Below, piece by piece: positions 1 to 64,000 of a stretch of 64,000 nt of DNA (its first letter is position 1; each line of letters opens with the position of its first letter). Below the pieces are notes generated by a model. The model saw only the letters and a list, made by a program, of their open reading frames with translations. It did not search any database and had not been told where the DNA came from. This DNA comes from Hyphomicrobiales bacterium (lineage in GTDB: Bacteria > Pseudomonadota > Alphaproteobacteria > Rhizobiales > Rhizobiaceae): the NCBI GenBank assembly GCA_900469625.1, contig UBXV01000018.1, forward strand, positions 630 to 64,629, given 5' to 3'. The position numbers and the translations under genes were made by a program.

Positions 1-341
1 TAGAGCGTCAGGCTGCCGTCGGCCGCCTGTTCCGCTCCGACGATGTTGGTGAGCTCGACATTCTTGGCCTTCAGCTTGCCGACAAGCTCCTTGTTGCCGT
101 CGACGGCCTTGTGCAGAGCGGAAAGCTGGGAGGGGGTTGCCTGGTCGATCCAGGTCCGGGTTTCGCTGAGCTTGTCGAGCGTGTCGATATTGACCACCTC
201 GAACTTGTCCCCCTTGAAGCCGTGTACCGTCTGCTCGATTTCCGCCGGCCAGTTCATCGCAGTGCCTGCTGCGTAGGAGATGCCGCCGAATGAAATGGCG
301 GAAAGCGCTGCGATAACGGAAAGCTTTGCAATGCTGTTCAT
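1..341 (-). CDS. Exported hypothetical protein, C-terminus off the window
   Basis: This gene runs off the left edge, so only its first 113 codons are visible. It starts with ATG at 341, preceded by a good AAGGAGA ribosome site. The protein begins with a basic residue and a hydrophobic stretch ending near AAGTAMNW, which looks like a cleavable signal peptide, so the product is probably periplasmic. The mature part is hydrophilic and rich in Lys, Glu and Asp, with no cysteine and no motif I recognise. It reads codon by codon like a real gene (no stop, GC-rich third positions). Function unknown. Confidence 0.7.
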   Translation of the reverse strand, partial: MNSIAKLSVIAALSAISFGGISYAAGTAMNWPAEIEQTVHGFKGDKFEVVNIDTLDKLSETRTWIDQATPSQLSALHKAVDGNKELVGKLKAKNVELTNIVGAEQAADGSLTL

Positions 342-650
342 GATCTTTCTCCTTGGTTGTGCAGCATCCGGCAGGATCGCCAGGCCGAGCAGAAGCCTTG
401 CGATCCGTCGCCAGACGGTTCGCAGCGGTCACTACATGTCCTTTGCGGGCGTTTGCGCCCACATGTGAGATGCTGGGGTGTTTCGACTGTTCGGGCGGTG
501 TTCCCTAAGCAAGCTATGCTGGTTCGTGCCGTTCCGATGCCTGTGAAAATGTGAGCCAATCATGACATTTTGGTGGCGCAAGTCATTGGAATATAATTAC
601 AAATTCGTCACGCTCCGGTAATCTTCCGGCAAGGCGATGAGGCTGGCGGG
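342..650. other. Intergenic region without a gene
   Basis: No credible coding sequence is seen here. The part next to 341 should carry the promoter of the leftward exported protein. An imperfect hairpin lies at 434-466 (ACATGT arms at 434-439 and 461-466 enclosing GGGCG/CGCCC at 447-451 and 456-460). It has no T-run, so I do not call it a terminator. Confidence 0.5.
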
Positions 651-1403
651 TCAGCGCGCAGCGCCAAGTCGGCGGCTCATGTCCCTGAACGATCTGTAGT
701 TGTCGTAGCCCGCCTGCTTTGCCGCCCGGGCCGGGTGCACGCCCGAGGCCTGCAGGGTCTGGAAATGCACCAGTCGCGAGCGGCGGCGCCATTCGGCGAT
801 GCTCAGCCCGGTCTCGGATCGAAACTTGCGCGTCAGCGTGCTGCGGCTGAAACCGGTCATGGCGGCCAGTTCGTCCAGGTCCCAGTCATTGTCGGGCGTT
901 GCTGCCAGCTCATCGCACAGGGTTCTCAGCCGCGCATGCGTGGGAAGCGGCAGTCCCGAGCCGATGATCTCGGCGCGCTTGATCTCGTATTCGGCCAGCG
1001 CCGCCAGATGGCCGGCCCGGCCGGAGAGATCGTAGAGTGCCGGCTCCTGGGCCAGCGCACCGAGCGTCGCCTGCAGAAGTGGCGACACCCGAAGGATCTC
1101 GCACTCCGCCTCGCCCGTAGGCCTGACCTGATCATCGGCAAAGAAGGCGGCGCCGATGTCCACGATGCCGAAGCCGGCAAGTTCGTGCAGCACATTTGGC
1201 GCCACCAGCAATCCGTAACCCGACGGTGCGGACCACTTGCCGCGCCCGGTCGTCAGCGTCAGGAACCCGGTGGTCGAATAGATAAACTCCGTGCGCCGAT
1301 GGCTGTGCCAGCGGGTCCGTGCCTCGCCCTGAAACGTGTGCGTCGCGATGGCCACCGGCCGTGGGGTGTCCTCGACGATGGCAATGCGGCTTATCGTTTC
1401 CAT
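651..1403 (-). CDS. AraC-family transcriptional regulator with N-terminal cupin domain
   Basis: The 250-residue protein has an N-terminal cupin-like sensor (His-rich stretch HSHRRTEFIY near residue 34) and a C-terminal AraC double helix-turn-helix: ELAAMTGFSRSTLTRKF near residue 180 and a second helix pair ending AGYDNYRSFRDMSRRL. It is divergent from the siderophore receptor gene, and two TTGATCCG repeats 21 bp apart lie between them. The likely role is ligand-dependent control of the receptor and binding-protein genes, as for other AraC regulators that sense siderophores. The ligand is not shown by the sequence. Confidence 0.85.
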   Translation of the reverse strand: METISRIAIVEDTPRPVAIATHTFQGEARTRWHSHRRTEFIYSTTGFLTLTTGRGKWSAPSGYGLLVAPNVLHELAGFGIVDIGAAFFADDQVRPTGEAECEILRVSPLLQATLGALAQEPALYDLSGRAGHLAALAEYEIKRAEIIGSGLPLPTHARLRTLCDELAATPDNDWDLDELAAMTGFSRSTLTRKFRSETGLSIAEWRRRSRLVHFQTLQASGVHPARAAKQAGYDNYRSFRDMSRRLGAAR

Positions 1404-1457
1404 GCGAGTGACCCGTTTGCTGCAGGTTCGGTCAATATGCGTCTCCTTGGGTCATTT

Positions 1458-1486
1458 TTGATCCGAACGCAACCCACATTGATCCG
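1458..1486. promoter_or_regulatory. Candidate AraC operator, two direct repeats
   Basis: TTGATCCG occurs at 1458-1465 and again at 1479-1486, in the same orientation with a period of 21 bp (two helical turns). This is the usual geometry of AraC half-sites. It lies between the divergent AraC gene and the receptor gene. The assignment to this regulator is inference. Confidence 0.4.
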
Positions 1487-1595
1487 CTTTCGCTCGGGCA
1501 CTTTTGTAAACTTGATTAATACCGTCATGATTGTGGATTTGGACGACATGAACAGCCGCAGACCCGCCGCCTTTACGCACTCCAACAGGACCGAA

Positions 1596-3809
1596 ATGAA
1601 CCACCGGAGACCGGCCAGATCCCGATATGCCGTGCTTCCGATGTCTGTCCTTTGCATGTTGGCGCCGGCTGCAGGTGCGCTCGCCGAGGACCATGGCAAG
1701 CCGACCGAACTGGAGGCGATCTCGGTGAAGGGGGGCCGTGTCACCGACAGGGCCTGGGAAGCTGTGGGTGGTTATGCGGCCACCGCCACGCAGACCGGAG
1801 CAAAGACCGACACGCCGGTCATCAAGATCCCCCAGACGGTGACCGTCATCCCGGCCGAGCAGATCCGGGCGCAGGGGGCGACCAGCGTCAGCAAGGCGCT
1901 CAGATATTCCGCAGGCGTCTTTACCGAGCAGTATGGCACTGCGTCCCGCTTCGATACCTACACGCTGGTGCGTGGCTTCCCGGCGGATTTCTTCCTCGAC
2001 GGTCTTGCCCTACCCGACACGACCGCAAGCAACGGCTTTGCGGGCTCGGTTATCGAGCCCTATGGCCTCGAGCGAATCGAAGTCCTCAAGGGGCCGTCGT
2101 CGGCGCTTTATGGCCAGAGCGGGCCCGGTGGCATCGTCAACCTTGTCAGCAAGCGCCCGACCGACGAGCCTCTTCGCGAAATCGAGTTTCAAACCGGCAG
2201 TTTCGACCGCAAACAAGGCGCCTTCGATCTATCAGGCCCCATCGACGCCGAGGGCGCGTTCCTCTACCGGCTGACGGGCCTGGCGCGCGCGGCCGACACC
2301 CAGGTCGATTTTATCGAAGACGACAGGCTGTTCATCGCGCCGGCGCTGACCTGGCAGCCGTCCGAGGACACGTCGCTCACCTTTCTGGCCCAGCACGCCA
2401 GGGAGAAGGGGGCCAAGACCAGCTTCAACTATCTGCCGACCGACGGGACGCTTCGGGCGGTTCCAGGTTATGGCAAGCTGCCGTTCAGTCGATATTCCGG
2501 CGAGCCCGGTTTCGACCGGCTGGAGCGCGAACAAACCTCGATCGGCTACATCTTCGATCATCGCATCGACGAAACGTTCAGCCTGCACCAGAGCGTGCGC
2601 TTCACCCGCAACGATCTCTATCTGCGCGCGCTCAACCGCAGCGGCGAGCTCATCATCGATCCCGACCCGGCGGTCGCGCCGCGCCTCAACCGCCGGGCGT
2701 TCCGCATCGACAGCAGCGCCGAGGCCTTCGCGATCGACAACCGGCTGGAAGCGCAGTTCGACACCGCAAGCCTGTCGCACGACCTGATCGTGGGCGCGGA
2801 CTACCGCAACGACCAGAGCCAGTACGACACGGGCGCCGGCCCTGCTGCGCCGATTTCCATCTTCGATCCGGTCTATGGCGTCGCCATCGCCGATCCCGGC
2901 ATCAACTTCCAGAAGAAGGATGCTCGCATCAGGCAGTTCGGCATCTACGCCCAGGATCAGATCGCGCTCGACAACTGGATGGCGACGCTTTCGGCGCGTT
3001 ATGACTGGTCGTCGATCGACACCGATCTTGAGACCGTGTCGACCGGCGCGCGCTCGGCGACCGCGGCGAAAGACCAGGCTTTCAGCGGACGGGCCGGTCT
3101 CGGCTATCTGTTCGACAACGGAATTGCCCCCTATGTCAGCTATTCGACGTCTTTCAAGCCAACGGCTGAAACCGGGGTCGATGGCGCAGCCTTCGACCCT
3201 CTTGTCGGGCGTCAGGTCGAAGCGGGGGTCAAGTACCAGCCGGCTGGTCTCGACGCGCTTCTGACCGCCGCCGTCTTCGACATCCGGCAGACCAATACGC
3301 CGACGGCGGACCTGTCGAGCCCGCTGTTTCGTCGCCAGGTCGGCGTCGTGCGCGTGCGCGGTTTCGAAGTGGAGGCGCGGGGCAACGTCACCGATCAGCT
3401 CGCACTGATCGCGTCCTACGCACATCTGGACAACCGTGTCGTGGAAAGCTCGGTTGCGGCCGATGTCGGCAACCGGCTGGCATCGACGCCCACGGACCAG
3501 GCATCGTTCTGGGCCGACTACAGTTTCGATCAGGGACTGCTCGAAGGGCTGACGCTCGGTGGAGGCGTGCGGTATGTCGGCAGCACATTCAACGGAGCGA
3601 ACACCGTGAAGATACCGTCCTATGCCCTGCTCGATGCGGCCTTGAGCTTCGATTTCGGCGCCCTGAGGGATGGCGCGCCGGGACCGCAGCTTCAGGTCAA
3701 CGCGACGAACCTTCTCGACAAATATTATGTGACGCAATGCGGCAATGTTCCCGGCTGCACGCTGGGATCAAGACGGACGGTTACGGCGACGATGAGGATT
3801 TCGTTTTGA
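1596..3809 (+). CDS. TonB-dependent siderophore receptor (outer membrane)
   Basis: The 737-residue protein is a FhuA/FoxA-type ferric-siderophore receptor. It has a signal peptide ending near AGALAEDHG, a plug domain (IKIPQTVTVIPAEQI, then VRGFPADFFLDGL and LKGPSSALYGQSGPGGIVNLVSKRP, the classic plug motifs) and a long beta-barrel ending in the terminal Phe of outer-membrane proteins (MRISF). Length is normal for the family. An open frame continues upstream into the antisense of the AraC gene. I chose ATG 1596 because it puts the signal peptide at the N-terminus; ATG 1548 or 1527 would add 16 or 23 residues. The stop overlaps the start of the next gene, so the two are translated together. Confidence 0.92.
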   Translation: MNHRRPARSRYAVLPMSVLCMLAPAAGALAEDHGKPTELEAISVKGGRVTDRAWEAVGGYAATATQTGAKTDTPVIKIPQTVTVIPAEQIRAQGATSVSKALRYSAGVFTEQYGTASRFDTYTLVRGFPADFFLDGLALPDTTASNGFAGSVIEPYGLERIEVLKGPSSALYGQSGPGGIVNLVSKRPTDEPLREIEFQTGSFDRKQGAFDLSGPIDAEGAFLYRLTGLARAADTQVDFIEDDRLFIAPALTWQPSEDTSLTFLAQHAREKGAKTSFNYLPTDGTLRAVPGYGKLPFSRYSGEPGFDRLEREQTSIGYIFDHRIDETFSLHQSVRFTRNDLYLRALNRSGELIIDPDPAVAPRLNRRAFRIDSSAEAFAIDNRLEAQFDTASLSHDLIVGADYRNDQSQYDTGAGPAAPISIFDPVYGVAIADPGINFQKKDARIRQFGIYAQDQIALDNWMATLSARYDWSSIDTDLETVSTGARSATAAKDQAFSGRAGLGYLFDNGIAPYVSYSTSFKPTAETGVDGAAFDPLVGRQVEAGVKYQPAGLDALLTAAVFDIRQTNTPTADLSSPLFRRQVGVVRVRGFEVEARGNVTDQLALIASYAHLDNRVVESSVAADVGNRLASTPTDQASFWADYSFDQGLLEGLTLGGGVRYVGSTFNGANTVKIPSYALLDAALSFDFGALRDGAPGPQLQVNATNLLDKYYVTQCGNVPGCTLGSRRTVTATMRISF

Positions 3810-4960
3810 GCGCAAACGTAGCGGTGAACAGGTTCCGGCTGATCGCCTGCTTCCTGCTCTTCGGGATGTCGTGCCTTTCGCCGGTCGCCCCGGCGCTGGC
3901 CGCGCCCGTGACGGTGGTGGATATTGCCGGCCGCGTGGTGACGCTCGACAAGCCGGCGACAAGGATCGTGCTCGGCCATTGGGTGACGCTCGATGCGCTT
4001 TCGCTGCTCCACGACGATCCGGTCTCGCTGCTGGTCGGATGGGGCGAAAGCGGCGCCAACACCTATCAGCGGGATCTGTTGCGCGAACGGTTTCCCGCGG
4101 TCGATGCCATTCCCGTGGTGGCGAATGGCAGCGTCGACCAGATGTCGGTGGAGGCGGTTCTGGCACTGCAGCCGGACCTTGTCATCCTCAGCCGGTTCGA
4201 TGCGTTCCGGTTCGGTGACACGGGCTCCGCCCCGCCGCAACTGGCCCAACTCGAGGAGGCGGGCATCCCGGTCGTGATCGTCGATTTCTTCATCGATCCG
4301 ATCGCCAATACCGTGCCGAGCCTGCGCATCATCGGCGAACTGACTGGGAAGGCGGCGCAGGCCGACGCCTTTGCGGAGTTATACGAGGCGCGCCTGCGCC
4401 GATTGGCTCTCGCGCTCGATGGCGCGGACGTGGCCCTCAAGCGGCCGAGCGTCTTTCTGCATGCCTTCGCCAATCGGCCGGAGTGCTGCTTTTCAGCGGG
4501 ACGCGGGGCGCTCGACGGCCTGATCGGTCTGGCGGGCGGCCACAACATCGGTTCGGAGAGCCTGCCCGGCGCCATCGGACAATTGGGCCTGGAAGCAGTG
4601 ATTGTCCGCAATCCGGACATCTACCTGCCGACCGCCGTGAATGAGGCGGGCGAGGGACTGAGGCTTGGGCCCGGCGTAAGCCGGAAGCGCGCGATCGAGG
4701 GGCTGGAGAGCCTGTTGGCGCGCCGCGAGCTGACCGCCATCGCGGCGGTCAAGGACGGTCGCGCCTTTGCCCTGTGGCATCTCTTCACGCACACGCCTCT
4801 CCATATCGTCGGGCTCGAGGCGCTGGCGCGCCATCTTCATCCGGACCGCCTCTCGACGGTGGATGCCCAGGCGACACTGGACGAGGTCAACAGCCGCTTC
4901 CTGACCGTGCCGCTCACGGGCACGTTCTGGATTGCCAGTGGCGGCGCCGTCGAGGACTGA
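3806..4960 (+). CDS. Iron-siderophore ABC transporter substrate-binding protein
   Basis: This is a periplasmic binding protein of the FepB/FecB/BtuF class: a hydrophobic signal sequence (FRLIACFLLFGMSC), then VTVVDIAGRVVTLDKPATRIV, the typical N-terminal motif of the class, and a second lobe with PDIYLP. There is no ATG at a sensible place. TTG at 3806 overlaps the receptor stop and has GATGAGGA upstream at good distance, giving 384 residues; GTG 3824 is the alternative. Coupling to the receptor supports delivery of the same iron chelate. No FecCD-type permease or ATPase follows, so the inner-membrane part must be encoded elsewhere. Confidence 0.82.
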   Translation: MSANVAVNRFRLIACFLLFGMSCLSPVAPALAAPVTVVDIAGRVVTLDKPATRIVLGHWVTLDALSLLHDDPVSLLVGWGESGANTYQRDLLRERFPAVDAIPVVANGSVDQMSVEAVLALQPDLVILSRFDAFRFGDTGSAPPQLAQLEEAGIPVVIVDFFIDPIANTVPSLRIIGELTGKAAQADAFAELYEARLRRLALALDGADVALKRPSVFLHAFANRPECCFSAGRGALDGLIGLAGGHNIGSESLPGAIGQLGLEAVIVRNPDIYLPTAVNEAGEGLRLGPGVSRKRAIEGLESLLARRELTAIAAVKDGRAFALWHLFTHTPLHIVGLEALARHLHPDRLSTVDAQATLDEVNSRFLTVPLTGTFWIASGGAVED

Positions 4961-5048
4961 GACCTGACGGGCCGCCCTGACAGAGCAGCGCAGGCAGGGC
5001 GAGGGATGGCAACATCCGTCAGTCCGGCTGCGGCGCTGTCGCCTGCAA

Positions 5049-5393
5049 TCATTTCGCCGTGAAGAACGTCAGGAGCACCTTGCCCTTCTCGCCGAGCAGG
5101 CACACGAAGCGGTCAGCCTTGCCGGCGGTGCCGCCGCGCTCGATATAGGCCTCGCCGAGGATCACGGTCTTGACCGGTACGTCCTCCACCTTGGTGTCGG
5201 CGGCGGTGATTGCCAGGCTTTCCAGATCGAGCACCAGGCCGGTAATGTCGGAGGAATGCTCCTTGAGCGCGACGAGACCGGTCGCCTTGCAGGCGGTGAC
5301 CGCGGGGTCTTCCGCCGTCGGGGTCTGGGCAAGAGCGGGTGCTGCGCAGGCGAGCGACGATATCAGCAGTGCTGCGAGATGTTTGGACGCCAT
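5049..5393 (-). CDS. Small exported hypothetical protein
   Basis: The 114-residue protein has a clear signal peptide (hydrophobic LAALLISSLACAAPALAQ, cleavage after ALA). The mature part has two cysteines, one near the start (VTACKATG) and one near the end (RFVCLLGEKG), which could form a disulfide bond. No known domain was recognised. It converges with the siderophore-binding gene and is divergent from minC. Function unknown; a periplasmic location is inferred. Confidence 0.7.
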   Translation of the reverse strand: MASKHLAALLISSLACAAPALAQTPTAEDPAVTACKATGLVALKEHSSDITGLVLDLESLAITAADTKVEDVPVKTVILGEAYIERGGTAGKADRFVCLLGEKGKVLLTFFTAK

Positions 5394-5577
5394 CTGAGGG
5401 TGTTACCTTCCGCCTTTGAACTTCCGATTGAGAACGGGGCGATTGCCACCGCACCGAACAACGTCATCGGCGTCAGTTCGGTTCCCGCGGGATAAACATC
5501 TCTCCTTGGCGATTGCCTTGAAACGGTGGCTTGCGCGGCCTCCACAAGGCCCGCCTGCGAGAAGCGACAGGTCGGCG

Positions 5578-5592
5578 TTAACCTTTTGTTAA
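5578..5592 (+). promoter_or_regulatory. CtrA-type box upstream of minC
   Basis: The sequence is TTAA, seven bases, TTAA, followed by C at 5593, which is the full CtrA consensus of alphaproteobacteria (TTAA-N7-TTAAC). It lies about 42 bp before the minC start. CtrA is reported to control minCDE in Sinorhizobium meliloti, so the match fits established knowledge. Binding itself is inferred. Confidence 0.65.
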
Positions 5593-5633
5593 CCATCCGT
5601 CGCCTAGATCCCGTCAACGAAAAATTAACGAAG

Positions 5634-6377
5634 ATGATCAAAGTGCTAACAGACGCTCGTTCGATCCGTATCAAGGGCCGCTCGTTCCTGAGCCTGGCTC
5701 TTTCGCCGGAGCTGCCGCTCGATCAGTGGCTGACGCGGCTCGACGACCTGGCCGCACGTTCGGCCGGGTTTTTCCTTGGCCGGCCCGTCGTACTCGACAT
5801 CGTCGACCTGGAGATCGACCGGCCGCAGTTGAAGGGCCTGCTCGACGAGCTTGCCACGCGCAACGTCCGCGTTCTCGGGATCGAGGGCGGCCGTCCGTCG
5901 CTGTTCGAGCCGGGCATGCCGCCGTCGATGCGCGGCGGCCGACCGGCGCCAGAATTCGAGGCCGCGGCGGGCGAACTGATCGCCGGAGAGGCGAAGGCGC
6001 CAGAGGCCGTGACCGTCATCGGACAGGAAACGCCGGCGGCGCGGGCCACCGCTTCGATCATCGTGCGCGAGCCGGTGCGCTCCGGCCAGTCGGTGATCTT
6101 TCCGGAGGGCGACGTGACCGTGATCGGCTCGGTCGCGTCAGGCGCGGAAATCATCGCCGGTGGTTCGATCCATATCTACGGCGCGCTGCGCGGACGGGCG
6201 CTTGCGGGTTCGGTGGGCAACACCTCGGCGCGCATCTTCTGCCGCCGTCTGGAAGCGGAGTTGCTGGCGATCGACGGAGTCTACAAGACCGCCGACGACA
6301 TGGCCGCCGACCTTCGCGGACAATCGGTGCAGCTTTGGCTCGAAGACGATTCGATCATGGCAGAGAGACTTAACTGA
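5634..6377 (+). CDS. minC: Septum-site determining protein MinC
   Basis: MinC is the FtsZ-polymerisation inhibitor that, with MinD, keeps division away from the poles. The 247-residue protein has the N-terminal inhibitory domain (SIRIKGRSFLSLALSPELPL near residue 10) and the C-terminal beta-helical MinD-binding domain with repeated Gly turns (PVRSGQSVIFPEGDVTVIG, AGGSIHIYGALRGRALAG). I chose ATG 5634, giving the usual MinC N-terminus; the frame is open further upstream but that stretch holds the promoter. minD follows 31 bp later. A CtrA-type box precedes the operon. Confidence 0.95.
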   Translation: MIKVLTDARSIRIKGRSFLSLALSPELPLDQWLTRLDDLAARSAGFFLGRPVVLDIVDLEIDRPQLKGLLDELATRNVRVLGIEGGRPSLFEPGMPPSMRGGRPAPEFEAAAGELIAGEAKAPEAVTVIGQETPAARATASIIVREPVRSGQSVIFPEGDVTVIGSVASGAEIIAGGSIHIYGALRGRALAGSVGNTSARIFCRRLEAELLAIDGVYKTADDMAADLRGQSVQLWLEDDSIMAERLN

Positions 6378-6408
6378 GCCGGTGCCGGCCAGGAAACAGG
6401 AGCGGAAG

Positions 6409-7224
6409 ATGGCGAAAGTAGTTGTTGTTACATCGGGCAAAGGCGGCGTCGGCAAGACGACGTCGACCGCTGCTCTCGGCGCGGCGCTCGCGCAGCGCAA
6501 CGAGAAGACTGTCGTCGTCGATTTCGATGTCGGCCTGCGCAATCTCGACCTCGTCATGGGTGCCGAGCGCCGGGTCGTCTACGACATGGTCAACGTCATT
6601 CAGGGCGACGCCAAGCTGCCGCAGGCGCTGATCCGCGACAAGCGCCTCGACACGCTGTTCCTGCTGCCGGCATCGCAGACCCGAGACAAGGACAGCCTGA
6701 CGCCGGAAGGCGTCGAGCGCGTCATCAACGACCTGAAGAAGCATTTCGACTGGATCATCTGCGACAGCCCTGCGGGCATCGAGCGCGGCGCGACGCTTGC
6801 CATGCGCCATGCCGACATGGCGGTGATCGTCACCAATCCGGAAGTCTCCTCGGTTCGCGACTCCGACCGGATCATCGGCCTGCTCGACGCCAAGACCGAG
6901 AAGGCCGAACGCGGTGAACGGGTCGAAAAACACCTGCTGCTCACCCGCTATGACGCGCTGCGCGCCGAACGCGGCGACATGCTGAAGGTCGACGACGTGC
7001 TGGAAATCCTGTCGATCCCGCTTCTCGGCATCGTGCCCGAGAGCATGGACGTGCTCAGGGCATCCAACATCGGTGCTCCGGTGACGCTTGCCGACAGCAA
7101 GTCCGCCCCGGCGCTCGCCTATCTCGACGCCGCCCGCCGGCTGGCCGGCGAAGCCGTGCCGATGACGATCCCGGGTGAAAAGCGCGGCCTGTTCGGCAAG
7201 ATCTTCGGACGGAGGGCAGCATGA
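6409..7224 (+). CDS. minD: Septum-site determining ATPase MinD
   Basis: The 271-residue ParA-type ATPase starts with the deviant Walker A motif [10 protein letters not shown] (residues 9-18), followed by [17 protein letters not shown]. The C-terminus ([12 protein letters not shown]) is the amphipathic helix that binds the inner membrane. MinD recruits MinC and is released by MinE, which produces the pole-to-pole pattern. ATG 6409 has CAGGAG upstream. The stop overlaps the minE start by four bases (ATGA), showing translational coupling. Confidence 0.97.
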
Positions 7225-7484
7225 GCATTTTCCGTTTCTTCAAGAAGCAGACCTCGGCCCCGACGGCGCGTGAGCGCCTGCAGGTGCTGTTGGCCCATGA
7301 GCGCGCCTCGGTCGGCCAATCGGACCTCGTCGCGATCCTCAGGGAAGAGATCCTCGCGGTGATCTCCAAGCATGTGCAGATCGACGACGACAAGGTCACC
7401 GTCAAGATGGACCGTGGCGAGCACGTGACGACGCTGGAAGTCGACATCGAGATCCCCCTTGCGGCGAGCGCTCGGGCCGCCTGA
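7221..7484 (+). CDS. minE: Cell division topological specificity factor MinE
   Basis: The 87-residue protein has the short N-terminal membrane-targeting and MinD-contact segment ([10 protein letters not shown], then [14 protein letters not shown]) and the C-terminal beta-rich dimer domain ([16 protein letters not shown]). This is the normal MinE length. It stimulates the MinD ATPase and gives the site specificity of division. It overlaps minD by four bases and is the last gene of the min operon. Confidence 0.96.
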
Positions 7485-7520
7485 CCCTTCTGCCGGTTCC
7501 GTGCTACTGCATCGTCCTTG

Positions 7521-7548
7521 CGGCGCGCGTCATCGGTGATGCGCGCCG
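7521..7548 (+). terminator. Hairpin after the min operon
   Basis: CGGCGCGCGTCA (7521-7532) pairs with TGATGCGCGCCG (7537-7548) with one G-U pair and a four-base loop. It stands between minE and the next gene. There is no T-run, so termination is only possible; it could also be an mRNA-stabilising hairpin. Confidence 0.4.
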
Positions 7549-7563
7549 GTATCGGGGTCTGCC

Positions 7564-8664
7564 ATGTCGGTCGAGCAAGTGGAGTGCATCGTTGCGGGCG
7601 CCGGGGTCATCGGCCTCGCCGTCGCGCGTCAGCTGGCGCAAGCCGGCCGCGAGGTGATCCTCGTCGAAGCGGCCGATCGCATCGGCAGCGGGACGTCGTC
7701 GCGCAACAGCGAGGTCATCCACGCCGGCATCTACTACGCGCCCGGCAGCCTGATGGCGCGGCTGTGCGTCGAAGGCAGAATTCTTCTTTATGATTATTGC
7801 CGCGAACGCGGCATTGGCCACCGGCAGTGCGGCAAGCTGATCGTCGCGACCTCGGCTGCCGAATTGGCGCATTTGCCCACTATCGCCGCCCGGGCGGCGG
7901 AAAACGGCGTGACGGACCTGCGCCAGATCTCGGCTGCGGACGCGCGCGGTCTCGAGCCTGCGCTCGCCACGACAGGCGCGCTGCTGTCGCCGTCCACCGG
8001 CATCATCGACAGCCACGCCTACATGACGTCGCTGCTCGGCGATGCCGAGAATGCCGGCGCGGTACTTGCGCTGAACAGCCCCGTCGAACGCGGCAAGGTT
8101 ACGCCGGGCGGCATCGTCGTCGATGTCGGCGGCACCGATCCCATGCGCCTCGCCTGCCGCCTGTTCGTCAACGCCGCCGGCCTTGCCGCTCCAGGGCTCG
8201 CACGCCGGATCGAAGGCATGCCGCAGGCGCTGGTGCCGAGGGAATTTTACGCCAAGGGCGATTATTTCTCGCATGTCGGCAAGCAGCCGTTTTCGCGGCT
8301 GATCTACCCGGTGCCGGTCAAGGGCGGCCTCGGCATTCACCTGACGCTCGACATGGCCGGCCAGGCCCGTTTCGGGCCGGATATCGAATGGGTCGAGGCC
8401 TTGAACTATGATGTCGATCCGGAAAAATCTGCGTCCTTCTATGCCGGCGTGCGCCGTTACTATCCCGATCTGAAGGACGGCGCGCTGGTGCCGGCCTATT
8501 CCGGCATCCGCCCGAAGATCGTGCCGCCCGACGTGGCAATCCAGGACTTCGTCCTGCAGGGGCCGGGGGCGCATGGCGTGCCGGGCCTGATCAACCTTTT
8601 CGGCATCGAATCGCCCGGTCTTACCGCGTCCCTGGCACTGGCAAAGCGGGTTACGGAAATCTAG
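7564..8664 (+). CDS. FAD-dependent oxidoreductase, L-2-hydroxyglutarate oxidase type
   Basis: The 366-residue flavoprotein has an N-terminal FAD-binding Rossmann motif ([17 protein letters not shown], residues 12-28) followed by [23 protein letters not shown], the signature of the LhgO/L2HGDH family of DAO-type enzymes. The C-terminus has the second FAD contact (YSGIRPKI, then [17 protein letters not shown]). The family oxidises L-2-hydroxyglutarate to 2-oxoglutarate with electrons passing to the quinone pool. The substrate is assumed from family membership. The gene converges with the MocR gene; the two stops overlap by four bases. Confidence 0.85.
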
Positions 8665-10163
8665 CGACCGGGTCTCACGCCATGCTCGACCGCGGCTCCG
8701 TCCTGGGAGGACGCCGCAAAGTCCTTCAAGGCGAGAGCGAGCGTCTCAATTCCGCGGCGCAATTGCTCCGGTTTCAGCGAGGCGTAGCCGAGGATCAGGC
8801 CGGCCAGCGCCGGCTTGCGATCGAAATAGAGCGGCGACACCGGATAGATGCCAATGCCGCCCGCACGGGCGACGTCGACCAGCCGGGCCTCATGCTCGGC
8901 GGCGATCGCACGAAACCAGACGACGACATGCAGCCCTGCCGATGTGCCGACGATCTCTATCGTCTCGCCAAAGCATGATGTCAGGGCGGCGATCAGCGCG
9001 GCGCGACGCTCGGCGTTGGACCGGCGCATCTTGCGAACATGGCGCTCGTAGGAGCCAGTCGCCAGAAGGATCGCAAGCGCTTCCTGTTCCAGGCTCGGGC
9101 TGTGACGGTCGGCCAGTTGCTTGCACTTTACGAAGACGTCGATCAACGGCCGTGGAACGACGAGATAGCCGAGCCTCAGCGCCGGCGACAGCGTCTTCGA
9201 CACCGTGCCGACATAGATCACCCGATCCTGATCCGATTGAAACAGCGGCGGTATCGGCTTCACGTCGTAACGGTATTCGCCGTCGTAATCGTCCTCGACG
9301 ATATAGGCGCCTTCCGCATAGGCCCAGGCGAGCAGCAGTTCGCGCCGGTTCTGCGGCAGGACGCCGCCCAATGGAAACTGGTGGCTCGGCGTGACGTAGG
9401 CGAGGGCGGATTTTCCCTGGCGCGGCAGATCTTCGACGAGAATTCCGGCATCGTCGCAACGGACGGCGGTGATATCGGCGCCGGCCGCTGCCATGACGTT
9501 GCGGGCCATCGCGTAACACGGGTTCTCGATGACGACGGGGTCGCCGCAATCGACGAGAACGCGGGCGCTAAGATCGAGTGCCTGCTGCGAGCCGGAAACG
9601 ACGACGATCTGATCGGGATCGCAACGAATGCCGCGCACCCGCCAGAGATAGCCCTGGAGCTCCTGTCTGAGTGCGGCGACGCCGGCCGGCGGCGCGTAGG
9701 ACAGGCTGTCGCGGCGCCTGAGCAGCGCCGCATTCATCGCCCGCCGCCACAGCAATGTCGGGAAATCGGCGGCGGCGATATCGCCGTAGCGAAAATCGAA
9801 CTCCAGCGCCTGTTGCCTTTCGGGATAATGGATCGGAAGCGCCATCACGCGACCGGCATAGCCTGATAGCGGCCGTTCAGGGCCATGCCCGGCCGGGCGC
9901 GGATGCTCGGGCTTGCTGCGAGCCATATCCGAGACGCGCGATGCCGCGCCCTGATGGCTGGTGACGTAGCCCTCGGACACCAACTGGTCGACGGCCGCGG
10001 TCACCGTCGTTCGGGACACGCCCAGTTCATCGGCGAGCGCCCGGCTCGACGGAAGCCTGTCGCCCGCAGCGTAGACCCCGGCGCTGATCTGTTCGCGCAA
10101 GTCGAGGTAGATCCGCCGGGTGGCACCGGCACGCCCTGGCCGCTCGCCCCTCAACTGGCCCAA
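8661..10163 (-). CDS. MocR-type regulator (GntR helix-turn-helix fused to PLP aminotransferase fold)
   Basis: The 500-residue protein has an N-terminal GntR winged helix ([29 protein letters not shown]) and a C-terminal fold-type-I aminotransferase domain, with the PLP lysine in the motif [13 protein letters not shown] and the cofactor Asp in [11 protein letters not shown]. MocR proteins such as PdxR and GabR bind PLP or an amine as effector. The start is TTG at 10163: GGAGA stands six bases upstream and no ATG is available. It is divergent from a PaiB-like gene, with CCAGTT repeats between, so it probably controls that gene. Confidence 0.9.
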
Positions 10164-10176
10164 TGAAAATCTCCAA

Positions 10177-10224
10177 AACTGGATGTTTATCTTGTGCCAG
10201 TTAACGCCGATGGTTCGACCAGTT
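10177..10224. promoter_or_regulatory. Candidate MocR operator, AACTGG/CCAGTT repeats
   Basis: AACTGG at 10177-10182 is inverted relative to CCAGTT at 10197-10202, and a second CCAGTT lies at 10219-10224, 22 bp after the first. Two direct repeats plus one inverted copy between a MocR gene and its divergent neighbour is the arrangement seen for MocR regulators. Binding is inferred. Confidence 0.45.
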
Positions 10225-10237
10225 CAAGGAGAAACCG

Positions 10238-10876
10238 ATGTACACGCCGCCAGCTTTCGTGGTCGACGATAAAAGCGAGATACACGCGATGATGCGGGCG
10301 TGCCGCATTGCCACCTTCATTACCGCGACCGAAGAGGGGCCGGTCGCGACGCCGCTACCGATGTTGATCGATGCGGACGAAGGCGACAACGGCACCCTCT
10401 ATGCCCATCTCGCCCGGCCGAACCCGCAATGGCAGATACCTGTTATCGGCGATGGCCTGGCTGTCTTTATGGGGCCCGACGCCTATGTCACGCCGACCTG
10501 GTATGCCGCGAAGGCCGAACACGGAAAGGTGGTTCCGACCTGGAACTACACCGCTGTCGAGGCCAAAGGCCCGGTCGAATTCTTCGATGATCCCGCCCGT
10601 CTTCTCGATATCGTCAAGCGGTTGACCGAACTTCATGAGGGGGAGACCGCCAACCCGTGGTCCGTCGCCGACGCCCCGCCGGCATTCATCGGCGCACAGT
10701 TGCGTGGCATCGTCGGGATCCGCATGCCGATTTCGCGCCTGACCGGCAAGCGCAAGCTCAGCCAGAACCGCTCCGAAGCGGATCGGACGGGGGTGCGGAC
10801 CGGCCTTCTTGAAAGTCGGCGCCCATCGGACCGCGCCATCGCCGGCATGATCCCCGGCCCATCCTCGTCATCGTGA
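10238..10876 (+). CDS. FMN-binding negative transcriptional regulator, PaiB type
   Basis: The 212-residue protein matches the PaiB/split-barrel FMN-binding family: MYTPPAFVVDD at the start, ATFITATEEGPVATPLPMLID, then YAHLARPNPQW, and the late motif PNWYAAKAEHGKVVPTWNY-like block (TWYAAKAEHGKVVPTWNY). AAGGAGAAAC precedes the ATG. In Bacillus, PaiB is linked to repression of protease and sporulation genes; in proteobacteria the role is unclear and the fold suggests a flavin-dependent enzyme or heme/flavin sensor. It is divergent from a MocR gene and followed nine bases later by an acetyltransferase, a pairing that recalls paiA-paiB. Confidence 0.85.
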   Translation: MYTPPAFVVDDKSEIHAMMRACRIATFITATEEGPVATPLPMLIDADEGDNGTLYAHLARPNPQWQIPVIGDGLAVFMGPDAYVTPTWYAAKAEHGKVVPTWNYTAVEAKGPVEFFDDPARLLDIVKRLTELHEGETANPWSVADAPPAFIGAQLRGIVGIRMPISRLTGKRKLSQNRSEADRTGVRTGLLESRRPSDRAIAGMIPGPSSSS

Positions 10877-10885
10877 GACACAGTC

Positions 10886-11449
10886 ATGTTCAGACCTGAT
10901 TTCGATCCGCAGCCGACATTGCGTGGCGAGGCCATTCACCTCAGGCCGATGGCGGCCGGCGATCTCGAGGGGCTCTATTCTGCCGCGAGCGATCCGGATG
11001 TCTGGGCGGGGCATCCGGCAACGGACCGCTACAAGCGGGACAAGTTCGAGCCCTATTTCGCTGTGCTGCTGGCGAGCGGAACGACGCTTGTGGCCGTCGA
11101 TCGGCGGAAAGACGAGATCATCGGCTGCTCGCGCTACTATGTCGCCCCCGACATGCCGGACAGCGTGTCGATCGGCTTCACCTTCCTCAACAACGCCTAT
11201 TGGGGTGGCGGCACCAACTTCGAAATGAAGCGGCTGATGCTCGACCATGCCTTTGCTGCCTATCCCGGCGTCTGGTTTCATATCGCGCCGACCAACATCC
11301 GTTCGCAGAAGGCGACGGGCAAACTCGGCGCGCAACACGTCTACGACGCGACGCTGGACCTTTCGGGCACACCATCGCCCTGGATGTGCTTCCGCCTGGG
11401 GCGGGACGACTGGCGCCGGGTAGTGACGGACAGGGCGACCAGCATTTGA
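10886..11449 (+). CDS. GNAT-family N-acetyltransferase
   Basis: The 187-residue protein has the RimJ/RimL-like GNAT layout: IHLRPMAAGDLEGLY near residue 16, a central strand with IGCSRYYV, and the acetyl-CoA region SIGFTFLNNAYWGGGTNFEMKRLMLDHAF followed by TNIRSQKATGKLGA. The substrate amine is unknown. It starts nine bases after the PaiB-like gene, so they form one unit; PaiA, the partner of PaiB in Bacillus, is also a GNAT enzyme (polyamine acetylase), though this protein is closer to the RimJ/RimL branch. Confidence 0.85.
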   Translation: MFRPDFDPQPTLRGEAIHLRPMAAGDLEGLYSAASDPDVWAGHPATDRYKRDKFEPYFAVLLASGTTLVAVDRRKDEIIGCSRYYVAPDMPDSVSIGFTFLNNAYWGGGTNFEMKRLMLDHAFAAYPGVWFHIAPTNIRSQKATGKLGAQHVYDATLDLSGTPSPWMCFRLGRDDWRRVVTDRATSI

Positions 11450-11510
11450 TCCCGCGTCCCATGTCCCCTTAAGCCCAGCCGTCACTTCCTCAGCTTGTGT
11501 CTCGTTGACT

Positions 11511-11550
11511 CTGGTTCGATGTCATACTAATTGGTTTGATATCGAACCAG
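11511..11550. promoter_or_regulatory. Candidate MarR operator, tandem 20-bp palindromes
   Basis: CTGGTTCGAT (11511-11520) and TTGGTTTGAT (11531-11540) are direct repeats 20 bp apart. ATCGAACCAG (11541-11550) is the exact inverse of the first and a one-mismatch inverse of the second. The result is one good 20-bp palindrome at 11531-11550 and one degenerate palindrome at 11511-11530. They sit just ahead of the nitroreductase gene, whose downstream neighbour is a MarR gene. Confidence 0.6.
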
Positions 11551-11562
11551 ATGGAGAGGACT

Positions 11563-12705
11563 ATGAGGAAGAGGCAGTTTCTGGCCGTGCTGGGCGGAGG
11601 TGTTGTGCTGGCGGCGGCCGGCGCATCTGCGGCCTTTGTCTTTACCCGCAGGCCCGACCGCGCGCTGGCGCCCTGGGCGCGGGCCGGTATGGCTGGCCAG
11701 GATCCACGGCGCATGGCGCTCTCCTACGCGATCCTTGCGCCCAATCCGCACAACCGGCAGCCATGGCTCGTCGACCTCCGTGTCGAGGATCAGGTGACGC
11801 TCCACGTCGACACCACCCGCCTGTTGCCGCAGACCGATCCCCACAACCGCCAGATCACGATAGGCCTCGGTTGCTTCATCGAGCAGATGGCCATCGCCGC
11901 CTCGACGCAGAATTACCGGCTGGACGTATCGCTCTTTCCTGATGGCAGCGACCCGCAGGCGCTCGACGGCCGCCCGGTTGCCGTGATCCGCTTTGAAAAA
12001 GACCCGGGGATCGCTGCGGATCCGCTCTTTCAGCGGATCCTTGCGCGCCGGTCGCTGAAGGAGCCTTTCGATCTCACCAGGCCCGTGCCGGATGAGGTGC
12101 TTGCAGCACTTGGTGCTACCGTTCGTCACGGCGCCCTGGCGGGATCGAGCAATGCGCCAGCCACGGTCGCGACGCTGAGGGCGTTGACCCATGCGGCCCT
12201 GGAGCTGGAGATCAACACGCAGCGGACCTACAAGGAAAGCGTCGACCTGCTGCGGATAGGCAAGGCCGAAATCGACGCCAATCCCGATGGCATCGACCTT
12301 GGCGGAACCCTGTTCGACAGCCTTGCCGCGCTCGGGCAATTGAGCCGCGAACAAGCGCTCGACACGACGTCGGCCGCCTTTGCGCAAGGGCGTGCGGCGC
12401 TGCTCGCCAACACCGACACGGCCATGGCGCATATCTGGCTGACGACACCGGGCAACAGCCGTGCCGAGCAGATTGCTGCCGGCCGCGACTGGGTGCGCAT
12501 CAATCTGACGGCGACGGCGCTTGGAACGGGCCTGCAACCCCTGAGCCAGGCGCTGCAGGAATTCCCAGAGATGGCCGGACACTACCGGCAAGCGCACAAA
12601 ATGCTGTCGCCGGATGGCGGGACCGTTCAAATGCTGGGCCGGCTCGGTTATGCTTCCGCCGTTGAGCCCAGCCCGCGATGGCCGCTGGATGCCAAGATCA
12701 TCTGA
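11563..12705 (+). CDS. Acg-like nitroreductase-family protein with N-terminal membrane anchor or signal
   Basis: The 380-residue protein starts with MRKRQFLAVLGGGVVLAAAG, a basic then hydrophobic segment that may be a signal or anchor. It continues with SYAILAPNPHNRQPWLVDL, the FMN-binding start of the nitroreductase fold as seen in Acg-type proteins, and has NLTATALGTGLQPLSQALQEFP near the end. A flavin-linked reductase or flavin-storage role is possible; the substrate is unknown. ATG 11563 is chosen over 11536 because GGAGAGGA stands just upstream of it. It lies directly after the tandem palindromes and is followed by a MarR gene in the same direction. Confidence 0.75.
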   Translation: MRKRQFLAVLGGGVVLAAAGASAAFVFTRRPDRALAPWARAGMAGQDPRRMALSYAILAPNPHNRQPWLVDLRVEDQVTLHVDTTRLLPQTDPHNRQITIGLGCFIEQMAIAASTQNYRLDVSLFPDGSDPQALDGRPVAVIRFEKDPGIAADPLFQRILARRSLKEPFDLTRPVPDEVLAALGATVRHGALAGSSNAPATVATLRALTHAALELEINTQRTYKESVDLLRIGKAEIDANPDGIDLGGTLFDSLAALGQLSREQALDTTSAAFAQGRAALLANTDTAMAHIWLTTPGNSRAEQIAAGRDWVRINLTATALGTGLQPLSQALQEFPEMAGHYRQAHKMLSPDGGTVQMLGRLGYASAVEPSPRWPLDAKII

Positions 12706-12725
12706 ATGTGGCTGGAGCATGCGCC

Positions 12726-13184
12726 TTGGACGACGATACCCTCATCTTTGCGTTCTTCAATGAAATCGGCATCGTCAGCCAATTATCCCAGGCCTTTCTC
12801 AACCGATACCTCCCCGACGGGCTGCACAGCTCGCATTTCGCGACGCTGAACCACCTCTACCGCGTCGGCGAAGGCACGACGCCGCTCGCGATCGCCAATG
12901 CCATGCAGGTTACGAAGGCGACGATGACCCACACGCTGTCGGTGCTGGAGAAACGCGCGCTGGTCGAGATCAGGGCAAATCCGAGGGATGGCCGTTCGAA
13001 GACGGTTTTTCTGACGCCGGCCGGCCGGGCGTTCCGACTGGCCGCGATCGGCGATGTGACGCAGGCCTTGGCGACAGTCTCCTCGCTGTTTGATCGCGCC
13101 GAGCTGGAAGCGAGCCTTCCCGCCCTGCAGCGCGTCCGCAAGATCCTCGATGCCGAACGCGCCAACCGCCCGGACGGCCGCTGA
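12726..13184 (+). CDS. MarR-family transcriptional regulator
   Basis: The 152-residue protein has the MarR winged helix: SSHFATLNHLYRVGEGTTPLAIANAM, then VTKATMTHTLSVLEKRALVEIRANPRDGRSKTVFLTPAGR, the recognition helix and wing. TTG 12726 is favoured as start since GGAG lies eight bases upstream; GTG 12708 is an alternative. It follows the nitroreductase gene by 20 bases, so it likely sits in one operon and represses it through the palindromes at 11511-11550. Confidence 0.85.
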   Translation: MDDDTLIFAFFNEIGIVSQLSQAFLNRYLPDGLHSSHFATLNHLYRVGEGTTPLAIANAMQVTKATMTHTLSVLEKRALVEIRANPRDGRSKTVFLTPAGRAFRLAAIGDVTQALATVSSLFDRAELEASLPALQRVRKILDAERANRPDGR

Positions 13185-13205
13185 TGCCTCCGGCGCGGCC
13201 GTCGA

Positions 13206-14108
13206 TCACTCTGTCGTTGCGCGCAGCGCGCGGGTGATCTCCTCGGCGAACATCGAGGTGGCAAGGCCGTGGCTGCGCTTTTCCCGCTGCACGAGGGAAA
13301 GCACGTTCTTCCCGAAGGTGCGGTCGCGGATCTGCAGATAGGTGAGCACGCCGTTGCGCTGCTCCTCGGCGATATCGAACTTGCTGAGAAAGGCAATGCC
13401 GTCGCCGGCGGCGGCAAGGCACTTCATCGCCTCGATCGAGTTGGTGAGAAACGCCGGCTCGACCGTCAACCCGGCATTGGCAAAAGCATCGGCGACGATG
13501 CCGTGGATCAGCATCGACTTGTCGGCGAAGATAAGCGGATAGGGCTCGCAATGGGCAAGCGGCAGGGTGTCGAGCCCGACGAGCGGATGTTCGGGAGAGA
13601 CCACGGCGCCGAGCCGCGTGTCCATTTTCCACAGCGTTTCGAGCTGCGGTGACGGCGGCAGGTTGAAGGCAAGGCCGAGATCGGCCTCGCCATCGATCAC
13701 CGCCTGGACGATGTCGTGGATGAACATCACCCGGATCGAAATCTTCAATCGCGGATGGCGGGCGCAGAACTTGGCCGCCGCCTTCGGCACGATGCCGCCG
13801 GCAAGCCCGTTCATGGTGGCGATGATCACCTCGCCGCTCTGCAGCGCCTTGAGGTCACGGATCTCTGCCTCGACCTGGCTGTATTCCTTGATGGTCCGGC
13901 GAACATGGGCAACCAGGATCTCGCCGGCGGGCGTCAGCCTCAAACCCCTTGGCAGGCGTTCGAACAGCGGTTCGCCAATCATCTCTTCCAGCTGCAGCAC
14001 GTGCTTGTTGATGGCCGATGCAGCCACATTCAGCCGTTCGCCGGCGGCGCGGATCGAACCTGAGCGCGCGACTTCGTCGATATAGCGCAGGACGCGCGAG
14101 TGCAGCAT
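13206..14108 (-). CDS. LysR-family transcriptional regulator
   Basis: The 300-residue protein has the LysR helix-turn-helix (IDEVARSGSIRAAGERLNVAASAINKHVLQLEEMIG, first 45 residues) and a periplasmic-binding-like effector domain. It is divergent from the adenine-deaminase-like gene, with an 8-bp inverted repeat in between, so control of that gene is likely. The effector is not known. Confidence 0.88.
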   Translation of the reverse strand: MLHSRVLRYIDEVARSGSIRAAGERLNVAASAINKHVLQLEEMIGEPLFERLPRGLRLTPAGEILVAHVRRTIKEYSQVEAEIRDLKALQSGEVIIATMNGLAGGIVPKAAAKFCARHPRLKISIRVMFIHDIVQAVIDGEADLGLAFNLPPSPQLETLWKMDTRLGAVVSPEHPLVGLDTLPLAHCEPYPLIFADKSMLIHGIVADAFANAGLTVEPAFLTNSIEAMKCLAAAGDGIAFLSKFDIAEEQRNGVLTYLQIRDRTFGKNVLSLVQREKRSHGLATSMFAEEITRALRATTE

Positions 14109-14136
14109 GACCGGAATTCCTCACCTTAACCGCTCT

Positions 14137-14175
14137 CGAAAAGCGAACGCAATGCGCAGAAAATACTGCTTTTCG
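14137..14175. promoter_or_regulatory. Inverted repeat between LysR and amidohydrolase genes
   Basis: CGAAAAGC (14137-14144) and GCTTTTCG (14168-14175) are perfect inverses with centres 31 bp apart. They lie in the divergent promoter region. This could be the LysR binding site; the spacing is larger than a single LysR dimer site and would fit two operator halves. Confidence 0.4.
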
Positions 14176-14294
14176 GAAGCGGTGCAATGACTTCTTATGG
14201 CCGCAGACAAACGGGGCGGTCGGCACAGGGGGCAGGCCGGGACCGGTCCGGCGCCGCCCGGTATCGGACGAGACATGCAAGTGGAGGAAAATGC

Positions 14295-16022
14295 GTGAAC
14301 ACAAACGAAGCCGTTCACTACGACAAAGTGCGCGCCATCTTTGACATCCTGAATGGAGAGAGGGAGGCCGACCTTCTCCTGAAGAACCTCAACATCCTCG
14401 ATGTTCACGGCGAGACCGTCTATCAGGGATCGATCCTCGTCTATGACAAGCGAATCGTCGCGCTCAATCCCGACGAGACGATCCTGAAGGTGAAGGATGT
14501 TTTCGACGGCAAGGGGCTCTATGCGATCCCCGGCCTGATCGACGCCCATATTCACTTCGAATCGCAGCTGGCGCATCCGACCGCACTGGCAGAGGCGATG
14601 GTTCCCTGCGGCACGACGACGATCTATGCCGAGTGTCTCGATCTCCTGAGTGCTGCGGGCGAGGAGGGTGCCGAGGCGGCCGAGAGCTTGTTCAAGGACT
14701 ATGACAAGCTGCCCTATCGGCTCTATGCCTTCGCGCCGGGCAAGAAGACGGCGGCAAGCGTCACCGAGGCGGTCTTGAACATGGAGCCGGTCATCGGGCT
14801 CGGCGAATTCGAGCACTTCACCTACAGCTCGGGCGATGACGACGATTTCCGCAAGGCGGCCTGGGTGCGCGCCAAGGGCGGCTTCATGAACGGCCACTGG
14901 GGCGTGACCGCGCTGTCCGACATGGTGCTCAATTATCTGCCGGCGATCGGGGTATCGAACAATCACGATGTCTGGAACGAGAAGGACATCGAAAAGAGCA
15001 TCCGCTACGGCTTTCCGACACACATCAAGTTTGGCGTCGGCAGCAGCGAGGTCATCAAGATCCTGTTGCGCGCCATCGTCGACCGCAAGTGGCCGACCGA
15101 CAACTTCATGCTGTGCACCGACAACATCTCCATCGAGCGCCTGCTGACCATGGGCCACATGGACTGGATCATCTCGCTCTGCGCCGAGATGGGTTTCAAC
15201 CCGATCCATGCGATCAAGATGGCGACCTACAACACCGCAAGGTCGTTCCACATGGAAGACCGGATCGGCTCGCTCACCCCCGGCCGGTTTGCCGATATCG
15301 TCTTGACCGACAGCCTGTCGAAGATCAACCCGCTCTACGTCTTCAAGGACGGCGAGCTGGTGGCCAGGGATCGCAAGCTCCTCAAGAACGCCGACATCGA
15401 CTATTCCGGCATGCGCAAGAAGGGCGTGCCCGGTCTCGACGACCTGACGCCGGACCAGCTCGACATCGTGCCGCTGGAAGTTTCCGAGGATGGTAGCCAG
15501 GCCAAGGTCTATCTGTTCGACGTCTATGGCCGCGGCCACGCGAAGTTCTACCAGGAGGTCTGGGTGCCGCTGAGGGACGGTAAGGTGGTCTGCGAACACG
15601 AGGGCGTGAAACTCAGCCGGCTGTCGGTGATCCAGCGCTATGCCGACGGCAAGCGCCATGTGGTCAACGGTCTCTTCAAGGGCGTTTATGTGGACCGCGG
15701 GGCGGTCGCCACTTTCTGGCCGGCGCCAAAGCCCTACTTCGTCGTCGTCGGACAGGACAGCGATGAAATGTGCCATTGCGCCCGCAGGGTCGACACCTAT
15801 GCCGGCGCCTGCATCGTCACCGAGGCCAAGGTGGAGAAGGCCGTCATGCCGCTCGATATCTACGGCGTCATGGCCGACATGACCGTCAGCGAATTGACGG
15901 CCGCCGCCGGCGCTATCGATGCGGCCCTTGAAGAGATGGGCAACCGCAACGAGGGCGAGCCGGTCGTGAACAAGCTCTTGAGCCTCTTCATCTCGCTGCA
16001 CCGGTTCCGTTTGATGGCCTGA
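14295..16022 (+). CDS. Adenine-deaminase-like amidohydrolase with altered active-site motifs
   Basis: The 575-residue protein follows the adenine deaminase (Ade) layout: PGLIDAHIHFES near residue 77, CTDNISIERLLTMGH, then MATYNTARSFHMEDRIGSL and PGRFADIVLTD, and an Ade-type C-terminal domain with VMPLDIYGVMAD. Several hallmark Ade motifs are changed: the usual HAPGL block reads GHWGVTAL, the DHE block reads NNHDV, and the C-terminal HDSHN is missing (TFWPAPKPYF at that place). It may deaminate or hydrolyse another ring compound. The start is GTG 14295, with GGAGGAAA directly upstream. A YitT-type membrane protein gene follows 177 bp later. Confidence 0.8.
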   Translation: MNTNEAVHYDKVRAIFDILNGEREADLLLKNLNILDVHGETVYQGSILVYDKRIVALNPDETILKVKDVFDGKGLYAIPGLIDAHIHFESQLAHPTALAEAMVPCGTTTIYAECLDLLSAAGEEGAEAAESLFKDYDKLPYRLYAFAPGKKTAASVTEAVLNMEPVIGLGEFEHFTYSSGDDDDFRKAAWVRAKGGFMNGHWGVTALSDMVLNYLPAIGVSNNHDVWNEKDIEKSIRYGFPTHIKFGVGSSEVIKILLRAIVDRKWPTDNFMLCTDNISIERLLTMGHMDWIISLCAEMGFNPIHAIKMATYNTARSFHMEDRIGSLTPGRFADIVLTDSLSKINPLYVFKDGELVARDRKLLKNADIDYSGMRKKGVPGLDDLTPDQLDIVPLEVSEDGSQAKVYLFDVYGRGHAKFYQEVWVPLRDGKVVCEHEGVKLSRLSVIQRYADGKRHVVNGLFKGVYVDRGAVATFWPAPKPYFVVVGQDSDEMCHCARRVDTYAGACIVTEAKVEKAVMPLDIYGVMADMTVSELTAAAGAIDAALEEMGNRNEGEPVVNKLLSLFISLHRFRLMA

Positions 16023-16043
16023 GGGGCGTTTGGAGGCGGACGA

Positions 16044-16069
16044 CGGGCAGGCGCTGCGGTGCCTGCCCG
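16044..16069 (+). other. Intergenic hairpin
   Basis: CGGGCAGGC (16044-16052) pairs perfectly with GCCTGCCCG (16061-16069) over an eight-base loop. It lies just after the amidohydrolase stop and has no T-run, so it may protect the upstream mRNA or cause partial termination before the membrane-protein gene. Confidence 0.4.
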
Positions 16070-16199
16070 AAGCGGGGGACTGCGGATCGAGCGGACGGAG
16101 GAAGCCGCGACATCCGGGAAATCATCACACGATTTGCCGGCAGCCGTTGAAATGGCGGCTGCGACAGGGCAACAGGACAATCTGGGAGGAGAGTAGACA

Positions 16200-16910
16200 A
16201 TGGGACAGAAGACGGACGAGGCCGAAATCGTCGATACCGGCAGCCTGGTTAGGCGCTGGATCATGTATGTGGTGGGCATCTATGTGCTCACCTTCGGGGT
16301 CAGCCTGGCGATCCGGGCCGGCATCGGCGTATCGCCTCTCAGCAGCCTGACGCGGACGATGACCTTGGTCTATCCGCCGCTCAGCCAGGGCACCTACAAT
16401 TTCATCACCGAACTGGTCATGCTGACGCTGACCTATCTGGTTCTGCCCAAGGATTTCAAGCTGAAGAGCTTTGCATCGCTGCTGCCGGCATTCGCGCTCG
16501 CGGTGTTCCTCGACTTCAACCTGGGTATCACCGAATTCGTCAAGCTCGACATCTACTATGCGAAAGTGGCGCTGCTGGTCTTTGCAGATGCGGCGCTGGC
16601 CTTCGGCCTGTTCTTGATGATCCGGGCCAATCTCGTGCTGATGCCGATGGACATGTTCGTCAACACGCTCTGCAAGCGCACGGGCTGGAAGTGGGGCAAC
16701 ATCAAGACCGGCTACGACTGCGCGCTGCTGGTGGTGTCGGCCTTCATCGGTCTTGCCTTCCTGTCGGATATCCCCTTCATCCGTGAAGGCACCGTGCTGA
16801 ACGCCGTGCTGGTCGGCCAGTACATCCGGCTCTACTTCTTCCTCTACAGGCGAATGCAGGCGAAGAAGGCCGCGCCTTCGGCGCAAGGACTGGGAACCGC
16901 CGCCGAATAA
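16200..16910 (+). CDS. YczE/YyaS/YitT-family integral membrane protein
   Basis: The 236-residue protein has about five or six hydrophobic segments, with the family motif SLAIRAGIGVSPLSSLTRT after the first helix and NTLCKRTGWKWGNIKTGYD in the middle. The family is poorly characterised and is often treated as a putative transporter. GGGAGGAGAG precedes the ATG. Its place right after the amidohydrolase gene suggests it handles the substrate or product of that enzyme, but that is inference. Confidence 0.8.
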   Translation: MGQKTDEAEIVDTGSLVRRWIMYVVGIYVLTFGVSLAIRAGIGVSPLSSLTRTMTLVYPPLSQGTYNFITELVMLTLTYLVLPKDFKLKSFASLLPAFALAVFLDFNLGITEFVKLDIYYAKVALLVFADAALAFGLFLMIRANLVLMPMDMFVNTLCKRTGWKWGNIKTGYDCALLVVSAFIGLAFLSDIPFIREGTVLNAVLVGQYIRLYFFLYRRMQAKKAAPSAQGLGTAAE

Positions 16911-16929
16911 CCATGCCGGCAAGGACCGG

Positions 16930-16960
16930 GGCAGGGCTCTCCCAGGCGGAAAGCCCTGCC
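16930..16960. terminator. Intrinsic terminator between convergent genes
   Basis: GGCAGGGCT (16930-16938) pairs with AGCCCTGCC (16952-16960). The hairpin lies between the membrane-protein gene and the leftward YciI gene and is followed by ATTTG. It can serve either direction. Confidence 0.55.
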
Positions 16961-16978
16961 ATTTGCGTAAGTAAAAAC

Positions 16979-17365
16979 CTACGTATTTGCGTCGCTGCCC
17001 GGCAGGGACGCACCGGGAACATAGAGCGATATCGGCCGGATTTCGTAGACCGCCGTGGGATTGGCGCGGCGCAGTTCGCGGGCAGCGCCGATCGCCGCCT
17101 CGATCGTCGGGAAGTCGACGACGTAGAAGCCGAGCAGCTGCTCCTTGGTTTCGGCAAAGGGGCCGTCGATGACAGTGCCCTCGCCCTTGCCCCGGAGCGT
17201 CACGGCGCGCTCGGTCGCCCCCAGTCGGGCAGCGGGCCCGAGCGACCTGGCGCGCACGAGACGATCATTGACCTCGAGCAGGTCGGTCATCAGCGCCGCG
17301 TCCTCCTCCTGGCTCCAGGACTGAACCACTCCCTCTTCATGATAGGCGAGGATGGCGTAATACAT
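16979..17365 (-). CDS. YciI-like (DGPF-domain) protein
   Basis: The 128-residue protein starts MYYAILAYHEEG and contains the DGPF motif (VIDGPFAETKEQLLGFYVVD, residues 70-89) that defines the YCII-related family, often found beside ECF sigma factors. The fold is a ferredoxin-like dimer with a conserved His-Asp pair; the activity is uncertain. ATG 17365 is chosen over the longer frame because GGGAGA precedes it. No sigma-factor gene is adjacent here. Confidence 0.82.
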   Translation of the reverse strand: MYYAILAYHEEGVVQSWSQEEDAALMTDLLEVNDRLVRARSLGPAARLGATERAVTLRGKGEGTVIDGPFAETKEQLLGFYVVDFPTIEAAIGAARELRRANPTAVYEIRPISLYVPGASLPGSDANT

Positions 17366-17471
17366 CGAGCATCTCCCTTGCGCGCCTTCGCGTTTCGCAC
17401 CTGCCAGGCACACGACGGTCACATGCGGGTCGCGCGCCGATGCAAAGCATATCGTCCGATCGGTGCTGCGC

Positions 17472-18428
17472 CTATGGGTGCTGGGACTTCTGTTTCAGGA
17501 ACGGTTCGAGGCTTGCGACGAATTCCGACAGAAGCGCCCGGTCGAAATGCCCTTTCGAGCCGTACATCATCTGTATGGTTTCCGCCGGGCTCCAGGCGCG
17601 TTTGTAGGGCCTGAGCGTCGTCATCGCATCGTAGACGTCGCAGATGGAGGCGATGCGCACCGGCATGGAGAGCTGCTCGCCGCGAAGGCGGTCGGGGTAT
17701 CCGCCGCCGTCGACATGCTCATGGTGATGAAGGCAGACGTCGAGCACCGTTTCGGGAACGTTGCCATTGGCCCGCAGCAGATCGTAGCCGCGCCGCGTAT
17801 GCGTGCGGATCTGCGCGATCTCCTGCTCATCGAGCCGCTCGGCCTTGTTGAGCAGCCCCTTCGGCAGCAGCAGCTTGCCGATATCGTGCAGCAAACCGCT
17901 GAGGCCCAGGATCTGGACCGTTCGCTCGTCGAGCTTCAGCCATCGGCCGAAATGCACCATCAGGCCGCTGACGGCGATCGAATGCAGGAACGTGTATTCG
18001 TCCTTCTTCTTCAGCCGGCTGATGCCGATGAGGGCAATCGGGTTGTGCTCGACGGCGGAGGCGATCTTCTCGACGGCGTCCTGCGCCCGGTCGAGCGCGA
18101 CCGTCCCGCCGAGCCGGGCATCGGTAAACACGCCGGCCAGAAGGTGCTTCGTCTGGTCGATCGTTTGCGTGACCGCCTTGTTTTCGGCAGCTGTAATGGT
18201 GAAGGCAGACTGCGCGAAGGTCGGTGCGTCCCGGGACGAGGCCGCGATGTCGCAACCCTTCTGGACGTTGATCAGGACGCTGATGACCTTGCTGTTGCGG
18301 ACACGGTCGACCTCCATCGCCGTGCTCAGCAGAAAGCCGCGGCGCAGCGCCGCCTCACTTGCGCCGCCCTCGAGTTCCTCGACAAACATGCCGAGCCGGA
18401 CCTGATGCCTTCGTATTCGCTTGCGCAT
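17472..18428 (-). CDS. HD-GYP domain cyclic-di-GMP phosphodiesterase
   Basis: The 318-residue protein has an N-terminal DUF3391-like segment (RHQVRLGMFVEELEG) and a complete HD-GYP domain: His149, the HD pair in LLHDIGK (181-182), and HHEHVDGGGYP at 235-245, with DVYDAMT after it. All these metal and catalytic residues are present, so it should hydrolyse c-di-GMP to GMP. AGGAGAGG precedes the ATG. It lies 57 bp downstream of a soluble chemoreceptor gene on the same strand, so the two are probably co-transcribed and link sensing to c-di-GMP turnover. Confidence 0.92.
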   Translation of the reverse strand: MRKRIRRHQVRLGMFVEELEGGASEAALRRGFLLSTAMEVDRVRNSKVISVLINVQKGCDIAASSRDAPTFAQSAFTITAAENKAVTQTIDQTKHLLAGVFTDARLGGTVALDRAQDAVEKIASAVEHNPIALIGISRLKKKDEYTFLHSIAVSGLMVHFGRWLKLDERTVQILGLSGLLHDIGKLLLPKGLLNKAERLDEQEIAQIRTHTRRGYDLLRANGNVPETVLDVCLHHHEHVDGGGYPDRLRGEQLSMPVRIASICDVYDAMTTLRPYKRAWSPAETIQMMYGSKGHFDRALLSEFVASLEPFLKQKSQHP

Positions 18429-18485
18429 GCCTCTCCTGAGCCGATGCCTAGGTCATGAAACGGGATGTTCGAATGCCGGGAATGA

Positions 18486-20276
18486 TCAGAACTCCTGCCA
18501 TTCGTCGGCGAGGGCAACATTACCACGAACGACCGCGGACATCCTCGGGGGCGGGCGCTGTGCCGCAAGGGCCGCAGGTCCCGAAGCGACCGCCATGCCC
18601 CATCGCGCCCCTTCGGCGGACGGCGCGGCTGCGCCGATCTCGAACTGGCCAAGCAGTTGGAAAAGCGCCTCGGCTTCGCCCGCGAGCCGGCGTGCGGCGG
18701 CGGCGGAGGCTTCCACCATGGCGGCATTCTGCTGCGTGCCCCGGTCCATGGTGGTGACGGCCTGGTTGATCTCCTTCAAGCCGGTCGCCTGCTCCTTCGA
18801 CGCCTCGACGATCGCGCCGACATTGTCGTTGACCTCGAGGACCCGCGAGACGATCTCTTCGAGCACGGCGCCCGTCTTGCCGACGAGCGTCGCGCCGCGT
18901 TTGACGTGACCGTTGGATGCGCCGATCAGCGCCTTGATCTCCTTTGCAGCCTTTGCGGAACGCTGGGCAAGCTCGCGCACCTCCTGCGCCACGACCGCAA
19001 AACCCTTGCCGGCATCGCCCGCGCGGGCGGCCTCGACGCCGGCGTTGAGCGCCAGCAGGTTGGTCTGGAAGGCGATTTCGTCGATGACGCCGATGATGTT
19101 GGAGATCTCCGCCGACGAGGTTTCGATCATCCCCATCGCTTCGACGGCGCTGCGCATGACCGAGCCGGATTGCTCGGCGTTGTCGCGCGTCTGGCGCACC
19201 TGCGCGCCGGCGTCTTCCGCACGACGGCTGCTGTCGGCCACCGTCGTGGTGATCTGTTCGAGAGCGGAGGCTGTTTCCTCCACGGAAGCGGCCTGCTGTT
19301 CCGTGCGTTTCGACAGATCGTCACAGACGGATCGAACCTGCTGCGCGCCGGCGGCGATCGCGCGCGCGTTATCGGCGACGGCCTGCATCGCTGCCTTCAG
19401 TTTTGCGGCCGCGGCGTTGAAATCCACCCGCAGCTTGTCGAGCGTCGGGATGAAAGCGGTGTCGAGCGTCTGCGTCAGGTCGCCGTCGGAGAGCGACTGC
19501 AACGCGTTTGCAAGCACCTCCACATTGCTCACGCGACCGGTGACGTCGGTTGCGAACTTCACGACCTTGAAGACCTTGCCGTTCATGTCGAAGATCGGGT
19601 TATAGGACGCCTGGATGAACACCTTGCGCCCGCCCTTGCCGAGCCGCATGAATTCGTCGGTGACGAATGCGCCGCCGGCGAGCCGCTGCCAGAATTGGCG
19701 ATACGCGTCGCTGGTCACGTAGTCCGGCTCGCAGAACATCGAATGATGCTTGCCCCTTACCTCCGAGAGCTCGTAGCCGAGCGTTGTGAGGAAGTTCTCG
19801 TTCGCGTTCAGGATCTCGCCTGTCGTCGTGAACTCGATCACGGCCTGCGCGCGCGAAAGCGCGGCAAGCTTGCCGGCGTCCTCGGCGCTCTTGCGCTTGT
19901 ATTCGGTGATATCCGTTGCAAGCTTGATCACCTTGTAGGGCCGGCCGGCCCTGAACACGGGATTGTAGGACGCCTCGATCCAGATCTCCCTGCCGCCCTT
20001 GCCGAGGCGCTTGTATTGGCGGCGGTCGAATTCACCCCGAGCAAGCTTTGCCCAGAACGCCTGATAGTCGGGCGATGCGGCCTCGGCGGGATCGACGAAG
20101 AGCCGGTGGTGATGTCCGACGATTTCCTTGAGCTCGTAGCCCATCGTGGCGCAGAAATTCGCGTTGGCATCGAGGATCCGGCCGGTGAGGTCGAATTCGA
20201 TCATGGCCTGGGAGCGGGACATCGCATCGCGCACGGCCTTGGCCTCGGAGCCGAAGGCAACCGAAAAACGTTTCAT
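18486..20276 (-). CDS. Soluble methyl-accepting chemotaxis protein with two PAS domains
   Basis: The 596-residue protein has two PAS domains (about residues 20-130 and 140-250, each with a GYEL block and a PAC end: LATDITEY and FATDVTGR), a HAMP-like linker, and a full MCP signalling domain with the hairpin EIAFQTNLLALNAGVEAARAG. No membrane helix is present, so it is cytoplasmic, like BdlA or Aer-type receptors that sense redox state or a small ligand. The last five residues, EWQEF, fit the CheR/CheB docking pentapeptide. ATG 20276 has AAAGGAC upstream. HD-GYP follows. Confidence 0.92.
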   Translation of the reverse strand: MKRFSVAFGSEAKAVRDAMSRSQAMIEFDLTGRILDANANFCATMGYELKEIVGHHHRLFVDPAEAASPDYQAFWAKLARGEFDRRQYKRLGKGGREIWIEASYNPVFRAGRPYKVIKLATDITEYKRKSAEDAGKLAALSRAQAVIEFTTTGEILNANENFLTTLGYELSEVRGKHHSMFCEPDYVTSDAYRQFWQRLAGGAFVTDEFMRLGKGGRKVFIQASYNPIFDMNGKVFKVVKFATDVTGRVSNVEVLANALQSLSDGDLTQTLDTAFIPTLDKLRVDFNAAAAKLKAAMQAVADNARAIAAGAQQVRSVCDDLSKRTEQQAASVEETASALEQITTTVADSSRRAEDAGAQVRQTRDNAEQSGSVMRSAVEAMGMIETSSAEISNIIGVIDEIAFQTNLLALNAGVEAARAGDAGKGFAVVAQEVRELAQRSAKAAKEIKALIGASNGHVKRGATLVGKTGAVLEEIVSRVLEVNDNVGAIVEASKEQATGLKEINQAVTTMDRGTQQNAAMVEASAAAARRLAGEAEALFQLLGQFEIGAAAPSAEGARWGMAVASGPAALAAQRPPPRMSAVVRGNVALADEWQEF

Positions 20277-20708
20277 CTGGAAAGTCCTTTGTAAGGGGCA
20301 GATCTGCGGCCGTGGCGAAGCTGGCACTCGCACGCGGGAGCGCCGTTACACAGCCTGAACGCACATCATCGCAAACAGGCGTTACCATCGGCGCATCATG
20401 CGCATGCGTAACCCCCAGATTTTGCCTGGCTATATTTCGCATGCACGATTTAACGCGGCGTTAATACCGCGAGGCGGGACGAAAGTTCGTTTACGATTCC
20501 CTTTGGCTCGCAGATCTTGAGTTGACGTCGTCGACGGCTGCGCGCGCTGGTGGGCACGGGTAAGCTTGATCGGCGATGCGAAGGCTGCTTTGCTGAGGGC
20601 GGGTTTCAGCCGTTGACGGCGCTCAAAGGTAAGGCGCTGCTGCCTGACCAGAAAAGCCCGCTTGGTGCCCCCTTGCCCAAGTGCCGCAGATGCATCAGGT
20701 ACGTTTCC
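20277..20708. other. Divergent promoter region, no gene
   Basis: This 432-bp stretch separates the chemoreceptor gene and a LysR gene. No credible coding sequence is seen. It holds a TTAA-N7-TTAA box at 20450-20464 (listed separately) and several GCATGC/GCGCAT words around 20395-20445. Confidence 0.5.
20450..20464. promoter_or_regulatory. CtrA-like box upstream of the chemoreceptor gene
   Basis: TTAA (20450-20453), seven bases, TTAA (20461-20464) matches the CtrA core consensus, although the C after the second half is absent. It lies 174 bp before the chemoreceptor start. CtrA controls motility and chemotaxis genes in many alphaproteobacteria, so the site is plausible; it also contains a palindrome (TTAACG/CGTTAA) that could serve another factor. 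Confidence 0.4.
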
Positions 20709-21647
20709 ATGGAAATTTATCAGCTCAGAACCTTCCTCGCCGTGGCGCGCTGCCAGCACCTGACCCGCGCGTCCGAGCAGCTTCATGTCAGCCAGCCGGC
20801 CGTTTCCAAGCACATCAAGGCGCTTGAGGAAGAATTGGGCCTGACCCTGTTCGAGCGCACGCCGAGCGGCGTATTTCTGACGAAAAGCGGCAAGGAGATC
20901 TTTCACCTGGCCGAGGTCACGCTGAGCTCCGCGATGGCGCTGACCAACAAGGCCGCCCAGCTCAGAGGCGAGGTTGCCGGAACGGTGAAGCTCGGCACCA
21001 TCGTCGATCCGGAATCGCTGCGGCTCGGCGAGTTTCTCGCCCGCATGCTGCAGTGGCATCCGATGATCGACGTCAAGCTCAAGCACGGCATTTCGGGCGA
21101 GATAGCGCAGCAGGTCACCGCCGGCGATCTTGACGCCGGCTATTATCTTGGACGGGTGGAGATGCCCGGCATGGGTGCGCTCGAGCTGCGAAAAGTCGTC
21201 TATGTCGTCATTGCGCCGGCAAGTTGGGCGCAGAAGCTTCACGGAGCGACGCTGCAGGACCTGGCGGGCCTTCCGTGGGTCGGGCCGAATTTGCAGAGCT
21301 CGCAGCACCGCATCCTGCATGACCTGTTTGCGGATGCCGGTGTCGCGCCACCAACGGCGGCAATCGAGGTCGATCAGGAATCCTCGATGATCAGTCTCGT
21401 CAAGAGCGGCGTCGGCCTTTGCCTGATGCGCGAAGAAGTCTCGCGAAGCGATGTCGCAAACGGCGACCTGGTGATGTGGGAAGGCGTCATCCCGCTGTGC
21501 CCCTTGTCCTTCATCTATCGCGAAAATCGCAAGTCGGATGCGCCGATTGCGACGATGCTCCATGTTCTCGAGAGCATGGTCGAAGAAAATCCTGCCCCGC
21601 CGTCAGCCGTGGGCACCGCAGAATTCGACGTTTCGTCAGATAGATAG
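20709..21647 (+). CDS. LysR-family transcriptional regulator
   Basis: The 312-residue protein starts MEIYQLRTFLAVARCQHLTRASEQLHVSQPAVSKHIKALEEELG, with the full LysR helix-turn-helix, then a standard effector domain. ATG 20709 is chosen because it puts the helix-turn-helix at the usual distance from the N-terminus. It lies 133 bp ahead of an MFS carrier and a glycerate kinase in the same direction, an order like ttuA-ttuB-ttuD of tartrate loci, so it probably controls them. Confidence 0.88.
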   Translation: MEIYQLRTFLAVARCQHLTRASEQLHVSQPAVSKHIKALEEELGLTLFERTPSGVFLTKSGKEIFHLAEVTLSSAMALTNKAAQLRGEVAGTVKLGTIVDPESLRLGEFLARMLQWHPMIDVKLKHGISGEIAQQVTAGDLDAGYYLGRVEMPGMGALELRKVVYVVIAPASWAQKLHGATLQDLAGLPWVGPNLQSSQHRILHDLFADAGVAPPTAAIEVDQESSMISLVKSGVGLCLMREEVSRSDVANGDLVMWEGVIPLCPLSFIYRENRKSDAPIATMLHVLESMVEENPAPPSAVGTAEFDVSSDR

Positions 21648-21780
21648 CCGCGCCGATCCGGCTCATTCCCTAGCGGAATTGCTGCAATTCCGAAATGCGA
21701 TTGGCCCTGCAGGAAGCGCGCTGTTAGTCCTCGCCCATTGACACCCGCGGTGGGAGCCGCGGCTTATCTGGGAGGATAAC

Positions 21781-23103
21781 ATGCAACAAGGAACTGCCCA
21801 TGCAGCGGACGTGCGTTCGCTGCAGCCTGATCGTGCCGCCAAGGCCAATGCCGTCTACAGCAAGGTGTTCTGGCGCCTCGTGCCGCTGCTGTTCATCTGC
21901 TACGTCGCCTCGTATCTCGATCGCGTCAATGTCGGCTTCGCCAAGCTGCAGATGATGTCGGACCTGTCGCTCAGCGACACGGTCTACGGTATCGGCGCGG
22001 GCATCTTCTTCATCGGCTATTTCGTCTTCGAGGTGCCGAGCAACATCATTCTGTCGCGCGTCGGGGCCAAGGGCTGGATCGCCCGGATCATGGTGACCTG
22101 GGGCATCATCTCGGCCGCGATGATGTTCGTGACCTCGGCGGAGATGTTCTATGTGCTGCGCTTCCTGCTCGGCGTTGCCGAAGCCGGGTTTTTCCCGGGC
22201 GTCATCCTCTACCTGACCTACTGGTTTCCGGCCGAACGCCGGGCGCGCATCGTCGCGACCTTCATGACCGGCATTGCCTTTGCCGGCGTGATCGGCGGAC
22301 CGCTGTCCGGATGGATCATGCAGGAGTTCGCCGGCGTCAACGGCTGGACCGGCTGGCAGTGGATGTTCCTGCTCGAGGGTATACCTAGCGTGCTGCTGGG
22401 CGTCTTCGTCCTGTTCTATCTCGACAACAGCGTGCGCAGCGCCAAGTGGCTTTCGGATGAGGAGAAGGCGCTGATCGAGGCCGATCTGGCCAATGACAAT
22501 GGCAAGAAACAGACGATGACGCTCGGCTCGGTCTTTCGCAATGGCAAGGTCTGGCTGCTGTCGGGGATCTACTTCTGCTGCATCATGGGTCTCTACGGCA
22601 TCAGCTTCTGGCTGCCGCAACTGATCAAGAATGCCGGCGCCAAGGATGTGATGGAAGTGGGCTTCCTGACGGCCATTCCCTACGCCGTCGCAGCCGTCGG
22701 CATGGTGCTGATCAGCCGCAATTCCGATCTCGCCGGCGAACGTCGGTGGCATATCGCCGTCTGCGCGGTCATCGGTGCCGTCGGACTGTTGCTTTCCACG
22801 CTGGTCATCAGCAGCATTCCGCTCTCGCTTGCAGCCCTTTCGCTGGCAACGCTCGGGATCCTCACCACGCTGCCGCTGTTCTGGACCCTGCCGACCGGCT
22901 ATCTCGGCGGCGTGGCCGCGGCTGCCGGCATTGCGATCATCAACTCGATCGGCAACCTCGCCGGCTTCGTTAGCCCTTATCTCATCGGCGCCGTGCGCGA
23001 CGCCACGGGAAGCACCGATGCCGGAATGTACGCGCTGGCGGCAAGTCTCTGCATCGGTGCCGTCTGCGTCATCGCCTTCATTCCGAAGGCCATGCAGCGC
23101 TAG
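21781..23103 (+). CDS. MFS transporter, anion:cation symporter family (TtuB-like)
   Basis: The 440-residue protein has 12 predicted membrane segments and the ACS-family signatures: RLVPLLFICYVASYLDRVNVGFAKLQM at the start, GAGIFFIGYFVFEVPSNIIL, and RFLLGVAEAGFFPGVILYLTYWFPAERRAR. Family members import organic anions such as tartrate, glucarate, phthalate or 4-hydroxyphenylacetate. GGGAGG precedes the ATG. With glycerate kinase downstream, tartrate, glycerate or a sugar diacid that ends in glycerate is the best guess. Confidence 0.9.
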   Translation: MQQGTAHAADVRSLQPDRAAKANAVYSKVFWRLVPLLFICYVASYLDRVNVGFAKLQMMSDLSLSDTVYGIGAGIFFIGYFVFEVPSNIILSRVGAKGWIARIMVTWGIISAAMMFVTSAEMFYVLRFLLGVAEAGFFPGVILYLTYWFPAERRARIVATFMTGIAFAGVIGGPLSGWIMQEFAGVNGWTGWQWMFLLEGIPSVLLGVFVLFYLDNSVRSAKWLSDEEKALIEADLANDNGKKQTMTLGSVFRNGKVWLLSGIYFCCIMGLYGISFWLPQLIKNAGAKDVMEVGFLTAIPYAVAAVGMVLISRNSDLAGERRWHIAVCAVIGAVGLLLSTLVISSIPLSLAALSLATLGILTTLPLFWTLPTGYLGGVAAAAGIAIINSIGNLAGFVSPYLIGAVRDATGSTDAGMYALAASLCIGAVCVIAFIPKAMQR

Positions 23104-23112
23104 CACAGTCAA

Positions 23113-23145
23113 CCCCGATCGCGCCGTGGGACGGTGCGATCGGGG
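23113..23145 (+). terminator. Hairpin after the MFS gene
   Basis: CCCCGATCGC (23113-23122) pairs perfectly with GCGATCGGGG (23136-23145). It stands 10 bases after the MFS stop and before the glycerate kinase gene. There is no T-run, so partial termination or mRNA protection are both possible. Confidence 0.5.
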
Positions 23146-23236
23146 CGGGGGGTGACAGTCCCGAACCCAGTCCCGGCGCTCGCGCAATGGCGCGCCGGTA
23201 TTCCATCAACGTCTGCAAGCACGCGGGAGACGCCGG

Positions 23237-24562
23237 ATGAGTACAGCCGCAACGAATATCCAGTTCGCAAGAAGCCGGGCGGCGCTGGCACCGCGCAGGG
23301 CGCCGGAAGAGTGCCTCAATGCGGTCTTCGCTGCCGCTCTGGCCGCTGTCGATCCTCTGATCGTCGTTCCGCCGTTTCTTCCGACCCCGCCGCTCAACGG
23401 ACGCACCGTCGTCGTCGGTGCCGGCAAGGCAGCGGCGCGCATGGCAGAGGCTGTCGAGGCCCATTGGGATGGTGAACTCGAAGGCCTCGTGGTCACACGC
23501 TACGGCCACGGATCCGCCTGCCGGCGCATTGAAGTCGTCGAGGCCGGCCACCCGGTTCCAGACGAGGCGGGCGCCGATGCGGCGCGGCGCATTCTCGACC
23601 TTGTCTCCGGGCTCGGCCCCGGCGATCTGGTCCTGTGTCTCATCTCCGGCGGCGGGTCTTCGCTGCTCTCCATGCCACGACCGGGCGTGACCCTTGCGGA
23701 GAAGCGGGCAATCAACCGCGCTCTTCTCGTCAACGGCGTGCCGATCGGCGAGATGAACTGTGTCCGCCGGCACCTGTCGGCGATCAAGGGCGGACGACTG
23801 GCGGAGGCATGCGGGCCTGCGCGGATCGTGACGCTGGTTTTGTCCGACGTGCCGGGCGATGATCCCGCGGTGGTGGCCTCCGGTCCGACCATCCCCGATG
23901 CCAGCACATCGGCCGATGCCCTGGCCATTCTGGAGCGGTATGGCATCGACGTGCCGCCTGCCGTGCGGGCCGCATTGAGCGCGCCGAGCGCTCGACCGAC
24001 GGCTGCCCCGAATGTCGCAAACCGGGTCGTGGTGGTGGCAACCGCCCAGCATGCGCTCGAGGCTGCCGCGGCCAAGGCACGCGACCTCGGGCTTGCGCCA
24101 CTCATCCTCAGCAACCGTATCGAAGGCGAAGCCCGAGACGTCGGCGCCGTGCATGCGGCGATCGCCCGTCAGGTCCGCGACTTCGGCCAACCGCTCTCAG
24201 GCCCCGCGCTGTTGCTGTCGGGCGGAGAAACCACGGTCAGCGTGCGTGGCAAGGGCAGGGGCGGCCGCAATGTCGAATTCCTGCTGGCGCTGGCAGCGGG
24301 TCTCGACGGCTGCGCCGGCATCCATGCGCTCGCCTGCGATACCGACGGGATCGACGGATCGGAGGATAATGCCGGGGCGCTCCTGCGTCCGGATACGCTG
24401 GCGCGAGCAAAAGCGCTCGGCCTCGATGCCGGCGCGCATCTTCAAGACAACGATGCCTACAGTTTCTTCGAACGGCTCGGCGATCTGATCGTCACGGGTC
24501 CGACGAGAACGAACGTCAACGACTTCCGCGCGGTGCTGATCGAGGCGGGGGACAGGGCGTGA
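23237..24562 (+). CDS. Glycerate 2-kinase (type II, MOFRL family)
   Basis: The 441-residue protein matches the GckA/TtuD family of glycerate kinases. It has GAGKAAARMAEAVE (catalytic Lys in the N-terminal domain), LCLISGGGSSLLSMP (nucleotide-binding loop), LVLSDVPGDDPAVVASGPT, and the C-terminal MOFRL block GGETTVSVRGKGRGGRNVEFLLALA and DTDGIDGSEDNAGA. The enzyme phosphorylates D-glycerate to 2-phosphoglycerate; family members were once called hydroxypyruvate reductase. GGGAG precedes the ATG. It completes a LysR-MFS-kinase set. Confidence 0.92.
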   Translation: MSTAATNIQFARSRAALAPRRAPEECLNAVFAAALAAVDPLIVVPPFLPTPPLNGRTVVVGAGKAAARMAEAVEAHWDGELEGLVVTRYGHGSACRRIEVVEAGHPVPDEAGADAARRILDLVSGLGPGDLVLCLISGGGSSLLSMPRPGVTLAEKRAINRALLVNGVPIGEMNCVRRHLSAIKGGRLAEACGPARIVTLVLSDVPGDDPAVVASGPTIPDASTSADALAILERYGIDVPPAVRAALSAPSARPTAAPNVANRVVVVATAQHALEAAAAKARDLGLAPLILSNRIEGEARDVGAVHAAIARQVRDFGQPLSGPALLLSGGETTVSVRGKGRGGRNVEFLLALAAGLDGCAGIHALACDTDGIDGSEDNAGALLRPDTLARAKALGLDAGAHLQDNDAYSFFERLGDLIVTGPTRTNVNDFRAVLIEAGDRA

Positions 24563-24672
24563 AAGGCGTCGTACCTTCAACAAACTGTCGCAGAGGAAAG
24601 GTATCGCAGACCGCGAAGCAATCCTGACCTCCGCGCCTGCCCGCGGCAGCGTCGACCTTTGATGGGTAACAC

Positions 24673-24852
24673 ATGCGCGCGTCTCGAATTCTGGCCGGAC
24701 TGATCGAACGGCACGATGAACTGGAACTCAGGCTCGATCTCCTGGAGTGCACCAGCACCGCGCTCTGCGACGATGGCACGCTCACCGAGTTGCGGCACAC
24801 GCTGAAGGAAATCCGACGCGACATTGCCCGCAACAGGACCCGTTGCCGCTGA
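24673..24852 (+). CDS. Possible small protein of 59 residues
   Basis: The frame starts ATG 24673 and ends TGA 24852. It codes for a mostly helical, charged peptide with heptad-like leucines (ELELRLDLLECTS, then LTELRHTLKEIRRDIARNR) and three cysteines. Third-position GC is high, as in real genes here. The ribosome site is weak (TGATGGG). No family was recognised. It fills the gap between the glycerate kinase and the convergent hydrolase. Confidence 0.4.
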   Translation: MRASRILAGLIERHDELELRLDLLECTSTALCDDGTLTELRHTLKEIRRDIARNRTRCR

Positions 24853-24970
24853 GGGCGGTGGCGACAACAGCACCGCTTGCCCCGTTTTGGCCTGACAACG
24901 CCATCTCAAGCCAGACACGCGGGACGTTCGCCGGCGCGCCTGGCCTTGAATGCCTGATGGCGATAACGTC

Positions 24971-25921
24971 TTAGCTCGTGTGCCCTGCAATGGCGGCGAG
25001 GATGATATCCCAATCGTCGCCGTGCAGTTCGTGACCACCGCCGGCGATCGAAACAAATCTGGAGCCGGCGACCGCATCGGCAATCGCCATTCCGTGCTCG
25101 ATGGAAAAGATCGGGTCGGTGGTGCCATGGATGACCAGAAGCGGCGCTTCGAGCGATTTGAGTTTGCCTTTGACGGCTTCGCCGCCCTTGAGCATGAAGT
25201 GGTTGGTGGCCGAAAGCAGGCCACCCGAACGATCGTAATCCCGCTCGATGAAAGTTCGAACCCGAACGGCGTCATGCGGATGCGCGGTGCTTGCGATCAT
25301 GCGGGCGTCCTTTGTCATGAACGCGATCACCTGGCCCCGATCAGACCAGTCGAGGCTTTCCGCTGAAGCGGCATGCTCCAAGTAGGCAGCGCCGATCGGC
25401 GGAAGTTCGATCTCGAGACCGATCGGCGTGGTGCTGACGAGCGTCAGCGAAGACACACGCTCTGGCGCTGACAGAGCGAGGATCTGGGCAATCATGCCAC
25501 CGAGCGACATGCCGACGACGTTGGCCGCCGGCAAACCGTAGGCATCGAGGACAGCAACCGCGTCGCCGGCCATGTCGTCCATCGTATAGGGCGGATTGCC
25601 CGGGGCATATTTGGTCGATAGCCCGGTGTCGCGGTTGTCGTAACGGATCACGTAACGGCCGGTTGAAGCGAGCGCGGCGCAGAACGCGTCCGGCCACCAC
25701 ATCATCGAGGCCATCGCCCCCATGATCAGGAGGACAGGCGGGGCCGCGGGATCGCCAAATGCCTCGGTTGCGATGGTGACACCATTGGCATTGACGACTT
25801 TCTCCGATTTGCCTTTCGCCATGGCATCGCTCCTTGTAACTGCACTCGTTGCGGCCAGGGCTGCTGCTGCGAGCAGAAACTGGCGGCGGCTGGTCTTTTG
25901 AGTATCTAGCGTGCTTTTCAT
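24971..25921 (-). CDS. Tat-exported alpha/beta hydrolase
   Basis: The 316-residue protein has a twin-arginine signal (SRRQFLLAAAALAA, Arg12-Arg13) and then an alpha/beta-hydrolase domain. The nucleophile elbow is VVGMSLGG with Ser139; the acid is in HGTTDPIF and the His in GGGHELH; the oxyanion region is LIMGAMASMMWW. The whole sequence resembles the RdmC-type aclacinomycin methylesterase branch. ATG 25921 follows GGGAGACGAAG; a longer frame adds 11 residues without a ribosome site. The substrate is unknown; the enzyme should act in the periplasm. Confidence 0.85.
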   Translation of the reverse strand: MKSTLDTQKTSRRQFLLAAAALAATSAVTRSDAMAKGKSEKVVNANGVTIATEAFGDPAAPPVLLIMGAMASMMWWPDAFCAALASTGRYVIRYDNRDTGLSTKYAPGNPPYTMDDMAGDAVAVLDAYGLPAANVVGMSLGGMIAQILALSAPERVSSLTLVSTTPIGLEIELPPIGAAYLEHAASAESLDWSDRGQVIAFMTKDARMIASTAHPHDAVRVRTFIERDYDRSGGLLSATNHFMLKGGEAVKGKLKSLEAPLLVIHGTTDPIFSIEHGMAIADAVAGSRFVSIAGGGHELHGDDWDIILAAIAGHTS

Positions 25922-26042
25922 CTTCGTCTCCCTCGCGACATTCAACGTCGGCATGGGCAGACATTAGGGTCGTCAGCGTGCACTCTCGAGAGAGAGATCT
26001 GACAAAACCGGGGCATTCATGCCATTCGTCTTTCGCGCGGCC

Positions 26043-26765
26043 TTATTCGCTTGCGGCCAGATCGGATGATTGTCTGGAATGGGCGCGAGGCTCCGGCGAG
26101 GGCCGGCGCGCGTCGTCCCTGTCCTCGTCGAGGGTGAAGTGGAAATCACAAGAAGGCGCGCCCTCGGCAAGGGTCTGCCGTCGACGAAAACCAGCGCCCC
26201 ACTGAGCCGCCATCCGGTAGTCCAGGCTGCAAGCCGCATGTCTGGTGAGTTCGGGAAGACCTTGCTGCTTGAAGTAGGCTGCCAACGGACAGACGAGCAC
26301 GTCGAACACGAGCCCTTCGCCCGACGGATCCTTCGAGCGCTGGAACGGGGCGGTGAATACAAACGCGAACATGGCATCGAGCATGAAGCGGATGCGGGTC
26401 TGCGGCCGGGAGGCGGCGAGGCGGGTCGCGCCGAAGGCAGTGGCGATCGGCCCCTTGAACAGGTCCCAGTTGATCTCTGCGATCAAGTCGCCGGCGCGTT
26501 CGGGAAGAAGACCATGTTCACGCATGGCGCGGTAGAGCGCGCAATCCCATTCCATGTAGCGCAACAGGAGATTAACACCCGTCGAGTGGTTCGGCCGGTC
26601 CCGCTTGATCTCGCGCCGGATGCTTAGGGCATTGCGCCAGATCACGGCAGCGATCTCAGGCGGTACCAATGTTGCGAGGCGACGTCTCGCCGCGCGCCTG
26701 AACGCTACGGTCGGCAGGCAGAGCGTCAAGGACGCAACGAAGCCCATCTTCTCCAATCTCGCCAT
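26043..26765 (-). CDS. L-2-amino-thiazoline-4-carboxylic acid hydrolase-like protein
   Basis: The 240-residue protein resembles the ATC-hydrolase domain family: LLLRYMEWDCALYRAMREHGL in the middle and VCPLAAYFKQQGLPELTRHAACSLDY, then a late CDFHF motif, the Cys/Asp-rich end typical of the family. Characterised members act on cyclic cysteine precursors, but many members have other or unknown roles. ATG 26765 has GAAGG upstream; the frame is open for 54 more codons, which overlap a terminator hairpin and are unlikely to be coding. Confidence 0.6.
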   Translation of the reverse strand: MARLEKMGFVASLTLCLPTVAFRRAARRRLATLVPPEIAAVIWRNALSIRREIKRDRPNHSTGVNLLLRYMEWDCALYRAMREHGLLPERAGDLIAEINWDLFKGPIATAFGATRLAASRPQTRIRFMLDAMFAFVFTAPFQRSKDPSGEGLVFDVLVCPLAAYFKQQGLPELTRHAACSLDYRMAAQWGAGFRRRQTLAEGAPSCDFHFTLDEDRDDARRPSPEPRAHSRQSSDLAASE

Positions 26766-26888
26766 GCGGTGGCCTTCGGCCCGCATGCCGTTGCACCGGG
26801 GCCTTCCGGGAGGAATAGCGCATAAGTTGAACCGGGCCGCAAGCCGGCCCAGTGTCCCTCCGGATTGCAGGAGGCGCAGACGCAAAGA

Positions 26889-26909
26889 GGGCCCGGCTCG
26901 GCCGGGCCC
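26889..26909 (-). terminator. Intrinsic terminator of the sugar-type binding-protein gene
   Basis: GGGCCCGGC (26889-26897) pairs perfectly with GCCGGGCCC (26901-26909) over a three-base loop. On the minus strand the stem is followed by TCTTTG. It lies 44 bp after the stop of the binding-protein gene. Confidence 0.7.
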
Positions 26910-26952
26910 CGTCTCATCGGGTTGCAATGGTATTCGCGCGGAACGCGAAAAC

Positions 26953-27906
26953 TCAAGGCTGGTAGTCGGCCGGTGCGATGATCTTGCTGAAGTCGTATGA
27001 GGCGACCTTGTCGCGGGTGACCAGCAGTGCCGGCGCCTCGATACGGCCGAGCACCTTGCCGCCTTCGATCGCCGCGGTGGCTTCGCGCATGGCGTCGCGG
27101 CCCATCGACACGGCCGGCTGCAGCGAGGCGCAGGTCAGCGTGCCGTTGTCGAGTGCCGCGCGTGCCTCGTCGTTCAGGTTCGAGGTGGACACCTTGAATT
27201 TGTCCGTGGCCTTGGCGGCGTCGAGCGACTTGATCGATTCCACGGCCATCGTGTCGGCCGCGGTGAAGATGCCGTGCATGCCGGGGTAAGCCTTGGCCCA
27301 TTCGGTCGCGGCAACGCCCGCATCCTTCGTGCCGCCGGCCTTTTCCGCGACGATCTTGATCTCCGGGAAGTCGGCTTCAAGCGTGTTCTTGAAACCTGTA
27401 ACGCGAAGCTTGGCCCAGATCTCGTCCGGACCGGCGAACAGGCCGACCTCGCCCTTGCCGCCGATCGCCCGGCCAAGGCAGATGCCCTGCAGGCGACCCA
27501 TGCCGATATTGTCGGCGCCGACGAACGACGTCAGCCGATCGGATTTCGGCGGGACCGAAAGGGCGATGACCGGAATGCCCTTGTCGATCGCTTCTTCCAC
27601 GGCCGGTGCGACGGCCGCGGCATCGGCGGCGCCGATGATGATGGCGGCGACCTTCTTGTCGATGAAGCCGCGGATCTGCTCGATCTGCAGTTCGGCCTTG
27701 TCCTTGGCGTCGCCCTTGATGACCGTGTAGCCCTTCTCCTTGCCCGCCGTCTCGACGCCGTACAATCCGGCCTTCCAGAAGGGCGAGGCGAAATAGGGAA
27801 CCGTGACCCCAATCGTCTTTTGCGTTTCGGCGCCGGCGGGGGCGGCGAGCGCGCCGGTTGCCGCGACCGCCAGAACAAGCGTCATGAATCGTGCATTCCT
27901 GCCCAT
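26953..27906 (-). CDS. Ribose-type ABC transporter substrate-binding protein (no partner genes nearby)
   Basis: The 317-residue protein has a signal peptide (LVLAVAATGALAAPAGAET) and a Peripla_BP_4 fold: IGVTVPYFASPFWKAGLYG, AAIIIGAADAAAVAPAVEEA, and GIPVIALSVPP. The family binds monosaccharides or related small ligands for an RbsABC-type importer. GGAGGAGAAACC precedes ATG 27906; the frame is open far upstream but that part is promoter. No permease or ATPase is adjacent, so it either works with a distant transporter or serves in sensing. A GTATGCA element in its promoter ties it to the GntR regulon. Confidence 0.85.
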   Translation of the reverse strand: MGRNARFMTLVLAVAATGALAAPAGAETQKTIGVTVPYFASPFWKAGLYGVETAGKEKGYTVIKGDAKDKAELQIEQIRGFIDKKVAAIIIGAADAAAVAPAVEEAIDKGIPVIALSVPPKSDRLTSFVGADNIGMGRLQGICLGRAIGGKGEVGLFAGPDEIWAKLRVTGFKNTLEADFPEIKIVAEKAGGTKDAGVAATEWAKAYPGMHGIFTAADTMAVESIKSLDAAKATDKFKVSTSNLNDEARAALDNGTLTCASLQPAVSMGRDAMREATAAIEGGKVLGRIEAPALLVTRDKVASYDFSKIIAPADYQP

Positions 27907-27985
27907 GGTTTCTCCTCCAGAACTCGGGTCATGAATTTCGCCGGAGCGCCGAGGCGCGCCAGCGTGTGCATTCAACACGGCTACA

Positions 27986-28017
27986 TTGTATGCACAGATG
28001 CTGTGTGGAATGCAAAC
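27986..28017. promoter_or_regulatory. Candidate GntR sites upstream of the binding-protein gene
   Basis: TTGTATGCA (27986-27994) and GGAATGCAAAC (28007-28017) lie 80-110 bp before the start. The core GTATGCA also occurs before the VOC gene and the FAH gene, while the neighbouring gene codes for an FCD-type GntR regulator. Confidence 0.45.
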
Positions 28018-28256
28018 GGATAAATGTGCACATCTGAGCGTTGCGGTGCAGTGGCGCAGAAACAGCATGCAGCACCCCATCGAGATGACCGGCCCGCCGG
28101 CTACGACAGGACGAAACTGGACGGGGAAAGGTGGTGGAGGAGGCGCGGCGGACCACGGATTGTCGTCACCCGGCCGGCCATGGTAGGCAAGGCCGCGCCT
28201 AAAGGCGGCCAGACGGCGTTGGTCGACGCCAGCGTCGTGGCCGGCAAACAACGCGC

Positions 28257-28281
28257 AACCCGTCGCGGACGGCGACGGGTT
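28257..28281 (-). terminator. Terminator of the gntR gene
   Basis: AACCCGTCGC (28257-28266) pairs perfectly with GCGACGGGTT (28272-28281). On the minus strand it follows the gntR stop by 27 bases and is followed by GCGCGTTGTTTG. Confidence 0.6.
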
Positions 28282-28307
28282 CAGGTCTGACAATTCAGTT
28301 CGGAAGT

Positions 28308-28958
28308 CTATTTTCCGGCAGCGGCCGTAAACCGACGCATGACGCCGGCGCTCAGGCGGGCATTGTGCTCGGAAAGGGCGGCGTAGGCGCCGGCCGCGTC
28401 GTTGGCGCGGATGGCGTCGACGATCTTCTGGTGTTCGTCGAGCGACTGCTGCAGCCGCACGTCGGCGGGGCCCGCCTGGTGCTGGCGGAAGGGCGCGAGC
28501 CTCACCCTCAACTCCACGGCCATGCTGGCGATCGTGGTGTTGTGGGCGCCGCGGCAGATCGCGTCGTGGAACTTGCGATTGATGTCGCGACAGCCGTCGA
28601 GATCCTGATTGCCGACGCATTCGGCGTAGAGCCGATGCAGTTCGTAGAGCTGTTCACGCTCCATGCCGGTCATGCGCTGGGCGGCAAGCCGGGCGCAGGA
28701 TGCCTCGATCTCACACTCGGCCTCGAGCATGTCGGCCATCTGCTCGACGTCGATGCGCGCGACGATGCCGCCGCGGCGCGGGTTCATCTCGATCAGCCCG
28801 CGTGCGCCCAGTTCGCGCATAGCCTCGCGCACCGGCGTTCTGGATACGCCGAACTTCTCGGCGATCATTTTTTCCTCAAGCTTCTGCCCAGGCGTCATCA
28901 CACCCTTGGCGATCTCTTCCGCCAGGGCCTGGTAGATTTGAGAGGCGATCGTCGTCAT
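28308..28958 (-). CDS. GntR-family regulator, FCD subfamily
   Basis: The 216-residue protein has the GntR winged helix (LEEKMIAEKFGVSRTPVREAMRELGARGLIE) and an all-helical FCD effector domain (EAECEIEASCARLAA, then FHDAICRGAHN and LDEHQKIVDAIRANDAAGA with the metal-binding His residues). FCD regulators usually sense carboxylic acids. It lies between the orphan binding protein and the hydroxyacid dehydrogenase, and the GTATGCA elements around it suggest that it controls the island from 26.9 to 38.9 kb. Confidence 0.9.
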   Translation of the reverse strand: MTTIASQIYQALAEEIAKGVMTPGQKLEEKMIAEKFGVSRTPVREAMRELGARGLIEMNPRRGGIVARIDVEQMADMLEAECEIEASCARLAAQRMTGMEREQLYELHRLYAECVGNQDLDGCRDINRKFHDAICRGAHNTTIASMAVELRVRLAPFRQHQAGPADVRLQQSLDEHQKIVDAIRANDAAGAYAALSEHNARLSAGVMRRFTAAAGK

Positions 28959-29039
28959 GCGCGCAGCTTTCCTGTCTTCACGACATTGAGCGACCTTCAG
29001 CCGAAGGTGCTTGGAATCGATTTAATGACAGCCAGACAT

Positions 29040-29975
29040 TTATGCAAGTTGAGCCGTCAGCGGACGGCCCTCGCGGGCCGCGTCAAGGTTGTGCAGCAGA
29101 GCCGATATCTGGGCGTCTTCCGAAGCCGGCGAGCGTCCGGCCATGTGCGGGGTGAGGACGACATTGTCGAGACTGCGCAGCGCCGCCGGCAGGTTCGGTT
29201 CACCTTCGAAGACATCGAGACCCGCACCGGCAATCTCGCCGCGCTGCAGCGCTTCGACCAACGCCTCGGTATCGACGACCATGCCGCGCGAGATGTTGAC
29301 CAGGAAGCCCTTGGGGCCGAGCGCCTGGAGCACCTGACGGTTGACCAGATGCCGCGTTGCGGGCCCTCCGGGGCAGGCAACGACCAGGAAATCGCTGGTG
29401 GCCGCAAGCGTCGCCGCGTCCGCGACGCGCGGCCAGCTGACGCCGGGCATGTCTTCCGGCGCCGTATACGTAACCTTCATGCCAAAGGCTTCGCCGCGAC
29501 GGGCAATCGCCTGGCCGATATTGCCGAGACCGATCATCCCAAGCCGCGATCCCGACAGCGTCGGGCGCGGCGAGCGGATCGCGGCCCAGCCGCCGGTCCT
29601 GAGCGCCCGGTCTCGGGCGCAGATATCGCGCGAGACCGCCAGCATCAGTGCCAGTGCGTGATCGGCAACCGTCTCCATATTGGTGTTGGGCGCGTGGGTG
29701 ACGCTGACGCCGCTGCGCCTTGCCGCATCGAGATCGATGTTTTCGAAGCCGGCGCCATAGGAGCAGACGAGGGCGAGGCCCGGCAGTTGCGCCATGGCGG
29801 GCTCGGACAGACCGGTGCTGCCGTTGGTCACGACCGCCCAGGTTGCGCGGGGGTCGAGATCCGGTGATCCGCTGCCCAAGCCGTTGGGCAGCGTGATCAC
29901 ATCGTAGGAGCTGGACAGGCGTGACAGGCACTTCTCGGAAACCGGTATTGCAACCACGATCGTCTTTCTTGCCAT
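29040..29975 (-). CDS. D-isomer-specific 2-hydroxyacid dehydrogenase
   Basis: The 311-residue protein has the NAD(P)-binding motif MIGLGNIGQAIARRGEAFGM and the catalytic set of the family: Arg in NISRGMVVDTEAL, Glu in AGLDVFEGEP and His in LTPHMAGRS. It belongs to the glyoxylate/hydroxypyruvate reductase branch. GGAGAGA precedes the ATG. It sits between a VOC gene and gntR on the same strand and may reduce or oxidise a 2-oxo acid made by the nearby pathway. Confidence 0.9.
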   Translation of the reverse strand: MARKTIVVAIPVSEKCLSRLSSSYDVITLPNGLGSGSPDLDPRATWAVVTNGSTGLSEPAMAQLPGLALVCSYGAGFENIDLDAARRSGVSVTHAPNTNMETVADHALALMLAVSRDICARDRALRTGGWAAIRSPRPTLSGSRLGMIGLGNIGQAIARRGEAFGMKVTYTAPEDMPGVSWPRVADAATLAATSDFLVVACPGGPATRHLVNRQVLQALGPKGFLVNISRGMVVDTEALVEALQRGEIAGAGLDVFEGEPNLPAALRSLDNVVLTPHMAGRSPASEDAQISALLHNLDAAREGRPLTAQLA

Positions 29976-30045
29976 GTCAGTCTCTCCAATGGATGTTCAT
30001 GTCTTCGCGCGGGCCGAGCCGACGCGTGTGTCAGGCAGGTGGCGT

Positions 30046-30064
30046 GCCGCGCCTAAGGCGCGGC
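30046..30064 (-). terminator. Hairpin after the VOC gene
   Basis: GCCGCGCC (30046-30053) pairs with GGCGCGGC (30057-30064) over a TAA loop. It lies 16 bases after the VOC stop on the minus strand. No T-run follows, so termination is only likely. Confidence 0.45.
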
Positions 30065-30079
30065 CGCGACAGGCGCTGA

Positions 30080-30484
30080 TCAGGCGGCGTTGACGTTCTT
30101 GACCGCACCCTTCCAGCCATTCTCGGTGACGTCGAAGACGATGCCTTCGGGCGTCTTGTACTTGACCTCGTAAAACACGTTCGGGTTGGTCTCCTTGCGG
30201 CCGGCCATGTAGGAGCCGCCGGCGGCGCGCACCAGCTGGTCGGTCTCTTCGACGGAATCGACCCAGACGCCGAAGTGGATGAGGCCGTTATAGTCCTTCT
30301 CGGTCTCGAAGCCGGGCACGGGCTCTTCGCCGAAGTTGAGCAGAGCCACGTTCATGATGCCGTCGGTCATGTAGACGCCGCGCATGGCCTGGCCGGCGCG
30401 GGTCATGCCGAACGCCTTTTCGAAGAACTGGGCGGCAGCTTCCGGATCAGAGACCGCGATAGCGAGATGGCGCAACTTTGCCAT
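30080..30484 (-). CDS. VOC-family (glyoxalase/extradiol dioxygenase fold) protein
   Basis: The 134-residue protein starts MAKLRHLAIAVSDPEAAAQFFEKAFGM, the standard VOC opening with the first metal-ligand His, and has GLIHFGVWVDSVEE in the middle and EGIVFDVTENG at the end. The single-domain fold may act as an isomerase, lyase or dioxygenase. AAGGAAAA precedes ATG 30484. Two GTATGCAA repeats stand in its promoter, shared with the divergent hydrolase gene. Confidence 0.85.
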   Translation of the reverse strand: MAKLRHLAIAVSDPEAAAQFFEKAFGMTRAGQAMRGVYMTDGIMNVALLNFGEEPVPGFETEKDYNGLIHFGVWVDSVEETDQLVRAAGGSYMAGRKETNPNVFYEVKYKTPEGIVFDVTENGWKGAVKNVNAA

Positions 30485-30549
30485 GGGTATTTTCCTTCTT
30501 TCGATGACGCGACGCGACATGCGGCGCGTAACACGAGCTCAAATCGTTT

Positions 30550-30581
30550 CGTGTATGCAAATACTAATCCGTGTATGCAAA
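30550..30581. promoter_or_regulatory. Candidate GntR sites, two direct repeats
   Basis: CGTGTATGCAAA occurs at 30550-30561 and at 30570-30581, exactly 20 bp apart. They lie between the divergent VOC and hydrolase genes and share GTATGCAA with the elements at 27986 and 33878. Confidence 0.55.
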
Positions 30582-30673
30582 ATGGTTGTCAAGTGTGTTT
30601 TTGGATGTTATCGAAATGCACAACGGCGACGGTGCGCGGAAGGTGACCGTCACAACAAGCATGGAGATGCGGG

Positions 30674-31630
30674 ATGAGGTTTGCGGGATTGACGGCCAAG
30701 GATCAGGGACGCCTCGATGGCGTCGGCGCCGTCTGGAACGATGACCTGGCGGCAAGTCGCAAGGTCGTACTCGACGTCTATCGGCCGCATGTCGAGATGA
30801 GCGTTGCCCGCCAGCCGCTCACCGAGCACCGCGACATCCCCTATGGCCAGGACGCCGCCCAGCGCCTCGACGTCTTCGAGAGCGCCTATGCCTGCGCCGG
30901 CGGGCGGGCACGCAATGTTGTCGCCTTCGTCCATGGCGGCGCCTTCACACGCGGCTCCAAGAGCGCCGACGGGCTCATCTACGACAATGTGCTGCGCTGG
31001 TTTGCCCGACAGGGCTTTGTCGGCGTCAACATCGAGTACCGGCTGGCGCCGGGCGCCCAATATCCTGAGGGCGCGCGCGACGTCGCCGCGGCGATAGACT
31101 GGATCACCGGGCGGATCGGTGACTATGGTGGCGACCCGCAGTCGATCCTGCTCATCGGCCATTCCGCCGGCGGCTGCCATGTCGCGGGCTATGTCTATGA
31201 TCCGGCTACCGGCCGATTGCCGAGCCCGGCGGTCAAGGGCGCCGTGTTCATCAGCGCGCGGCTGAGGGCCGATCAACTGCCCGACAACCCCAACGCGGCC
31301 AATGTCCGGCACTATTTCGGCGACGATCCCGCCACCTACGAGGCGCGCTCCCCGGTCACCCATGCGGGCACGCGCGACCTGCCGGTGCTGGTCGCCGTGG
31401 CGGAGCACGAGAACCGCTACATCGATGCCTATGGCGCCGAGTTTGTCCAGCGCCATGCGCTTCGCAAGGGCAAGTCGCCACGTTTCCTGCAACTGAACCG
31501 CCACAACCACACATCGATCGTCGCGCATTTCGACACGCCCGAGGAGGAACTTGGGCGCGAGATCATTCGCTTCGCCCAGCAGGAGTGCGGTTTCTTTTCC
31601 TGCGGCCTCACCTGTCAAAACCGAAAGTGA
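30674..31630 (+). CDS. Alpha/beta hydrolase, esterase or arylformamidase-like
   Basis: The 318-residue protein has the HGGA oxyanion motif (VAFVHGGAFTRGS, residues 84-96), VNIEYRLAPGAQYP, and the nucleophile elbow LIGHSAGG with Ser164; a late NRHNHTSIV carries the likely catalytic His. This is the hormone-sensitive-lipase/BD-FAE group, which includes kynurenine formamidase. It starts the rightward operon with the DapA-type and RidA genes (six- and minus four-base junctions). Hydrolysis of an ester or amide at the head of the catabolic route is inferred. Confidence 0.87.
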   Translation: MRFAGLTAKDQGRLDGVGAVWNDDLAASRKVVLDVYRPHVEMSVARQPLTEHRDIPYGQDAAQRLDVFESAYACAGGRARNVVAFVHGGAFTRGSKSADGLIYDNVLRWFARQGFVGVNIEYRLAPGAQYPEGARDVAAAIDWITGRIGDYGGDPQSILLIGHSAGGCHVAGYVYDPATGRLPSPAVKGAVFISARLRADQLPDNPNAANVRHYFGDDPATYEARSPVTHAGTRDLPVLVAVAEHENRYIDAYGAEFVQRHALRKGKSPRFLQLNRHNHTSIVAHFDTPEEELGREIIRFAQQECGFFSCGLTCQNRK

Positions 31631-31635
31631 AAGTC

Positions 31636-32556
31636 ATGAATCCAGAGCTTCTTTCCGTCTACGCGCCCGTCCTCACCCCGTTCAAACCGGACCTGAGCTG
31701 CAACACATCCCGGTTCATCGAGCATTGCCGCTGGATCGTCGAACAGGGCGCCGGGCTCGCCGTCTTCGGCACCAACAGTGAAGCCGCCTCGCTTTCGCTG
31801 TGCAAGAAGCGCGAACTGCTCGACGCGGTCGTCCAGGCGGGGATCCCGACCAGGGCGCTGATGCCGGGCGTCGGCGCCTGCAGCCTGGAGGAAACGATCG
31901 AGCTTGCCCGCGCCGCGGTCGACGCAGGTGCGCCGTGCGTGCTCGTGCTGCCCCCGTTCTTCTACAAGCCGCTGACGACGGACGGTCTTGCCGGCTATTA
32001 CGGGCGGCTGATCGAGGCGGTCGGCTCCGACCGGCTGTCGATCGTTCTCTATCACATCCCGCAGTTCACCGGCGTTCCGATCACCCTCGAGCTGATCGAG
32101 GCGCTGAGGCGGCGCTACCCCGCCAACATTCTCGGCGTGAAGGACAGTTCCGGCGACCGCGATACGCTGAACGGCTTTCTCTCGGTCGGCAACGGCTTTC
32201 GCGTGTTTCCGGCATCGGAGGTCTTGCTCGGCGAGACCATCGAGCGCGGCGCGGTCGGCTGCATTTCGGCAACCGCCAACGTCAATGCCAAGGCCATGGT
32301 CGATGCGGTCGCGGCGGCAAGGACGTCCGGCGCGGCCCAGGCTTTCGCCGCGGTTGCGCCGGTGCGCGGGCTCTTCCAGCAGTTCCCGATGATCCAGGCG
32401 ATGAAGGTGGCGATGGCCCGCCATACCGGTGACGAGACCTGGCGCGCGGTGCGCCCGCCACTGGTCGAGCTTGATCGGCAGGCCGAACAGAAATTCGTCT
32501 CGGCCTGCACCGAAATCGGCTTCAGGCCCTGGGCCGCAACGATGGAGCACGCATGA
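31636..32556 (+). CDS. DapA-family aldolase/lyase
   Basis: The 306-residue protein is a class I aldolase of the dihydrodipicolinate synthase family. The Schiff-base Lys is in GVKDSSGD (Lys169) and the Tyr in LYHIPQF (Tyr139). The pyruvate-binding GTTGE loop reads GTNSEA (residues 45-50), so it is unlikely to be the housekeeping lysine-biosynthesis enzyme and more likely cleaves or builds a 2-oxo acid in a catabolic route. ATG 31636 is used; GTG 31627 is possible. It overlaps the RidA gene by four bases. Confidence 0.88.
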   Translation: MNPELLSVYAPVLTPFKPDLSCNTSRFIEHCRWIVEQGAGLAVFGTNSEAASLSLCKKRELLDAVVQAGIPTRALMPGVGACSLEETIELARAAVDAGAPCVLVLPPFFYKPLTTDGLAGYYGRLIEAVGSDRLSIVLYHIPQFTGVPITLELIEALRRRYPANILGVKDSSGDRDTLNGFLSVGNGFRVFPASEVLLGETIERGAVGCISATANVNAKAMVDAVAAARTSGAAQAFAAVAPVRGLFQQFPMIQAMKVAMARHTGDETWRAVRPPLVELDRQAEQKFVSACTEIGFRPWAATMEHA

Positions 32557-32960
32557 GCGCGGCGGTTGGGGAAACGGTCAAGCCGCTTGCCAACTATCCC
32601 GAGCTCAGACGAGCCGGCGGTCTGCTATTCGTCTCGGGCATGAGCGCCCGGCAGGCGGATGGCACCATCGCCGGCACAACGAGGGTCGCCAACGGCACCG
32701 CGATCCACGACGTCGCCGAGCAGTTGCGGGTGATCCTGCGCAAGGTCGGTGAAACGCTCACCCGGAATGGCGGAAGTTTTGCCGATATCGTCGATGTCAC
32801 CGTCTTCCTGACGGACATGCGCGACTACAGGGCCATGAATGACGAGTACAATATTTGGTTTGCGAGCGACGGCCCGGCCCGCACGACGGTGGGCGTGCGC
32901 GAGCTGCCGCATCCCGACATGGTCGTGGAATTGAAGGTGGTGGCGCGCGCGCCGATCTGA
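32553..32960 (+). CDS. RidA-family protein, 2-aminomuconate deaminase type
   Basis: The 135-residue protein has the RidA (YjgF) fold with the enamine/imine-deaminase residues Arg110 (GPARTTVGV) and Glu126 (VVELKVVA). The opening NYPELRRAGGLLFVSGMSARQADGTIAG is close to that of 2-aminomuconate deaminases (AmnD/NbaF) rather than housekeeping RidA. It would release ammonia from an enamine intermediate. ATGA overlap with the aldolase gene shows coupled translation. Confidence 0.85.
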   Translation: MSAAVGETVKPLANYPELRRAGGLLFVSGMSARQADGTIAGTTRVANGTAIHDVAEQLRVILRKVGETLTRNGGSFADIVDVTVFLTDMRDYRAMNDEYNIWFASDGPARTTVGVRELPHPDMVVELKVVARAPI

Positions 32961-32980
32961 AGCACTTGCCGTCTCTATGA

Positions 32981-33008
32981 AATAGCCCCGGCGATCGCCG
33001 GGGCTATT
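32981..33008. terminator. Bidirectional terminator between convergent genes
   Basis: A perfect 28-bp palindrome (AATAGCCCCGGCGA and its inverse) lies between the RidA gene and the leftward nitroreductase gene. The A and T ends give a U-run in either direction. Confidence 0.8.
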
Positions 33009-33013
33009 GCCGT

Positions 33014-33622
33014 TTATAGGACCGTGCACGCGTCCTTGAACGCCAGGCGCGGATGCCGGGCAAAGAGCTTTGCCGGATCGCCATGGCCGAGACCGCAGAG
33101 GAAATTCGATCTCAACGCGGTTTCGCCAAAGAAGATCGCATCGACCGCCTTTGCGTCGAAACCGGAGATCGGACCGCAATCAAGCCCGAGCGCGCGCGCC
33201 GCCAGCATGTAGTATCCGGCCTGCAGCGTGGCGTTGCGCAGGGCGGTGTCTTCGACAAGATGTGGATTGCGCTCGAAGAAGCCCTTGCCGTCCGTATGTG
33301 GAAACAGAAACGGCAGACGTTCTGCAAAGGCGAAGTCGGTCGCGAAGATCGCGACGACAGGGCAGGTCATCATCTTGTCGACGTTGCCGGCGGCAAGTGC
33401 CGGACGCAGCCTTTCCTTGGCCTCTGTCGTGACGAGATAGGTGATCCTCAGCGGCGAGCAGTTCATGCTCGTCGGCGCCAGGCACGCAAGATCGTGGATC
33501 TCTTCCAGGATCGCGGGTGGGACGGCGCGATCGAGCCAGCCGTTCTGGCTTCTCGCCCGGGTAAAGATCTTTTCCAGTAGCGCCGTGTCCGCCTGGGTGG
33601 ATTGAAGGCCTCGATGGTCCAT
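33014..33622 (-). CDS. Nitroreductase-family protein, RutE-like
   Basis: The 202-residue flavoprotein has the RutE-type FMN motif LACLAPTSMNCSPLRITYLV and a late FLCGLGHGDPAKLFARHPRL. RutE reduces malonic semialdehyde to 3-hydroxypropionate in pyrimidine breakdown; related enzymes reduce other enoyl or aldehyde compounds. AAAGGGA precedes ATG 33622. It converges on the RidA gene and is divergent from the FAH gene, so a role in the same route is likely, but the other rut genes are absent. Confidence 0.85.
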   Translation of the reverse strand: MDHRGLQSTQADTALLEKIFTRARSQNGWLDRAVPPAILEEIHDLACLAPTSMNCSPLRITYLVTTEAKERLRPALAAGNVDKMMTCPVVAIFATDFAFAERLPFLFPHTDGKGFFERNPHLVEDTALRNATLQAGYYMLAARALGLDCGPISGFDAKAVDAIFFGETALRSNFLCGLGHGDPAKLFARHPRLAFKDACTVL

Positions 33623-33877
33623 GGGGTCCCTTTCGGACGTTGTTTGTCTCTGACTTTTATTTGTGGTCATCGCACGCAGCCTTTCGGCCCGTGCCCGGCC
33701 GGCGATGGGCACCGCGATGGAAATGCCCCGCAAACTGTCTTCCGTGCGCCGGTGACGAGCCTTGCCGGACCCGATTGCGCGGCGTTGTCGAAACGGGCGG
33801 CATTTCTCTTGCGCATTTCTCCGCAACTTTCGCTTTGTGTGCACCATGACGCTTGACAAGAATACATAATGACGAAA

Positions 33878-33897
33878 TTGTATGCAAGACGATACAA
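33878..33897. promoter_or_regulatory. Candidate GntR site upstream of the FAH gene
   Basis: TTGTATGCAAG (33878-33888) shares its core with the sites at 27986 and 30550. TTGTAT (33878-33883) and ATACAA (33892-33897) also form an inverted repeat. It ends 22 bp before the GTG start of the FAH gene, a position that would block transcription. Confidence 0.5.
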
Positions 33898-33919
33898 ACA
33901 GCATGGAAGGAGACAGCCG

Positions 33920-34858
33920 GTGGTTTGGCATGCGCTTGGGCAAAGGCTCATCAGGGAAGAAATACGGCCGGTCATCGTGACCGAGCAGGGCGTCTACGAT
34001 CTGGATCTGGTGTCGCGTGTCCTGGGACGCCCCGGCGAGGATTGGAGCCGTTGGCGGGCCGGCGGCATCGCCGCCATGCTCGACGCCTGGATCGACGTCG
34101 AGCCGGCGCTGGCGGCCCTTGCCGAAAACCTCGCCGCGAGCGGTCCGAAATTCGAACCGCTCGGAACGGGGACGAAGCTTTGCGCGCCCTATCGTCCGAA
34201 CAGGATCTTTGCTACCGCTTCGAATTATGTCGAGCATGCGCAGGAGATGGGGACGGTGCTAGCGGCGAAGTCCGAGAGTCAGCCCTTCGTCTTCATGAAG
34301 GCGGATTCGAGCGTCATCGGTCCGGATGAGGCGATCATCCTTCCGCAGCGCGCCCAGAAGGTCGACTGGGAGGTCGAGCTGGCGGCGGTGATCGGCATCG
34401 GCGGCCGCGACATCCCGGTCGAAAAGGCGCTCGACCACGTCGCCGCCTATACCGTCATCAACGACATCACCTCGCGCGATCTGACGCGCCGCAGCGATTT
34501 TCCCTTCAAGCACGATTGGTTCCGCGGCAAGAGCTTCGACACCTTCGCGCCGCTCGGTCCCTGGCTGGTGCCGGCCGACTGCGTCGGCGACCCGCAGGAC
34601 CTGCGCCTGACGCTCGACGTCAACGGAACCCGCAAGCAGGACGACAGCACCGGCTCGATGATCTTCTCCGTGGCCGAGCAGATTTCCTATCTGTCGTCGA
34701 TCCTGACCTTGCGTCCGGGCGATCTCGTTGCCACCGGTACGCCGGACGGCGTTGGCATGGGCACGGGAGAATTCCTGAATGCCGGGGACATCGTGACGGC
34801 CGCCGTGGAGAAGGTCGGCACGATCACCAATCCGATCAGAGGAGCTCGGATCGACTAA
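33920..34858 (+). CDS. Fumarylacetoacetate hydrolase-family protein
   Basis: The 312-residue protein has the FAH-domain metal site: RIFATASNYVEHAQEMG, then KVDWEVELAAVIG with the acidic ligands, and NDITSRDLTRRSDFP. LGPWLVPADCVGDPQDL and TGTPDGVGMG complete the family pattern. Members hydrolyse C-C bonds of beta-diketones or hydrate/decarboxylate 2-oxo acids from meta cleavage. GTG 33920 is favoured, with GAAGGAGA seven bases upstream; an earlier ATG at 33869 overlaps the operator. The NMT1-type importer genes follow 40 bp later. Confidence 0.9.
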   Translation: MVWHALGQRLIREEIRPVIVTEQGVYDLDLVSRVLGRPGEDWSRWRAGGIAAMLDAWIDVEPALAALAENLAASGPKFEPLGTGTKLCAPYRPNRIFATASNYVEHAQEMGTVLAAKSESQPFVFMKADSSVIGPDEAIILPQRAQKVDWEVELAAVIGIGGRDIPVEKALDHVAAYTVINDITSRDLTRRSDFPFKHDWFRGKSFDTFAPLGPWLVPADCVGDPQDLRLTLDVNGTRKQDDSTGSMIFSVAEQISYLSSILTLRPGDLVATGTPDGVGMGTGEFLNAGDIVTAAVEKVGTITNPIRGARID

Positions 34859-34898
34859 CAACCAAACCGCCAGCAATGGCTAAACTGAGGAGGACAGT

Positions 34899-35897
34899 AT
34901 GGCTAAAAAACTTGGAATTTCGCTTCGCCTTGCAGCGCTCGCCGGAGCGTTCGCATCGATGATGACGGCGGCTTCCGCCGCCGAGGAAATCTCGTTCAAC
35001 ATGTCGTGGTTGCCGCAAGGGAGCGTTGGAGGCGTTCTCGTTGCCAAGGCCAAGGGCTTTTACGACGAGGCAGGTCTCAACGTTTCGGTCTACCAGGGCT
35101 ATGGCGGACAGCGCACGGTCAACGAAATCGACCAGGGCCTGTTCGATATCGGCTACGGCGATCCGGTGAGCGTCATTCTCAACCGCGTCAACGGCGGCAA
35201 GGCCGTGTTCGTCGGCTCGATCAACACCGTCTGGCCGGGGGCACTCTGCTATATCCAGAAGGACGGCGAAAAGACACCCGTGCTTGCCGATTTCAGCGGC
35301 AAGTCGGTTGGCGGCGGCGCAACGTCCCCGGTCCAGAACATCGTGCCGGCCTGGCTGGAGCAGAATGGTCTTCCGAAGGATCACCTGAAGCTCCTGCGGA
35401 TGAACCCGGCGGTCATCACCTCGTCGTTCCTGGAAGGCCAGGTCGATCTGGCCGAATGCTGGGAAGGCGCCAGCCTGCCCATCCTGAACGAGAACGCACA
35501 GGAGACCGGCAAGAAGATCGGCATGATCAAGTACCGCGATTTCGGTCTCGACATGTACGGCAGCGGCTTCGTCACCACCGAGGCGATGCTGGCTGAGAAG
35601 CCCGAAGTCGTCGACAAGTTCCTCGACGCCTCCTATCGCGGCTACGAATACATGGCCGCGCATCCGGAGGAAGCCGCCGACCTGATCGTCAAGCAATATC
35701 CGACGCTGAAGAAGACGGTCGTGCTCAACCAGATCAAGCAGATCAATGCGCTGGTGCGCGATCCGCACGCCGAAAACAAGGATCTCGGCTTCGTTCGCGC
35801 CGACCGCATGGAAAAGACGATGGGCTTCGTGCGCGAAGCATTCGTCGTCGACGACAGCATTAAGACCGTCGACCTCTACCGCAACATCAGTCGCTGA
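34899..35897 (+). CDS. ABC transporter substrate-binding protein, NMT1/THI5 type
   Basis: The 332-residue protein has a signal peptide (AALAGAFASMMTAASAAEE) and the NMT1/THI5 binding fold: FNMSWLPQGSVGGVLVAKAKGFYDEAGLNV, DIGYGDPVSVI, then FSGKSVGGGATSPVQNIVPAWL. Related proteins bind pyrimidines, thiamine precursors, riboflavin, taurine or aromatic sulfonates. GAGGAGG precedes the ATG. It belongs to a set with a permease and an ATPase and is interrupted by a VOC gene, so its ligand is probably the compound broken down by the island. Confidence 0.9.
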   Translation: MAKKLGISLRLAALAGAFASMMTAASAAEEISFNMSWLPQGSVGGVLVAKAKGFYDEAGLNVSVYQGYGGQRTVNEIDQGLFDIGYGDPVSVILNRVNGGKAVFVGSINTVWPGALCYIQKDGEKTPVLADFSGKSVGGGATSPVQNIVPAWLEQNGLPKDHLKLLRMNPAVITSSFLEGQVDLAECWEGASLPILNENAQETGKKIGMIKYRDFGLDMYGSGFVTTEAMLAEKPEVVDKFLDASYRGYEYMAAHPEEAADLIVKQYPTLKKTVVLNQIKQINALVRDPHAENKDLGFVRADRMEKTMGFVREAFVVDDSIKTVDLYRNISR

Positions 35898-35915
35898 GGT
35901 CGGCCCAAACCTGGG

Positions 35916-36467
35916 ATGAGGAACATGAAGAAGAAGATCAACGTGCGGAAACTCGGCCACATGGTGCTGATGGTCCGCGACATCCACAAGTCCGTCGACT
36001 TCTATACCAATGTCGTCGGCCTGGAGGTCTCGGACTGGATCGAGGACAAGATGGTGTTCCTGCGCGCAGGCAGCGACCATCACGATCTTGCCCTGTCGCA
36101 GCTGCCGGCGGATTCGCCCGATCGTGACGACCTGCCGAAGTATACGAGGCCCGGCCTCGAACACTTCTCCTATCTCGTCGACAGCCTCGAAGACATGGAA
36201 GCTGCCGCCGAGATGCTGCAGGAACGGGGTGTCGAGATCGTGCGCGGCATCGGCAAGCACGGTCCGGGCGCCAATTGCTTCCTCGTGTTCAAGGACCCGG
36301 ACGGTAACAACTGCGAGATCTACTGTGACATGATCCAGGTCACCGAAGAAAACCCGCACACGCCGCAGGTTTGGGAGCGCAACATCGACGCCTTCGACCA
36401 ATGGCGCTTCAAGCGCTTCGTCGTGCCGCCACCGCATCAGGTGGTCAAGGACAAGCAGGGTCAGTGA
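35916..36467 (+). CDS. VOC-family protein, extradiol dioxygenase-like
   Basis: The 183-residue protein has two VOC half-modules: LGHMVLMVRDIHKSVDFYTNVVGL with the first His ligand, and LEHFSYLVDSLEDMEAAAEML with another; FKDPDGNNCEIYCDM gives the final Glu. The set His, His, Glu fits the 2-His-1-carboxylate site of extradiol dioxygenases and related enzymes. A second start at 35925 is equally possible. It lies inside the NMT1-type transporter operon, hinting that it acts on the imported ring compound. Confidence 0.87.
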   Translation: MRNMKKKINVRKLGHMVLMVRDIHKSVDFYTNVVGLEVSDWIEDKMVFLRAGSDHHDLALSQLPADSPDRDDLPKYTRPGLEHFSYLVDSLEDMEAAAEMLQERGVEIVRGIGKHGPGANCFLVFKDPDGNNCEIYCDMIQVTEENPHTPQVWERNIDAFDQWRFKRFVVPPPHQVVKDKQGQ

Positions 36468-36472
36468 TCCCT

Positions 36473-36510
36473 GGAGCGTTTCGGTCCGAACCGGATGACG
36501 GAAACGCTCC
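36473..36510. repeat. Intergenic palindrome, rhizobial type
   Basis: GGAGCGTTTC (36473-36482) pairs perfectly with GAAACGCTCC (36501-36510). Elements built on a GAGCGTTTC palindrome are common between genes in Rhizobium and Ensifer. It stands between the VOC gene and the permease gene and could trim or protect the operon mRNA. Confidence 0.5.
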
Positions 36511-36632
36511 ACCGCACTGCTCTCAGGCATTGCCGACGGAAAACCGATCTGCTTTTCCCGGGAATGCTCCCGCGCGCCGGCGCCAGCCGGCGCGTCTCAC
36601 AACGGATGCCAACTCGCTCTTCGGAGGCCCAC

Positions 36633-37397
36633 ATGCCAGGCGTTAGTTCACGACTTGCCGCCTATAGCCAAGTCGTCTTGTTTTTCGGTGCTTTTCTACT
36701 CTTCTGGGAATATGGCGTCCGATATTTTGAAGTGAAAAGTTACATTCTGCCGCCGATCTCGGCGATCGCCGTCGCCGTCTGGGAAGCGCGCAGCGAGATC
36801 TTCGAGAATTCGATGTACACGCTTGCCGAGGTGCTGATCGGCTTCGGCGCAGCCGTCGTCGTCGGCGTCATGCTCGGCATGGTCGTCTATGTCTCGCCCT
36901 TTGCCCAGCGCACCATCTATCCGCTGGTGACCGCGCTGCAGACGACGCCGAAAAGCGCGCTTGCGCCGTTGATGATCGTCTGGTTCGGCTATGGCTTCAT
37001 CTCCAAGGTTGCGATGGCGTTCCTGTTTGCCTTCTTCCCGATCGTGGTCGCAACGCTCGGCGGATTTGCCGGCACGGCGAAGAACCTCGAGGAACACTTC
37101 CGTGCGCTGAATGCCGGCCCGTGGCGCACCTTCACCACGCTCAGGCTGCCGAGCGCCCTGCCGAGCTTCATCGACGGGTGTCGCGTGGCGATGCCGCTGG
37201 CGATGATCGGTGCGATCATCGGCGAACTTGTTGGCTCCGAGCGCGGCCTCGGCAACCTGATCATGCTGGGAACGGCCTCGACGCGCACCGACCTCGTCTT
37301 CGGCTGCATCATCGTGATCACCCTGATCTCGCTGGCTCTCTATGCGCTGATCGAGTTTGCGGCCAAGTCCGTCTGGTGGCGGGGAATTCAGGTATGA
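36633..37397 (+). CDS. ABC transporter permease, SsuC/TauC/ThiX type
   Basis: The 254-residue protein has six predicted membrane helices and the BPD_transp_1 EAA-type loop (KNLEEHFRALNAGPWRTFTTLRLPSALPSFIDGCRVAMPLAMIGAIIGE region). It forms the membrane channel of the NMT1-type importer. ATG 36633 follows GGAGG at five bases; the frame is open upstream but that part contains the palindrome. Its stop overlaps a possible ATPase start at 37394. Confidence 0.9.
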   Translation: MPGVSSRLAAYSQVVLFFGAFLLFWEYGVRYFEVKSYILPPISAIAVAVWEARSEIFENSMYTLAEVLIGFGAAVVVGVMLGMVVYVSPFAQRTIYPLVTALQTTPKSALAPLMIVWFGYGFISKVAMAFLFAFFPIVVATLGGFAGTAKNLEEHFRALNAGPWRTFTTLRLPSALPSFIDGCRVAMPLAMIGAIIGELVGSERGLGNLIMLGTASTRTDLVFGCIIVITLISLALYALIEFAAKSVWWRGIQV

Positions 37398-37420
37398 ACA
37401 TTTCCGTTCGGGAGGAAAAG

Positions 37421-38251
37421 ATGGTGTCGACAGCCTCGGCCGCAGCGCCGCAATCAGTCAACGTGGCAGACATGGGTTTGAAGATGACGGCGGAGCCGGC
37501 CGCCAACCATATCGAGGCGCGGGGCCTCAACAAGACCTTCGGCTCGTTCAAGGCGCTCGAAGACATCGATTTCGAAATCAGGAACCAGGAGTTCGTGTCG
37601 GTGCTCGGCCCGAGCGGCTGCGGCAAGAGCACGCTGCTGCGTATCGTCGCCGGCCTCATCCCTTACGAGAGCGGCTCGGCGACGATCAAGGGCGAGGCGG
37701 TACGGGCGCCGCGCCCCGACGTCGGCGTGGTCTTCCAGACCAACAACATGCTGCCGTGGCTGACGGTGCGCCGCAACGTCGAACTCGGTGCGCGCATCCG
37801 CAACATGCCGGCGGGCGCCCGCGATGCCGCCGTCGACAAGATCCTCGACGTGCTGTCGCTGACCAAGTTTGCCGATGCGCATCCGCATCAGTTGTCCGGC
37901 GGCATGCGCCAGCGCGCATCGATCGGCCAGGCGCTGGTTCTCGATCCGCAGATCCTGCTGATGGACGAACCCTTCGGCGCGCTCGATGCGCTGACGCGCG
38001 ACAAGCTCAACGTCGAATTGCTGCGCATCTGGCAGGAATCGCGCAAGACAGTGATGTTGATCACCCACAGCATCGCCGAAGCCGTGTTCCTCTCGGACAG
38101 GGTTCTGGTGATGGCAGACCGCCCCGGCAAGATCGTCGAGGAAGTGACGATCGACCTGCCGCGCCCGCGCAATGCCGCCACCACCCGCGCCATGCCGAAG
38201 TTCGGCGAATACGTCGCCTATCTCGGCAAGGTCATGGGCGTCGCCAATTAA
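37421..38251 (+). CDS. ABC transporter ATP-binding protein, SsuB/TauB/ThiY type
   Basis: The 276-residue protein has Walker A GPSGCGKST, the signature LSGGMRQR, Walker B ILLMDEPFGALDA and the switch His in LITHSIAEAVFLSDRV. It powers the NMT1-type importer. ATG 37421 is chosen because GGGAGG stands five bases upstream; ATG 37394 overlaps the permease stop (ATGA) and would add nine residues. A strong hairpin follows the gene at 38355. Confidence 0.93.
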   Translation: MVSTASAAAPQSVNVADMGLKMTAEPAANHIEARGLNKTFGSFKALEDIDFEIRNQEFVSVLGPSGCGKSTLLRIVAGLIPYESGSATIKGEAVRAPRPDVGVVFQTNNMLPWLTVRRNVELGARIRNMPAGARDAAVDKILDVLSLTKFADAHPHQLSGGMRQRASIGQALVLDPQILLMDEPFGALDALTRDKLNVELLRIWQESRKTVMLITHSIAEAVFLSDRVLVMADRPGKIVEEVTIDLPRPRNAATTRAMPKFGEYVAYLGKVMGVAN

Positions 38252-38354
38252 GGCACGTCCGGCAAACGTGCGGTCCGCTAGCGGCGCGCCGCCCGCTCAA
38301 AGGAATGGAGCGTTGCACCGGACTCGCCTAACCGGGGACGTTGCAATACCCGAT

Positions 38355-38395
38355 CTTGCCCGCCTCACTGGACGACCTCCGGCGAGGCGGGCAAG
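38355..38395 (+). terminator. Terminator of the NMT1-type transporter operon
   Basis: CTTGCCCGCCTC (38355-38366) pairs perfectly with GAGGCGGGCAAG (38384-38395). It lies 104 bp after the ATPase stop and is followed by TTGCGTTCG. The stem is long and GC-rich. Confidence 0.55.
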
Positions 38396-38513
38396 TTGCG
38401 TTCGTAAAGGTTCAGGGATCGGCGACCTTAATCAAGGTTGGCCCGATGCCAACTTCACCAGAAATGAAATCATCAGGCTGGCCTGTGCCGGCAAAAAACA
38501 GATTGGATCTCTC

Positions 38514-38945
38514 ATGCCCCAACTCACGCTCGATCTCGCCAACGGCATCATCGCGGTCGCCTTCGCAACGGCGGCGAAAGCCGGGATGAAGCCGCTATCG
38601 GTGGCGGTCCTCGATGCTGGCGGCCATCTTGTGGCGTTTCAAAAGCAGGATGGGTCGTCGATGCTGCGCTTCGAGATCGCGTCGGGCAAGGCCTACGGCG
38701 CGCTTGCCGTCGGCATGGGCTCGCGCTGGCTGAACAACACGGCGATCGAGCGGCCGCATTTCATTGAGGGTCTTTCGGCCGTTTCCGGCGGCCGCATCGT
38801 GCCGGTGCCGGGTGGCGTTCTCGTGCGCACAGTCGGCGGCGACCTCGTTGGCGCGGTCGGCATCACCGGGGACACGTCCGACAATGACGAGGCCTGCGCC
38901 GTTGCCGGTATCGTTGCGGCCGGCCTCGTGGCCGACGCCGGATAA
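38514..38945 (+). CDS. GlcG/HbpS-family protein
   Basis: The 143-residue protein matches the GlcG/HbpS (DUF336) family: PLSVAVLDAGGHLVAFQKQDG, then FEIASGKAYGALAVGMGSR and VGAVGITGDTSDNDEACA. Members occur beside glycolate, propanediol and aromatic-degradation genes and may bind heme or corrinoid, or protect enzymes; the exact role is unclear. The ribosome site is weak. It stands after the transporter terminator and is the last gene of the island on this strand. Confidence 0.85.
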   Translation: MPQLTLDLANGIIAVAFATAAKAGMKPLSVAVLDAGGHLVAFQKQDGSSMLRFEIASGKAYGALAVGMGSRWLNNTAIERPHFIEGLSAVSGGRIVPVPGGVLVRTVGGDLVGAVGITGDTSDNDEACAVAGIVAAGLVADAG

Positions 38946-39226
38946 CGCGAACCGCCGATCGGGTGCTCGCCCGGATACCGTGCTCGGCCCGCATCGGCGG
39001 GCCATCGGCACGGATCGGGCGGGTGCTGCCGTTGCCGACATCCGGTTCGTTGTCGCTTGCGACCGGTGCAATTGCACCGCGAAGTCATTTCAGAGCGCAA
39101 CAAAACTTGAATCACCCGATCAAACCGTCGCCTCCATTGGCAGGCAGGGTGCGTTCGTGCCCGGTTTTGATCGTCCCGATTTTAGCGTGTGAACAAGCTG
39201 GGCAGTGTTCGAATGAGGAGTGAACA

Positions 39227-39412
39227 ATGCGTAAGCCCAAGCTTAACCAGACTGTCCATGCCGTCACCGAACCCGGATACAAGCCGGTCGCCCTTCCGGC
39301 GGTGCGCGCCGCCCATCTGATGCTGAAAGGCAGAAACGACGCCGAAGCGCGCCGCGCGCAACGCAAGGCCGCTCTGCGGATCGTCAACCAGTTCGACCGC
39401 GAAACGGACTAG
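39227..39412 (+). CDS. Small hypothetical basic protein, 61 residues
   Basis: The frame starts at ATG 39227 with GAGGAG (39215-39220) at good distance. The peptide is basic and likely helical at its end (RNDAEARRAQRKAALRIVNQF). No family was recognised. The clear ribosome site and codon use make it more likely real than not. Confidence 0.55.
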   Translation: MRKPKLNQTVHAVTEPGYKPVALPAVRAAHLMLKGRNDAEARRAQRKAALRIVNQFDRETD

Positions 39413-40007
39413 AGGCGAGCCGTGCGAAGCTGACGACGGTTTCCCCAATTTCCTTCAGGCCGTACAACCAGGATCCACAGCCCCCGCAATCGGCCGCGAT
39501 GGTCGAAAGGCATCGGCGGTGCGGATTCACGCCGGTCGGCGAAGACCGCGTCGGTGCAAGCTGTCGAATAGCGCCGGCCGCCTGTGACCTCGCCTCGCGC
39601 CGGTGGCGGGACCGCGATCCCAGGTTCTTGCCCCGGGGCTTCGGATCATCACCCTGGTATCGTCGCTGAAGACGGCATTCGGCGACATACGCAAGCGGTC
39701 GTCGATGGCAAGGACCCGCCGCAGGTAAATGTGCTTCGCCGGAACGCGGCCAAATCTCGTTCAAATGCTGACATCGTTTTCACACGTTGGCCGGCAGTCA
39801 CGACGGTGAACGGTTTGGGCGAAGCCACCGGCCTGCTTGACGGCCAAAACGGCATGTGCGATTAATAGATCAATCAGTCAATTAAATAAACGAAACCGCT
39901 CGATCGGGATGCCTGCATTTCGTCTCGCCGCTTGCGCCAACGCCCCGAGATCCGATGTTCGCCCCTTGCAGGCCATACCTGTGCCGCTTCGCACCCCTGA
40001 CCAACGC
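39413..40007. other. Long intergenic region, no gene seen
   Basis: This 595-bp stretch has no convincing coding sequence on either strand; frames that stay open lack ribosome sites and protein-like composition. I checked it for cobalamin, TPP, FMN and SAM riboswitch landmarks and saw none. The end near 39860-39890 is AT-rich (repeated ATCAATCAGTCAATTAAATAA-like words) and may hold the promoter of the MFS gene. Confidence 0.5.
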
Positions 40008-41291
40008 ATGAAAACCCGGTCCATTCATATCCGCCGGCGATTGCCTGTTCTGGGCAGCGTGCTCGCCGGTGCGTTTTCGACGATCGGCAATTCGGTCGCC
40101 ATGGTGGCGTTGCCTTGGTTCGTGTTGACGCTAACGGGAAGCCCGTTGTGGACCGGCATTGCTGCGGCGGCGGGCATGTTGCCGATGATCGTCGGTTCGC
40201 TGGTCGGCGGCGGTCTCGTCGACCGCTTCGGTCCGCGCTGGATCGCTTTCACCGGCGATTTTACCAGCGCGCTGGCAGTCGCGGCCGTCCCGGTTCTCTA
40301 TCACCTCGACATGCTGGGGATCGGTACGCTCGTCGCGCTGATCGCGGTTGGCGCGATGATGGATGGCCCCGCGGCAATCGCGGCCGAGAGCCGCCATCCT
40401 GAACTGGCGCGCCTTGCCGGCTTCCGGCTGGAGCGGATCAAGGCGGCCGACGAACTGATCGAGAGTGCCGGCGTTCTGGTGGGACCGGCGCTCGCCGGGG
40501 TGATGATCGCCCTGGTCGGTGTCGAAGACACTCTGTGGCTGACCGCCGGCTGTTCGCTTGCAGCAGCCGTGCTCGACGTCCTGTCGCTGCCGACGCGTCG
40601 CCGGGCGAACGGTGCTCAGCCCGTCGCAATCGGCGTGCCGGGGGCTTTGGAGGCCGTCCGGTTTCTGCTGCGCGATCCGCTCCTGCGCAGCCTAATCACG
40701 CTCGGAACGCTGTTCGGCATCATTTTTGGCGCGCTACAGGGCGTCGTCATGCCCGCCTTCTTCAAGGAAAGCGGGCAAGGCGCCATGAATCTGGGGCTTT
40801 TCCTGTCGGCAACCGGCGGCGGTGCGATCGTCGGAACGCTTGCCTATGCGGCCTGGGGGCATCGGCTTCCCGGACGCAGCATTCTCGTCTTCGGCTGCGC
40901 CATCGAAGCGCTGTCCATCCTCGTTCTGGCATTTGCCCCGCCGGTTTCGGTCCTGATCGTGGCCGGAGCCCTCGCCGGATTGGCGACCGGACCCATCGGG
41001 CCGCTCGTGGCGACGGCCGTCCTTCGCCGCGTGCCCTCAAGGCTGCGCGGACGCGTCTTGGGCACGGCGGATGCGCTCGAGCTTTCGGCCATACCGGCGG
41101 CCATCGTCCTGGCTGGCGGCGCGGTCGAAGTTTTCGGCGCGCAATGGCTGCTCTTTGGCTGCGCTGCAGCCTTGGCCGGCACGACGCTGCTCGCCGTTTT
41201 CCTGCCCGGCCTGAAGCTGCTGGGCATGCGACGAGGCGGCAATGCAGAGGCTTCTTCGGCGGGCGGCGACGGCGTACTTGAAGGAGATTAG
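40008..41291 (+). CDS. MFS transporter, EntS/MFS_3-like exporter
   Basis: The 427-residue protein has about 12 hydrophobic segments, with GSVLAGAFSTIGNSVAMVALPWFVLTLTGSPLWTGI at the start and VDRFGPRW in the loop after helix 2, as in MFS_3/enterobactin-exporter-like carriers. Substrate unknown; drug or siderophore export is typical for the group. The start is uncertain: ATG 40008 gives the usual N-terminal length, ATG 39909 adds 33 residues, and neither has a strong ribosome site. Confidence 0.82.
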   Translation: MKTRSIHIRRRLPVLGSVLAGAFSTIGNSVAMVALPWFVLTLTGSPLWTGIAAAAGMLPMIVGSLVGGGLVDRFGPRWIAFTGDFTSALAVAAVPVLYHLDMLGIGTLVALIAVGAMMDGPAAIAAESRHPELARLAGFRLERIKAADELIESAGVLVGPALAGVMIALVGVEDTLWLTAGCSLAAAVLDVLSLPTRRRANGAQPVAIGVPGALEAVRFLLRDPLLRSLITLGTLFGIIFGALQGVVMPAFFKESGQGAMNLGLFLSATGGGAIVGTLAYAAWGHRLPGRSILVFGCAIEALSILVLAFAPPVSVLIVAGALAGLATGPIGPLVATAVLRRVPSRLRGRVLGTADALELSAIPAAIVLAGGAVEVFGAQWLLFGCAAALAGTTLLAVFLPGLKLLGMRRGGNAEASSAGGDGVLEGD

Positions 41292-41436
41292 AGGGTCGGA
41301 ATGTTCCGTGCCCGCTCGTGGCAGGCGCGCGGGCGGCTTCACCTGATCTTCGCGGCGACCTTTGACAGGAATGCCGGGCGCGTCGCCGCGCCCAGCTATC
41401 CCCGGGGAGGTAACCTGTTGGCGAACCGTCGGACGC

Positions 41437-42555
41437 TTAACTTGCGACCGCTTCGACGATCCGGCGGCTGGCCGAGACGATGTCGGTGTCCTGCAGCAAG
41501 GCGCCGCCGATCAGGTACATGACGTCGTTGCCGTAGGCTTCGCGCATCTCTGGCACCCGGCCGAGATTCATGCCGCCGCCAGGAGCCGGGACGATGGCTT
41601 TCGGGCCGCCCATATCGACCGCGCAGGCCTTGGCGATTGACTGGCATTCTTCGCGGGTAAGGCCGAAGCGGCCGCCGAAATTCGGATAGATCGCCGCATC
41701 GGCGCCCATCAGGCGCTGCAAGGCGCCGTAGAAGCAGCGATGCGAAAAGCCCGTATCCGGCGAAACGACATTGGCGCCCGAAAACGCAGGGTGCGAGACG
41801 ATCGGCAGGGTGAAGCCGGGATCGCAGGCGAGCGCGTGGATGGCGTCATAGCCGGCAAGGGCAGGCGAGATCATTACTCCGCCGGCGCCGGCCTCCTGCG
41901 CCATCGTTGCCCGCTCGAACAGTTCTTTTGCCGATGCAGTAATGTTCGGCACGAAACTCGTCCGCCCGCCACTCTTTGCATTGGCTTCGCCGACTGCATC
42001 GACGCAGGCGGCGAGGCGCTCGGCAAAGGGTGATGTCCGCTGGTCGACCAGCCCATGATCGTCCTTGACGAAATGCATGCCGCCGAGCGCGAAATCATGC
42101 GCGCGCCGGGCAAGCTCGGCTGAAGACAGCCCGACCGGTTTGATTGCCGACATCAACAGAGGTTGCGCGCCGATGCCGGCCCTTTGCCGCAAGCCGGCAA
42201 TGCCATGCTTCGGGCCGGGGCAAAGGGCGAGAATGCCTGCGGACAGGCCAATGTCCTCGACCTTCAGGCCCGGCTTGATCGAGCTGTTGCCGAAGACGAT
42301 GTTGAGGAACTGCAGGAAGTCGCCGCCGACGTCGTCCTCGCTGTAGGAGATGGTGGCGAGATAACCGGGCCGTCCGTCCGGATCTTTCGCCAGCGCCTCG
42401 AGTTGGCCGAGGATTTCGTCCTCGACATATCCTTTCGGCACGACGTCCCTCGGGATCTCGACGGTCTGTTCGAGGGCGATATCGAGCGCCCTTGCGCGTG
42501 CCTCCGCCTCGTCGGCGGCCCTGACATAATAGCTGACGGTAAACCGTGGAGCCAT
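41437..42555 (-). CDS. RubisCO-like protein (form IV)
   Basis: The 372-residue protein has the RubisCO fold: PGPKHGI (compare GPPHGI), SAIKPVGLS with Lys139 at the place of catalytic Lys175, HFVKDDHGLVDQ with Lys164 and Asp166 at the places of carbamylated Lys201 and Asp203, and PAPGGGMNLGRVPEM in the phosphate loop. Lys177 is replaced by Val141 and Glu204 by His167, and loop 6 is not conserved, so it cannot fix CO2. RubisCO-like proteins act as enolases or isomerases on methylthioribulose- or apionate-type sugar phosphates. It is the last gene of the mtnK-mtnA-transketolase operon; its ATG overlaps the upstream stop (TGATG). Confidence 0.93.
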   Translation of the reverse strand: MAPRFTVSYYVRAADEAEARARALDIALEQTVEIPRDVVPKGYVEDEILGQLEALAKDPDGRPGYLATISYSEDDVGGDFLQFLNIVFGNSSIKPGLKVEDIGLSAGILALCPGPKHGIAGLRQRAGIGAQPLLMSAIKPVGLSSAELARRAHDFALGGMHFVKDDHGLVDQRTSPFAERLAACVDAVGEANAKSGGRTSFVPNITASAKELFERATMAQEAGAGGVMISPALAGYDAIHALACDPGFTLPIVSHPAFSGANVVSPDTGFSHRCFYGALQRLMGADAAIYPNFGGRFGLTREECQSIAKACAVDMGGPKAIVPAPGGGMNLGRVPEMREAYGNDVMYLIGGALLQDTDIVSASRRIVEAVAS

Positions 42556-43556
42556 CAGAGCGCCTCCGCCTTCTGCGCCGAATGCACGTGATCGAGACGG
42601 ACCTCGGTCAGTTCGTCCTCGCCGATTTCGAGCGACCTGCCGGTCAGCTCCTCGATTGCGGCTACAAGCGCGCCGGCGTCGAGGCCATACTTCTTCATCA
42701 GGTACGGCTTCGAGGCGCCATGGGCAAAGGTGTCGTTCAGGCCGAGACGTTTCAGGCGGACGCCCAGTCCCTCCTCGGCGAGGATCTCGGCTACGATCGA
42801 ACCAAGCCCGCCGATGATGGTGTGGTTTTCCAGGGTGACGATGCCCTTTTTCCCGCGCGCGGCCTTGAGCAAGCCGTCTCGGTCGAAGGGCTTCAGCGTC
42901 GAGGCGTGCAGATGATGAAGCCCGATGCCGCGCGCCTCGATCGGCTTTGTCGCGCGTAGCGCCTCCTCGGTGCAGACACCGGAGCTGACGACGAGGATGT
43001 CGTCGCCTTCCGAAAGCGTGCGCAGCTTGTTGAACGCGAATGGCGCCGAGAACAGCCGGGGGACTTCGCCGCGCAGGATGCGGACATAGACGGGCCCGTC
43101 GACGGCGTCTGCAACCTCAAGGACAGTCTCGACCTCGGTCGCGTCCCCGGTTTCCAGGATCGTCATGTTCGGCACGGCGCGCAGCACTGCGATGTCCTCG
43201 ATCGCCTGGTGTGTGATGCCGCCGGGCGTGGTGATGCCAGGCAGGAAGCCCATCAGGCGCACCTTGCGGTTGGAATAGGCGATCGAATTGATCAGTTGGT
43301 CATAGGGGCGCCGGTAGAGGAACACCGAGAAGGTGTGGATGAAGGGCCGATAGCCCTGCATGGCAAGCCCGCCGGCAAAGGAGAGCATGTTCTGCTCTGC
43401 CATCCCCAGTGACAGGAACTGCTCGGGATGCCGGTCGCGGAAGCCGTCGACCTCGCAGGAGGACGTGAGGTCGGCCGAAAGGCAAAGCACTTCCGGGCGC
43501 GCAGTCGCGAACGCCTCGAAGGCACCAGCATAGGGGCGGTTGACGATTTCGACCAT
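42555..43556 (-). CDS. Transketolase, C-terminal subunit (split enzyme)
   Basis: The 333-residue protein covers the pyrimidine-binding and C-terminal domains of a transketolase. LSLGMAEQNMLSFAGGLAMQGYRPFIHTFSVFL carries the Glu that activates the thiamine diphosphate (Glu54), and TPGGITHQAIEDIAVLRAVPNM contains the substrate-phosphate His region. It starts two bases after the N-terminal subunit and overlaps the RubisCO-like gene by one base. Split transketolases often act on unusual sugars rather than in the pentose phosphate cycle. Confidence 0.92.
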   Translation of the reverse strand: MVEIVNRPYAGAFEAFATARPEVLCLSADLTSSCEVDGFRDRHPEQFLSLGMAEQNMLSFAGGLAMQGYRPFIHTFSVFLYRRPYDQLINSIAYSNRKVRLMGFLPGITTPGGITHQAIEDIAVLRAVPNMTILETGDATEVETVLEVADAVDGPVYVRILRGEVPRLFSAPFAFNKLRTLSEGDDILVVSSGVCTEEALRATKPIEARGIGLHHLHASTLKPFDRDGLLKAARGKKGIVTLENHTIIGGLGSIVAEILAEEGLGVRLKRLGLNDTFAHGASKPYLMKKYGLDAGALVAAIEELTGRSLEIGEDELTEVRLDHVHSAQKAEAL

Positions 43557-43558
43557 GG

Positions 43559-44494
43559 TCAGGCCCCTTCCATTTCGTTCGGGCTGATGCCCAGTTCGAC
43601 AGCAAGCGCCGCCTGCATCTCAAGCCTTTCTTCCGCACTCTTGAAGCGTACGTAGTGAAGGCGTGGAAAACGCTTCTTGAGGAAGTTCATGCCCTGGAAC
43701 GGCGATGTGTTGGCGAGAATGATCAGCGGCTTGCCCGGCTCGGCGCTGTCTGCAGCGTTGCGCATGGCTTCAAGGTCGTGCCCGTCGATCGACCGGCACG
43801 TCGCGCCGAAGGCGGCAACCCGCCCGGAAAGGTCGCCGAGATCGAGAACCGAGGACATGGCGCCGTCGCATTGCTGGCGGTTGACGTCGACGATCACGCG
43901 GATGTTGTCGATGCCATGATGGGCCATGGCCGCCAGGCACTCCCAGGTCTGGCCCTCCTGGAATTCACCGTCGGACATGTAGACCCAGACCTTGCCCGGC
44001 TCATTGCGCTTCTTGCGGGCGAAGGCGACGCCTGCGGCCATCGAAAGCCCCTGGGCGAGCGAGCCGGTCGTTACCTCCATACCCGGGCTGTGCTCGGCGC
44101 CGATCATCTCGACCGAGCTGCCGTCCTTGTTGAAGTGGTCGAGCGCGTGCTCGTCCATGCGGCCGGCCTCGATCAGCGCGCAATAGATCACCAGCGCATA
44201 ATGCGCCGGAGAGATGAAGAGGCGATCGTAGTCCGGGGTTGCCGGCCCATGATAGCCGGCGCCGGTAAATGCGTCGGGATTGTCGGCCGAGGGAACGCCG
44301 CGAAACGGCAGTGGCACTTTCGGCAAGGTCGGTTCGCCGAGCTTCAGGAACTCGTTATAGAGCAGCGCGAGACTTTCGGCGGCCGAGCACGCCTGGCTCA
44401 GGTAGCCGCCGTTGTTCTTCATCGTGTGAAAGAAGACGCGGCGGCGAATGCCGAGCGCGATTTCTTCCGTGGTCTTCTGGTTGGTCAGGCTCAC
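43559..44494 (-). CDS. Transketolase, N-terminal subunit (split enzyme)
   Basis: The 311-residue protein is the thiamine-diphosphate-binding half: NNGGYLSQACSAAESLALLY, AEHSPGMEVTTGSLAQGLSMAAG, and the cofactor motif SDGEFQEGQTWE (174-185) ending with Asn205 in VDVNRQQ. The usual GDG reads SDG, as in several split transketolases. Start is GTG 44494 with AAGGAGC eight bases upstream. It lies four bases after mtnA. With the next gene it should form a heteromeric transketolase that transfers a two-carbon ketol unit. Confidence 0.92.
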   Translation of the reverse strand: MSLTNQKTTEEIALGIRRRVFFHTMKNNGGYLSQACSAAESLALLYNEFLKLGEPTLPKVPLPFRGVPSADNPDAFTGAGYHGPATPDYDRLFISPAHYALVIYCALIEAGRMDEHALDHFNKDGSSVEMIGAEHSPGMEVTTGSLAQGLSMAAGVAFARKKRNEPGKVWVYMSDGEFQEGQTWECLAAMAHHGIDNIRVIVDVNRQQCDGAMSSVLDLGDLSGRVAAFGATCRSIDGHDLEAMRNAADSAEPGKPLIILANTSPFQGMNFLKKRFPRLHYVRFKSAEERLEMQAALAVELGISPNEMEGA

Positions 44495-44498
44495 GGGG

Positions 44499-45593
44499 TC
44501 AGCTCCTTTCCGGAAACAGCGCTTTGAGGCCCTGAGGCGACGCCGTGGCGACGCCGCGCTCGGTGATGAGGCCCGTGATCAGCCGCGCCGGCGTCACGTC
44601 GAAGGCCGGGTTCGCAGAAGGGCTACCTTCCGGCGAGACGCGGACCGAGATAACAGTGCCATCGGGGCCGCGCCCCTGGACGAAACTCACTTCGTCACCG
44701 GTGCGCTCTTCGATCGGGATTTCCTTGACGCCGTCCTTGACCGTCCAGTCGATGGTCGGGGAGGGCAGCGCCACATAGAAGGGTACATCGTTGTCGCTGG
44801 CGGCGAGCGCCTTCAGATAGGTGCCGATCTTGTTGCAGACATCGCCGTTGGCCGTGGTGCGGTCGGTGCCGACGATGACCATGTCGACGGCGCCGTGCTG
44901 CATCAGGTGACCGCCGGCATTGTCGACGATCAGCGTGTGCGGCACGCCATGGCCGTTCAATTCCCACGCGGTCAGCTGCGCACCCTGGTTGCGCGGCCGG
45001 GTCTCGTCCACATAGACATGCACGGGAATACCCGCCTCGGTCGCCATGTAGATCGGTGCCGTCGCAGTTCCGTAATCGACGGTCGCGAGCCAGCCGGCAT
45101 TGCAATGGGTGAGGATATTGACCGGTTCGCCGGGCTTCTTCGTCGCCGCGATCTCGCGGATGATCTTCAGGCCATTGGCGCCGATCGCCCGGTTGAGCTC
45201 GACGTCCTCCTCGGCGATCTCGCCAGCGCGCCGGTAGGCGGCCTCGGCGCGCTCGTCGACGGGCAGGGGCCGCAGGAACTGCCGCATGGCATCGAGCGCC
45301 CAGCGCAGGTTGATCGCCGTCGGCCGCGTCTCGTTGAGCTCCTCCCAGACCGCGTCGAGATGCCTGTCAGACGGATCGTCCGCCATGGCGATCGCGATGC
45401 CATAGGCGGCGGTGACCCCGATGAGCGGCGCACCGCGCACCCACATGTCGCGGATGGCGACGGCGACATCGGCCACCGTCTTCAGCGTGACGATCCGGAA
45501 CTCGTGCGGCAGCCAGCGCTGGTCGATGATGTCGACCGAGCGGCCGTCGGCGTTGAGCCAGATCGTATGGTAGTGCTTGTCTCCGACTTTCAC
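44499..45593 (-). CDS. mtnA: Methylthioribose-1-phosphate isomerase
   Basis: MtnA converts methylthioribose 1-phosphate to methylthioribulose 1-phosphate. The 364-residue protein has [26 protein letters not shown] with catalytic Cys164, and [19 protein letters not shown] with catalytic Asp244. Start is GTG 45593, which overlaps the mtnK stop (GTGA) with AGGAG upstream; the longer frame is antisense-free but is just mtnK read in another frame. Related isomerases also accept 5-deoxyribose 1-phosphate, so the substrate range is not settled. Confidence 0.95.
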
Positions 45594-46861
45594 GAAAGTG
45601 TCTCCTGCTGAAGCCGTTGCGCCGTGGCGCGAATGTCCCTGAGGCTCGCAATGCGATCCCGGTTGACGGCGAGATGACGTCCGAGCTTCAGCGCCTTGCT
45701 TTCGCACCGGGCGCGGCGGCTGAGGTCGTCGATGGTTTCGAAATCGGCATTGTGGGCAAGGCCGAGGATGCGCCTGAGGATCTCGACCCCGGCAAAGCCA
45801 AGCATCTCGCGGTAGATTTCATCGAGAACGATGGCCAGCGCCTGCTCGGAACCGAACGGATCGTCCCTGTCTTCGAACAGGCTTGCCTGGTAGAGGATGC
45901 CTTTGCGTTCGCTCCGCCACAGAGCCGAAAACTCGTCACAGAAGGTCTCCCAGATCGTGTCGACGGTATCCAGCAGGTAGGCGCGCATCCGGTCGCGTTC
46001 GCCGGCGGCCGCCTCGTGACCATCCTGCGAGAAGTAGCTCATCCAGAAATTGGCGAGCAGCATGCCGACATCGAAGCTGATCGGACCGTAGAAGGCGAAC
46101 TCCGGATCGATGACGCGCGTCTCGTCGTCGGTGACCATGACCGAGCCGGTGTGCAGGTCGCCGTGGCAGAGGGTTTCCGCCTTGGCGGAAAAGATGTGCT
46201 TCAGCCGCTGGGCCTCGACCTTGAGGTCACGGTCGCGACGCAGTTCCTCGACCAGGCCGTCGAGATGCGGGCTCGTATGCCGGTTCATCTCCGCCTCGAA
46301 ATAGGGATCGGAGAAGACGAGGTTTTCGGTGATGTCGCAGAGCTCGACATTGTCGGCGAAGAGGGCGAGGTCGGCCTTCTTCTCGCGCGTCGGCATTGCG
46401 AGGTCCGAGCCGCGAAAGAGCGTGCGGGCGGTGAAGATCCCGAGGTCGCGCCCGATCTTCGGCGGCATGCGCCCCGCAATCAGCGCACGGCGCAGGATCA
46501 CGTGCGGCGTCAGATATTCCATGATGATCATCGCCTGCTCGGCGTCGAAGAACAGGATGTCCGGGACCATGCCGGGATCGCGCGCCGCCTGGCGGATGAG
46601 GGCATGATATTCGAAGAACGAGCGCTTCAGGGGCAGCGGCCAACGCTCGCCGACGAGCCTTACATAGGGGAGCGCCTGCTTGACGATGGCAGCACCTTTC
46701 TCGCCCGTGACGATGAAGACGAGGTTGAGGTTGCCGTCGCCGACCTCCTTGACCTGCCAGCGGCCATGGTCGCTGCCGATCCTGTCGCAAAGGGCTGTAT
46801 TGCCGCTCAATCTCGATGGCAGCGTTTCGGCGCTCAGTGCCTCGAAAACGTGCTTGTCCAT
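45590..46861 (-). CDS. mtnK: Methylthioribose kinase
   Basis: MtnK phosphorylates methylthioribose at C1 with ATP. The 423-residue protein has the N-terminal lobe [13 protein letters not shown] (nucleotide loop) and [19 protein letters not shown], the catalytic loop [12 protein letters not shown] (Asp235) and the metal site [15 protein letters not shown], all typical of MtnK in the choline-kinase-like fold. AGGAGGAACC precedes the ATG. It is the first gene of the leftward operon mtnK-mtnA-transketolase-RubisCO-like protein and is divergent from the ABC importer. Confidence 0.95.
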
Positions 46862-46940
46862 ATGGTTCCTCCTGTCGGCATGACCGGCCTTCGCCGCTCC
46901 TCGTCATGCTGTCGTGGCCCATAGGTAATTCGTCATTCTG

Positions 46941-46967
46941 TCAAATGTCAATCGCCTTGACATTTGA
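46941..46967. promoter_or_regulatory. Perfect 11-bp inverted repeat, candidate SorC operator
   Basis: TCAAATGTCAA (46941-46951), five bases, and TTGACATTTGA (46957-46967) are exact inverses. The site lies midway between mtnK and the divergent importer genes, so one regulator could control both. Similar TGACAT and GTCAAAT words appear before the SorC-type gene at 51759-51792. Confidence 0.65.
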
Positions 46968-47006
46968 TGGATGACCATCCTAACCTGCCTTCATTGGGAG
47001 GAGAGC

Positions 47007-48530
47007 ATGAGCGAACAAGCAGTGTTTCGCATCGAGGGCGTGCGCAAATCCTTCGGGCCGATACCGGTCCTGAAGGGCGTCGATCTCGAATTGCGCAAGG
47101 GTGCCGTCACGGTGCTGATGGGGGCCAACGGCGCTGGAAAGTCGACACTGGTGCGCATCCTCAGTGGCGTCTACGCCAGGGATGCCGGAGATATGCTTCT
47201 CGGCGATCACGCCTTTGCGCCGGCAACGCCGGCCGAGGCGATCCGGGCCGGCGTGGTGACGGTTCACCAGAACATCAATGACGGCGTCGTCGCCGACCTT
47301 GATGTCGCCACCAATCTGACGCTCGACCGGCTGAACGGCCGCGGCGCGCGCCTCTTCTTCAATCCGCGCCGTGTCCGGCGCGAGGCGGCCGTTGTCGCCG
47401 CCCGCATGGGCCTTGCCATCGATCTCTCAGCCGATATCAACGACCTGACGCTGGCCGACCGGCAGATGGTGGCCATTGCCCGCGCCATGGCGCACGAGCC
47501 CGAGGTGCTGATCCTCGACGAGCCAACCTCGTCGCTGTCGAGCGCGGAGGCCGATCGGCTGTTCGAACTCCTCGACATGCTGAAAGCCCGGGGCGTTGCC
47601 ATTCTCTATATATCGCACCGGATGTCGGACATTCGCAGGCTCGCAGACAGTATCGTCACGCTGCGCGACGGGCGCATAACCGGCCGCTTCGAAGGGGCGG
47701 ATCTGGATTATGAAGGTGCCGTCAACGCCATGCTCGGGCAGAAGATTTCCGCAGGCGCCGTCACCGTGCGCGACGGTTCCGGCCCGATCTTTTCGGTGAA
47801 GGGCCTGCGGCTGACGGAGACGTCGCGGCCGTTCGATCTGGCGCTCGGCGATGGCGAAATCGTCGCCGTCACCGGCCTCGTCGGCGTCGGCAAGACGGCG
47901 CTGGCCGAGACGCTGTTCGGCGCGCGGCCGCCGAAGGCCGGTCAGATGACGCTCGACGGCGTGCCCTATCGTCCGCAATCGACGGGCCAGGCGATTGCCA
48001 AGGGCGTGTTTCTGGTGGCCAAGGATCGTGCCGACAGCGGCATCGTTCCGGACTTCAACATTTACGAGAATATCAGCCTGCCGTTCCTGAAGCGGCTGTC
48101 GCGCTTCGGCATATCGAGCCGGCGGGCAGAGCGGGTAAAATCGCGGGCGCAGATCGCAGCGCTAGGCGTCGTCTGCCGCAGCGAGCGTGACGAAATGCAC
48201 ACATTGTCCGGTGGCAATCAGCAGAAGGTGATGGTCGGGCGCTGGCTTTCCGAGCCCTCGCGTCTCCTCATCCTCGACGAGCCCTTCCAGGGCGTCGACA
48301 TAGCGGCCCGCCGCGATATCGGCGCCAAGCTGCGCGCGTCGGCTTCCGGCCGCGCCACCATCGTTTTCCTGACCGAACTCGACGAAGCCTTCGAGATCGC
48401 CGACCGCATTCTCGTGATGTCGGAACACACTGTAGTCGGCGAGCATCGTAACGCCTCGGTCGACGTCGAGCGGCTCCTGCAGGAGATCGCCGGTCAACAT
48501 CATCAGCAGGACCAGCCCCATGAGCAGTGA
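47007..48530 (+). CDS. ABC transporter ATP-binding protein, RbsA type (two ATPase domains)
   Basis: The 507-residue protein has two nucleotide-binding domains. The first has Walker A GANGAGKST and Walker B VLILDEPTSSLSSAE; the second has GLVGVGKTALAE at the Walker A place, signature LSGGNQQKV and Walker B LLILDEPFQGVD. The second Walker A is degenerate (GKTA), as is common in sugar importers. ATG 47007 has GGGAGGAGA upstream. It drives the importer that is divergent from mtnK, so methylthioribose or a related pentose is the likely cargo. Confidence 0.93.
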   Translation: MSEQAVFRIEGVRKSFGPIPVLKGVDLELRKGAVTVLMGANGAGKSTLVRILSGVYARDAGDMLLGDHAFAPATPAEAIRAGVVTVHQNINDGVVADLDVATNLTLDRLNGRGARLFFNPRRVRREAAVVAARMGLAIDLSADINDLTLADRQMVAIARAMAHEPEVLILDEPTSSLSSAEADRLFELLDMLKARGVAILYISHRMSDIRRLADSIVTLRDGRITGRFEGADLDYEGAVNAMLGQKISAGAVTVRDGSGPIFSVKGLRLTETSRPFDLALGDGEIVAVTGLVGVGKTALAETLFGARPPKAGQMTLDGVPYRPQSTGQAIAKGVFLVAKDRADSGIVPDFNIYENISLPFLKRLSRFGISSRRAERVKSRAQIAALGVVCRSERDEMHTLSGGNQQKVMVGRWLSEPSRLLILDEPFQGVDIAARRDIGAKLRASASGRATIVFLTELDEAFEIADRILVMSEHTVVGEHRNASVDVERLLQEIAGQHHQQDQPHEQ

Positions 48531-49584
48531 ACAGATGAAACCCGCGGCACCCGTCGCCTCAACGCTGCCGGCGCCACCAAGCGCCGCGTTCAGCCTGCGC
48601 GACGTCGCGATCAAATACGGCTTTCTCGTTCTTCTGGCCGGGCTGGTTGTCTATTTCTCGTCGGTGACGAGCGGCTTTTCCTCGCCGCAGAGCGCCGTCT
48701 TCATCCTTCAGTCCGTCTCGATCACCGGCATCCTGGCGCTCGGCGTGACCGCCACGCTCGTCGTCGGTGGCTTCGACCTGTCGATCGGCTCGGTCGCAAC
48801 CACGTCGATGATGGCGTCATCCTACGTAATGGTGGTGATGGGCGGCGATGCGTTGACGGCAACGCTCGTCTGCCTGGCGATCGGCGTTCTCGTCGGCCTG
48901 ATCAACGGCGTCATCATCGTCTATATGCGCGTGCCGGACCTGCTTGCGACGCTCGGCATGATGTTCCTGCTGCTCGGCCTGCAGCGCATCCCGACCGAGG
49001 GACGCTCGATCGCCGCCGGCATGACGCTTCCCGACGGATCGGTGGCTACCGGCACCTTCAGCCCCGCCTTCCTGGCCCTCGGCCGTCACCGCTTCGACCT
49101 GATCCTGCCGAACCTCGTGCCGGTCTCGGTCGTGGTGCTGATCGTGCTCGCGGTCGTGATCTGGTTCTTCCTCGAATATACCCGCTTTGGACGGATGATG
49201 TATGCGGTCGGCTCCAACGAGCGCGCCGCCGGTCTCGCGGGCGCGCCGGTCAATGCCTACAAGATCTCGGCCTATGTCATTTCAGGCGTCTTCGCCTCGA
49301 TCGGCGGCATTCTGCTCGCCGCGCGCCTCGGCCGCGGCGACATCGCCTCGGGCAACAACCTGCTGCTCGACGCGGTCGCAGCCGCCCTCATCGGCTTTGC
49401 CGTGCTCGGCGCCGCCAAGCCGAATGCGTTCGGCACGGCGATCGGTGCGCTCTTCGTCGGCATCCTGCTGCAGGGCCTGACGATGATGAACGCGCCCTAT
49501 TACACCCAGGATTTCATCAAGGGCGCCGTTCTCGTCATCGCCCTGATCTTCACCTTTGCGCTCTCGAAAAGAGGCAAACGCTGA
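48520..49584 (+). CDS. ABC transporter permease, RbsC type
   Basis: The 354-residue protein has about ten hydrophobic segments and the RbsC-family motifs TATLVVGGFDLSIGSVA and GSNERAAGLAGAPVNAYKISAYVISG. It forms the membrane channel of the pentose-type importer. Its start overlaps the ATPase gene by 11 bases. Confidence 0.93.
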   Translation: MSSEQMKPAAPVASTLPAPPSAAFSLRDVAIKYGFLVLLAGLVVYFSSVTSGFSSPQSAVFILQSVSITGILALGVTATLVVGGFDLSIGSVATTSMMASSYVMVVMGGDALTATLVCLAIGVLVGLINGVIIVYMRVPDLLATLGMMFLLLGLQRIPTEGRSIAAGMTLPDGSVATGTFSPAFLALGRHRFDLILPNLVPVSVVVLIVLAVVIWFFLEYTRFGRMMYAVGSNERAAGLAGAPVNAYKISAYVISGVFASIGGILLAARLGRGDIASGNNLLLDAVAAALIGFAVLGAAKPNAFGTAIGALFVGILLQGLTMMNAPYYTQDFIKGAVLVIALIFTFALSKRGKR

Positions 49585-49636
49585 CGGGAAAACCCCGGAC
49601 GCGGACAACAAACGTTCACCAGTGGAGGAGACTGAA

Positions 49637-50680
49637 ATGAACTTTACACGCAGAGCAATGGGCAAGCTGGCGCTTGGCCTTGCCGGAACCGTGGCGTTCG
49701 CCACCGCATCCTTTGCCGCCGACATGCCGAAGCCCTTCGACAAGCCGGGCGACGTCAAGATCGCGCTCGTGCGCTATCTGTCGACCGGCGACTTCTTCCA
49801 GTCCTATCTTGCCGGCGTGGAGGCGCAGGCAAAGGCACTCGGCGTCCAGCTTCAGGTGCTCGACAGCCGTCAGGATGCTGCACTTCAGGCCGACATGGTC
49901 GACCAGGCGATCGCGCTCGGCGTGCAGGGCATCATCATCCAGCACGGCCTGACGGAATCGATGAAGGAAGCCGCCCAGCGCGCCGTCGATGCCGGCATCA
50001 AGGTCGTCGCCTTCGACGTCAACGTCGAAAACGAGAAGATCCCGCAGGTCGAGCAGTCCGACCGCGACCTTGCCCGCCTTGCCCTCGAGCAGGCGATCAA
50101 GGACAACGGCGACAGCTTCAAGGCCGGCTACGTCTACGTCGCCGGCATCGCGCCGCTCGACCGTCGCGACGAGACGTGGAAGGAGTTCAAGGCCAAGTAT
50201 TCGGGTATCAACGAGATCTCGCAGTTCGGCACGATGGACAACCCGATCGCCAACTCGGTCGCCAACCAGGCGCGCTCGGTCATCTCCGCCAACCCTGACA
50301 TCACGGTGATGTTCGCGCCCTATGACGAGTTCGCCAAGGGCGTGAAGATTGCCGTCGACGAGGCCGGCCTGTCGCAGAGCGTGAAGATCTATTCTGCCGA
50401 CATCTCGACCTCGGATATTGCCGCGATGCGCGAGCCGGATTCCGCCTGGGCGGCAACCGCTGCCACCAACCCGGCCGTGGTTGGGCAGGTTTCGGTCAGA
50501 ACGCTTGCCATGCTGCTTGCCGGCGAGGATCCGGGCCGCAGCGTCATCGTGCCGCCGACGCTGATCACCCAGAAAGACCTGAACGATCAGGACATCAAGA
50601 ACATGGAAGAGCTCGGCACCAAGCTGCCGCAGTTCGCCCATGCGGATGTCGCCATGCCGGCATGGATGCCAAAGCCCTGA
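49637..50680 (+). CDS. ABC transporter substrate-binding protein, RbsB type
   Basis: The 347-residue protein has a signal sequence (RRAMGKLALGLAGTVAFATASFA) and a Peripla_BP_4 fold: KIALVRYLSTGDFFQSYLAGVEAQAKALG, VQGIIIQHGLTESMKEAAQRAVDAGIKVVAFDV. ATG 49637 has GGAGGAGACTG upstream. It is the third gene of the importer and is followed by a clear terminator. Ligand is inferred from the mtnK/mtnA neighbours. Confidence 0.93.
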   Translation: MNFTRRAMGKLALGLAGTVAFATASFAADMPKPFDKPGDVKIALVRYLSTGDFFQSYLAGVEAQAKALGVQLQVLDSRQDAALQADMVDQAIALGVQGIIIQHGLTESMKEAAQRAVDAGIKVVAFDVNVENEKIPQVEQSDRDLARLALEQAIKDNGDSFKAGYVYVAGIAPLDRRDETWKEFKAKYSGINEISQFGTMDNPIANSVANQARSVISANPDITVMFAPYDEFAKGVKIAVDEAGLSQSVKIYSADISTSDIAAMREPDSAWAATAATNPAVVGQVSVRTLAMLLAGEDPGRSVIVPPTLITQKDLNDQDIKNMEELGTKLPQFAHADVAMPAWMPKP

Positions 50681-50706
50681 TCGTACAGCTCTCGGACAAA
50701 GAAGGC

Positions 50707-50733
50707 GGGGCGGTCGAAAGGCCGCCCCTTTTG
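50707..50733 (+). terminator. Intrinsic terminator of the importer operon
   Basis: GGGGCGG (50707-50713) pairs with CCGCCCC (50722-50728), and the stem is followed by TTTTGCATTTT. It lies 27 bp after the binding-protein stop. Confidence 0.8.
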
Positions 50734-50753
50734 CATTTTGTCGATATGACTGG

Positions 50754-51734
50754 TTAGGCGGATGCCGCTTGCACCCGGCGAAGGCCGTCGCGCTTCCAGC
50801 GGTCCATCACCCGGCGCGCCATCGATGTTGTGATCACCAGATGCGAGGCGAAACCGCCCTTCAGTGCGGCCAGCAGCGGTTCGAACTTGCTGTCTTCCTG
50901 GACGACCAGCATGCGCTTCTTGATCGCGCGGATCGAACCGAGATCGGCGGAAATGCAGCGCCGATTATGAGCGCAGTTTATCCATTGCCCGTCGCCGTCG
51001 ATCAGTTGCCCGGCGATGACGCCGACGGCGCCTTCTTCGCCCATGCGGTGCATTTCCTCGGCGCTGAGCGCGCCGCATTTGACGAGGTGGCTGTCGTCTT
51101 CGATGCCACCAACGGAATAGAGCGCCAGATGACAGTCGGCGATGGTCGACAGTTGCTCGCGGATCACCGGCTCGCCGCGAAGCTCGTCTGCCAGCCGTTC
51201 GGACGACAGCACCAACGGTGCATAGAAGTTGATACCTTCGGCGTTGAGCCGGCGCGCGATTTCCGTTGTGCACTGGTCCGGCCGATAGGAATAGGGTGCG
51301 CCGAGATTGCCGCAGAGCTGGACCACGGTCACGCCGCGCAGGTCGGCAAAGGGCATGACGTCGGCAATATGGTAGACCGTGCGTCCCCAGGCGACGCCGA
51401 CGCGGTCACCCTTGTTGATCAACTCGAGGAAGACCGACGCGGCCAGCACCGGCATTTCCGCCGTCGGGTCCATCGCCTGCCGGTCCTCCGGCACGATCCA
51501 GACCGATGTGACGCCGGTTGCATCCTCGAGTTCGCGCGCCAGCACGTCGTCGGTGAAAAGCTCGGTCGACGTGCTGATATTGACGATCCCGGTTTCGCGC
51601 GCCCGCCTGAGATAGGTTGCTACAGAAGCGCGGGATATCTCCAGTTTCTGTGCGACTTCGTCCTGCCGCAAGCCGTGGCTGTAATAGAGCCAGGCGGCCT
51701 TGTGCATGATCTGGTCGGTGTTGCGGATGGGCAT
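50754..51734 (-). CDS. SorC/DeoR-type sugar-binding transcriptional regulator
   Basis: The 326-residue protein has an N-terminal helix-turn-helix (GLRQDEVAQKLEISRASVATYLRRARETGIV) and a SorC sugar-binding domain (DRVGVAWGRTVYHIADVMPF, LCGNLGAP). Such regulators sense phosphorylated sugars. AAGGATC precedes the ATG. It converges with the importer operon and is the obvious regulator of the mtnK and importer units; the inverted repeat at 46941-46967 is the best operator candidate. Confidence 0.9.
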   Translation of the reverse strand: MPIRNTDQIMHKAAWLYYSHGLRQDEVAQKLEISRASVATYLRRARETGIVNISTSTELFTDDVLARELEDATGVTSVWIVPEDRQAMDPTAEMPVLAASVFLELINKGDRVGVAWGRTVYHIADVMPFADLRGVTVVQLCGNLGAPYSYRPDQCTTEIARRLNAEGINFYAPLVLSSERLADELRGEPVIREQLSTIADCHLALYSVGGIEDDSHLVKCGALSAEEMHRMGEEGAVGVIAGQLIDGDGQWINCAHNRRCISADLGSIRAIKKRMLVVQEDSKFEPLLAALKGGFASHLVITTSMARRVMDRWKRDGLRRVQAASA

Positions 51735-51758
51735 GGGGATCCTTCAGGCGACGATTTC

Positions 51759-51792
51759 TGACATTATTCACTGCCTGTGACATAAGTCAAAT
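51759..51792. promoter_or_regulatory. Operator-like words upstream of the SorC-type gene
   Basis: TGACAT occurs at 51759-51764 and 51778-51783, and GTCAAAT at 51786-51792. These are parts of the perfect repeat between mtnK and the importer (TTGACATTTGA). Autoregulation is possible but the match is partial. Confidence 0.3.
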
Positions 51793-51814
51793 TCCGGTTC
51801 AGGCGATGCGGGTT

Positions 51815-52735
51815 TCAGCCATCCGCTTCGGGCTGCAGCGCCGGCATCTGCCGGGCTTGCGCCTCTTCCATCAGCCATTGCACGAAATGGGAAATGGCCG
51901 GGCGCTCGATCGCCGCCGGCAGCGTCACGACATAATAGGCGAATTCGCTCGGCCATGGGCGATCGATCGCTACGGCAAGGCGGCCATCGGCGATTTCTTC
52001 GCGCGCATAGATGTCCCGCACAAGAGCAATGCCCTGGCCGGCGACAGCTGCCCGCACCAGCAGGAAGTCGTCGTCGAAGGAGGGGCCGCGTTCGATGCGC
52101 GGGTCGTCCTGCGTGCCGAGCGCCTTCAGCCACAGGCGCCAGTCCGCGCGGGCCGAATCCTGCAGCAGCGGATAGGCAAGGCAATCGGAAGGAGCCGTGA
52201 TCGAAGCGCCAGCGGAAAGCAGCGCCGGACTTGCCACCGGGATCAGCTCGGGCGCCATCAGGCGCACGCTCTCAAGCCCCGGATAGTCGCCAAGGCCATG
52301 ACGGATCGCCACGTCCACCCGCTCCCGGCGCAGGTCGGTCAAGGTCGCCGACGCCTCCACCCGAACCTCGATGTCGGGATGCCGGCTGGTAAACCGACCG
52401 AGCCGCGGCACCAGCCAGGACGCCGCGAAAGACGGAACCGTGCAGACGGTTACCGACGCCGAGGCGTTGCTGGCCTCAAGCGCGTCGAGGCCGGCTTCGA
52501 GCTGGTCGAATGCCGAAAGAATGGCCGGATATGCCCTGGCGCCCGCTTCGGTCAGCTCCACGCCATAGCGCGTCCGGGAAAACAGCGTGATGCCCAGCCG
52601 CTCCTCAAGCAGACGCACCTGCTGGCTGACCGCGCCCGGCGTCACCCCCATCGCTGCCGCCGCACGCTTGATGCTCGCATGGCGGCCGGTTTCGGCGAAG
52701 GCGCGCAGCGCCAGCAGCGGCAGGACTCGGCCCAT
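51815..52735 (-). CDS. LysR-family transcriptional regulator, GcvA-like
   Basis: The 306-residue protein starts with LPLLALRAFAETGRHASIKRAAAAMGVTPGAVSQQVRLLEERLG, the helix-turn-helix of the GcvA branch of LysR, and ends with a standard effector domain (VTLPAAIERPAISHFVQWL). It is divergent, across a 420-bp gap, from the glutathione transferase, luciferase-like and flavin reductase genes and may control them. Effector unknown. Confidence 0.88.
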   Translation of the reverse strand: MGRVLPLLALRAFAETGRHASIKRAAAAMGVTPGAVSQQVRLLEERLGITLFSRTRYGVELTEAGARAYPAILSAFDQLEAGLDALEASNASASVTVCTVPSFAASWLVPRLGRFTSRHPDIEVRVEASATLTDLRRERVDVAIRHGLGDYPGLESVRLMAPELIPVASPALLSAGASITAPSDCLAYPLLQDSARADWRLWLKALGTQDDPRIERGPSFDDDFLLVRAAVAGQGIALVRDIYAREEIADGRLAVAIDRPWPSEFAYYVVTLPAAIERPAISHFVQWLMEEAQARQMPALQPEADG

Positions 52736-53156
52736 GGGCGTTCCGTTCAGAGTTTAGAAATCAGACATGCGGCTGTCGGTATAGGCATCGACGGCTATCG
52801 ATCCGTTACCACCAACTTATAGAAAAAGATAGATAAACCAGCCAATGCTATCGTCGGGTATGCATATCGCGGATGAGTAAGGGATAGAATTTCTAAATTC
52901 TACGACCAGGTTTCATCGTTTCCCCAGGGATATCCGAATGCCTTAGCCTTTTCTTCGGCGGCGCTTCCAAACCAGTCCACTGTTCTCTCGCCGCCGACGC
53001 GGATGACATGATACCAACGGACAAAAGACCCACATTCGATCCAGATAAAGCGATGGCTGTGCGCCATCGTCCGGGTGAAGATCTCCCTTTTCCTTTCGCC
53101 AGCTCCGATCGTCCTGAAAGCAGTGACGACAGCCGTGCCCCGGCGGTGTGGTGCAA
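52736..53156. other. Divergent promoter region with a weak small frame
   Basis: The part near 52735-52910 is AT-rich compared with its surroundings and should contain the LysR promoter. TAGAATTT (52885-52892) and AAATTCTA (52895-52902) form an 8-bp inverted repeat. Apart from the doubtful 55-codon frame at 52900-53067 no gene is seen. Confidence 0.5.
52900..53067 (-). CDS. Doubtful small protein, 55 residues
   Basis: A leftward frame from ATG 53067 encodes MAHSHRFIWIECGSFVRW and a C-terminal half rich in Gly, Glu and Trp (GGERTVDWFGSAAEEKAKAF). The composition is protein-like but the ribosome site is poorly placed (AAAGGGAG about 15 bases away). No family was recognised. Confidence 0.3.
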   Translation of the reverse strand: MAHSHRFIWIECGSFVRWYHVIRVGGERTVDWFGSAAEEKAKAFGYPWGNDETWS

Positions 53157-53780
53157 ATGATCGATCTCTACACCGACGCCTCACCCAATGGCTTCAAGGC
53201 GACGATTGCCCTTGAAGAACTGGGCATGCCCTACCGTCTTCATCACGTGAAGATCGACGATGGCGAGAACCGGCGGCCTGCGTTTCTCGCGCTCAATCCG
53301 CACGGCCGCATCCCTGTCATCACCGACGACGAGACCGGCATCACTTTGTTCGAATCCGCGGCGATTCTCCTCTACCTCGCCGAGCGCTCGGGACGCCTGC
53401 TGCCGAAAGCGGAGAAGGCCCGTTGGCAGGCGATCCAGTGGCTGCAGTTCCATGCGGCAAGCATGGGCCCGATCCTCGGTCAGCGCGTGCATTTCGAAAT
53501 GTTTGCGACGACGAAATCTGCCCCCGCCATCGACCGCTACCGCCAGCTGAGCGAGGAGATATTCGCCACACTCGATGCCCGTCTTGGCGACGTTCCGTGG
53601 CTTGCCGGAGACGACTATTCGATCGCCGATATCGCCACCTTCGGCTGGACCCATATCGCCGCGATCTGCGGTTTCGACTTTACCCGTCACCGGCATCTGG
53701 CCGGTTGGCACGCCCGCGTCACCGAGCGGCCCGCAGTCCAGCGCGGTGTTGCTCTGCCGGTTCCCGCGACCGGGCCCTGA
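53157..53780 (+). CDS. Glutathione S-transferase-like protein
   Basis: The 207-residue protein has the thioredoxin-fold half (MIDLYTDASPNGFKATIALEELGMPY, then NPHGRIPVITDDETGITLFESAAILLYLAE with the glutathione-contact Glu-Ser) and a helical C-terminal half with LAGDDYSIADIATFGW. It resembles the YfcG/YghU-like group. Two GTG codons lie just upstream and could add three residues. It heads a unit with the luciferase-like and flavin reductase genes. Confidence 0.9.
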   Translation: MIDLYTDASPNGFKATIALEELGMPYRLHHVKIDDGENRRPAFLALNPHGRIPVITDDETGITLFESAAILLYLAERSGRLLPKAEKARWQAIQWLQFHAASMGPILGQRVHFEMFATTKSAPAIDRYRQLSEEIFATLDARLGDVPWLAGDDYSIADIATFGWTHIAAICGFDFTRHRHLAGWHARVTERPAVQRGVALPVPATGP

Positions 53781-53803
53781 TGAAATTCTGAAAGGACCAT
53801 ACC

Positions 53804-54853
53804 ATGACCATTGCAGCCACCACGGCTAGGCACGCCACGTTCTTGTCCGGCGCATCGTCCGACGCTTTTTCCGGTCATCCCGGCTATCGGCGCATGTTCG
53901 CGCCGGAGCAACTGACGCTCGGGATCTTCCTGCCGCTGCGCTTCTATCGCGGCGACATGAGCGTGCTGGAAGGGCAGGCGGATCTCGTCACCGAGATCGA
54001 CCGGCGCGGCTTTGCCGCGGTCTGGGTGCGCGACGTGCCGTTGTTCGATCCGAATTTCGGCGATGCAGGCCAGCTGTTCGACCCCTTTACCTACCTGTCC
54101 TATCTTGCGGCCCGAACCGAAAAGGTCGCGCTTGCGACGGGAAGTGCCGTCTTTTCCCTGCGCCACCCGATCGATCTCGCCAAGGCCGCAACCACGATCG
54201 ATCGGCTGTCCGGCGGGCGTCTCGTCCTCGGCATCGCTTCCGGCGATCGGCCGGTCGAATTCCCGGCCTATGGGCTCGACATGGATGGCCGCGGCGAACG
54301 TTTCGCCGAGACGGTCTCCTATTTCCGCGAGCTGATTGCGCCGGGGCGCCCGGCGATCCGCTCGAGCCTCGGGACCCTTGAGGGTGTCGACTTCCTGCCG
54401 AAGCCTGCCACGGGACGAATTCCCCTTGTAATCACCGGCTCGAGCCGCCAGTCGCCCGCATGGGTGGCCGAACACGCGGATGGCTGGCTGACCTATCCGC
54501 AGCCGACGCATACGCCGGAAGGTCCGAAGCGGTTGGCGCAAAACATCCGTGCCTGGCGAAACCTGATTCCGGGCGGTGGGTTCCGGCCGCATATGACCAA
54601 CGAGTGGCTGGATCTCGTCGACGATCCCGATTTCCCACGCACTCCGCTTCGCGGCGGGTTTGTGCTGAAGACAGGACGCAAGGGGCTGATCGATCTTCTT
54701 GGCGAATGGCAGCTTGCCGGCGTCAACCATGCCGCACTCGGCATGCAGTTCGCGGAACGCCCGGCCGCGGAGATCATCCAGGAACTTGCCGAGGAGGTGC
54801 TGCCGCTGTTTCCTTCGCTGGAGGGGCCGGTGCCGCTGTCGGCGAAATGGTAA
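53804..54853 (+). CDS. Luciferase-like (LLM class) flavin-dependent monooxygenase
   Basis: The 349-residue protein starts GHPGYRRMFAPEQLTLGIFLPLRFYRGDM and has AAVWVRDVPLFDPNFGDAGQLFDPFTYLSYLAA, RTEKVALATGSAVFSLRHP and GGRLVLGIASGDRPVEFPAYG, the pattern of a distinct bacterial luciferase-type family. It uses FMNH2 and O2, which the flavin reductase encoded by the overlapping next gene can supply. The oxidised substrate is not known; together with the glutathione transferase a xenobiotic or sulfur compound is possible. Confidence 0.88.
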   Translation: MTIAATTARHATFLSGASSDAFSGHPGYRRMFAPEQLTLGIFLPLRFYRGDMSVLEGQADLVTEIDRRGFAAVWVRDVPLFDPNFGDAGQLFDPFTYLSYLAARTEKVALATGSAVFSLRHPIDLAKAATTIDRLSGGRLVLGIASGDRPVEFPAYGLDMDGRGERFAETVSYFRELIAPGRPAIRSSLGTLEGVDFLPKPATGRIPLVITGSSRQSPAWVAEHADGWLTYPQPTHTPEGPKRLAQNIRAWRNLIPGGGFRPHMTNEWLDLVDDPDFPRTPLRGGFVLKTGRKGLIDLLGEWQLAGVNHAALGMQFAERPAAEIIQELAEEVLPLFPSLEGPVPLSAKW

Positions 54854-55359
54854 CTGCGGGCGGACATCCGGCCTCCACGACCGAGGACGTCAAGACGCTC
54901 TTTGCCCAGATGCCGACTGCCGTTGCGGTGATCACCGTCGGGAAGGCAGAAAAGCGCTACGGCGCAACCGTCGGCAGCCTCAATGCGCTCTCGCTCGATC
55001 CACCGTTGCTGATGTTCGCCATGAAGCGGGGATCCGGTCTTCTTGAGCGGCTGGCGGCGGATACCACCATCGGCATCAATCTTCTGGCCGATAGCCAGCA
55101 GGCGATCGCCCGTCGCTTCGCAACACCTGGGATCGATCGGTTCGAGGACACGCACTGGTGCGAGGAACATGCCCTGCCGCGGATCGACGGGACACTCGCC
55201 TGGCTCACGGCGCGGGTGCGCGACCTCCTGCCGCTCGGCGACCACGTGCTGCTGACCGCCGCGATCGTACATGGCGAAACGCAACAGCGCTTGCCGCTCA
55301 TCTACTGGAAGCGGGCGTTCCACAAGCTAGGGGCTGTTGAGAGCAGCGCCGCTCCCTAG
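54847..55359 (+). CDS. Flavin reductase-family protein
   Basis: The 170-residue protein has the FMN-binding split barrel of the HpaC-like flavin reductases: LFAQMPTAVAVITVG, YGATVGSLNALSLDPPLLMFAMKRGSG, and INLLADSQQAIARRFA. It should reduce FMN with NAD(P)H and pass it to the luciferase-like enzyme. Its ATG overlaps the end of that gene, which supports a two-component monooxygenase. Confidence 0.9.
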   Translation: MVTAGGHPASTTEDVKTLFAQMPTAVAVITVGKAEKRYGATVGSLNALSLDPPLLMFAMKRGSGLLERLAADTTIGINLLADSQQAIARRFATPGIDRFEDTHWCEEHALPRIDGTLAWLTARVRDLLPLGDHVLLTAAIVHGETQQRLPLIYWKRAFHKLGAVESSAAP

Positions 55360-55412
55360 AGGCGATCCGTCCGTGCGGACGCGCCCCTGCAATGCGCCGC
55401 TTAGAGCGTTGC

Positions 55413-55444
55413 ACGAACAAGCGCCGTTATCGCTGCGCTTGTTC
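55413..55444. repeat. Intergenic palindrome
   Basis: CGAACAAGCGC (55413-55423) pairs perfectly with GCGCTTGTTCG (55434-55444) over a ten-base loop. It is preceded by TAGAGCGTTGCA, a word seen in rhizobial intergenic repeats. It lies between the convergent flavin reductase and PLP-enzyme genes and may also act as a terminator for either. Confidence 0.5.
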
Positions 55445-55461
55445 GCGATACCGCCGACCTG

Positions 55462-56688
55462 TCACGTCTGGCAGGAGCGGGCGTCGACCGGCAGCACCGT
55501 CGCCTCGCCGTCGGCGTGGCGCAGCGTGAAGTGGTCAAAATTGGCAATCGAGGCGCAGGAGTGGTTGGGGAAGACCCGCACCCGGCTGCCGAGCGGCAGG
55601 GGGCGCCCAGAGAAGGGAACGAAACCATGCTCTTCGGAGAGCCGCTCGAGCGTCCACATGCCCGCTTCGCTGTTCCCCTCGGCGCTGACCACCGTCCCGA
55701 AGCCGGCGCCGCCCATGCCGTGGGCGCCGCGATCGGAACTCATCGATTTCGAGCCGGCGTCGAGGATGAAGTGAGTGTCGTTGGACGCGACGACCCGGGC
55801 GACGACGGAAAGCGCTAAATCGTCGGCGGTGCAGACGCCGAGCCGAAGTGCTGTTCCGTCAAGAAAGACGTAATTGCCGGGACGGATGCAGTCGACTGCA
55901 GGGGCCACCGGGGCGCCAAGGCAGGTCGGCGTCGCGCCGACGGAAAGGCAGTCGACGGCGATGCCGCGCGCGCGCAGCTTGCCAGCGAGACCGATGAGAT
56001 CAGCCGCTTCGTCCCGGGCGACCTTTGCCAGGGCCTCCGGCCCATGGGCTGCATAGGAATGACCGGCATGCGAGAGCAACCCGGCAAGGCGCAAGCCATC
56101 GGCGGCCGCGATCCGGGCGCACAGTTCAAGGGCTGCCGGATCGTTCGGCTTGACGCCGACACGCCCGAGGCCGACATCGACCTTGAGGAATACGCCAATC
56201 TCGACGTCGTGGTGGCTCGCGGCGGCCGAAAGCGCATCGACGCCCGCTTCGCTTGCCGCAATCGTGCGCAGCTTCGTGCCGCGCGCCTTCACCACGGGCA
56301 ACAGGCGGTCGAGCGACTGCGCCTTCACGATGGGATAGGCGAGGATGATCGCGGGTATGCCGGCTTCGGCAAAGACCAGCGCCTCGCTCGGCTTGGAGGC
56401 TGTAATACCAAGTCCGCCGAGCGCCAGCTGCTGTCGGGCGATGTGGACGCTCTTATGCGTCTTCACATGCGGGAACATTGCGGCGCCGGCCGCATCGGCG
56501 CGGTGCTGCATGGCGAGCATGTTGCGCTTGAGTCGCGCTTCGTCGACTTCGATATAGGGTGTGGGGCGTTCCGCCGCCGCCGGGCGCCAGAAGCCTGAGG
56601 CCGAGGGAACGGTGGAACCCATGGTGATGTCAGTGGTCGCGTTGCCGGCAGCGGTTGGCGCCGCTACCGTCACTTCGGAAGTGGTCAT
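55462..56688 (-). CDS. D-threonine aldolase/D-serine dehydratase-like PLP enzyme
   Basis: The 408-residue protein has the fold-type-III alanine-racemase barrel with the PLP lysine in MFPHVKTHKS (Lys76) and the C-terminal zinc site FPNHSCASIANF (His and Cys). This is the DSD1/D-threonine-aldolase family, which removes ammonia from D-serine or cleaves D-3-hydroxy amino acids. An alternative start at 56622 would drop 22 poorly structured residues. It lies 39 bp after the dipeptide-type ATPase genes on the same strand, so it is probably co-transcribed with them. Confidence 0.88.
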   Translation of the reverse strand: MTTSEVTVAAPTAAGNATTDITMGSTVPSASGFWRPAAAERPTPYIEVDEARLKRNMLAMQHRADAAGAAMFPHVKTHKSVHIARQQLALGGLGITASKPSEALVFAEAGIPAIILAYPIVKAQSLDRLLPVVKARGTKLRTIAASEAGVDALSAAASHHDVEIGVFLKVDVGLGRVGVKPNDPAALELCARIAAADGLRLAGLLSHAGHSYAAHGPEALAKVARDEAADLIGLAGKLRARGIAVDCLSVGATPTCLGAPVAPAVDCIRPGNYVFLDGTALRLGVCTADDLALSVVARVVASNDTHFILDAGSKSMSSDRGAHGMGGAGFGTVVSAEGNSEAGMWTLERLSEEHGFVPFSGRPLPLGSRVRVFPNHSCASIANFDHFTLRHADGEATVLPVDARSCQT

Positions 56689-56727
56689 TTTGCGTGCTCT
56701 GATCTGGAAAGGGAATTGCTGGCTCTG

Positions 56728-57680
56728 TCAGCCCGTCGCGACCTGCCGAACGAAATGGGTCGACGAGATCTGGTGCATCGGCAGCTCGCGCGGCACGAAG
56801 TCCGGCGGGCGCACGGCGCTCGGAATTTCGTCGGACATCGGCTGTCGTCCTTCCGGACGGCGCGTCGGATCGGCGATCGGCACGGTCGACAGCAGCTTGC
56901 GGGTATAGGGATGCTGCGGATTGCCGAACACCGAGCGGCGATCGCCGATCTCCACGATCTCGCCGAGATACATGACAGCGACCCGGTGGGCGATGCGCTC
57001 GACCACGGCCATGTCGTGGCTGATGAACAGAAGCGCGATCTGCATTTCGCGCTGCAGGTCCATCAAGAGGTTGATGACCTGAGCCTGGATGGTCACGTCG
57101 AGCGAGGCGACGGCCTCGTCGGCAACGATCAGGCGCGGGCTGAGCGCCAGCGCGCGCGCAATGCAGATGCGCTGGCGCTGGCCGCCGGAAAACGCATGCG
57201 GATAGCGCTCGAGGTGTTCGGGAGACAGCTCGACCTTGGCCAGAAGCTCGGCGGCACGGGCGCGCATCATCTCGGTCGAGCCCAGCTTGTGCACCCGCAT
57301 CGGGTCCATCAGCGATTGCTCGATGGTCATGCGCGGGTTGAGCGAGGAGAACGGGTCCTGGAAGACCATCTGGGCGTCGCGCCTAAAGCGTGCGAGCACC
57401 GCGCGCGACGCACCGATCAGTTCGGTGCCGTCAAAGCGGATCGAGCCCGAGCGCGGCCGGTCGAGCTGCATGATCGAGCGGGCAACCGTCGACTTGCCGC
57501 AGCCGGACTCTCCGACGAGAGCCAGCGTCTCGCCCGGAAAAATGTCGAAAGAGACGTTTTCGACCGCATGGACGCGGCCGGAAACATGGCCGAACAGTCC
57601 GGCCTTGAGATCGAAGCGCGTCACCAGGTTGCGCACAGAGACGAGCGGCTGGCGGGTATCCTTCATCGGTGCGGACGCGT

Positions 57681-57684
<4 letters not shown>
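56728..57684 (-). CDS. Peptide ABC transporter ATP-binding protein, DppF type
   Basis: The 318-residue protein has Walker [10 protein letters not shown], signature FSGGQRQRI, Walker [13 protein letters not shown] and the oligopeptide-transporter C-terminal motif with [12 protein letters not shown]. It pairs with the DppD-type protein encoded by the preceding gene, which it overlaps by four bases (ATGA). Together they power the importer whose binding protein and permeases lie at 59.9-63.9 kb. Confidence 0.93.
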
Positions 57685-58607
<923 letters not shown>

Positions 58608-58729
58608 CAGCACAGGGACCCGTTTTCGAGGGGCGTTGTGTCCTCAGGTCTGGCAACGGGGTCGCATCCTGTCAATATGGGAGCTTGGGCCGGTTGCGAC
58701 GCCAGACTGCATCGCTGCAGGTGCTCTGT

Positions 58730-58754
58730 CGGTTGCACCAGGCCGGTTGCACCA
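58730..58754. repeat. Tandem direct repeat in the dppD upstream region
   Basis: CGGTTGCACCA occurs at 58730-58740 and at 58744-58754, a 14-bp period; CGGTTGC occurs once more at 58691-58697. The block lies about 130 bp upstream of the dppD start and could be a regulator binding array. No protein is assigned. Confidence 0.45.
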
Positions 58755-58873
58755 GCAAAATCGAATGAAATCAATGTGTCGCGATTGTGGCAGGCGAAAC
58801 TATGCGCATTGTGCATTGTATCGCCTGTCTTCGCATATCGCATCGCACACTCGATATGGGAGGGTCCGGTACC

Positions 58874-59827
58874 TCAGGCGGCGTCGATCGCGCTGTCGAA
58901 CCCGCTCTTGTATTGCGGCAGTGCGGCACATTGCTTGAGGTGCTGCCACAAGGCATCGCTGTCATGGCTGCCGGCGCCGGCGCGGCGGAAGATCCGGATC
59001 TCCAGCTCCAGCGACATCTGCTGGCCGCCGATCTGGGCAAGGCGCCCCTGCCGCATCGCCTCGCTGACGCAGATCTGCGGCAGCCAGGCGACGCCGCGCC
59101 CGGCGACCGCCATATGTTTCAGGCCGTCGGCAAGGCCCGACTGGTAGACGGTGCTGAGGTTGAGCGGGCGGCGCCAGCGCGATTGAATGAGTGTCGCCAG
59201 CTTGCCGATGTAGCCGTCGCTCCAGGAATAGGCGAGATAAGGGATTTCCGTTGTTTCCGGCACGTCGATGTCGAAGAGCGGTCGGCCGCTGTCGTCTGTT
59301 CCGGAGACGAGAATCAGCCGATCCTTGCCGATCTGCAGGGATTCGAACGGGCCACCCTCCAAGACCGGTGGGCCGTCGGGGTGGACATAGGTGATGGCAA
59401 AATCGCACTGGCCCGAGCACAGATGGTCGATGCTTTCGAGGAAGTCGGCGGCATGCATGCTGGTGCGAAGCGGCAGGCGCGAGATCAGCGGCGAGCCGAT
59501 CCATTTCGGGAAAAAATACATCGCCAGCGTATGCAGCGAGGTAAAGGTGAGCATCGCCGAGCTTTCGCCGGCGACGTTGCGGCAGTCGGTGCGCAGCCGA
59601 TAGGCTTCGCGTACCAGCCGCTGGCAGCCCGGCAGAAACATCGTGCCGGCCCGCGTCAACTGTACGGGATAGGTGCTGCGGTCGATCAGATCGGCGCCGA
59701 TCCAATTCTCCAGCGATTTGATCCGCCGGCTGAAGGCCGGTTGGGAGATGTTGCGCGCCGTCGCTGCCGTCGAGAAATTTCTGGTCGCGGCGATTTCCAG
59801 AAAATCTTCAAGCCATTGCAGTTCCAT
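58874..59827 (-). CDS. LysR-family transcriptional regulator
   Basis: The 317-residue protein starts MELQWLEDFLEIAATRNFSTAATARNISQPAFSRRIKSLENWIG, a full LysR helix-turn-helix, then an effector domain. ATG 59827 has GAGGGC upstream. It stands between the leftward ATPase/PLP-enzyme unit and the rightward binding-protein/permease unit, so it probably controls both halves of the importer. Confidence 0.9.
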   Translation of the reverse strand: MELQWLEDFLEIAATRNFSTAATARNISQPAFSRRIKSLENWIGADLIDRSTYPVQLTRAGTMFLPGCQRLVREAYRLRTDCRNVAGESSAMLTFTSLHTLAMYFFPKWIGSPLISRLPLRTSMHAADFLESIDHLCSGQCDFAITYVHPDGPPVLEGGPFESLQIGKDRLILVSGTDDSGRPLFDIDVPETTEIPYLAYSWSDGYIGKLATLIQSRWRRPLNLSTVYQSGLADGLKHMAVAGRGVAWLPQICVSEAMRQGRLAQIGGQQMSLELEIRIFRRAGAGSHDSDALWQHLKQCAALPQYKSGFDSAIDAA

Positions 59828-59950
59828 GCCGGCCCTCATGCGTGTTTTGCATAGTCTATCCTAACTACACATTGGACAGACCGGCAAGCGCTCTTCTAGC
59901 CTCCCCTGTAACGAGAAGAAAACTTCCGCCTCCACCAAATGGGAACAACG

Positions 59951-61879
59951 ATGAAACGCACCTTAGCCCTAGCCCTCTGCCTGGGGCTCGGCATCGCGGC
60001 TGCGCCCGCTATGGCCGAGACCAAGAACCCCGGCACTTTCGTCTTCATGTGGACCGACGACATCCAGTCGTTCGACCCGGCCTATATCGCCAACACGCCG
60101 AGCTCCTACGGCGCACTCAACATCTACAGCCGGTTGCTGAACTTCAACGGCTCGAAGATCTCCGAGTTCGTGCCGTCGCTTTCAACCGAGGTGCCCTCGC
60201 TTGAAAACGGCCTGATCAAGCAGGCCGATGACGGCTCGGTGAGCTATACCTTCCCGATCCGCAAGGGCGTCTTTGCCCACAAGGTCGGCGTCAAGGGCGC
60301 CGATGGCAAGGTCACCTGGGAATACTACGACAAGCTGACCGACGCCCAGAAGGCGACGATCGAGCCGGGCTTCGGCCAGATCACGCCCGAGGACGTGCGC
60401 TACTCGCTGTTGCGCGCCATTCTGCAAGGGCAGTCGTGGATGTCGAACGCGATCACCGAGGTGATCACCGCCGGCAAGTACACCGACATCGCAAAATGGG
60501 TCGAGACCGAAGGCAAGGTCAAATCGATCGACGACGCCAGCCCCGAGGTCCTGCGCAAGGTCTATGACCAGCTCGCCTCGCAGATCGTCGTCGACGGCGA
60601 CAATGTCACGTTGAAATTGCCGAAGTCGTTTCCAGCCACGCTCGGCGTAATCGCGCTGCCGTTCGGCACCTCGGTCCTCGACAAGGAATGGGTCGCCTCG
60701 GTCGGCGGCTGGGATGGTTCCGGCGATAGCTGGAAGACCTATTACCGTCCCGAACTCGGCGCCAACCCGCTGTTTGCCGAGGAAAACGGCACCGGGCCCT
60801 TCATGCTCGAGGAATGGGACCGCACCGACCGGCGCATCACGCTGAAGCGCTTCGACAACTATTTCATGGGACCGGCCAAGCTCGAACGGGTGGTCATGCG
60901 CACCGTTCCGGAATGGACGACGCGGCGGCTGCAGCTTCTGTCCGGTGACGCCGATTTCGTTACGGCCCCGGTAGAGTTCATCGACGAGCTGAGCAAGACC
61001 GAAGGCGTCAAGGTCATCGACGGCCTGCAGAAGGTGTTTTCGCGCGGCGTCTTCTTCGCCTGGCCGCTCGACGACAACGACAATCCGGCGATCGGCAGCG
61101 GCAAACTCGACGGTGCCGGCATTCCGCCGGATTTCTTCGCCGACATCGACGTGCGCAAGGGCTTCAACTACGCCCAGAATTACGATGCGCTCTTGACCCA
61201 GGTGCTGCTCAACAAGACGGTGCAGTCGCGCGGGCCGACGGTGCGCGGCATCATGGGTTACCGCCCGGATTCGCCCGTCTACAGCTACGACCCCGCCAAG
61301 GCCGAGGAACATTTCAAGAAGGCGTTCGGCGGCAAACTCTGGGATACCGGCTTTACCTTCACCGCCTATGTGACCGAAGGGTATCCGCAGCTGACGGCAG
61401 CACTTTCGGCGCTGCAACAGGGCCTGTCTCGCATCAATCCGAAGTTCAAGATGCAGATCCAGGCGCTGCCATGGGCATCCGTTTCGGACAAGCTCAACAA
61501 CCGCGAAAAGCCGGCAGCACCTCTGACGGTGATGGGTTGGGGACCTGACTATTCCGATCCGGGCGGTCCGCTCGGTGCGGCCAGCTACTACCTCTCGCCC
61601 ACGGGTCTCGTCGGCGGCATGGTCGGCCAGGGCTACCGCGACCTGATGGCGGAGAAGTTCAAGCCGCTGCTCGACGAAGCCTGGGCCTCGGCCGATCCCG
61701 CCGTGCGCGAGCCGATCTACGCCAAGCTGCAGGAAATGTCCTACGAATACGCCACCACCCAGTTCCTCTGGGAAGACTTCGGCTACGTCGTTACCCGCAG
61801 CAACATCGATGGTTATGTCGACAACATGATCCTCTACGGCGCCTGGGACTTCTACCCGGTGACCAAGGCCAACGACTGA
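59951..61879 (+). CDS. Peptide-type ABC transporter substrate-binding protein (SBP_bac_5)
   Basis: The 642-residue protein has a signal peptide (LALALCLGLGIAAAPAMAET) and the DppA/OppA-type fold: FVFMWTDDIQSFDPAYIANTPSS near the start, QITPEDVRYSLLRAI, GTGPFMLEEWDR, and MGWGPDYSDPGG late. It is longer than typical DppA (about 535 residues), closer to large-ligand binders. GGGAA precedes ATG 59951; ATG 59939 would add four residues. A hairpin after the stop probably raises its expression relative to the permeases. Confidence 0.92.
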   Translation: MKRTLALALCLGLGIAAAPAMAETKNPGTFVFMWTDDIQSFDPAYIANTPSSYGALNIYSRLLNFNGSKISEFVPSLSTEVPSLENGLIKQADDGSVSYTFPIRKGVFAHKVGVKGADGKVTWEYYDKLTDAQKATIEPGFGQITPEDVRYSLLRAILQGQSWMSNAITEVITAGKYTDIAKWVETEGKVKSIDDASPEVLRKVYDQLASQIVVDGDNVTLKLPKSFPATLGVIALPFGTSVLDKEWVASVGGWDGSGDSWKTYYRPELGANPLFAEENGTGPFMLEEWDRTDRRITLKRFDNYFMGPAKLERVVMRTVPEWTTRRLQLLSGDADFVTAPVEFIDELSKTEGVKVIDGLQKVFSRGVFFAWPLDDNDNPAIGSGKLDGAGIPPDFFADIDVRKGFNYAQNYDALLTQVLLNKTVQSRGPTVRGIMGYRPDSPVYSYDPAKAEEHFKKAFGGKLWDTGFTFTAYVTEGYPQLTAALSALQQGLSRINPKFKMQIQALPWASVSDKLNNREKPAAPLTVMGWGPDYSDPGGPLGAASYYLSPTGLVGGMVGQGYRDLMAEKFKPLLDEAWASADPAVREPIYAKLQEMSYEYATTQFLWEDFGYVVTRSNIDGYVDNMILYGAWDFYPVTKAND

Positions 61880-61890
61880 TTGGCGACGTT

Positions 61891-61916
61891 GGTCGGGCGG
61901 CTCTGTCCGCCCGACC
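61891..61916 (+). terminator. Hairpin between binding-protein and permease genes
   Basis: GGTCGGGCGG (61891-61900) pairs perfectly with CCGCCCGACC (61907-61916). It lies 12 bp after the binding-protein stop and 40 bp before the permease start. It lacks a T-run; partial termination and 3-prime mRNA protection are typical at this place. Confidence 0.6.
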
Positions 61917-61956
61917 ATCCCTGCTTCATTTTCCCTGAAATCGGAACGTGTGAACC

Positions 61957-62994
61957 GTGCTGAATTACGCACTCAGACGACTGATGATGCTGCCGATCGT
62001 CCTCTTCGCCCTGTCGTTGATGATCTTCGCGCTGCAGATGTCGCTTTCGCCGACGCAGAGACTGGCGGCCTATGCGCCGTCGCCCGACTATCTGAAGGGC
62101 GGCCAGGAAAGCATCCGCCGGATGATCGAGCAGTATGGGCTGAACGATCCCTTCTACATCCAGTACGGCCGCTGGATCGGCGGTATCCTGACCGGCAATC
62201 TCGGCTGGTCGGAGACCGCTCGCCAGCCCGTGTCGACGGCGCTGATGTCGCTGTTTCCGGCGACGCTGGAACTTGTGGTGCTGGCCTTCGTTCCCTGCCT
62301 GCTGCTCGCCGTCTTTCTCGGCTCGCGGGCGGGCATCTACCTCAACCGCTGGCCCGACCACGTCATCCGCATCTTCACCATTCTCGGCTGGTCATTCCCG
62401 GTCTACGTCTTCGGCCTGTTGATGCTCCTGATCTTCTATTCGGCGCTCGACTGGTTCCCGCCCGGCCGGCTCAGCCAATGGGCCCAGACCGTGGTCAGCT
62501 CCAGCGATTTCGTGCGCTATACCGGCGCCAATACCGTCGATGCCCTGCTCAACGGAAATCTGGCGATCTTCGGCGACGCACTTCGCCATCTGGCAGCCCC
62601 GGTGATCACGCTGACCTATGTGAATGTCGCCAGCATGACGCGGGTGATGCGCACCTCGATGCTGGAAACCCTGCGCCAGGATTATGTGCGCACGGCCCGT
62701 GCCAAGGGTCTGCCGCGCCGCGTGGTCGAACTGCGTCATGCCCGGCGCAACGCGCTCCTGCCGCTGGCAACCATCGCCGGCATGGAGCTCGCGGTGATGA
62801 TGGGCGGCGTCGTCATCACCGAAACCATCTTCGACTATGCGGGCCTAGGCCAGTTCGCTGCCAAGACCGCCGCCAATCTCGACTTTCCCGCAGTGCTCGG
62901 CTTCGGCCTCTATTTCGCGGTCGTTCTGGTGGTCATGAACCTGGTCGTCGATCTCATCTATCCGTTGCTCGATCCGAGGGTGAAGACGCAATGA
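61957..62994 (+). CDS. Peptide ABC transporter permease, DppB type
   Basis: The 345-residue protein has six predicted helices; the first begins MLNYALRRLMMLPIVLFALSLMIFALQMSL. The BPD_transp_1 loop is TARAKGLPRRVVELRHARRNALLPLATIAGMELA, as in DppB/OppB. Start is within GTGCTGAAT: GTG 61957. It overlaps the DppC-type gene by four bases (ATGA). Confidence 0.92.
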   Translation: MLNYALRRLMMLPIVLFALSLMIFALQMSLSPTQRLAAYAPSPDYLKGGQESIRRMIEQYGLNDPFYIQYGRWIGGILTGNLGWSETARQPVSTALMSLFPATLELVVLAFVPCLLLAVFLGSRAGIYLNRWPDHVIRIFTILGWSFPVYVFGLLMLLIFYSALDWFPPGRLSQWAQTVVSSSDFVRYTGANTVDALLNGNLAIFGDALRHLAAPVITLTYVNVASMTRVMRTSMLETLRQDYVRTARAKGLPRRVVELRHARRNALLPLATIAGMELAVMMGGVVITETIFDYAGLGQFAAKTAANLDFPAVLGFGLYFAVVLVVMNLVVDLIYPLLDPRVKTQ

Positions 62995-63863
62995 AGTTTC
63001 TTCGCTATCTCGCACGCAATCCGGTGTCGCTGTTCGGTGTCGTGATCCTTTTGGCCTTCGTGCTCATCGCCGTCTTCGCGCCGGTGCTTGCGCCGCCGCA
63101 AAGCTTCCAGCTTTCGCCCTATGATACCCCACGCGCCGGCTTTCTGGCCACGCCGCAGCCGCCGTCGTCGGAGGCCGTCTTCGGCACCACGCAAGGCCAA
63201 TACGACATCTACTACGGCGTCGTCTGGGGCACGCGCACGGCGTTCAAGATCGGGCTCGGGGTCGTCGCTATCTCGGTCTTGATCGGCACCGTCATCGGTG
63301 CGGTCGCCGCCTATTATCGCGGGGTCGTCGAGGAAGTGCTGATGCGCATCGTCGACGTGTTCATGGCCGTGCCGTTCCTGATCGCGGCCATGGTGCTCAC
63401 AGCGCTGCTCGGCAAGGGCATCGTGCCGATCACCATCGCGCTCACCACATTCGGCTGGATGAGTTATGCCCGTATCGTCAGAAGCGAGATCCTGCGGATC
63501 CGCGAGATGGATTACATCCATGCGGCCCGCAGCTACGGCGCCAGCGATCTCCGGCTGATCGTGCTGCATATCCTGCCCAACGCCATGTTCCCGGTGCTGG
63601 TGCTGGCGACGATGGCAACCGGCTCCATGGTGCTGTCGGCCTCGGCGCTCAGCTTCCTCGGCGTGGGCACCGAAGAAGGTTATGCCGACTGGGGCCAGTT
63701 CATCGCCTATTCGCGCAACTGGATCGTCGGCCAGCCCGGCAATCCCTTCCAGTTCTGGTACACGCTGGCTTTCCCTGGCGCTGCCGTCTTCCTGTTCGTG
63801 CTGTCGTGGAACCTTGTGGGCGATGCGCTGCGCGACATGCTCGACCCCCGCCACGCCCACTGA
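62991..63863 (+). CDS. Peptide ABC transporter permease, DppC type
   Basis: The 290-residue protein starts MKFLRYLARNPVSLFGVVILLAFVLIAVFAPVLAPP (N-terminal OppC-type segment) and has the permease loop HAARSYGASDLRLIVLHILPNAMFPVLVLA followed by SASALSFLGVGTEEGYADWG, typical of DppC. ATG 62991 overlaps the DppB stop. A serine hydrolase gene follows 34 bp later. Confidence 0.93.
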   Translation: MKFLRYLARNPVSLFGVVILLAFVLIAVFAPVLAPPQSFQLSPYDTPRAGFLATPQPPSSEAVFGTTQGQYDIYYGVVWGTRTAFKIGLGVVAISVLIGTVIGAVAAYYRGVVEEVLMRIVDVFMAVPFLIAAMVLTALLGKGIVPITIALTTFGWMSYARIVRSEILRIREMDYIHAARSYGASDLRLIVLHILPNAMFPVLVLATMATGSMVLSASALSFLGVGTEEGYADWGQFIAYSRNWIVGQPGNPFQFWYTLAFPGAAVFLFVLSWNLVGDALRDMLDPRHAH

Positions 63864-63897
63864 GACCCAATCCCTTTAGATCAAAGGAGCATTTCCG

Positions 63898-64000
63898 ATG
63901 TCCTTACTATCTGCCGCCTCGATCCAGCTTTTCGAGGATCTGATCCGTCATGAGGTCGAAGACAAGGCGATCCCCTCGATCTCCTATGCCCTCGTCGACC
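63898..64000 (+). CDS. Start of a serine hydrolase (beta-lactamase-like), cut by the window
   Basis: Only the first 34 codons are visible. AAAGGAG (63883-63889 region) precedes ATG 63898. The residues IQLFEDLIRHEVEDKAIPSI followed by SYALVD resemble the N-terminal helix and first strand of class C beta-lactamase-like (S12) hydrolases, a family that includes D-aminopeptidases and esterases. The position right after the peptide-type importer genes supports a peptidase role. The product call is tentative because the SxxK motif lies outside the window. Confidence 0.5.
   Translation, partial: MSLLSAASIQLFEDLIRHEVEDKAIPSISYALVD

Follow-up and report, generated by a model that had tools for sequence, protein, structure and literature searches.

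Polyamine synthesis yields methylthioadenosine as a by-product, and the ways in which bacteria living without oxygen recycle this compound are still being worked out. The locus described here raises the question of which sugar is consumed, and how it is broken, when genes for methylthioribose phosphorylation and isomerization stand beside a RubisCO-like protein (RLP) and a transketolase split into two genes. The window, a stretch of 64,000 nucleotides from the 6.54-Mb genome of a Hyphomicrobiales bacterium (family Rhizobiaceae), carries these as five leftward genes facing an RbsA/C/B-type importer.

Gene order and control region of the cluster

On the reverse strand, mtnK (45590..46861; S-methyl-5-thioribose kinase, NCBIfam TIGR01767, 484.5 bits, cut-off 275) overlaps by 4 bases with mtnA (44499..45593; S-methyl-5-thioribose-1-phosphate isomerase, TIGR00512), for which the score of 441.6 bits against a cut-off of 279 belongs to a longer listed open reading frame; the GTG start inside that frame was read off the sequence. 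A gap of 4 bases separates mtnA from the N half of the split transketolase (TKN, the ThDP-binding part, 43559..44494; PF00456, 63.1 bits), and a gap of 2 bases separates TKN from the C half (TKC, 42555..43556; PF02779, 99.6 bits; PF02780, 74.5 bits), which overlaps by 1 base with the RLP gene (41437..42555; PF00016, 83 bits). On the forward strand, family scans identified the importer as an RbsA/AraG-type sugar ABC ATPase (46971..48530), an RbsC-type permease (48520..49584; PF02653, 136 bits) and an RbsB-type sugar-binding protein (49556..50680; PF13407, 114.1 bits), whose true start is probably an internal ATG and not the listed TTG. A SorC/DeoR-type sugar-sensing regulator (50754..51734, reverse strand; Sugar-bind, PF04198, 168.5 bits) completes the set. 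Coordinates and family scans bear out the gene order, junctions, divergent importer and terminal SorC regulator described in an earlier, sequence-only reading of this DNA.

The arrangement is conserved in relatives. In a sample of 394 genomes of the family, the window included, TKC lies within 300 bases of the RLP gene and on the same strand at 42 of 46 RLP loci, and mtnK and mtnA are both present in the fetched stretch at 41 of the 46, which argues that the grouping is more than chance.

The divergent gap between mtnK and rbsA contains a palindrome, TGTCAATCGCCTTGACA (46946..46962), of the form TGTCAA-N5-TTGACA, and this is the single place in the 6.54-Mb genome where that form occurs. A TGTCA-N5..9-TGACA motif was found in 24 of 25 assessable gaps, from 30 family loci (of 46) entered in the count. 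The palindrome is probably the operator for both divergent transcripts, which would be controlled through it. Riboswitch control was dropped, since no Rfam family exceeds its gathering score in the window. The host is a soil bacterium, and the gene set appears to be co-regulated and to import a sulfur-tagged waste sugar.

The RubisCO-like protein and the other methylthio-salvage genes

Among solved RLPs, the window protein matches 3qfw best (246 bits, the next scoring 152 bits), and is nearest to it rather than to MtnW, OiaX or RubisCO. We take 3qfw to be RLP1 of Rhodopseudomonas palustris, given its R. palustris origin, its length and the labelling of 2qyg as protein 2. RLP1 has been established as a 5-methylthioribulose-1-phosphate 1,3-isomerase that yields 1-(methylthio)xylulose 5-phosphate both in vitro and in vivo (PMC5893883). 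The motifs KP, K[DE]DHG, GRF and GGM are common to the window RLP and the cupin-linked RLPs, and an alignment of 13 sequences contains the invariant columns K144 P145, K169, D171-G173, G286-F288 and G318-M320. An RLP phylogeny, a check proposed by the sequence-only reading, likewise placed the window protein in the isomerase (DeepYkr-type) branch, to which it belongs on sequence criteria. The genome holds one further RuBisCO-family match and no other; it scores as OiaX of apionate breakdown (785.2 bits, cut-off 700) and was on that account ruled out as a rival isomerase.

An MTA/SAH nucleosidase is present in the genome and would supply MtnK. Of the genome-wide searches that had also been proposed, that for the acireductone dioxygenase MtnD (PF03079) returned no match, and the idea of a classical set of salvage genes at another site was set aside on the absence of MtnD; nor was an RLP-type cupin found with the L051 cupin as query, a query that lacked a positive control in the own-genome search and by BLAST matched 13 loci, itself included. 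The cluster itself contains no such cupin. Across the 394 family genomes PF03079 gave 17 partial matches, which cover no more than model positions 86-150 of 157, with 5 above the cut-off. Aldolase_II matched four proteins of the genome; for the three that were scanned, the families listed at E <= 1e-20 (25 of 102 in the case of L230) include no MtnB model. There is no class II aldolase in the window cluster. An aldolase-dehydrogenase fusion is encoded beside a SorC-like gene on contig C35, and genes of the aldolase-dehydrogenase group with at least 550 amino acids occur at 9 of the 46 family loci, or at 24 when shorter and truncated pieces, which may include other dehydrogenases, are counted; with a gene of this group in the stretch, the sugar could be cleaved independently of the RLP.

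Partnership of the RLP with the transketolase

RLP and transketolase occur together in 45 of the 394 family genomes, the RLP alone in one and the transketolase alone in six, a count that ignores shared descent and uses 51 of 57 transketolase-matching genomes, six weaker matches (41-46% identity) having been left out. The transketolase lies about 2 kb or less from the RLP at 56 of 80 titled loci (12 named phyla), a set drawn with an alignment led by one transketolase-linked RLP and including many metagenome bins. Among 16 loci of the class outside the family, 13 have a cupin in place of the transketolase, two have a transketolase and one is cut by the contig end. The 13 cupin-linked loci all lie within one clade of the RLP tree, and a single partner change was counted on it, with partnerless rows and loci L145 and L182 set aside. 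At these two loci a cupin was matched and the stretch contains no transketolase, and they are placed among transketolase-linked rows, indicating that partner and RLP branch do not match everywhere. At four Chloroflexota loci (L143, L144, L155, L174) the RLP follows an FGGY-like kinase, so named from the look of the sequence alone, with no transketolase in the stretch. Together, the locus surveys and the tree extend to many lineages the earlier proposal that a transketolase occupies the usual place of the cupin beside the RLP. The literature searched yielded no description of this pairing, which gives the RLPs of many phyla a concrete partner enzyme.

A conserved accessory gene beside TKN-TKC-RLP was considered and dropped after 139 neighbouring open reading frames had been scanned; these belong to a set of 188 that had been selected mechanically from the 56 loci with a transketolase, and many may not be genes. 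The families matched by at least three frames were IF-2B, corresponding to MtnA (7), SBP_bac_1 (5), SBP_bac_8 (4), SorC-type Sugar-bind (4) and, with three each, phosphorylase, chemotaxis receptor, HAMP, class II aldolase and TetR. Co-occurrence, closeness to the RLP in 12 phyla and the altered donor pocket argue that the transketolase is not incidental to the RLP cluster.

In E. coli numbering, the N half of the window transketolase carries H26->Y and H100->M, and the C half carries H461->F and D469->G with the catalytic Glu411 and His473 retained; the ThDP/Mg motif is present. In 99 of 100 aligned transketolase sequences the donor-binding His100 has given way to Met or Leu; H461->F, D469->G, E411 and H473 are found in all 100. 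The alignment takes in 49 of the 56 titled transketolase loci, the other seven being without one half in the clusters; an Arg at position 358, placed differently by two alignments, and His261, which falls in a gap, were left out. Transketolases engineered to H100L or H100F are described as more active with pyruvate, a donor without the hydroxyl (PMC7661550, PMC10787763). The pocket thus appears altered in the direction required by the proposed substrate without a C1 hydroxyl, and those parts of the earlier transketolase proposal that sequence can test held up. In this subfamily, the position that protein engineers mutate on purpose is changed naturally. Related transketolases with no RLP nearby (L119-L125, L126-L128, L130) have a large part of the changed pocket too, with Leu (L128) or Ile (L130) at position 100 in two of them, indicating that the pocket is not specific to a methylthioribose pathway.

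The same residues bear on the reading of the cluster as an operon for ordinary ribose, in which the transketolase would add pentose-phosphate capacity. The Rbs-type importer would suit such an operon, as would an RbsD/FucU-type gene group present in five stretches (the L083 member was scanned). However, ordinary ribose would need neither MtnK, MtnA nor an isomerase-branch RLP, and four residues, H26, H100, H461 and D469, have been lost from the cluster transketolase but are retained in another transketolase encoded by this genome; we therefore rejected this reading as most improbable.

Split, two-gene transketolases are also known for apulose 4-phosphate and sulfofructose. That of Carboxydothermus is likewise encoded by two genes but keeps His100 (PMC7661550), which here is Met or Leu. 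1-Deoxyxylulose-5-phosphate synthase, which ranks second among the NCBIfam models matched by the C half, resembles the present enzyme in having a hydrophobic residue at position 100 (Phe) and a C2 unit without a hydroxyl, whereas the enzyme described here is split, of transketolase type and expected to work in the breaking direction.

A proposed route and its alternatives

We propose an inducible pathway for a 5-modified ribose, imported or made internally, that is most likely 5-methylthioribose. The importer would take up the sugar, MtnK would form the 1-phosphate and MtnA 5-methylthioribulose 1-phosphate, which the RLP would convert, by moving the ketone, into 1-(methylthio)xylulose 5-phosphate. 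In the split transketolase, whose pocket would no longer read the C1 hydroxyl, thiamine diphosphate would attack C2 and the C2-C3 bond would be cleaved, releasing glyceraldehyde 3-phosphate while the methylthio two-carbon unit stays bound. The bound unit would then lose methanethiolate, just as phosphoketolase loses hydroxide, to leave acetyl-thiamine diphosphate and from it acetate or acetyl phosphate. We infer the substrate and the cleavage products from the sequences; the core step, in which the transketolase would consume what the RLP forms, a ketose 5-phosphate with no hydroxyl at C1, seems to us probable. Release of methanethiol plus acetyl is a tentative prediction. The full scheme, an oxygen- and glutathione-free route of methionine salvage in which an RLP and a methylthio-eliminating, phosphoketolase-like split transketolase would yield glyceraldehyde 3-phosphate, methanethiol and acetyl phosphate or acetate, is put forward as somewhat doubtful. 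Were the chemistry confirmed, many unrelated bacteria would have a new means of recycling a methylthio sugar; an eliminating transketolase route would span at least 12 phyla, leaving the well-studied cupin route as the narrower variant, and any methanethiol released would be relevant to the volatile sulfur of soils and sediments.

The MTA-isoprenoid shunt of Rhodospirillum rubrum and R. palustris has MtnA, the same kind of RLP and the expected 1-(methylthio)xylulose 5-phosphate in common with the present cluster. Here, however, there is a split transketolase and no cupin methylsulfurylase in the cluster, MtnK and an importer take the place of MtnP and, if our reading is right, the product is not 1-deoxyxylulose 5-phosphate. 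The DHAP shunt (MtnK or MtnP, MtnA and a class II aldolase) has the same first two steps and likewise needs no oxygen to split a 5-modified ribose into a triose phosphate and a two-carbon fragment; in the present cluster an RLP and a transketolase are used instead, and glyceraldehyde 3-phosphate is expected rather than DHAP. As in the present cluster, a sugar-type regulator takes part in the E. coli DHAP shunt, namely the repressor MtnR, called DeoR family (PMC12632272).

The same transketolase cleavage could end with protonation of the bound unit, which would leave as 2-(methylthio)acetaldehyde, the aldehyde of the DHAP shunt reached by another road. The aldolase route is known to form and handle that aldehyde (PMC5893883), and a gene group with an aldehyde dehydrogenase (the L066 member) occurs in 7 of 71 stretches. 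However, RLP and transketolase would then duplicate a single aldolase, and the full-size aldolase-dehydrogenase gene is already in the same stretch at the nine family loci noted above; we consider this ending rather unlikely. Alternatively, the unit could be transferred to an acceptor aldehyde, giving a longer methylthio-ketose for use by other enzymes. Such transfer is normal transketolase behaviour, and D469->G may loosen acceptor choice, E. coli D469T being described as propanal-accepting (PMC10787763), but no gene for a further step recurs among the 25 commonest families listed for the 139 neighbouring frames, and we judge this outcome improbable.

Whether the sugar carries sulfur is a separate matter. 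5-Deoxyribose, an alternative already raised by the sequence-only reading, retains some standing because MtnK and MtnA homologues are described as handling it too (PMC6079011). The RLP would then form 1-deoxyxylulose 5-phosphate, which the transketolase would split into glyceraldehyde 3-phosphate and an acetaldehyde unit, and Met or Leu at position 100 would suit a methyl group equally well. Beside the RLP of L081, a TRZ/ATZ-family protein matches a 5'-deoxyadenosine deaminase model with 321.5 bits and an MTA/SAH deaminase model with 214.5, both below cut-off. For 5-deoxyadenosine salvage in Methanocaldococcus jannaschii, a transketolase-like step has been suggested that resembles the present one in cleaving a phosphorylated 5-deoxy sugar; there, 5-deoxyribulose 1-phosphate would give lactaldehyde and methylglyoxal in a promiscuous step for which no RLP is named (PMC8102628). 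Splitting 1-deoxyxylulose 5-phosphate would, however, be expected to drain an isoprenoid precursor, and sulfur is indicated by the RLP branch and by L085, where a BisC-type S/N-oxide reductase adjoins mtnA near the transketolase and RLP; 5-deoxyribose is thus an unlikely substrate, with 5-methylthioribose preferred. A BisC-type S/N-oxide reductase adjoins the same kind of transketolase in five loci besides L085.

Gene order and control region of the cluster

Within positions 41437-51734 of the window, five genes run leftward in the order mtnK, mtnA, transketolase N half, transketolase C half and RubisCO-like protein (RLP), with junctions of -4, +4, +2 and -1 bases. An importer of the RbsA/C/B type diverges from these genes and a SorC-type regulator lies beyond it. 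This arrangement had been proposed by a sequence-only reading, and its gene order, junctions, divergent importer and terminal regulator were all borne out by the sequence and by family scans; the naming of mtnK and mtnA was likewise upheld, both proteins scoring above NCBIfam equivalog cut-offs. Between the divergent mtnK and importer genes lies a palindrome, TGTCAATCGCCTTGACA (46946-46962, read from the sequence), to which we infer that the SorC regulator binds. The pattern TGTCAA-N5-TTGACA occurs in one place only in the whole 6,541,281-base genome (reversed control, 0), and TGTCA-N5..9-TGACA is present in 24 of the 25 mtnK/rbsA gaps assessed, many of them from close kin.

Outside the cluster, about 3 kb away, an NMT1-type binding protein, a permease and an ATPase (34899-38251) resemble sulfonate, taurine or nitrate importers. 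A luciferase-like flavin monooxygenase is encoded at 53804-54853, and the product of 55462-56688 has a distant likeness to the 3-hydroxy-D-aspartate aldolase BhcC (124 bits, cut-off 690).

Partners of the RLP in other genomes

Among the 394 genomes of the family sample, an RLP was counted in 46 (E <= 1e-30) and the transketolase C half in 51 (at least 56% identity, leaving out six weaker matches). Both were present in 45 genomes, whereas one genome had only the RLP and 6 only the transketolase (Fisher p = 2e-51, shared descent ignored). The two lay no more than 300 bases apart on one strand in 42 of the 46 loci, and in 3 genomes the transketolase was located elsewhere, away from the RLP. The RLP match of the last of the 46, at L106:9237-10244, lacks the first 40 residues, has no mtnK, mtnA or transketolase in its stretch and looks like a remnant; the other matched members of its genus carry the full cluster.

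The class sample comprised 385 genomes; 17 of them had an RLP match, our own genome included. The RLP adjoins a cupin gene in 13 of the other 16 loci and a transketolase in 2 (L049, L050), and the stretch of the remaining locus, L053, ends 84 bases past the RLP. The transketolase was also present in 56 of 80 titled RLP loci from the GTDB species collection, a share biased upward by the search design: the alignment used as query was headed by an RLP of the transketolase-linked type, and hits beyond the 80 best were discarded. These 56 loci span 12 named phyla, with four loci not assigned to one, and many are metagenome bins. The transketolase precedes the RLP in 55. Judged by alignment ends, no more than 150 bases separate the C half from the RLP in 46, and no more than 2.1 kb in the other 10. 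In Clostridium ljungdahlii (L207) the importer, mtnK, mtnA, both transketolase halves and the RLP are consecutive, and Alicyclobacillus sp. ALC3 (L210) has mtnK through RLP. A further gene family lies near transketolase and RLP in L154, L160, L185, L192, L200 and L203; the member in L203 is a thiolase of the LsrF type, scoring 505.5 bits against a cut-off of 297.

Several of the 24 stretches without a transketolase stop near the RLP. Within this set, the RLPs of L143, L144, L155 and L174, which belong to the same RLP group, stand behind FGGY-like kinase and RbsC-like permease genes, and a cupin match was found in two loci, L145 (50%) and L182 (37%). On a tree of 115 rows, built by a quick method without bootstrap and with a long outgroup, the 13 cupin-linked class RLPs and that of L053 formed one group (SH-aLRT 100), and the partner, cupin or transketolase, changed once in a count that excluded L145 and L182. 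These two RLPs were placed among the transketolase-linked rows despite their cupin match and a stretch free of transketolase, which argues against a perfect match of RLP branch and partner.

A proposed cleavage of the RLP product

The genes and their order, the conserved site, the RLP-transketolase partnership and the altered pocket are observations of this analysis, and the chemistry of MtnK, MtnA and RLPs is established. The window RLP scored below every NCBIfam cut-off and above that of Pfam; the nearest named RLP is from an Ensifer canadensis plasmid record (93% identity), so an alphaproteobacterial genome is presumed. Among solved structures, the window RLP is most similar to 3qfw (246 bits, against 152 for the runner-up), which presumably originates from Rhodopseudomonas palustris and is taken to be RLP1 of that organism, fitting its length and the 'protein 2' label on 2qyg. 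According to PMC5893883, RLP1 acts on 5-methylthioribulose 1-phosphate and yields the 5-phosphates of 1-(methylthio)xylulose and 1-(methylthio)ribulose in a 3:1 ratio. The other RuBisCO-family match of the genome is OiaX, found on contig C19 with an OiaK-like kinase (L001:1078-3639; kinase 452.8 bits, under cut-off); apionate breakdown is encoded in the same genome as the cluster.

According to our model, the split transketolase would attack C2 of the RLP product, likely 1-(methylthio)xylulose 5-phosphate, freeing glyceraldehyde 3-phosphate. The carbanion left after cleavage is predicted to carry an adjacent methylthio group. Because phosphoketolase loses hydroxide and methylthio is a far better leaving group, loss of methanethiolate from the bound unit to give acetyl-ThDP would be the likely end. 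Alternatively, the bound unit could simply be released as methylthioacetaldehyde, in which case the transketolase would duplicate the aldolase route.

The sequence-only reading had called this cleavage a route not known to be described. A full-text literature search, based on listings and passages and with most subscription journals outside its scope, found no paper that gives an RLP a transketolase partner of this function. In the portions of text available, PMC7895386 deals with transketolase as part of Calvin-cycle operons and omits RLPs, PMC8307300 names RLP and transketolase each separately, and PMC10418091 proposes corrinoid methionine salvage for other anaerobes in an account where transketolase is absent. 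The nearest precedent seen is a promiscuous transketolase reaction put forward for M. jannaschii, with 5-deoxyribulose 1-phosphate as substrate (PMC8102628); it differs from the reaction proposed here.

The putative donor pocket was compared, in E. coli numbering, across 100 two-half transketolases; L049-L109 together with the window supplied 44 of them, L119-L125 supplied 7, and 49 came from the 56 GTDB collection loci. Position 26 is Tyr in 98 (2 gaps), position 100 holds Met in 90 sequences and Leu in 9 (1 gap), and positions 461 and 469 are Phe and Gly throughout; L112, another transketolase of the same genome and its strongest PF02779 match, has His26, His100, His461 and Asp469. Glu411, Phe434, His473 and Arg520 are conserved in all 100, Ser385 in 99 and His66 in 89 (Gln in 9, 2 gaps). 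The window alignment is gap-free between position 100 and the GxE anchor. Phe occupies position 100 in the DXS-like L115 and in E. coli DXS. In the cited work, H66, H100, G114 and H473 are donor-binding and H100 is Phe in DXS (PMC7661550), H100F raises the pyruvate activity of Geobacillus transketolase and H100L raises it more (Saravanan 2017, via PMC7661550), and pyruvate and propanal were the intended substrates of an E. coli variant carrying H100L plus D469T (PMC10787763). The natural Met or Leu resembles the engineers' route to dispense with the donor hydroxyl. Ketoses lacking that hydroxyl include 1-(methylthio)xylulose 5-phosphate and 1-deoxyxylulose 5-phosphate. Much of the altered pocket is common to related transketolases without an RLP nearby, and it is therefore support, not proof, for the proposed role.

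Other salvage genes and neighbours that hint at sulfur

The lack of mtnD and of a cupin gene, already noted for the cluster, was matched by searches of the genome: acireductone dioxygenase had no match (control genomes positive in 5 of 14), nor did a cupin resembling those beside other RLPs in a search run without a positive control. An MTA/SAH nucleosidase is present (TIGR01705, 359.8 bits, cut-off 152.2), so MtnK could also act on internally made sugar. Another contig carries a PRK08324-type aldolase-dehydrogenase fusion, adjoined by a SorC-like gene.

The gene group of L085 comprises RLP, both transketolase halves, mtnA, an inosine/guanosine-type purine nucleoside phosphorylase (as opposed to an MTA phosphorylase) and a molybdopterin oxidoreductase. 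The last clusters with the BisC-family S/N-oxide reductases scanned in L119 and L123, and by similarity with genes of L122, L124 and L125, all adjoining a split transketolase. The transketolase pairs of L119 and L122-L125 are close to RLP-linked ones and have a BisC-type gene adjoining and no RLP nearby; in L119 an FGGY kinase, a zinc alcohol dehydrogenase and an AraD-like gene come next, with relatives in L122 and L124. In L081, genes for a TRZ/ATZ-family deaminase-like protein (under every model's cut-off) and a nucleoside phosphorylase precede the RLP; L083 has the phosphorylase and a relative of this deaminase-like protein.
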